DNA of 23,433 nucleotides from NCBI GenBank assembly GCA_026415985.1, contig JAOAGA010000010.1:1-23433 (forward strand), given 5' to 3'. The stretch comes from Pseudomonadota bacterium (GTDB lineage Bacteria > CALINM01). Shown here piece after piece: positions 1 to 23,433 of the stretch. The position numbers were made by a program, and so were the translations under genes. How positions within the stretch are numbered: position 1 is the first letter of the stretch; every line of letters starts with the position of its first letter. The notes beneath the pieces are model-generated. The model did no database searches and was not told the origin of the DNA. It saw nothing but the letters and a program-made list of their open reading frames with translations.

Positions 1-132
1 CTTAATTATACCTAATACCTTAGACATAGCTTCTACCCTTTTTATACCTATGTCAAACTCTTCATATAAAATTACCTCTTCTCCTCTTTTATCTTTTAAC
101 TGGTTAATATGTCTATACCTATTTGGGTTTAC
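1..132 (-). other. Open minus-strand reading-frame fragment, possible gene remnant
   Basis: Read on the minus strand, positions 132 to 1 hold 44 sense codons and the frame leaves the window at the left edge. A TAA stop (complement of 133-135) sits directly upstream. The first ATG is only about ten codons before the edge, and no ATG, GTG or TTG lies between the stop and it. The peptide is charged and protein-like (it includes NPNRYRHINQLKDKRGEE), with codon use like the rest of the window. I do not recognise the family. It could be a decayed gene or transposase piece, the downstream part of a frameshifted gene, or a chance open frame. Confidence 0.25.
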
Positions 133-146
133 TTAGATTAAAAAAA

Positions 147-176
147 TTGACTTTCATTTCTGATTTTTAATAATAT
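147..176 (+). promoter_or_regulatory. Likely housekeeping promoter of the pyr operon
   Basis: TTGACT at 147-152 is five of six to the -35 consensus. TAATAT at 171-176 is a good -10, and the spacer is 18 bases. The predicted start of transcription is about 183-185. It lies upstream of the pyr leader and pyrR, and no other gene precedes it on this strand. Confidence 0.55.
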
Positions 177-187
177 ATTATTTCAAG

Positions 188-256
188 ATGATAAAAGAAA
201 TATTAATAACTCATTCAGAGTTAAAAACCTCCTACGGGAGGTTTTTTTATGAGTAA
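188..256 (+). CDS. Possible pyr leader peptide, 22 codons
   Basis: ATG at 188 opens a 22-codon frame ending in TAA at 254-256. It runs through both leader hairpins and overlaps the pyrR start by eight bases (the junction reads ATGAGTAA). The peptide begins MIKEILITHSEL and ends YGRFFYE. There is no Shine-Dalgarno, but the predicted transcript starts only 3-5 bases before the ATG, so translation would have to be leaderless. A ribosome on this frame would melt the hairpin that holds the pyrR ribosome binding site. It resembles in layout the translated leader of enterobacterial pyrBI, but there is no proof of translation and a frame this short can occur by chance. Confidence 0.3.
   Translation: MIKEILITHSELKTSYGRFFYE
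207..248 (+). promoter_or_regulatory. pyr leader hairpins: attenuator-like stem enclosing the pyrR Shine-Dalgarno
   Basis: Two stem-loops share base 223. The first pairs TAACTC (207-212) with GAGTTA (218-223) around a five-base loop. The second pairs AAAAACCTCC (223-232) with GGAGGTTTTT (237-246) around a TACG loop, and seven Ts at 242-248 end at the pyrR ATG. The second hairpin therefore has the form of an intrinsic terminator, and its 3' arm is also the pyrR Shine-Dalgarno (GGAGG, 237-241, seven bases from the ATG). It could control pyr expression by attenuation, by hiding the ribosome site, or both. The known Bacillus-type PyrR-binding loop sequence is not evident. Confidence 0.6.
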
Positions 257-806
257 GGCAAGAAAGGAAGTTCTTATTTTTGATGAAAACTCCTTCAAAA
301 GGGTTATTAGCAGGATTGCCAGTGAGATAATTGAAAAAAACCCTGATCTTGATAAACTTGTTCTTATAGGTATCAAAAAGGGGGGAACCTATCTTAAAGA
401 GAGAATAAAAAAAGAGATTGAAGAACGCGAAAAGGTAAGCCTGTACTCCGGAGATATAGATATAACTCTTTATCGTGATGACATCAGAAGGATAGGTTAC
501 AACCCAAAGATTGATACAACAGAGATACCCCTTAATCTAACCGACAAATATGTGGTGCTAATTGATGATGTATTGTTTACCGGCAGAACGGTTCGTGCAG
601 CGATGGATGCACTCTTTGATTTTGGCAGACCAAAAAGAATTCAGTTAGCGGTCATGGTCGATAGGGGACACAGAGAGCTTCCCATTCAGGCTGATTTTGT
701 TGGAAAAACGGTTCCAACCTCAAGAAAGGAGATTGTTGAGGTTAACTTTAAAGAGGTTCAGGGTAAAGATTGTGTAATATTGAGAGATAATAATGCAAAA
801 AGATAA
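249..806 (+). CDS. pyrR: PyrR: bifunctional pyrimidine operon regulator / uracil phosphoribosyltransferase
   Basis: A 185-residue type I phosphoribosyltransferase of normal PyrR length. The PRPP-binding loop is at about residues 102-117 (VVLIDDVLFTGRTVRAA), and the N-terminal GIKKGGTYL segment is also typical. PyrR proteins bind pyr mRNA in response to UMP/UTP and often have uracil phosphoribosyltransferase activity. It is the first gene of a pyrR-pyrB-pyrC-carA operon, so regulation of its own transcript is expected. The start is fixed by GGAGG at 237-241, which lies inside a stable hairpin, so translation probably depends on the leader fold. It overlaps pyrB by 14 bases. The family call is firm; binding to this leader is inference. 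Confidence 0.95.
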   Translation: MSKARKEVLIFDENSFKRVISRIASEIIEKNPDLDKLVLIGIKKGGTYLKERIKKEIEEREKVSLYSGDIDITLYRDDIRRIGYNPKIDTTEIPLNLTDKYVVLIDDVLFTGRTVRAAMDALFDFGRPKRIQLAVMVDRGHRELPIQADFVGKTVPTSRKEIVEVNFKEVQGKDCVILRDNNAKR

Positions 807-1746
807 TTTTAAATGGAATAGAAAAGACCTGTTAGGGACCTATGACCTTTCAAAAGAAGAGATAATCTTTCTTCTCGATACTGCAAAATCAATGGAAGAG
901 GTGCTTAACAGGGATGTTAAAAAGGTTCCCACATTAAGAGGAAAATCCTGTGTTACCCTCTTTTATGAGCCTTCTACGAGAACAAGAACCTCCTTTGAAT
1001 TGGCGGGAAAGACAAGGTCTGCTGATACAATTAATATTTCTGTATCTGCAAGCAGTGCAGTTAAAGGAGAGACCATTCTTGACAGTGTAAAAAATATTGA
1101 GGCTATGAGTGTAGACTGTGTAATTATCAGGCACAACAACTCTGGCGTTCCGCATTTTATCGCCAGAAATACAAAACTTGCGGTTATTAATGCAGGTGAT
1201 GGCTCCCATGAGCATCCAAGTCAGGCTCTGTTAGATCTCCTGACAATAAGAGATTATAAAGGAACTATCGAAGGGCTGAATATAGCAATAGTAGGAGATA
1301 TTTTACATAGCAGGGTTGCAAGGTCAAATATCTTTGCCCTCAAAAAACTTAATAATAATGTTAACCTTGTTGGTCCAAAAACCTTTGTTCCCAAAGACTT
1401 TGAAAAGTTTGGTGCAAATGTCTTTCATAATTTGGAAGAGGGGCTTTCTGGTGTGGATGTTGTAATGGTTCTCAGACTTCAGAAAGAGAGAATGGGTAAA
1501 TGTTTTTATCCAACAGAGAGAGAATATGCCAAGTTTTTCTCGGTAAACAGACAGTCCATTAAGTATGCGAAAGAAGATGCCATAATTATGCATCCCGGAC
1601 CGGTCAACAGGGGGCTTGAGATATCTTCAGATGTCTTAGACGGAGAGAAATCGGTTGTTTTAGCTCAGGTAACCCGAGGTGTAGCGGTACGAATGGCAGT
1701 CCTATATACCCTTCTTTCCGGAGGAAGATTTGAAGATAGTAATTAA
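793..1746 (+). CDS. pyrB: Aspartate carbamoyltransferase catalytic subunit
   Basis: A 317-residue ATCase catalytic chain that makes N-carbamoyl-L-aspartate from carbamoyl phosphate and aspartate, the committed step of pyrimidine synthesis. The carbamoyl-phosphate site STRTR is at residues 61-65, the mobile-loop lysine is in VKGET (K91), HPSQALLD starts at H141, and HPGPVNRG lies near the C-terminus. Length and motifs are complete. No pyrI regulatory chain follows, as in Gram-positive and many deltaproteobacterial operons, so control probably comes through PyrR. The gene overlaps pyrR by 14 bases and pyrC by 17, which suggests translational coupling. Confidence 0.97.
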   Translation: MQKDNFKWNRKDLLGTYDLSKEEIIFLLDTAKSMEEVLNRDVKKVPTLRGKSCVTLFYEPSTRTRTSFELAGKTRSADTINISVSASSAVKGETILDSVKNIEAMSVDCVIIRHNNSGVPHFIARNTKLAVINAGDGSHEHPSQALLDLLTIRDYKGTIEGLNIAIVGDILHSRVARSNIFALKKLNNNVNLVGPKTFVPKDFEKFGANVFHNLEEGLSGVDVVMVLRLQKERMGKCFYPTEREYAKFFSVNRQSIKYAKEDAIIMHPGPVNRGLEISSDVLDGEKSVVLAQVTRGVAVRMAVLYTLLSGGRFEDSN

Positions 1747-3004
1747 TAACGCTACGGTTGTTACATCTTCGGGGGTTTTCCGAAAAAATATACTTATAAA
1801 AGACTGTGTTATCTCAAAGATATCCGATAGCCCTATAAGTGAACGGGGAGCAAGCTTTGTTATTAATGATAAGGATTTGTTGGTTTTTCCCGGTTTTTTG
1901 GATATGCATACCCATTTAAGAGAGCCGGGATTTGAATATAAAGAGGATATTGAAACGGGGTTAAGATCTGCCCATTACGGTGGTTTTATCGGGGTTGCTG
2001 TAATGGCAAATACCAATCCTGTCAATGATTGTTCTACTGTAACACATTTTATGATATGCAGGGCAAAAGAAACGGGAATTCCCGTTGATTTATATCCCAT
2101 AGGTGCAATTACTAAAGGTCTTAACGGTGAGACTCTTGTGGAGATGGGAGAGCTTAGATCTGCTGGGGTTGTTGCCTTTTCGGATGATGGTAAGTCTGTA
2201 ACAAACTCTGAAATTTTAAGAAGAGCCTTTGAATATGCAGAGACCTTTAATATGCCTGTTATTTGTCATTCAGAGGAGAGTTACCTTTCTAAAGATGGTC
2301 AGATAAACGAGGGTGAGATATCACTCTTACTTGGTTTAAAGGGGATACCAAGAGAAGCAGAGATATTAGGAATTTACAGAGATTTAACCATTGCCAAACT
2401 TACCGGTGGAGCTATACATATTGCCCATGTTAGCACAAAGGAAGGTGTTGAGTTAATAAGAAAGTTTAAAAAAGAAGGACTATCCGTTACCTGTGAAACC
2501 TGTCCCCAATACTTTACTCTAACTGAAAAGGAAGTTTTAGGTTATAATACCTTTGCCAAGATAAATCCACCTCTCAGAACAGAGGAGGATAGGTTAGCGG
2601 TGATTGAAGGACTCAGGGATGGGACAATAGATGTGATAGCATCAGACCATGCGCCTCATCATCTTGATGAAAAGAATTGTGAGTTCCAGAACGCCTCTTT
2701 CGGAATGATTGGATTAGAAACTATGGTTCCTTTATGTTTGGAACTTGTAAGAATGGGAATCCTCGATTTTAAAGATCTGGCAGAAAAGCTTTCGAGGAGA
2801 CCTCACAGAATATTAAATTTGAATTCGCCTAAAATAAAAGAAGGGGAGCCTGCAAATCTTACAATTATTGACCCCCATTTTGAGTGGGAAGTAAATGAGA
2901 AGACGATTCACTCTAAAAGTATAAATACACCTTTTCTGAATAAGAAATTACAGGGTAAAGCAAAATATGTAATAAAAGGAGGAGAAGCCTTTGAGCTTTT
3001 TTAA
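1730..3004 (+). CDS. pyrC: Dihydroorotase, class I
   Basis: A 424-residue class I (PyrC type of Bacillus/Aquifex) zinc dihydroorotase that cyclises carbamoyl aspartate to dihydroorotate. Metal-site motifs are intact: [10 protein letters not shown] (H60, H62), SDDGKSV (D152/D153), H180 in VICHSEE, H233 in IAHVSTKEG and D306 in ASDHAPHH. Substrate motif MANTNPV is at about 92-98. The start is TTG at 1730, supported by GGAGG at 1720-1724 five bases upstream and by the natural N-terminus ([11 protein letters not shown]). It overlaps pyrB by 17 bases and carA by 14. Some class I enzymes act with PyrB in a complex; nothing here speaks to that directly. Confidence 0.96.
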
Positions 3005-4124
3005 TAAAAAAAAGGCGGTACTTATTTTAAAAGACGGAAGGGTTTTTAACGGTTTTAACTTTGGTGCAGAAGGTGAAACAGGTGGAGAGGTAGTCTTTAC
3101 TACATCAATGTGTGGTTATCAGGAGATACTCACTGATCCGTCTTATGATAAACAGATAGTTTGTATGACCTACCCTCAGATTGGCAACTATGGCATTAAT
3201 GAGGAAGATATGGAATCAAGGATGCCCTTTGTGGCAGGTTTTGTTGTCAAAGAGTATCAAAACCAGCCAAGTAATTACAGAAGCAAGGGCAGGCTTGAGG
3301 ATTTCCTGAAAAGACATAATATTGTCGGGATAGAAGGGATTGATACAAGAGCCTTAACCGCCCATCTAAGAGAGAAGGGTGCAATGAACGGTTTTATATC
3401 AACGGTGGATTTCAATCGGGATAGTCTTCTTGAAAAGGTCTCTAAGATACCTTCAATGGCGGGCCTTGATCTGGTAAGGAATGTCAGCATTGATAAACCC
3501 TATGAATGGAAACAGGCCTTATGGAGTCTTGAGAGAGGATATGATGAAAGAGGAGATGGTAAGTATTTTATTGTTGCCTATGATTACGGTATTAAGTTTA
3601 ATATTCTGAGAAATCTTGTGAGTGCGGGATTCAGAGTGCTTGTGGTTCCTGCAGATTTCCCTGCTGAGGAAGTTTTAAAGATGAACCCCGATGGGGTTTT
3701 TCTTTCAAATGGCCCCGGAGATCCGGAGCCGGTAAAGTACGCCATAGAAAATGTTAAAAAACTTGTCAACAAAAAACCTATATTTGGCATATGTTTGGGT
3801 CATCAGATTTTAGGATTAGCATTAGGAGGGAAAACCTTTAAACTCAAGTTCGGACATAGAGGCGGGAATCAACCTGTCAAAGATTTGACTACAGGCAAAG
3901 TGGAGGTAACATCTCAGAATCACGGCTTTGCAGTAGACATAGATTCTCTTGGCGGAAAGGCAGAGGTTACCCACATAAACCTCAATGATAATACCGTTGA
4001 AGGGCTCAGGCATAAGGAATATCCGCTTTTTTCTGTTCAGTATCACCCTGAGGCTTCTCCCGGTCCTCATGATGCTTCCTATTTATTTAAGAGATTCTAT
4101 GACTTGATAGAGAGTTTCAGATAG
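2991..4124 (+). CDS. carA: Carbamoyl-phosphate synthase small (glutaminase) subunit
   Basis: A 377-residue CarA that hydrolyses glutamine and passes ammonia to CarB for carbamoyl phosphate synthesis. The N-terminal CPSase_sm_chain domain has [12 protein letters not shown] (41-52). The class I glutamine amidotransferase domain carries the triad Cys268 (GICLGHQ), His352 and Glu354 ([10 protein letters not shown]). The start is TTG at 2991 with AGGAGG at 2977-2982. It closes the recognisable pyrimidine operon. The large subunit gene carB, often directly downstream in similar operons, is not found in the window; the next gene is unrelated, so carB must lie elsewhere. Confidence 0.97.
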
Positions 4125-4128
4125 GAAG

Positions 4129-5289
4129 ATGGCTCAGTATAATCTGGTTTTAATAGGGGAATCAGATTTTACAGGTTTTTTTGCCGAAACTTTTAAAAAT
4201 CATTTAAGTTTGTTCGTTGTAAAAAACTCTAATTTTAAAAAAGGTTTTTCTGCACAATGTTTTCCCAGTAAATCTTTTATACCGGACGGTACGGAAACTG
4301 CCTCCGCCTATGGTCAGGTATGTTCTGACTTTTTCAGGATTGATTTGATACATAATCTGAATCTATTAACCCTTTTTTTTGATAGGGATTTGAGGTGTAA
4401 CAAGGATCTTCTTGATAGCTTTGTAATAAAATCGGCAGAGTATTTTGAAGTTCTAAACAATATAATAATTGAAAACTATCCTAAGGGATTAACGGGGTTA
4501 TTTTTTAAAAGACCATTATATTTTCTGAAGAATTATAAATTATTGGCTAACCTGATAAAAAACAATCCCTGTCCTACGGAAGAGTTCAAGATCTTTATGA
4601 GCGGGTTATCCTCTTTTTTCGCTCCGGGAGAAAAAAACTATAATTACTATAAGTTTTATTTATTGTTTTCTTTATTAAACAAAGAGGTTTATAAAATTAC
4701 AGATAAAACCGATAGTTTGAAAAATATTGACTCAATGGATAATGATACACTATCTGAGATAAGCTATGAGAAGACAAGATGGAAGGTTGTTTTTCATAAA
4801 GACGTTATATATGCAGATTTTATTGTAAGCGCAGTTACACCGCATATTTTTTCATTTAATGCGGTAAAGACTCCCTTTCGAACCGATTATGATCATATTT
4901 TCTACGAATTTTTTATAGATGAGATAGAGCTACCGGAACCGATGCTGGAGGAACTTGTTTTTGTAGACAAAAAAGGTCGAGAATATCTTGCCGTCAAAAG
5001 GAATAATACTTTGACCATATACTCACCGGGTAATATTGATGTAGTTCCGCAGGTAAATTTAATAGAACCATTTGTTGAACAATTTGTTCCATATCTTGAT
5101 CTTGATAAAAACATTCTGGTAAGGCCTACGGTTACTCCATACCATAAAAAGGAGAAGTTCAGAAGATTTAGAGATAAAAGAAGTTTTTATTTTCCGAAAT
5201 CTTATGACTTTCCCTACTATGGCGTTGACGGCGAGATATTATACAGAAATAAGCTAAGGGATATAATATGGAAAAAGTTTTTGTCCTGA
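4129..5289 (+). CDS. Unknown protein, weakly like amine oxidase/phytoene desaturase flavoproteins
   Basis: A 386-residue soluble protein that I cannot place with certainty. Its N-terminus (YNLVLIGESDFTGFFAE) has the position and hydrophobic strand of a Rossmann dinucleotide site but not the GxGxxG pattern. A later segment, YADFIVSAVTPHIFSF (about 227-242), resembles the 'ad-xVI-s-xxP' stretch of NAD(P)/FAD-dependent desaturase-like enzymes. The C-terminus (KSYDFPYYGVDGEILYRNK) resembles the region where those proteins close over FAD. These likenesses are by eye and weak. It starts four bases after carA and overlaps the CcsA-like gene by 22 bases, so it may belong functionally with the cytochrome-assembly-like pair. 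It may be a degenerate non-catalytic flavoprotein fold or something unrelated. Confidence 0.6.
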   Translation: MAQYNLVLIGESDFTGFFAETFKNHLSLFVVKNSNFKKGFSAQCFPSKSFIPDGTETASAYGQVCSDFFRIDLIHNLNLLTLFFDRDLRCNKDLLDSFVIKSAEYFEVLNNIIIENYPKGLTGLFFKRPLYFLKNYKLLANLIKNNPCPTEEFKIFMSGLSSFFAPGEKNYNYYKFYLLFSLLNKEVYKITDKTDSLKNIDSMDNDTLSEISYEKTRWKVVFHKDVIYADFIVSAVTPHIFSFNAVKTPFRTDYDHIFYEFFIDEIELPEPMLEELVFVDKKGREYLAVKRNNTLTIYSPGNIDVVPQVNLIEPFVEQFVPYLDLDKNILVRPTVTPYHKKEKFRRFRDKRSFYFPKSYDFPYYGVDGEILYRNKLRDIIWKKFLS

Positions 5290-5966
5290 TCTCAATCTTT
5301 TTTGTGATTTACCTAATCTTTTTTAAAAGGTTAAGAATCTTTGAGATTCTTACTGTTCTGTCAACATTAATACTTCTTCTGATTGTAGGAATCAGATATA
5401 AACATTTTCCTGTTGTAGGGCTATTTGAGACCCTTAATTTCTATGCCCTGTCCTTAATCTTGATTTACTTTATATGGGGGACAGAGGATAAAAAAATATC
5501 TAATTTAGTGTATATTGTATCATTAGTGCTATATTCATTATCTTTATTTGGTAAGCCCTTTACATCGCCCTTTGTTTCTGATTCTCTGAACACATTACTT
5601 TTTCCGGTCCATGTTGCCTTTTCTTTTATAAGTTATGCCTTTTTTACGCTTTCTTTTTTATATGCCCTTTCAGATAGGGAGACAGACAGGGTATTAAGGC
5701 TTAACTATTTGGGATTTATTACCTATACAATAGGTCTCTGGTCGGGTGGTATCTGGGCCTTTAAAGCCTGGGGTGTCTATTTTCTCTACGGTATGAAAGA
5801 AATTTTTTCTTTTGTGATCTGGATATACTATAGCGGGATTATACACCTGAAATATTCTAACAACAGAAAGCTGATTAATATAGCAACAATTGTTGGTTTT
5901 GCAATAGTTATATTTACCTATTTAGGTATAGGGCTTTTTATGAGAAATACTCACTCTTTGAGGTAG
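5268..5966 (+). CDS. CcsA-like cytochrome c assembly membrane protein with degenerate WWD motif
   Basis: A 232-residue polytopic membrane protein with about seven or eight hydrophobic segments, matching the CcsA/HemX family that handles heme for periplasmic cytochrome c maturation (System II). Family landmarks are GLFETLNFYA (51-60), H115 in FPVHVAFSFISYAFF, and H193 in IIHLKY. The tryptophan-rich heme segment aligns as WAFKAWGVYFLYGMKE (163-178). In ordinary CcsA this reads like WAxxxWGxYWxWDPKE, so W163 and W168 remain but the second half, including the Trp-Asp-Pro, is lost. Start ATG follows AAGGG (5256-5260). It is followed by a ResB-like gene. A role in heme delivery is family inference; the motif loss makes ordinary function uncertain. 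Confidence 0.8.
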   Translation: MEKVFVLISIFFVIYLIFFKRLRIFEILTVLSTLILLLIVGIRYKHFPVVGLFETLNFYALSLILIYFIWGTEDKKISNLVYIVSLVLYSLSLFGKPFTSPFVSDSLNTLLFPVHVAFSFISYAFFTLSFLYALSDRETDRVLRLNYLGFITYTIGLWSGGIWAFKAWGVYFLYGMKEIFSFVIWIYYSGIIHLKYSNNRKLINIATIVGFAIVIFTYLGIGLFMRNTHSLR

Positions 5967-5969
5967 TCT

Positions 5970-6908
5970 ATGGATAAGATAAAAAAAATATTGTTAGATA
6001 TAAATTATAGCTTCTATGCCCTTGTTCTGGCTTCGTTTTTTTGCATTCTCGGTTCATTTATAGTTTATTTCAATCCTAAACTTTATAATACCATAGACTA
6101 TAAGGCACTTTTTAAATGGCTTTATTATAATCAGTCAATAAAAAACTTTTGGTTATACCTTGTGACCATAATTTTTGTTTATCTTGGCATATCGGGTTTT
6201 TATTGTTTAATCTATGATTTTAAGAGAAAAAATATATTTACTTTAATTTTTCATCTGTCTTTTTTATTGATTCTTGTAGCCCATTTAATAAACTCTATCT
6301 ATTTTTATAAAGTTTCGGATTATATTATTCCGGAGGGCGTGCCTAAAACAATCAATCTTCCTGAATCGGATAAACCAATCAGAGTCTTTCTTGATAAATT
6401 AAACTATGATATTACAAATGAAGGCTTTATAAAAAATTTAAAGGCAGATCTGATATACTTAGAAAAGGATGAGCAGAAAAGCGGTAAGATAAGTATAAAC
6501 AATCCGCTAAAAATAGAAGGAAAATATTTAATTTTAAAGCAGGCATCACCATTTTTGAGGTCTATTACCTTCAAACTGAGAAGTGAAGAAAGACTTATCA
6601 TACCGGTGCTTACTCCGGAAGGCCCCTTTAACATTGATGGTGTCTTGTTTCAGTTTTTAGCCCATAATGAAGATATGTCAGCCTTTAAGGTTCTTGTTAT
6701 TGATGGAGACAAAAAGGAGACAATGATCTGGTCTTTGGGGCAGAATGTTAATATAAAAGGTCAGAGCTATACTATTACTCAAATAATACCTGACACCATA
6801 GGTTCGATCGTGGTGGATATTGTTTATGACCCGTCAGTTTACTTAATCTTTTTTGCATCAACGCTCTTTGTTTTTACTTCTGTAATAAGATTTTTTGAGA
6901 AGGGTTAG
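5970..6908 (+). CDS. ResB-like (Ccs1) cytochrome c biogenesis protein, short form
   Basis: A 312-residue membrane protein with three N-terminal transmembrane segments (about 13-35, 58-82 and 90-112), an extracytoplasmic domain of about 170 residues, and a C-terminal segment (about 287-306). The FHLSFLLILVAHLINSIYF segment followed by IIPEGVPKTINLPES matches the ResB pattern of a third helix leading into a beta-rich periplasmic domain. ResB partners CcsA in System II cytochrome c assembly. It is shorter than Bacillus ResB (over 500 residues), comparable to short forms seen in deltaproteobacteria-like genomes. GAGG at 5960-5963 overlaps the upstream stop and sets the ATG, implying coupling to the CcsA-like gene. 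No CXXCH cytochrome is encoded in the window. Confidence 0.7.
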   Translation: MDKIKKILLDINYSFYALVLASFFCILGSFIVYFNPKLYNTIDYKALFKWLYYNQSIKNFWLYLVTIIFVYLGISGFYCLIYDFKRKNIFTLIFHLSFLLILVAHLINSIYFYKVSDYIIPEGVPKTINLPESDKPIRVFLDKLNYDITNEGFIKNLKADLIYLEKDEQKSGKISINNPLKIEGKYLILKQASPFLRSITFKLRSEERLIIPVLTPEGPFNIDGVLFQFLAHNEDMSAFKVLVIDGDKKETMIWSLGQNVNIKGQSYTITQIIPDTIGSIVVDIVYDPSVYLIFFASTLFVFTSVIRFFEKG

Positions 6909-6924
6909 CGGTCGGTAATATCAA

Positions 6925-8886
6925 GTGAGAAAATATGTCAGTTTATCAATATTTGTCATTGCTTTTGTATTTACCTTCGTTAAGGTAAGAAGTTTTGATC
7001 TATTTTTCTATTTAAAGGTGGCACAAACAGAGAGCCTTTTTTCCCCGCTAAAGGTAAACCTGTTTTCTTATAGCCATCCCGATTTCCCCTATAATAATTA
7101 CTCTTTTTTATATTCTGAACTTGCATATTTTTTGACAGAAAATCTAAGCATCAACTGGCTTATAGTTCTGCAGTGTACCGTTATATCGCTAAGCTATATA
7201 ATTATTACAAAATCAGCTGAATACAAAAGATCGGCCATTCTTTTATTTACAGTATTTTTAATTTCTCTCTTTACTTTAAGATACAGGCTACTTTTCAGGC
7301 CCCATAATCTGAGCTATATTTTCTTTGCAATTAACCTTTTTTTGCTTACAAGGATGCCCAACAGATATTTAATCTATCTTTTTATAAATCAGATTTTATG
7401 GGTCAATACTCATAACGGTTTTATTTTAGGAATAATAAACGCAATTCTGCTATATCCATATCTAAAAGGCAGGATAAGTTTAAAAAAAATATTATTAGTT
7501 CTTTTGTCAGGTAGCCTTGTCTCTCCTCACTTTTATAAGCCTTTTATAGAAGTTGTTAACCCTTTTTTAGGAATGACTAAAAATATCTTTGATTATATAA
7601 AGGTTCATGAGTGGCAACAGGCAGATGAAAGACTATATTTTTCCTTTTACGGGCTTTTGATAGTATTTAGTTTTATAATAATGGTGAGAGATAAAAAGTG
7701 GCGACTGTTGCCCTTTTACCTTTTCTATCTGATAATTTCTGTCAGATTTGTCAGGTTTATTGATTTTTTTGCCTTTGCGGGTTTTTTTGCTGTAATTTCA
7801 ACAACCGTAAAAAAAGAAGGCCTTAATGGTACTGAAAATATAAAGATTAAAAAAATTTTCAGGCTCGCCCAAATATCTTTTCTTATAACAGTTTTTTTCT
7901 TTTGTGTTAAAGATTATTTTCAAAACCATCTGATACCCTATGGTTACGGCTTGGCAGATTATTTTTATCCTTCATCGGCTGTTGATTATTTGAGGAAAAA
8001 TGATCTCAAAGGCAATATTTTCAATACCTATGCCTTTGGTGGTTATCTAATCTATAATTTGTATCCCAACTTAAGACCAATAATTGATGGCAGACTATGT
8101 TACCCCCTTGATTTTGTAAAGCTATATGCAGATGCCCATGAAGACAGAGAGTCCTTTAATAAGATTATTGCCAAATATAAACCAGATATTTTTCTTATAG
8201 ATTTTGATCATCCTAAACTGGCTTTATTCATTACTGATTTAAAAGATCAGTTTGCCCTTACCTATTTTGACGATAATGCTATGATTTTTCTTGACAGAAA
8301 TAAGTTTAAAAGTATTGTTGAGAAAGATGAGTATAAGTTTTTAAAGCCTCTCTACGTATCTGGTTACAGCGAGGAAAAAGATACAAAAAATGTCAAGTTA
8401 GAGTTGGAGAAAAAGTTGAAAGAAAAGGAGACAAACAGAGCTAAAGTTATATATGGCAACTTATTACTTAAAGAAGGTAATATATCACAGGCAGAAAAGA
8501 TTTTTGAAAATGTTGTTAACAGTAAAACTCCCATAGGTAAGGCAGAGGCATATAATAACTTAGGGGTAATAAAGATTTCTGAAGGAAGTTTGGATTTGGC
8601 TAAAAAGTTATTTAAAAAGGCGCTATCTTTTGATAGTAATATGGGCATGGCCCATCTAAATCTTGCTCAGGTTTATGATGAAGAAAAATCTTATTTTTCA
8701 GCCTATTATCATTACAGGGAGTTTATAAAAAACAGCGAGGAAGATGTTCCTTCTGAAATTGAGGAAAGGGTTTCTTTTTTAAGAAAATATGTCTTTATAC
8801 AGTCGATGAGGATATTAATTATTTTTCTTGCAACTTCAGGAATTTTCCTAATAATTACAAGAAGGATCATAATAAACAGAAGATAA
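6925..8886 (+). CDS. Polytopic GT-C-like membrane protein with C-terminal TPR repeats
   Basis: A 653-residue protein. Residues 1-330 are mostly hydrophobic helices. The first extracytoplasmic loop starts SFDLFFYLKVAQ (D25 in the usual place of the GT-C acidic residue) and continues with a FSYSHPDFPYNNYSFLYSEL pattern typical of the PMT/ArnT-like superfamily. A soluble domain has NTYAFGGYLIYNLYPNLRPI then IDGR (367-390), a signature I associate with uncharacterised TPR-bearing membrane proteins. Three TPR units lie at about 505-532, 540-573 and 574-604, and a last transmembrane helix at 627-647. A sugar transferase role is inference; no substrate can be assigned. The start is GTG at 6925 with no clear Shine-Dalgarno, 16 bases after the ResB-like gene. 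Confidence 0.7.
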   Translation: MRKYVSLSIFVIAFVFTFVKVRSFDLFFYLKVAQTESLFSPLKVNLFSYSHPDFPYNNYSFLYSELAYFLTENLSINWLIVLQCTVISLSYIIITKSAEYKRSAILLFTVFLISLFTLRYRLLFRPHNLSYIFFAINLFLLTRMPNRYLIYLFINQILWVNTHNGFILGIINAILLYPYLKGRISLKKILLVLLSGSLVSPHFYKPFIEVVNPFLGMTKNIFDYIKVHEWQQADERLYFSFYGLLIVFSFIIMVRDKKWRLLPFYLFYLIISVRFVRFIDFFAFAGFFAVISTTVKKEGLNGTENIKIKKIFRLAQISFLITVFFFCVKDYFQNHLIPYGYGLADYFYPSSAVDYLRKNDLKGNIFNTYAFGGYLIYNLYPNLRPIIDGRLCYPLDFVKLYADAHEDRESFNKIIAKYKPDIFLIDFDHPKLALFITDLKDQFALTYFDDNAMIFLDRNKFKSIVEKDEYKFLKPLYVSGYSEEKDTKNVKLELEKKLKEKETNRAKVIYGNLLLKEGNISQAEKIFENVVNSKTPIGKAEAYNNLGVIKISEGSLDLAKKLFKKALSFDSNMGMAHLNLAQVYDEEKSYFSAYYHYREFIKNSEEDVPSEIEERVSFLRKYVFIQSMRILIIFLATSGIFLIITRRIIINRR

Positions 8887-8947
8887 TTTTCTTTAAAGAG
8901 AAATTTTTCTCATTGATAAGACAACCTTTTTTTGATACTTATTAAAT
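8887..8947 (+). promoter_or_regulatory. Intergenic region with candidate promoter for the nitroreductase gene
   Basis: TTGATA at 8913-8918 could be a -35, with a poor -10 around 8934-8941 (GATACT or TACTTA depending on spacing). Transcription would then start at or near the ATG at 8948. There is no Shine-Dalgarno. The segment also has AT-rich inverted repeats (TTTCT with AGAAA near 8888-8903; GAGAA with TTCTC at 8898-8911) that could act as a weak end signal for the upstream gene, though neither has a GC stem. Confidence 0.3.
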
Positions 8948-9544
8948 ATGAGCTTTTTAGAACTTGCTAAAAAAAGAAGAAGTATAAGACTATTCCAGCA
9001 GGACAGAGATGTCCCTAATGACTATATAAAAAAGATATTGGAAGCAGGAAACTTAGCTCCCTCTGCCCACAACAAACAATCATGGAAGTTTGTTGTTATC
9101 AGAGGCAAGAAAAAGGATGAGTTAGCTCAATTAATAACCGAGCTTTCAGAACTGTTTCCCAAAAAAAGCAGATTACTCCTTAGGATGGGTTCCAAATCAA
9201 TATTTACTGCTCCCTGTGTTATTGGGGTTTTTAGCACCGGTGAGCTTGTCTCAGAGGCAGGCGAGTATGGTGAAGATCTGAAAAAAGAGATAGAGGATTT
9301 TTTTCTTGAAATGGAGATACAGAGTGCCTCCGCTGCGGTTCAGAATATGCTTTTACAGGCAACAGAGCTGGGGCTTGGTAGCGTATGGCTCGGTGTAGTT
9401 GTTTTAGTGGCTAAACAGATTGAATCATTTTTAGGCGTGGATGGTAAGCTACTTGCGATGTTTCCCATTGGTTATCCTTCCAAAGATTATACTCCACCTA
9501 AGAAAAAGACTCTTTCAGAGGTTGTTATCGAGATTAAGGATTGA
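8948..9544 (+). CDS. Nitroreductase family FMN oxidoreductase
   Basis: A 198-residue single-domain nitroreductase fold protein. The N-terminal RRSIRLF (10-16) with its arginines for FMN phosphate and APSAHNKQSWKFVV (37-50) are typical, and ASAAVQNMLLQATELGLGSVWLGV (127-150) is the conserved central helix and loop. Such enzymes reduce nitro compounds, quinones or flavins with NAD(P)H; the substrate cannot be read from the sequence. It appears monocistronic, with gaps of 61 and 125 bases around it. No ribosome binding site precedes the ATG, and the start agrees with family N-termini (FLELAKKRRSIR). Confidence 0.9.
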   Translation: MSFLELAKKRRSIRLFQQDRDVPNDYIKKILEAGNLAPSAHNKQSWKFVVIRGKKKDELAQLITELSELFPKKSRLLLRMGSKSIFTAPCVIGVFSTGELVSEAGEYGEDLKKEIEDFFLEMEIQSASAAVQNMLLQATELGLGSVWLGVVVLVAKQIESFLGVDGKLLAMFPIGYPSKDYTPPKKKTLSEVVIEIKD

Positions 9545-9669
9545 GTTTGTTATAGCCCGAGATAGCCAAAGAATTAAAGGGTAATTTTATAAAAAATTGA
9601 GATACCAGCTAATTATTCCGCATCTTGATTTTAGTTTTTCAGAAAAAACTTTCTTAATAAATTTTTTCT
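9545..9669 (+). promoter_or_regulatory. Intergenic region with candidate promoter upstream of the helical-repeat gene
   Basis: The gap is 125 bases. A -10-like TTAATA at 9654-9659 lies ten bases before the ATG. A TTGATT at 9625-9630 is present but at a spacing (23) too long for a normal -35 partner, so the promoter call is weak. There is no Shine-Dalgarno before 9670. I see no GC-rich terminator for the nitroreductase gene. Confidence 0.25.
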
Positions 9670-11190
9670 ATGAAAAATAAAGTTGATTCTAAAGTCAGCA
9701 ATATCTTGCTTATCAGAAGAAATATCCTTGAATATTTAAAGGAGGTAGAGTATTCCAAAGACATTGATTTGGAAACCCTCGAGAGGGTAGGTGAGTATTT
9801 TTTAAGATATGAAGAGTTAGTAACGCCAATTCTTATTGAGGAGTTAGAAAAGAAGGAAGGGACTAAAACTCTTAACAAGTTTGAATATCTTTTAAAATAT
9901 TTGGACAATCCAAATCTTGTAAGACCATTGATTGATGCATTAATTAGAAATAAAGATAAAACAAAATTAAAAACAACGATTTTAAGGGTTCTTAAATATT
10001 ACAACGTCGATTTTTCTTTACCTCCACTGAATCAGTTTCATTCTGAATTACAGATAGAAGTGGACAAGATGGCCCATGATCTAATACAAAGCTACAATGA
10101 AAACTGGTATAAATTCCGTGATACATTTTTTGATTTTTGCTATTCAGAAGATAGTCAGATTAATATACTGAGATTAATTGAAAAAAGTGAAGATAAAAGA
10201 AAGTACGGTGTTTTGTCAACAATGTTATTGACCAATAATCATAACTTAATTACCTCAGTTATTGAGACCTTAGGAAGGTCATACGATGAAGAAGCGTTGG
10301 AGGTATTAAAAAGGGCATTGATATTCCTTCCTGTCAAGTATCATAACTTGGTGGAACTCAACCTGAGAAAACTGAGTTTTAAGAATGTCAAGGGGGCCGA
10401 CTACCTCTGTGAAGAAAATAGTATTGAGCTGTGTTATATGAGTTTTCCCTTTTCATCAGATATGAGGCAAATTATGTACATCACTAAAAAGGACAGTAAC
10501 TATATATTGATTTTAATAGAGATTGAAACTGAAAAGGGCGTGGGAGAGAATTGTATTTTCTATTTTCTGCAGAGTTTTGATGAGGCAAAAAGAATGGCAG
10601 AAACTTTTATCAGAAATCTTAATCTGAAGGAGGTTACAAACGGTTATGATATAAAAATGATAAATAGCGCCATTTTTTTTAATTATGTTAATGATTACAG
10701 GTTCACCCCTTACTTTTCTGTCTTGTTAAACTTTTTACCATCCTATTATTTCAAACCCGTTCTTTATAGCTCTGATAAGATAAGAGAGAAATTTCAGGTT
10801 ACCGGCGACAGGGAATGGCTTCTTAAAAATTCTGATAAACTATGGTACCTGACAGACAAGCTGGGATGGCTATCGGAAGATTATCAGTTCCGGTCAATTG
10901 TAGATAGGTGGTATGGCAATACAAAAAAGGAAGAGCATTTATGGATGGATGAACTACTTATCAAAAAAGTCTTGAGGGAGATAATCCTTTCTGATATAAA
11001 TAACTGGAAAAATAAACTTCTTTTTTTGGCAGATTTCCTTGATAATATAAATTACAAAAGAGAATATATTGAAATGATCATGGCGGTCTATGATGAGTTT
11101 ACAAAGGATATTGAAAAAATGGAGAAAATTCCTTTTATCAGAAAGCTGATTCTTGAAAGTAAGGAAATGGCTTTACTTTTTTTAATTTAG
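9670..11190 (+). CDS. Unknown protein with helical (HEAT-like) repeats
   Basis: A 506-residue soluble protein without a recognised family. The N-terminal half is almost all helix and includes units like HEAT repeats, for example YLDNPNLVRPLIDALI (about 77-92, continuing to 110) and LLTNNHNLITSVIETLGRS (about 186-204, continuing to 222). Residues about 250-320 look alpha/beta (ELCYMSFPF, then YILILIEIETEKG and an FYFLQSFDEAKRMAETFI helix), and the C-terminal 80 residues are helical again. There is no signal peptide or membrane segment. HEAT-type proteins are usually scaffolds. Its TAG stop overlaps the Shine-Dalgarno of gpsA, so it heads the gpsA-gpmI-comF-helicase operon. The start ATG has no ribosome binding site. 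Confidence 0.75.
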   Translation: MKNKVDSKVSNILLIRRNILEYLKEVEYSKDIDLETLERVGEYFLRYEELVTPILIEELEKKEGTKTLNKFEYLLKYLDNPNLVRPLIDALIRNKDKTKLKTTILRVLKYYNVDFSLPPLNQFHSELQIEVDKMAHDLIQSYNENWYKFRDTFFDFCYSEDSQINILRLIEKSEDKRKYGVLSTMLLTNNHNLITSVIETLGRSYDEEALEVLKRALIFLPVKYHNLVELNLRKLSFKNVKGADYLCEENSIELCYMSFPFSSDMRQIMYITKKDSNYILILIEIETEKGVGENCIFYFLQSFDEAKRMAETFIRNLNLKEVTNGYDIKMINSAIFFNYVNDYRFTPYFSVLLNFLPSYYFKPVLYSSDKIREKFQVTGDREWLLKNSDKLWYLTDKLGWLSEDYQFRSIVDRWYGNTKKEEHLWMDELLIKKVLREIILSDINNWKNKLLFLADFLDNINYKREYIEMIMAVYDEFTKDIEKMEKIPFIRKLILESKEMALLFLI

Positions 11191-11202
11191 GAGGAAAAAG
11201 AG

Positions 11203-12213
11203 TTGAAGGTATCTATAATCGGTGCGGGAAGTTTTGGAACCGCAATATCTCAATTATTTTCAAAAAGTTTCGGTGAAGTTCATCTGTGGGTTTACGAAGA
11301 AGAAGTATACAGAATGATAATTCAGGAAAGGGAAAACAAGGTCTTTATGCCGGGATTTAAACTTTCCGATAATATAATCCCAAGCCTTGATATGGAATCG
11401 GTCTTAAAAGATTCAAAATATATATTTGTTGCAGTTCCATCCCATGTTTTCAGAAATGTCCTGAACGTAATGAAGCCCCATATCCCTAAGGATTCAACTA
11501 TAATATCCGTTGCTAAAGGTATTGAAAATAAAACCAATTACCTTATGATTGAGGTAATTGAAGATGTTTTAGGCAGACATTCACTTGATAAGGTCTGTGT
11601 TCTTTCAGGTCCGAGTTTTGCAAAAGAAGTAATAGAAGGCAAGCCAACATTAGTTGTCGTTGCGGGAAAAGATAGTGAAAGGGCTGAGACCATTCAGAAA
11701 ATTTTTTCCACAAATTCATTCAGAATCTATACATCCGATGATGTTACAGGAGTAGAGCTTGGCGGGGCGTTGAAAAATGTTATCGCTATCTCTGCGGGCA
11801 TTTGTGAAGGCATGAAGTTAGGTTATAACGGAATGGCCGCACTCATTACAAGAGGTTTGGCAGAGATGACGAGATTGGGTGTTGCCATGGGGGCTAATCC
11901 TTTGACTTTTAAGGGACTCTCTGGTATAGGTGATCTTGTCCTTACCTGCACAGGATCGTTAAGCAGAAACAGACAGGTTGGGATTAAACTTGCCGAAGGT
12001 TTTAAGATAGAAGAAATAGAAAGGGATATGAAAATGGTTGCAGAGGGAGTAAGAACTTCTTTATCTGTTTATGAGCTTTCTAAAAAATATGAGGTCGATA
12101 TGCCCATATCAAAGGAAGTTTATAAGATTATATATCATAAAAAAGATCCTAAAACCGCTCTTAAAGAGCTGATGGAAAGAAAGCTTAAATTTGAAAGAGA
12201 GTATATTTTTTAG
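11203..12213 (+). CDS. gpsA: Glycerol-3-phosphate dehydrogenase (NAD(P)+)
   Basis: A 336-residue GpsA that reduces dihydroxyacetone phosphate to sn-glycerol-3-phosphate, the backbone for phospholipids. The N-terminal nucleotide site is GAGSFGTA (7-14). Other signatures are VAVPSHVFR (77-84), KGIE with K105, SGPSFAKEV (135-143), the catalytic lysine K191 in GALKNVIAI, and GIGDLVLTCTGSLSRNRQVG (241-260) with D244, R255 and N256. Length is normal. The start is TTG at 11203, set by GGAGG at 11190-11194 and by the glycine-rich loop beginning at residue 5. It lies between the helical-repeat gene and gpmI. Confidence 0.97.
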   Translation: MKVSIIGAGSFGTAISQLFSKSFGEVHLWVYEEEVYRMIIQERENKVFMPGFKLSDNIIPSLDMESVLKDSKYIFVAVPSHVFRNVLNVMKPHIPKDSTIISVAKGIENKTNYLMIEVIEDVLGRHSLDKVCVLSGPSFAKEVIEGKPTLVVVAGKDSERAETIQKIFSTNSFRIYTSDDVTGVELGGALKNVIAISAGICEGMKLGYNGMAALITRGLAEMTRLGVAMGANPLTFKGLSGIGDLVLTCTGSLSRNRQVGIKLAEGFKIEEIERDMKMVAEGVRTSLSVYELSKKYEVDMPISKEVYKIIYHKKDPKTALKELMERKLKFEREYIF

Positions 12214-12222
12214 GAGGGTATT

Positions 12223-13755
12223 ATGTACCCAGTTTTTTTAATTATCTTAGATGGTTGGGGAATAGGCAGGGAAGAGGAAACCAATGCTGTATATAAAGCT
12301 AACGCCCCTTTTCTTAAAAGTTTATTCAATAATTTTCCTCATTGTCAGTTGATTACGTCCGGAGAGGCGGTTGGGCTTCCGGAAGGACAGATGGGGAACT
12401 CTGAAGTGGGACATTTAAATATAGGTGCAGGCAGGATTGTTTATCAGGATCTGACAAGAATTTCAAAAGAGATTAGGGAAGGTGTTTTCTTTCAGAACAA
12501 GACCTTGCTTACCGCCATTGATAAGGCATTAAAAAATAATTCAAAGCTTCACCTCATGGGTCTGGTTTCTGACGGTGGGGTTCATTCTCATATAGAACAT
12601 CTTAAGGCTCTTCTGGTATTTGCTAAGGAAAAGGGCCTTTCTGATGTAGTTATTCATACCTTTACCGACGGGAGAGATACCCCTCCGGACAGTGGTATCG
12701 GGTATGTAAAAGACTTGAAAAACTTTGCAGATAATCTTGGGATAGGTAGATTTGGTGTTTTATCAGGCAGATATTATGCTATGGATAGGGACAAAAGATG
12801 GGACAGGACCCAACTTGCCTATGAAGCCTTAACCTTAGGAAAGGCACCCTTTTATGCCAGTGATATTATAGAAGGGGTGGCGAATGCCTATGAAAGAGGG
12901 GAAACAGATGAGTTTATAAAGCCCACAATAATAAAAAGCGAGAAAGATATAACTATCAAAGATAAAGATGCGGTAATATTTTTTAATTTCAGAGCAGACA
13001 GGGCAAGACAGCTTACCTACGCCCTTACAGAAAAGGATTTTAATAATTTTGAAAGAAAGGCAAAACCAGATATTTCTTACTATGTAACTATGACTTTATA
13101 TGATGAGAAGCTTAAGAATGTTAATGTTGCCTATCCACCGGAGGTTTTGAGAAACATACTCGGAGAGGTAATATCTCAAAACAAGTTGCCTCAGTTAAGA
13201 ATCGCAGAAACGGAGAAATACGCCCATGTTACCTATTTTTTCAATGGCGGAGAGGAAAGACCCTTTGAACTTGAAGACAGATGCCTGATTCCTTCTCCGA
13301 AGGATGTCCCTACCTATGACTATAAGCCTGAGATGAGTGCCTTTGAAGTTACCGAAGAGGTTTTAAAGAGACTTTCCGAAGACAGGTATAAGTTTATAGT
13401 CTTAAATTATGCCAATATGGATATGGTAGGGCACACAGGTTCTCTGCCATCGGCAATAAAGGCAGTTGAGGCAGTTGACAGATGTGTTTCAAAGCTCATT
13501 CCCGCAATACTTGACAAAGGCGGAACTGTTTTTTTAACGTCCGATCACGGAAATGCAGAACAGATGGCAGAAGAAGATGGCTCGCCCCATACCGCTCATA
13601 CAAAAAATCCTGTTCCGTTTTTTTTCATAAGTAAAGGTTCAGGTTTAAAATTAAGAAACGGAAGGCTCTGTGATATAGCACCAACAATACTCTCCTATTT
13701 GGCTATTAAAAAGCCTAAAGAGATGACCGGTGAATCACTTTTTATCAAAGATTAA
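12223..13755 (+). CDS. gpmI: 2,3-bisphosphoglycerate-independent phosphoglycerate mutase
   Basis: A 510-residue cofactor-independent mutase that interconverts 3- and 2-phosphoglycerate in glycolysis and gluconeogenesis, using two manganese-type metal sites. The alkaline-phosphatase-like metal ligands are D10 (ILDGWG), S60 (the phosphoserine in MGNSEVGHLNIGAGR), D400 and H404 (NMDMVGHTG), D441 and H442 (TSDHGNAEQM) and H459. Substrate residues are in FTDGRDTPP (147-155) and FFNFRADRARQ (253-263). GGAGGG lies just upstream of the ATG. It overlaps the comF-type gene by 26 bases. Confidence 0.97.
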   Translation: MYPVFLIILDGWGIGREEETNAVYKANAPFLKSLFNNFPHCQLITSGEAVGLPEGQMGNSEVGHLNIGAGRIVYQDLTRISKEIREGVFFQNKTLLTAIDKALKNNSKLHLMGLVSDGGVHSHIEHLKALLVFAKEKGLSDVVIHTFTDGRDTPPDSGIGYVKDLKNFADNLGIGRFGVLSGRYYAMDRDKRWDRTQLAYEALTLGKAPFYASDIIEGVANAYERGETDEFIKPTIIKSEKDITIKDKDAVIFFNFRADRARQLTYALTEKDFNNFERKAKPDISYYVTMTLYDEKLKNVNVAYPPEVLRNILGEVISQNKLPQLRIAETEKYAHVTYFFNGGEERPFELEDRCLIPSPKDVPTYDYKPEMSAFEVTEEVLKRLSEDRYKFIVLNYANMDMVGHTGSLPSAIKAVEAVDRCVSKLIPAILDKGGTVFLTSDHGNAEQMAEEDGSPHTAHTKNPVPFFFISKGSGLKLRNGRLCDIAPTILSYLAIKKPKEMTGESLFIKD

Positions 13756-14452
13756 AGGTGGTCTATCGGGGTTTTTTAGTTTTATTGCCGATGAGAGATG
13801 TTTGGGCTGTGGACGGGAGAGTGGTTTCATCTGTAAGAACTGCTACAGCAAGATAACCTTCAATAAAAACTTTTGCTGTTATTGTGCCTATCCCCTGCCG
13901 GATAGTATTGAAAAATCCATCTGCGGTAGTTGTCTAAACTCAAAACCTTTATTTTCAAAGACAGTTGCTCCGTTTATTTATGAAGGAATAGTAAGGGAAA
14001 TATTGCTTTCTGCTAAATTCAGCGGGAATTACTACTATTATGAAAGGCTTATAAATCAATTTTGGGATGAGTTTGAAAATTTATTAAAAGCTTTTTTTGA
14101 CGCGGAAGTTATAGTTCCTGTGCCACTATCAAGAAAAAGGTTAATTGAAAGGGGTTATAATCAGGCAGGTTTAATAGCAAAATATCTTTCTAAAAAGCTT
14201 AATAAGCCTGTCATTTTATCAGCTCTGTCAAAGACCATCGAAACAAAACCTCAGAGTCAGTTGGGCGAGAGGGAAAGACATAGTAACATAAAAAACGCCT
14301 TTTGCTTAAAAAAAACTATTAATTTTAGTAAAATTATCATAGTAGATGATATAATAACTACGTCTGCAACTGTCAGTGAAGTGACAAAAGTTTTAAAAAA
14401 GGGGGGAGTAAATGAGGTATATATATTTTCACTTTGCAGAGCAGTTTTTTAA
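13730..14452 (+). CDS. ComF family phosphoribosyltransferase-like protein
   Basis: A 240-residue ComF/GntX-type protein. An N-terminal cysteine-rich region has CLGC (24-27), CKNC (35-38), a CCYC cluster (49-52) and CGSC (65-68), enough for two zinc ribbons. A type I phosphoribosyltransferase domain follows, with VPVPLSRKRLIERGYNQA (129-146) and the PRPP loop IIIVDDIITTSATVSE (202-217). ComF is needed for DNA uptake in naturally competent bacteria, but homologues are widespread in bacteria that are not competent; its exact reaction is not settled here. The GTG at 13730 lies inside the end of gpmI and is the only reasonable start before the first zinc cysteine. It overlaps the next gene by 41 bases. 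Confidence 0.9.
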   Translation: MNHFLSKIKGGLSGFFSFIADERCLGCGRESGFICKNCYSKITFNKNFCCYCAYPLPDSIEKSICGSCLNSKPLFSKTVAPFIYEGIVREILLSAKFSGNYYYYERLINQFWDEFENLLKAFFDAEVIVPVPLSRKRLIERGYNQAGLIAKYLSKKLNKPVILSALSKTIETKPQSQLGERERHSNIKNAFCLKKTINFSKIIIVDDIITTSATVSEVTKVLKKGGVNEVYIFSLCRAVF

Positions 14453-15044
14453 ATCTGAAAAGTGCAGATTTTTACTATTTGTTTTTTCAGCCTTTTTGGT
14501 TACACTGTTGATTTCTTCAGGTCAACTTTTCTCAGCGGTTTATTATATTGATGAAAGGGGTGTAGTGCATTTCGTTGATGATGAGACGTTGATACCTGAG
14601 AAATACAGAGGACAAAAACGGGTAATTGAAAGAGATGACGATTCGGTTGTAACACCTAAGACTGATAAAAAGGATACCATAACAAAAGAAGAAAAGGAGC
14701 AACCGAAGGATAAGTTTGGCAATTCACCATCTTTCTGGAGGCAGAAGTATAAGGGACTGGTAAATGAAAAATATAAGAAAGAAAGGGAGCTGAGAGATCT
14801 GGAAAGCCAGAGAGATGAGCTTAACAGAAGATATGAGAGTGTCAGGACAAGGGCCTTTTTTGTTGGTGATTCCCAAAGTGTTACTGAGGCAGGTGCTTTA
14901 GAGATAAAAATACGAGAGCTTGAAAATATGATTAAGATTACTATTCAGCAGTTAGATGAGTTGAATAAAAGAATTTCTGTTGATATATACAATGAGGTAA
15001 TTCAGGCAGGGGGAAGGACAGAGTGGCTCATGTTGGAGGAGTAG
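14412..15044 (+). CDS. Exported DUF4124-like protein with coiled coil
   Basis: A 210-residue protein. A hydrophobic segment at about 20-41 (FLLFVFSAFLVTLLISSGQLFSA) acts as a signal peptide or anchor, followed immediately by VYYIDERGVVHFVDD (43-57) and IPEKYRGQ, the pattern of DUF4124 domains. Residues 80-105 are a charged linker, and about 107-190 are heptad-like helix (KKERELRDLESQRDELNRR, later ELENMIKITIQQLDELNKR). The function is unknown; such proteins act outside the cytoplasmic membrane. The start is supported by GGGGGGAG at about 14401-14407. Because it starts well inside comF, its first 18 residues are unusually long and polar before the hydrophobic core. Confidence 0.75.
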   Translation: MRYIYFHFAEQFFKSEKCRFLLFVFSAFLVTLLISSGQLFSAVYYIDERGVVHFVDDETLIPEKYRGQKRVIERDDDSVVTPKTDKKDTITKEEKEQPKDKFGNSPSFWRQKYKGLVNEKYKKERELRDLESQRDELNRRYESVRTRAFFVGDSQSVTEAGALEIKIRELENMIKITIQQLDELNKRISVDIYNEVIQAGGRTEWLMLEE

Positions 15045-17848
15045 ATGAGCTAAATAAACTGATAAAACAGATTAAAAGATACTGTGAAATCACCTATCAC
15101 AAAATATACCCCGAAGAGCAGGAAAAATTTATTGATGTTGAAGACGAGATAATTAACTCTTTCCTCCAGAAAAGGGGGATCAGGCTATACTCCCATCAGT
15201 TCTATGCAATCTCAAAGATATTGGAAGGAAAAAATGTCTGTGTTGCAACACCTACCGCCAGCGGTAAGACATTTTGTTATCATATTCCTATAATAAGATC
15301 ACTTGTTTCTGATAAAAACTCCAAAGCAATATTGATTTATCCGCTAAAGGCATTGGCACAGGATCAGAAAAAAAAACTTACAGAAAATTTAGAAATTATT
15401 AGTCCCTTTTATACCTGTGATATTTATGACGGCGATACCAAACAGGTTAAAAGAGATAAGATCAAGAGAAATATTCCCCATTGTATTCTTACTAATCCCG
15501 ATATGTTACATTACGGGCTATTGCCTCATCATTATATATGGGAGGAACTGTTCTCAAATCTGAGATATATTGTAGTAGATGAGGTTCATACCTACAGAGG
15601 AGTTTTTGGAGCCAATGTTGGTTGGATATTCAGAAGGTTGAAAAGAATCGCAAAATTTTACGGATCGGCTCCACAGATAATTACAACCTCAGCAACCATC
15701 GGAAATCCAAAAGAATTTCTGTCAGGTCTTTTTGAAGAAGATTTTGAGATAATAACCGAGAGGGGTGATTATTCATCGGAACGGCATTTTATAATAATAA
15801 ATCCCGAAGAAGAGGTGAGTGCCTATAAGCTTGCAGGTAAAATTTTTTCTGATGCCATAAGGCTTGGGTTAAGGACAATAGTATTTACAAAGGCAAGAAA
15901 GATTACGGAGCTTATCTATAGTTTTTTCTCCCGTTCCTCGGGGAAACTTACAGGTAAGGTCAGTTCCTACAGAGCAGGCTATCTTCCCGAGGAGAGAAGA
16001 GAGATAGAGAAAAAATTATTTGACGGAGAGCTATTGGGTGTTATCTCTACTTCTGCTTTAGAGCTTGGTGTTGATATTGGTAACTTAGATGTTTGCATAT
16101 TAGTTGGTTATCCGGGGTCCATAATTAATACATTGCAAAGGTCAGGCAGGGTAGGGCGTGGCAGGAGACCATCACTTACTATACTAATCGCCCAGAGAGA
16201 TGCCCTTGACCAGTTTTTTGTTAAAAATCCTGAAAATTTTTTTCAGAGAGGTGTTGAAGATATAGTTTTTGATTCAGAAAATCCCTACATATCAAAAAAT
16301 CACATACTCTGTTCCGCATACGAACTGCCGTTGAGACATACCGAAATCTATAAATATGAAGATGTTGTTAAGGATCTGTTAAACAGAGGGCGATTGGTTT
16401 CTTCTCAGGATGACCGGCTTTTTTTTCCCGTTGACAAAAACCCCCACAGGAAGGTAAATATCAGAGATAGTGGTGATACTTATAGGATAATAGATTCAAA
16501 GACTGAGAAAGTAGTAGCTACCGTTAGCGGAAGGAGGGTTTTTAGTGAATGCCACAGGGGTGCCATCTATCTTCATAAAGGTATAAATTACTATGTTAAA
16601 GATATAAATCTGTTAAAAAGAGAGATCATCGTTTCTGAAAATTTTGATAACTTTTATACAGTTCCTCTGATATCAAAAGAAACGGAGATTTTAGGCATCG
16701 GTAAAGAGCTAAGAGAGAATAATTATCAGTTAATTTACGGAAAGTTGAGGGTGACCGAAAAGGTTATTGGTTTTGAGAGAAAGGATATATTCAATCAGAA
16801 TCTTCTTGCCCGGGAAGAACTTGACCTGCCACCCTATACCTTCGAAACCGAAGGGTTTGTAATTGTCATTCCAAAGATATTTTTAAGTAATCTGAGTAAA
16901 GTAGGCTTTCAAACAATGGGGAGTTTACACGCAATTGAGCATGCCATAATAGGTCTTATGCCAACTATTGTCCTTTGTGACAGGCAGGATGTTGGTGGAA
17001 TTTGTTACCCCTATCATTATCAACTCAATACCGCAGGAATTTTCATCTACGACGGCTATGACGGAGGAATCGGGCTTAGTTTGAAAGCCTTTACAAATTT
17101 CAGTAAGCTTTTGTCAGATACCTTAAAGCTTGTGAAGGATTGTGAGTGTGAATCAGGCTGTCCCTCTTGTATTCACTCCCCAAAGTGTGGTTCTCAGAAT
17201 CATCCTCTTGATAAGGAGGGAGCAAAACTGCTCATGTCTGTTTTGTTAGCCTGTGGTAGCACGGAAATAAAATCACCTGTAATAAAGACCAATGAGAGTT
17301 CATATCCGGAAAAAGATAACAAATCTAAAGAGTCCGCACTTTATTTTGACCTTGAAACAAAACGGCTGGCAGATGAGGTAGGAGGATGGCAGAATGCCCA
17401 TCTAATGGGTCTTTCTTTAGGTGTTGTCTATGATGAAAAAAAAGGTGAGTATGAGTTTTATGAAGAAAAGGATGTGGAAAAGCTTATCGAAAGATTGGAG
17501 AAGGCAGATTTGGTGGTTGGATTCAACACCGAAGAATTTGATTTTAAGGTGCTAACCCCCTATGCAGGAAGAAAGCTGAAGATAAACTCCTTTGATATCC
17601 TGAAAAAAATCAGGGAAAAGACAGGTAAGAGAAAAAGCCTCAACTCCCTTGTAAAAATAAATTTAGGTGATAGCAAGTCAGGAGATGGCCTGACTGCAGT
17701 TAAATGGTTCAGGGAAGGAGACTTAGAAAAACTGAAAGAGTATTGCAAAAAAGACGTGGAACTTCTCTTTAAGCTCCATGATTTTATAAGGAAAAATGGC
17801 TATTTGCTCATAGATTTAAACGATAAAGTTACTAAACTCATTATCTGA
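15023..17848 (+). CDS. MrfA/YprA-type DEAD/DEAH helicase fused to a C-terminal YprB-like exonuclease domain
   Basis: A 941-residue superfamily 2 helicase. Motifs run in order: Walker A TPTASGKT (77-83, K82), DEVH at 186-189, SAT at 223-225, and QRSGRVGRG (motif VI). The C-terminal zinc site CECESGCPSCIHSPKC belongs to the MZB/DUF1998 region of the MrfA/Hrq1 group. After a linker, residues 772-941 form an RNase H-like 3'-5' exonuclease of the YprB (RNase_H_2) type: D776 and E778 in FDLET, D840 in GFNTEEFDF, and Y907 and D911 in YCKKDVELL. In Bacillus, MrfA and MrfB are separate proteins for repair of mitomycin-type damage; here both parts are one chain. The start is GTG at 15023 after GGGGAAGGA; it overlaps the previous gene by 22 bases. 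Confidence 0.9.
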   Translation: MAHVGGVDELNKLIKQIKRYCEITYHKIYPEEQEKFIDVEDEIINSFLQKRGIRLYSHQFYAISKILEGKNVCVATPTASGKTFCYHIPIIRSLVSDKNSKAILIYPLKALAQDQKKKLTENLEIISPFYTCDIYDGDTKQVKRDKIKRNIPHCILTNPDMLHYGLLPHHYIWEELFSNLRYIVVDEVHTYRGVFGANVGWIFRRLKRIAKFYGSAPQIITTSATIGNPKEFLSGLFEEDFEIITERGDYSSERHFIIINPEEEVSAYKLAGKIFSDAIRLGLRTIVFTKARKITELIYSFFSRSSGKLTGKVSSYRAGYLPEERREIEKKLFDGELLGVISTSALELGVDIGNLDVCILVGYPGSIINTLQRSGRVGRGRRPSLTILIAQRDALDQFFVKNPENFFQRGVEDIVFDSENPYISKNHILCSAYELPLRHTEIYKYEDVVKDLLNRGRLVSSQDDRLFFPVDKNPHRKVNIRDSGDTYRIIDSKTEKVVATVSGRRVFSECHRGAIYLHKGINYYVKDINLLKREIIVSENFDNFYTVPLISKETEILGIGKELRENNYQLIYGKLRVTEKVIGFERKDIFNQNLLAREELDLPPYTFETEGFVIVIPKIFLSNLSKVGFQTMGSLHAIEHAIIGLMPTIVLCDRQDVGGICYPYHYQLNTAGIFIYDGYDGGIGLSLKAFTNFSKLLSDTLKLVKDCECESGCPSCIHSPKCGSQNHPLDKEGAKLLMSVLLACGSTEIKSPVIKTNESSYPEKDNKSKESALYFDLETKRLADEVGGWQNAHLMGLSLGVVYDEKKGEYEFYEEKDVEKLIERLEKADLVVGFNTEEFDFKVLTPYAGRKLKINSFDILKKIREKTGKRKSLNSLVKINLGDSKSGDGLTAVKWFREGDLEKLKEYCKKDVELLFKLHDFIRKNGYLLIDLNDKVTKLII

Positions 17849-17893
17849 TTACGATACTCCGAAATTTTAAATATTTGATAAGGCATTAATACT

Positions 17894-17969
17894 AATGAAA
17901 TTTTTCAGAAAAGACTGAATAAAAGATACAACCCGAACATCAAAAAAGTGGAAAAAAATGAAATTTTTC
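17894..17969 (+). repeat. Thirteen-base direct repeat in the helicase-prfB gap
   Basis: AATGAAATTTTTC occurs at 17894-17906 and again at 17957-17969, with starts 63 bases apart, about six helical turns. A related GAAATTTTTCT lies at 8900-8910 upstream of the nitroreductase gene. The sequence is AT-rich, so chance is possible. It may mark a regulatory site upstream of prfB. Confidence 0.3.
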
Positions 17970-17977
17970 TTTAAAAT
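17949..17977 (+). promoter_or_regulatory. Candidate promoter of prfB
   Basis: TAAAAT at 17972-17977 is a plausible -10 and TGGAAA at 17949-17954 a weak -35 at a 17-base spacing. The start of transcription would be about 17984, a few bases before the prfB ATG at 17990. No Shine-Dalgarno lies between them. The 141-base gap before prfB is the largest in this half of the window, so a promoter is expected here. Confidence 0.35.
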
Positions 17978-17989
17978 AAACATCTTGCT

Positions 17990-19099
17990 ATGACTAATAA
18001 TATAAATTTAGACGAATTAATTCAGAATTTTGAGCAAAATGAGGCAAGATTTTTAAACTTAAAAGCTCATCTTGGTCTTGAAGAGAAACAGGCGAGATTA
18101 AAAGAGATGGAAATTATTGTTTCTAAGGACGACTTTTGGAAAGACAAGGAAAATAGCAAGCACATCCTGAGGGAACGCTCAGGTCTTCTAAAGTTTTTTG
18201 AAGAATGGAATAATCTGATATCTGTTTATGATGAGATAAAGACTGCAATTGATCTGTTAAAAATTAATTTAGATGAATCACTTATTGCTGAGATGAGAAA
18301 AAATCTTCAGATCTTTAATAAACTTCTTAAGGAGATTGAGATAAGAAAGATCTTCAAAAATGAAAATGATTATCATGGTGCAATATTAAGCATAAATGCA
18401 GGTGCAGGAGGAACGGAAGCGCAGGACTGGGTTGAGATGCTTCTCAGAATGTATTTAAGATGGGCTGAGAACAGGGGGTATAAGACTCAGATTGTTGATA
18501 TTCTTCCGGGCGATGAGGCGGGTATAAAAAATGTTACCGTAACAATTGACGGAGATTATGCCTATGGCTATCTGAAAGCAGAGGTTGGCATACACAGGTT
18601 AATCAGAATATCACCATTTGATGCCTCCGGAAGAAGACATACTTCTTTTGCCTCTGTTTCGGTAATACCTCAGGTTGAAGACGACATAGAGATAGAAGTT
18701 AAAGATGAGGATATTAAAATAGATACCTACAGGGCGTCAGGCTGTGGTGGGCAGAAGGTTAACAAGACCGATTCGGCGGTAAGGATTACCCATCTGCCTA
18801 CAGGTATTGTTGTTCAATGTCAGAATGAACGCTCTCAGCATAAAAACAGAGAGATGGCAATGAAACTTCTTAAGGCAAGGTTATATGAGCTTGAGCTACA
18901 AAAAAAGGAAGAAGAAAAAAGAAAGGCCCATGAACAAAAAAAAGAGATTGCCTGGGGAAGTCAGATAAGAACCTATGTTTTACAACCTTATAAACAGGTA
19001 AAGGATCACAGAACTCAATACGAAACAAGCAATGCCGACGCCGTCTTAGACGGTGAGATAAATGATTTTATTGAGCAATATTTGCTAAAATTCAGTTAA
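17990..19099 (+). CDS. prfB: Peptide chain release factor 2
   Basis: A 369-residue class I release factor that reads UGA and UAA. The stop-codon recognition tripeptide SPF is at 208-210 (RLIRISPFDASG), distinguishing RF2 from RF1 (PxT). The GGQ motif, which triggers peptidyl-tRNA hydrolysis, is at 253-255 within SGCGGQKVNKTDSAVR. The frame is continuous from an ATG, so the programmed +1 frameshift found near codon 25 of many prfB genes is absent. The residue before GGQ is Cys and the one after is Lys, which differs from the SGAGGQHVN form I expect for RF2. There is no Shine-Dalgarno. It heads the yebC-ruvCAB group. Confidence 0.96.
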   Translation: MTNNINLDELIQNFEQNEARFLNLKAHLGLEEKQARLKEMEIIVSKDDFWKDKENSKHILRERSGLLKFFEEWNNLISVYDEIKTAIDLLKINLDESLIAEMRKNLQIFNKLLKEIEIRKIFKNENDYHGAILSINAGAGGTEAQDWVEMLLRMYLRWAENRGYKTQIVDILPGDEAGIKNVTVTIDGDYAYGYLKAEVGIHRLIRISPFDASGRRHTSFASVSVIPQVEDDIEIEVKDEDIKIDTYRASGCGGQKVNKTDSAVRITHLPTGIVVQCQNERSQHKNREMAMKLLKARLYELELQKKEEEKRKAHEQKKEIAWGSQIRTYVLQPYKQVKDHRTQYETSNADAVLDGEINDFIEQYLLKFS

Positions 19100-19114
19100 C
19101 TTGGAGGATATAAT

Positions 19115-19855
19115 ATGGCAGGCCATTCTAAATGGGCACAAATCAAACACAAAAAGGCGGTAGTTGATGCAAAAAGAGGAAAGATATTTACCAAGATTGC
19201 CAAGGAAATAACCGTTGCGGTGAGATTAGGCGGTAAAGATCCTGAAATGAACCCGCGTTTGAGAACAGTAATTGCCAAAGCGAAAGCGGTAAATATGCCA
19301 AATGACAATATAGAAAGGGCTATCAAAAAAGGGACAGGAGAGTTACAGGACTCTCAGTACGAAGAGATAAGATACGAAGGTTACGGTCCCGCAGGTGTTG
19401 CAGTTATGGTTGATGTTATGACCGATAACAAAAACAGAACCGTTGGTGAGATAAGACATCTCTTTTCAAAATACAACGGAAATTTAGGTGAATCGGGTTG
19501 TGTAAGCTGGGTTTTTGACCAGAAAGGTTATTTTGTCTTTGATGATTCTGTAATATCGGAAGATGAGCTGATGGAGATTGCCCTTGAAGCAGGGGCGGAA
19601 GATGTTAAAAGGGATGATAAGTCTCTGGAAGTTCTTTGTGCACCGGAAGATTTTGATAGGGTTAAAGAGGTCTTTGACAAAAAAGGATTGAAATACAATC
19701 TGGCAGAAGTAACAATGATACCCAAAAATTATGTGGAGATCAGGGATAAAGATGCCCAGAATATGCTAAAACTATTTGAGGCATTAGAAGACCACGATGA
19801 TGTTCAGAACGTCTATGCAAATTTTGACTTGCCAGAAGATATGAATATCGAATGA
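19115..19855 (+). CDS. yebC: YebC/PmpR family protein
   Basis: A 246-residue protein of the YebC/TACO1 family. The N-terminus [22 protein letters not shown] is diagnostic, followed by IFTKIAKEI and the [17 protein letters not shown] segment. Members have been described as DNA-binding transcriptional regulators and, more recently for some, as factors that help translation of difficult proline-rich stretches. GGAGG sits before the ATG. Its place between prfB and ruvC fits the conserved yebC-ruvCAB order and, with prfB, a translation link. Length is standard. Confidence 0.95.
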
Positions 19856-19900
19856 ATCTTTACGGGATCATTGAGTAAGGAAGGTTTGCAGGAGAAAAAG

Positions 19901-20383
19901 ATGATAGTTCTCGGCATAGATCCGGGGCTTAGAAAGACCGGCTATGGTTTAATAGAAAATTATGCAGGTCAGCCAAGATTTATAAACTCAGGAATAATAA
20001 ATTTAGAGACCTATCCGGATAGACATGACAGACTTTATTTTCTTTATGAAAGTCTCAACGAAATTATTGAAATATACAGTCCATCCGCAATTTCTCTTGA
20101 GATGATTTTTACAGGCAGGAATATTAAATCGGCCTTTATGATAAGTGAAGCCAGAGCGGTCAGTATTATCTCCGGTAAAAAGTCCGGATTAAAAATATAC
20201 GAATATTCTGCAAGAGCGGTTAAACAGGGTATTACCGGCTATGGTAACGCCTCAAAAGAAGATGTGAAAAGAATGGTTAAGATGATATTAAACATCAAAG
20301 GGAATATAAAAGATGATGCCTCCGATGCATTAGCACTTGCAATTTATCACGTAAATGTTATTAATATTTTAGGTAAGTTATGA
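19901..20383 (+). CDS. ruvC: Crossover junction endodeoxyribonuclease RuvC
   Basis: A 160-residue RuvC that resolves Holliday junctions by paired nicks. Catalytic acids are D7 (VLGIDPGLRKTGYG), the glutamate in SLEMIFTGRN, and the two aspartates in DDASDALALAIYH near the C-terminus. I place the start at ATG 19901, because GGAG at 19891-19894 is well spaced and residue 1 matches family N-termini. An upstream TTG at 19871 would add ten residues (MSKEGLQEKK) of non-family sequence and is less likely. It overlaps ruvA by four bases (ATGA). Confidence 0.95.
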   Translation: MIVLGIDPGLRKTGYGLIENYAGQPRFINSGIINLETYPDRHDRLYFLYESLNEIIEIYSPSAISLEMIFTGRNIKSAFMISEARAVSIISGKKSGLKIYEYSARAVKQGITGYGNASKEDVKRMVKMILNIKGNIKDDASDALALAIYHVNVINILGKL

Positions 20384-20970
20384 TAGGAAGTTTAAGAGGA
20401 ATACTAATTCATAAAGAAGCAGATAAGATTATTTTGGATGTTCAGGGTGTTGGATATGAAATTTTTATCCCTTTAAAGGTAATAACCCAGCTTCCTGAGA
20501 TTAAAAGAGAAGTTTTTTTATATACAGAGATGATAGTCAGGGAAGACGATCTATCTATGTATGGTTTTTTAAACAGGGAAGACAAAGAAGTTTTTAAGCT
20601 TCTCAGAGAGGCAAAGGGAGTGGGAGTAAAAACCGCTTTTACTCTTCTTTCTTTCTTCAGTTATGATGATATTATGAGTCATATAATTAATGAAGACATC
20701 AACGCCCTTCTTTCAGTCCCGGGGATAGGTAGAAAAACCGCTGAAAGAATAATATTTGAACTTAAAGACAGGGCCAAAAAATTTAGCGACAGACCAACCT
20801 TGCCGAAAAGCAGTCAGATAGAAACTGATGTTGAGCTTGCTCTTGTTTCATTAGGATATAGTGTAAAAGAAGCAAGGGAAGCCATAAAAAAATCAAAGAA
20901 TGATCTGAAAGAAGATTTTTCTTTGGAAGACATAATAAAGGTTGCCTTAAAAAATCTTGTTAAAGGCTAA
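20380..20970 (+). CDS. ruvA: Holliday junction branch migration protein RuvA
   Basis: A 196-residue RuvA, the tetrameric junction-binding subunit that loads RuvB. Domain I is the OB fold (MIGSLRGILIHKEADKIIL). Two helix-hairpin-helix motifs follow: LLREAKGVGVKTAFTLLS and LLSVPGIGRKTAERIIFELKD. The C-terminal domain III (ELALVSLGYSVKEAREAI) contacts RuvB. The start overlaps the ruvC stop as ATGA, so the two genes are translationally coupled. All parts are full length. Confidence 0.97.
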   Translation: MIGSLRGILIHKEADKIILDVQGVGYEIFIPLKVITQLPEIKREVFLYTEMIVREDDLSMYGFLNREDKEVFKLLREAKGVGVKTAFTLLSFFSYDDIMSHIINEDINALLSVPGIGRKTAERIIFELKDRAKKFSDRPTLPKSSQIETDVELALVSLGYSVKEAREAIKKSKNDLKEDFSLEDIIKVALKNLVKG

Positions 20971-20976
20971 TTATTT

Positions 20977-21999
20977 ATGAGAGATGAGCTTGTACTTCCC
21001 GAAAAGACTGTAGATGATATTGAGCTTGATAAAACGTTGAGACCTTCATCCCTTGATGATTTTATAGGGCAACCGAAGATAATTGAAAATTTAAGAATTT
21101 TCATAAAAGCAGCAAAAGAAAGAGATGAAGCAATTGACCATATACTTCTTTACGGTCCTCCGGGGTTGGGCAAGACTTCTTTGTCTGTTGTTATCGCAAG
21201 AGAGATGGGGGTGAATATAAGGATAACCTCGGGCCCTGTTATAGAGAAAGCGGGGGATTTGGCATCAATACTTTCTTCTCTTAGTGATAAAGACGTTCTT
21301 TTTATAGATGAGATACACAGATTACCCTCAGTAGTGGAAGAGGTTTTATATCCAGCCATGGAAGATTTTAAGATAGATATAAAAATCGGGCAGGGACCCT
21401 CCGCAAGAAGTTTAAGAATATCCCTACCGCATTTTACCTTGATAGGGGCTACAACAAGAGCGGGACTTTTGGCTTCGCCTTTAAGAGACAGATTCGGGTT
21501 TACCGCAAGACTTGATTTTTATGAGAATTATGATTTAGTTAAAATAGTGAAGAGATCTGCAAAAATTTTAAATATTGATGTAGACGAAAGTGGTGCCCAT
21601 GAGATTGCAAGAAGGTCCCGTGGAACGCCGAGAATAGCAAACAGGATACTGAAAAGATTAAGAGATTATGCACAGGTTTTAGGTAGCGGAAAGATTGATA
21701 TCGAGATAGCAAAAAAAGGGCTTTCTGCCCTTGATATTGATGAAGAAGGGTTTGATACTATGGATAGGGAGATACTGTCAGCAATAATTAATAAGTTTAA
21801 CGGTGGACCTGTGGGGATAGATACATTATCTGTTGCTGTTAATGAAGAACGGGAAACCATAGAAGATGTCTATGAACCATATCTGATACAAAAAGGTTTT
21901 ATCTCAAGGACACCCCGTGGCAGAGTAGCTACTCCTCTTGCCTATAAATATCTTAAGATTGAAAACAAGAATAGTCGGAACCGTTTATTTGATGATTAA
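20977..21999 (+). CDS. ruvB: Holliday junction branch migration ATPase RuvB
   Basis: A 340-residue AAA+ ring motor that drives branch migration with RuvA and RuvC. Walker A is GPPGLGKT (60-67, K66), Walker B is LFIDEIHR (D111, E112), GATTRAG (157-163) carries sensor residues, and SPLRDRFGF (167-175) carries the arginine finger. The C-terminal winged helix ends with [17 protein letters not shown]. It follows ruvA by six bases. The Shine-Dalgarno is weak (AAAGG inside the end of ruvA), so it may depend on coupling. It closes the prfB-yebC-ruvCAB group. Confidence 0.98.
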
Positions 22000-22024
22000 A
22001 AAATATGCAAGATGTATATCGTTT

Positions 22025-22045
22025 GGCAGAAAATGCCCTTTTTTT
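22025..22045 (+). terminator. Weak terminator-like hairpin after ruvB
   Basis: GGCA (22025-22028) can pair with TGCC (22034-22037) around a five-base loop. One C and seven Ts (22039-22045) follow. The stem has only four pairs, so termination is possible but likely weak. The T-run also pairs with a nearby run of six As (22050-22055). Confidence 0.3.
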
Positions 22046-22078
22046 GTTCAAAAAAGCATAAAAATTAATCAAAAATTA

Positions 22079-22094
22079 TGGCAAAGAACTTGCA
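22079..22094 (+). promoter_or_regulatory. Sigma-54 type promoter of glnA
   Basis: TGGCAAAGAACTTGCA has the -24 GG and -12 GC elements at the exact spacing of the sigma-54 consensus TGGCAC-N5-TTGCA; it differs at one C-to-A after TGGCA. The predicted start of transcription is about 22105, leaving a 25-base leader with GGAGG before the ATG. Sigma-54 with NtrC commonly controls glnA under nitrogen limitation. No clear NtrC binding palindrome is visible in the 80 bases upstream, so activation by NtrC here is inference. Confidence 0.75.
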
Positions 22095-22129
22095 TTAGAT
22101 AAAAAAAATTTGAAAATGCGGAGGTAAAT

Positions 22130-23433
22130 ATGACACCTAAAGAAGTAGTAGCATTTGCCAAAGAGCACAATGCAAAATCAGTTGATCTGAAGTTTATGGA
22201 TTTTATCGGGACCTGGCAACACTTCACAATCCCCATAGGCCAGTTTAATGAGGAAATTTTTGAAGAAGGATTGGGGTTTGACGGTAGTAGCATAAGAGGT
22301 TGGAGATCTATTCATGAAAGCGATATGATACTTTTACCCGATCCAACCACCGCTGTTATAGACCCCTTTATGGAGACAACAACTCTTTCTTTAATCTGCA
22401 ATGTCTATGACCCCATTACAAGAGAAGCCTATGAGAGAGATCCAAGAAATATCGCAGCAAAGGCTGAAGCCTATTTGAAATCAACAGGTATAGCAGATTC
22501 TGCCTATTTTGGACCAGAGGCTGAGTTTTTCATCTTCGATGATATCAGATATGATGTGGCCAGCAATAAAAGCTTTGTCTTTATCGATTCCATAGAGGGT
22601 ATATGGAACTCCGGAAGAGAAGAGGAGCCAAATCTGGGCTACAAGATAAGGCACAAAGAGGGATACTTTCCTGTATCACCAACTGATAGTCAGCAGGAAA
22701 TAAGGGAAGAAATGGTTAGAATTATGGAATCCGTAGGAATTGAAGTAGAAAGACAGCACCATGAGGTTGCAACAGCGGGACAGGCGGAGATTGATTTTAA
22801 ATTTGACACTCTTCTTAGATGTGCCGATAAGTTAATGTGGTTTAAGTATATTGTTAAAAATGTAGCTCTTAATTATGGCAAGACCGCTACATTTATGCCA
22901 AAACCGCTCTATGGTGATAACGGTTCTGGTATGCATACCCATATGAGTTTATGGAAAGATGGAAAGCCACTTTTTGCAGGTGATCAGTATGGTGGGCTGT
23001 CAAAGTTAGCCCTTTATTTTATAGGTGGTATACTAAAGCATGCTAAGGCTCTCTGTGCAATTACCAATCCAACAACCAACTCATACAGAAGATTGGTTCC
23101 CGGTTTTGAGGCACCGGTCAATTTAGCCTATAGTAGCAGAAACAGAAGTGCATCCATAAGGATACCTATGTATTCACCATCTCCAAAATCAAAGAGGATT
23201 GAGTTCAGAACTCCTGACCCATCGTGCAATGGCTATTTAGCCTTCTCTGCTATGCTTCTTGCGGGTCTCGACGGAATAGAAAACCAGATTGATCCCGGTC
23301 AGCCCCTTGATAAGGATATTTATGCCCTTTCTCCTGAGGAACTGAAAAATGTTCCTTCCGCTCCCGGCTCACTTCAGGAAGCACTGAAGGCATTGGAGGA
23401 AGATCATCAGTTTCTTCTGAAAGGCGGAGTTTT
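22130..23433 (+). CDS. glnA: Glutamine synthetase, type I (beta subtype), 3' end outside the window
   Basis: The first 434 residues of a GSI that makes glutamine from glutamate, ammonia and ATP; roughly 35 C-terminal residues lie beyond the window. [10 protein letters not shown] (49-58), [10 protein letters not shown] (127-136, metal glutamates E130 and E132), GNGSG-type [13 protein letters not shown] (262-273, H269 and H271) and NRSASIRIP (338-346) are conserved. [11 protein letters not shown] places Tyr398 at the site that adenylyltransferase modifies in GSI-beta. The insertion at about 139-180 ([21 protein letters not shown]) also marks the beta subtype. The start ATG follows GGAGG (22120-22124). 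Expression is probably from the sigma-54 promoter above. Confidence 0.98.

Follow-up and report, generated by a model that had tools for sequence, protein, structure and literature searches.

The stretch of DNA analysed here, hereafter the window (23,433 nucleotides from a Pseudomonadota bacterium), begins with a pyrimidine operon that is opened by pyrR and preceded by a leader of about 65 nt, and the question raised by this locus is how such a short leader might control an operon that encodes PyrR. What can be read in the letters is the position of a promoter, a leader frame, a hairpin, a hidden Shine-Dalgarno (SD) sequence and the lack of a recognisable PyrR site (Table 1). Judged by these features and their comparison across genomes, the leader is real, conserved and regulatory, and is best explained as a form of ribosome-dependent pyr attenuation, in which translation of the leader frame probably activates the operon with no need for the usual PyrR-binding RNA. 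This explanation, to which we would commit about half of our confidence, is that the pyrRBC-carA operon is induced by pyrimidine shortage through the leader, acting as a compact ribosome-dependent attenuator.

Table 1. Features of the pyr leader and operon in the window.
Feature	Position	Strand	Remark
Predicted promoter	147..176	+	TTGACT 147-152, 18-nt spacer, TAATAT 171-176; near-consensus
22-codon leader frame MIKEILITHSELKTSYGRFFYE	188..256	+	ATG start; TAA 254-256 inside pyrR
Upstream stem TAACTC 207-212 / GAGTTA 218-223	207..223	+	Candidate pause hairpin
Terminator-like hairpin, TACG loop, T7	223..248	+	5' arm is anti-Shine-Dalgarno and pyrimidine run; kept in three genomes
GGAGG, pyrR Shine-Dalgarno (SD)	237..241	+	In hairpin 3' arm; 7 nt from ATG
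pyrR	249..806	+	NCBIfam NF003549, 240.8 bits vs cut-off 138
pyrB, aspartate carbamoyltransferase	793..1746	+	
pyrC, dihydroorotase	1730..3004	+	
carA, carbamoyl-phosphate synthase small subunit	2991..4124	+	

The first gene encodes a standard PyrR protein, with 1non, 1ufr and 1a3c as solved PyrR relatives of its product. The window was compared with two relatives, G001 (locus L084) and G002 (locus L083), which belong to one genus and are the only two others compared in the phylum. R19, H140 and R141 (B. subtilis numbering) are conserved in all three PyrRs. At the position of B. subtilis H22, which presumably matters for RNA binding by PyrR, 106 of the 110 PyrRs compared have histidine, those of both relatives included, and the PyrR of the window (249-803) has serine. 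Loss of RNA-binding residues was considered as proof of PyrR independence and rejected, since only H22 is altered, and in the window genome alone. At the other end of the operon, both relatives (L174 and L175) have carB and greA after carA, where the window (4125-23433) has unrelated genes, thus the operon is shorter than in the relatives.

Direct reading of the leader gives a stem of ten pairs formed by AAAAACCTCC (223-232) and GGAGGTTTTT (237-246) around the loop TACG (233-236), together with a T-run (242-248) that ends at the pyrR ATG (249), and GGAGG is the sole SD sequence for pyrR; a preliminary description had reported this same arrangement, and its coordinates were verified. The ten pairs consist of five C/G-rich pairs (CCUCC/GGAGG) and five A-U pairs, the latter drawing on the T-run. 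The energy of the hairpin beats that of at least 99.8% of shuffles in each of the three genomes (p = 0.001, 0.0007 and 0.002), the fold of the whole window leader has z = -2.8, and the terminator score d is clearly positive (34-38, by the d'Aubenton-Carafa formula). The predicted probability that the pyrR SD is unpaired is 0.000-0.002 in all three leaders. Masking the leader in a static fold, tried as a model of SD release, was set aside as uninformative, since the SD then paired elsewhere in the predicted structure.

A comparison of orthologous leaders, which the preliminary description had proposed as a check, showed that the hairpin is kept in both G001 and G002, where the stem is CCTCCC/GGGAGG with the loops ACAA and TGCA and thus differs from the window hairpin by one added C-G pair and changed loops. 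Common to the three genomes are an A-tract, CCTCC(C), a loop, (G)GGAGG, T7 and ATG, of which T7 is exactly kept. Ribosome binding alone would be reason enough to keep the SD arm, yet the CCTCC arm, for which there is no such reason, is kept as well. This conservation of the hairpin and SD arrangement supports the earlier proposal of an attenuator combined with a hidden ribosome site. In a 262 kb sample of the window's genome, a perfect hairpin with at least four G-C pairs and a T-run adjoining the start was found at one of 669 candidate starts of long frames, namely that of pyrR, and a search of the three genomes for other genes whose start immediately follows a CCTCC-GGAGG-T6 hairpin likewise found pyrR alone. 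No similar leader was found at pyrE or pyrF. The gene 5' of the leader, named by sequence and without a family search, we take to be hemB in G001 and a cation transporter in G002, and the contig of the window begins upstream of the leader; since the upstream genes differ between the relatives, the hairpin goes with pyrR and is not the terminator of a fixed upstream gene.

The ATG-initiated frame of 22 codons from 188, already described as crossing both stems and ending inside pyrR, was confirmed in its coordinates and is kept in both relatives. The leader peptides are MIKEILITHSELKTSYGRFFYE in the window and MKKTIFERPCSKNLPQGRFFYE and MNIVALKYSNIENLPAGRFFYE in the relatives, of 22 codons each, and in all three genomes the frame ends ...GRFFYE-stop inside pyrR (ATGAGTAA), although these last codons are not independent evidence because the hairpin arm, the T-run and the first pyrR codons (MSK) dictate them. 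Over leader nucleotides 4-36, identities across the three genome pairs were 14, 9 and 11 of 33, which is about that of unrelated AT-rich DNA, i.e. background; the same stretch is of equal net length, is free of stops and has a constant distance to the ATG in 3/3 genomes. When leaders were shuffled or generated by a first-order random model, a read-through ATG frame of equal length in all three had a chance of 2e-5 to 2.5e-5, and the chance that both relatives would match the 22 codons of the window was 5e-5 to 1e-4; the agreement of G001 and G002 may be partly inherited within their genus, though their intervening sequence is at background identity. As the 22-codon frame is kept despite unrelated sequence, what seems to be conserved is that the frame is translated, not which peptide it yields.

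The predicted promoter implies a transcription start at about 183-187 and is consistent with the leader length of about 65 bases given in the preliminary description. In the leader comparison the promoters of G001 and G002 read TTGACA, 17 nt and TAAAAT, and 9-11 nt separate the -10 hexamer from the leader ATG in 3/3 genomes, nine in each of the two relatives. The leader ATG is therefore placed almost at the predicted 5' end of the transcript, a point that had been missed. No SD precedes the ATG at 188, thus translation of the leader would need initiation at or near the 5' end, for which the trpL leader of Sinorhizobium meliloti, whose start lies at the transcript 5' end, offers a precedent (PMC7298713). 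In G001 (L084, 1402-1445), AATTTTG stands just 5' of the leader ATG and resembles the slippage start of pyrBI, but it is too near the -10 hexamer.

The six-pair stem at 207-223, also reported earlier, is real, with the correction that base 223 is claimed by both this stem and the terminator-like hairpin, thus both cannot be complete simultaneously and they compete for that base. Stems in similar places differ by genome, being TTTTTGAA/TTCAAAAA in G001 and ATATTG/CAATAT in G002, and they end at frame position 36, 37 or 32 in the three leaders. Compared with shuffles, p was 0.04 in the window, 0.12 in G001 and 0.03 in G002 (combined 0.007), which is suggestive of a pause hairpin and supports this role weakly. 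No long alternative pairing that would form an antiterminator exclusive with the terminator was found in the folds, and in the window the upstream stem shares base 223 only with the terminator stem. ACTCAT (209-214) is a perfect complement of ATGAGT (249-254) at the pyrR start in the window fold, but this pairing is missing from the G002 fold and has an imperfect counterpart in G001, thus it deserves little weight.

Termination, translation of the frame, the coupling of the two and the nucleotide signal are what we infer from this arrangement. Transcription would begin a few bases 5' of the leader ATG. By default, with no ribosome close behind the polymerase, the hairpin (223-246) and U-run would form and end transcription, and in those transcripts that escape termination the hairpin would keep the pyrR SD paired. 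A ribosome on the 22-codon frame would cover the 5' arm, prevent or melt the hairpin and expose the SD, and on stopping at the TAA, which overlaps the pyrR start, it could restart at the ATG (249-251). The preliminary description had spoken of three layers of control; one hairpin for both termination and SD hiding is retained here, but the layers would not be separate, because a ribosome on the leader frame would lift the two effects at once.

Intrinsic terminators placed shortly after a start codon are efficient, as the first ribosome has not yet caught up with the polymerase. In E. coli, translation cost a terminator placed 30 bp downstream of the AUG only about 10% of its efficiency, about 90% being kept, and the same paper attributes the coupling of ribosome to polymerase in the pyrBI leader to pausing (PMC4824070). 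In the present leaders no more than about 35 nt separate the leader ATG from the hairpin, thus a ribosome would catch up only if the polymerase were slowed, either at the upstream stem or at the CCUCCU pyrimidine run, which is the 5' arm itself. Slowing of the polymerase would occur when UTP or CTP is scarce; low UTP/CTP is thus the likely signal, and the operon would be induced by pyrimidine shortage. Counting against the attenuator as we propose it, the stretch from the leader ATG to the hairpin is not U-rich (about 30% U, 9-11 U of 33 per genome), and the sole pyrimidine-rich run is the conserved CCUCC(C). The dependence on leaderless initiation, the weakly supported upstream stem and a comparison of three genomes, two of them congeneric, count against it too. 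A more specific and less probable version would be a minimal pyrimidine attenuator that does not use the encoded PyrR as its sensor. In it, a near-leaderless 22-codon frame would race the polymerase, and one helix would serve as pause tract (by its C/U-rich 5' arm), terminator and hidden SD, controlling transcription and translation at once.

Control by PyrR itself, for which the preliminary description had cited precedents, has no sequence support in this leader. The PyrR binding loop (RF00515) was not found in the window, neither at the gathering score nor at E up to 10 across positions 1-900, and it was not found at the pyrR leaders of L083 and L084, whereas the same search matched L088, L090, L095-L097, L100, L102 and L103, eight control loci that score above or somewhat below the RF00515 cut-off. 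No match over the cut-off occurs anywhere in the three genomes, a result that is weak alone as several genuine-looking control loops also fall under the cut-off, and a motif scan of the best RF00515 matches revealed no PyrR loop. The Rfam matches to Phe_leader, STnc370 and RNAI were rejected, being far under cut-off and reflecting only a hairpin with a T-run. It could still be imagined that PyrR-UMP binds the leader RNA at a site that is not recognised, perhaps the hairpin of the ribosome-binding site, and blocks translation of the leader or of pyrR so that the terminator forms, as has been proposed for Thermus or described for mycobacteria. The place of pyrR as first gene, the conserved R19, H140 and R141 with H22 in the siblings, and the occurrence of a PyrR loop followed by a terminator in many other phyla all speak for such control, but it would have no visible site: besides the failed searches, the predicted transcription start leaves no room for a loop before the leader ATG, the only RNA conserved in the three genomes is the hairpin, the start region and the SD, and the nearly universal H22 is replaced by serine in the window genome. 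We thus consider PyrR control unlikely.

Somewhat less probable still is that the hairpin acts in translation only, hiding the SD until leader translation opens it by coupling, with little or no termination. The nearly zero unpaired probability of the SD and the overlap of stop and start (ATGAGTAA), which suits restart, agree with this; however, the A-tract, the short C/G-rich stem and the seven U in all three leaders exceed what SD hiding needs and are requirements of an intrinsic terminator, and the U-run is exactly conserved. Sensing at initiation, by UTP-dependent slippage or start choice at the T-run (TTT/TTTT) between the -10 hexamer and the leader ATG with a passive hairpin, would draw on the letters near the start (AATTTTG in G001, GCTTTG in G002 and ATTTC in the window), but in G001 the distance of just 3-4 nt from the -10 hexamer to the AA is too short for a start, and the conserved frame and hairpin would be left unexplained, which makes this quite improbable. 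We give marginally less credence again to an absence of regulation, where the hairpin would be local 5' structure or a shared terminator and the frame fortuitous: pyrE and pyrF are indeed without such a leader, but the conservation despite unrelated intervening sequence, the uniqueness of the hairpin, T-run and start in the 262 kb sample and the different upstream genes of the relatives argue against it.

The closest published idea, not mentioned in the preliminary description, appears to be the attenuation model for the pyr operon of Thermus strain ZO5 that Van de Casteele et al. reportedly proposed in 1997. As in that model, the leader precedes a pyrR-pyrB-pyrC cluster, a leader frame runs through the terminator before pyrR (in 3/3 genomes here), and it is a translating ribosome, not an antiterminator stem, that is proposed to prevent the terminator. 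Unlike in that model, no PyrR site to control translation of the leader frame was recognised here, the promoter lies 9-11 nt before the leader ATG, which puts this ATG at the predicted start of the transcript, and one arm of the terminator doubles as the pyrR SD. In the Thermus-like locus L095, a PyrR loop has the leader SD directly behind it, whereas here we found neither the loop nor a leader SD.

The present leader resembles pyrBI of E. coli and Salmonella in having a frame that crosses a (here predicted) intrinsic terminator ahead of the first structural gene and would serve to couple ribosome to polymerase, in the stem 5' of the terminator, and in needing no regulator protein under the proposed mechanism. 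The pyrBI leader frame has 44 codons. That leader is much longer than the 65 nt or so and 22 codons seen here, where a U-rich pause tract is also lacking (again 9-11 U of 33 per genome), the terminator overlaps the ribosome site and the operon starts with pyrR. Bacillus PyrR attenuation (RF00515) likewise has a terminator, predicted here, before a PyrR-encoding pyr operon, but the binding loop, antiterminator and anti-antiterminator have no counterparts in our leader. As in mycobacterial translational repression by PyrR, the pyrR ribosome site is hidden in an RNA hairpin, which here is a plain hairpin with a T-run and without a recognised PyrR loop. The leaderless trpL of S. meliloti, like the frame predicted here, begins at the transcript 5' end, but it senses amino acids by regulatory codons (PMC7298713), and none are evident here.

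If the attenuator proposed here is real, a pyr operon that encodes PyrR would be ruled by a race of ribosome and polymerase instead, and an RNA of about 65 nt would be enough for such a switch. This also suggests that a module of leader frame and terminator can stand without a PyrR loop, linking the Thermus and enterobacterial schemes. Among the 110 pyrR loci compared, the three studied here are the only ones that lack a PyrR loop and carry the hairpin followed by T7 and ATG at the homologous start of pyrR, and loci of many other phyla have a PyrR loop and then a terminator.

Leader frames also occur behind PyrR loops. We rejected terminator-crossing frames as a general feature of such loci, as 18/28 in frame compared with 12 and 16 for the other frames was not significant. 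In L034, L051, L090, L092, L095 and L098, leader frames start 4-11 nt after the PyrR loop and cross the terminator; singly these look convincing as terminator-crossing leader frames, and the AAGG arm of the loop could serve as their SD. In five loci of Acidimicrobiales (L067, L073, L076, L077 and L081), the terminator adjoins an inner pyrR start and an ATG or TTG lies upstream in frame with pyrR, so the order is PyrR loop, in-frame start and then a hairpin (ACGCCCCC..GGGGGCGT with a T-run) within the N-terminal coding part of pyrR, where pyrR seems to serve as its own leader frame.
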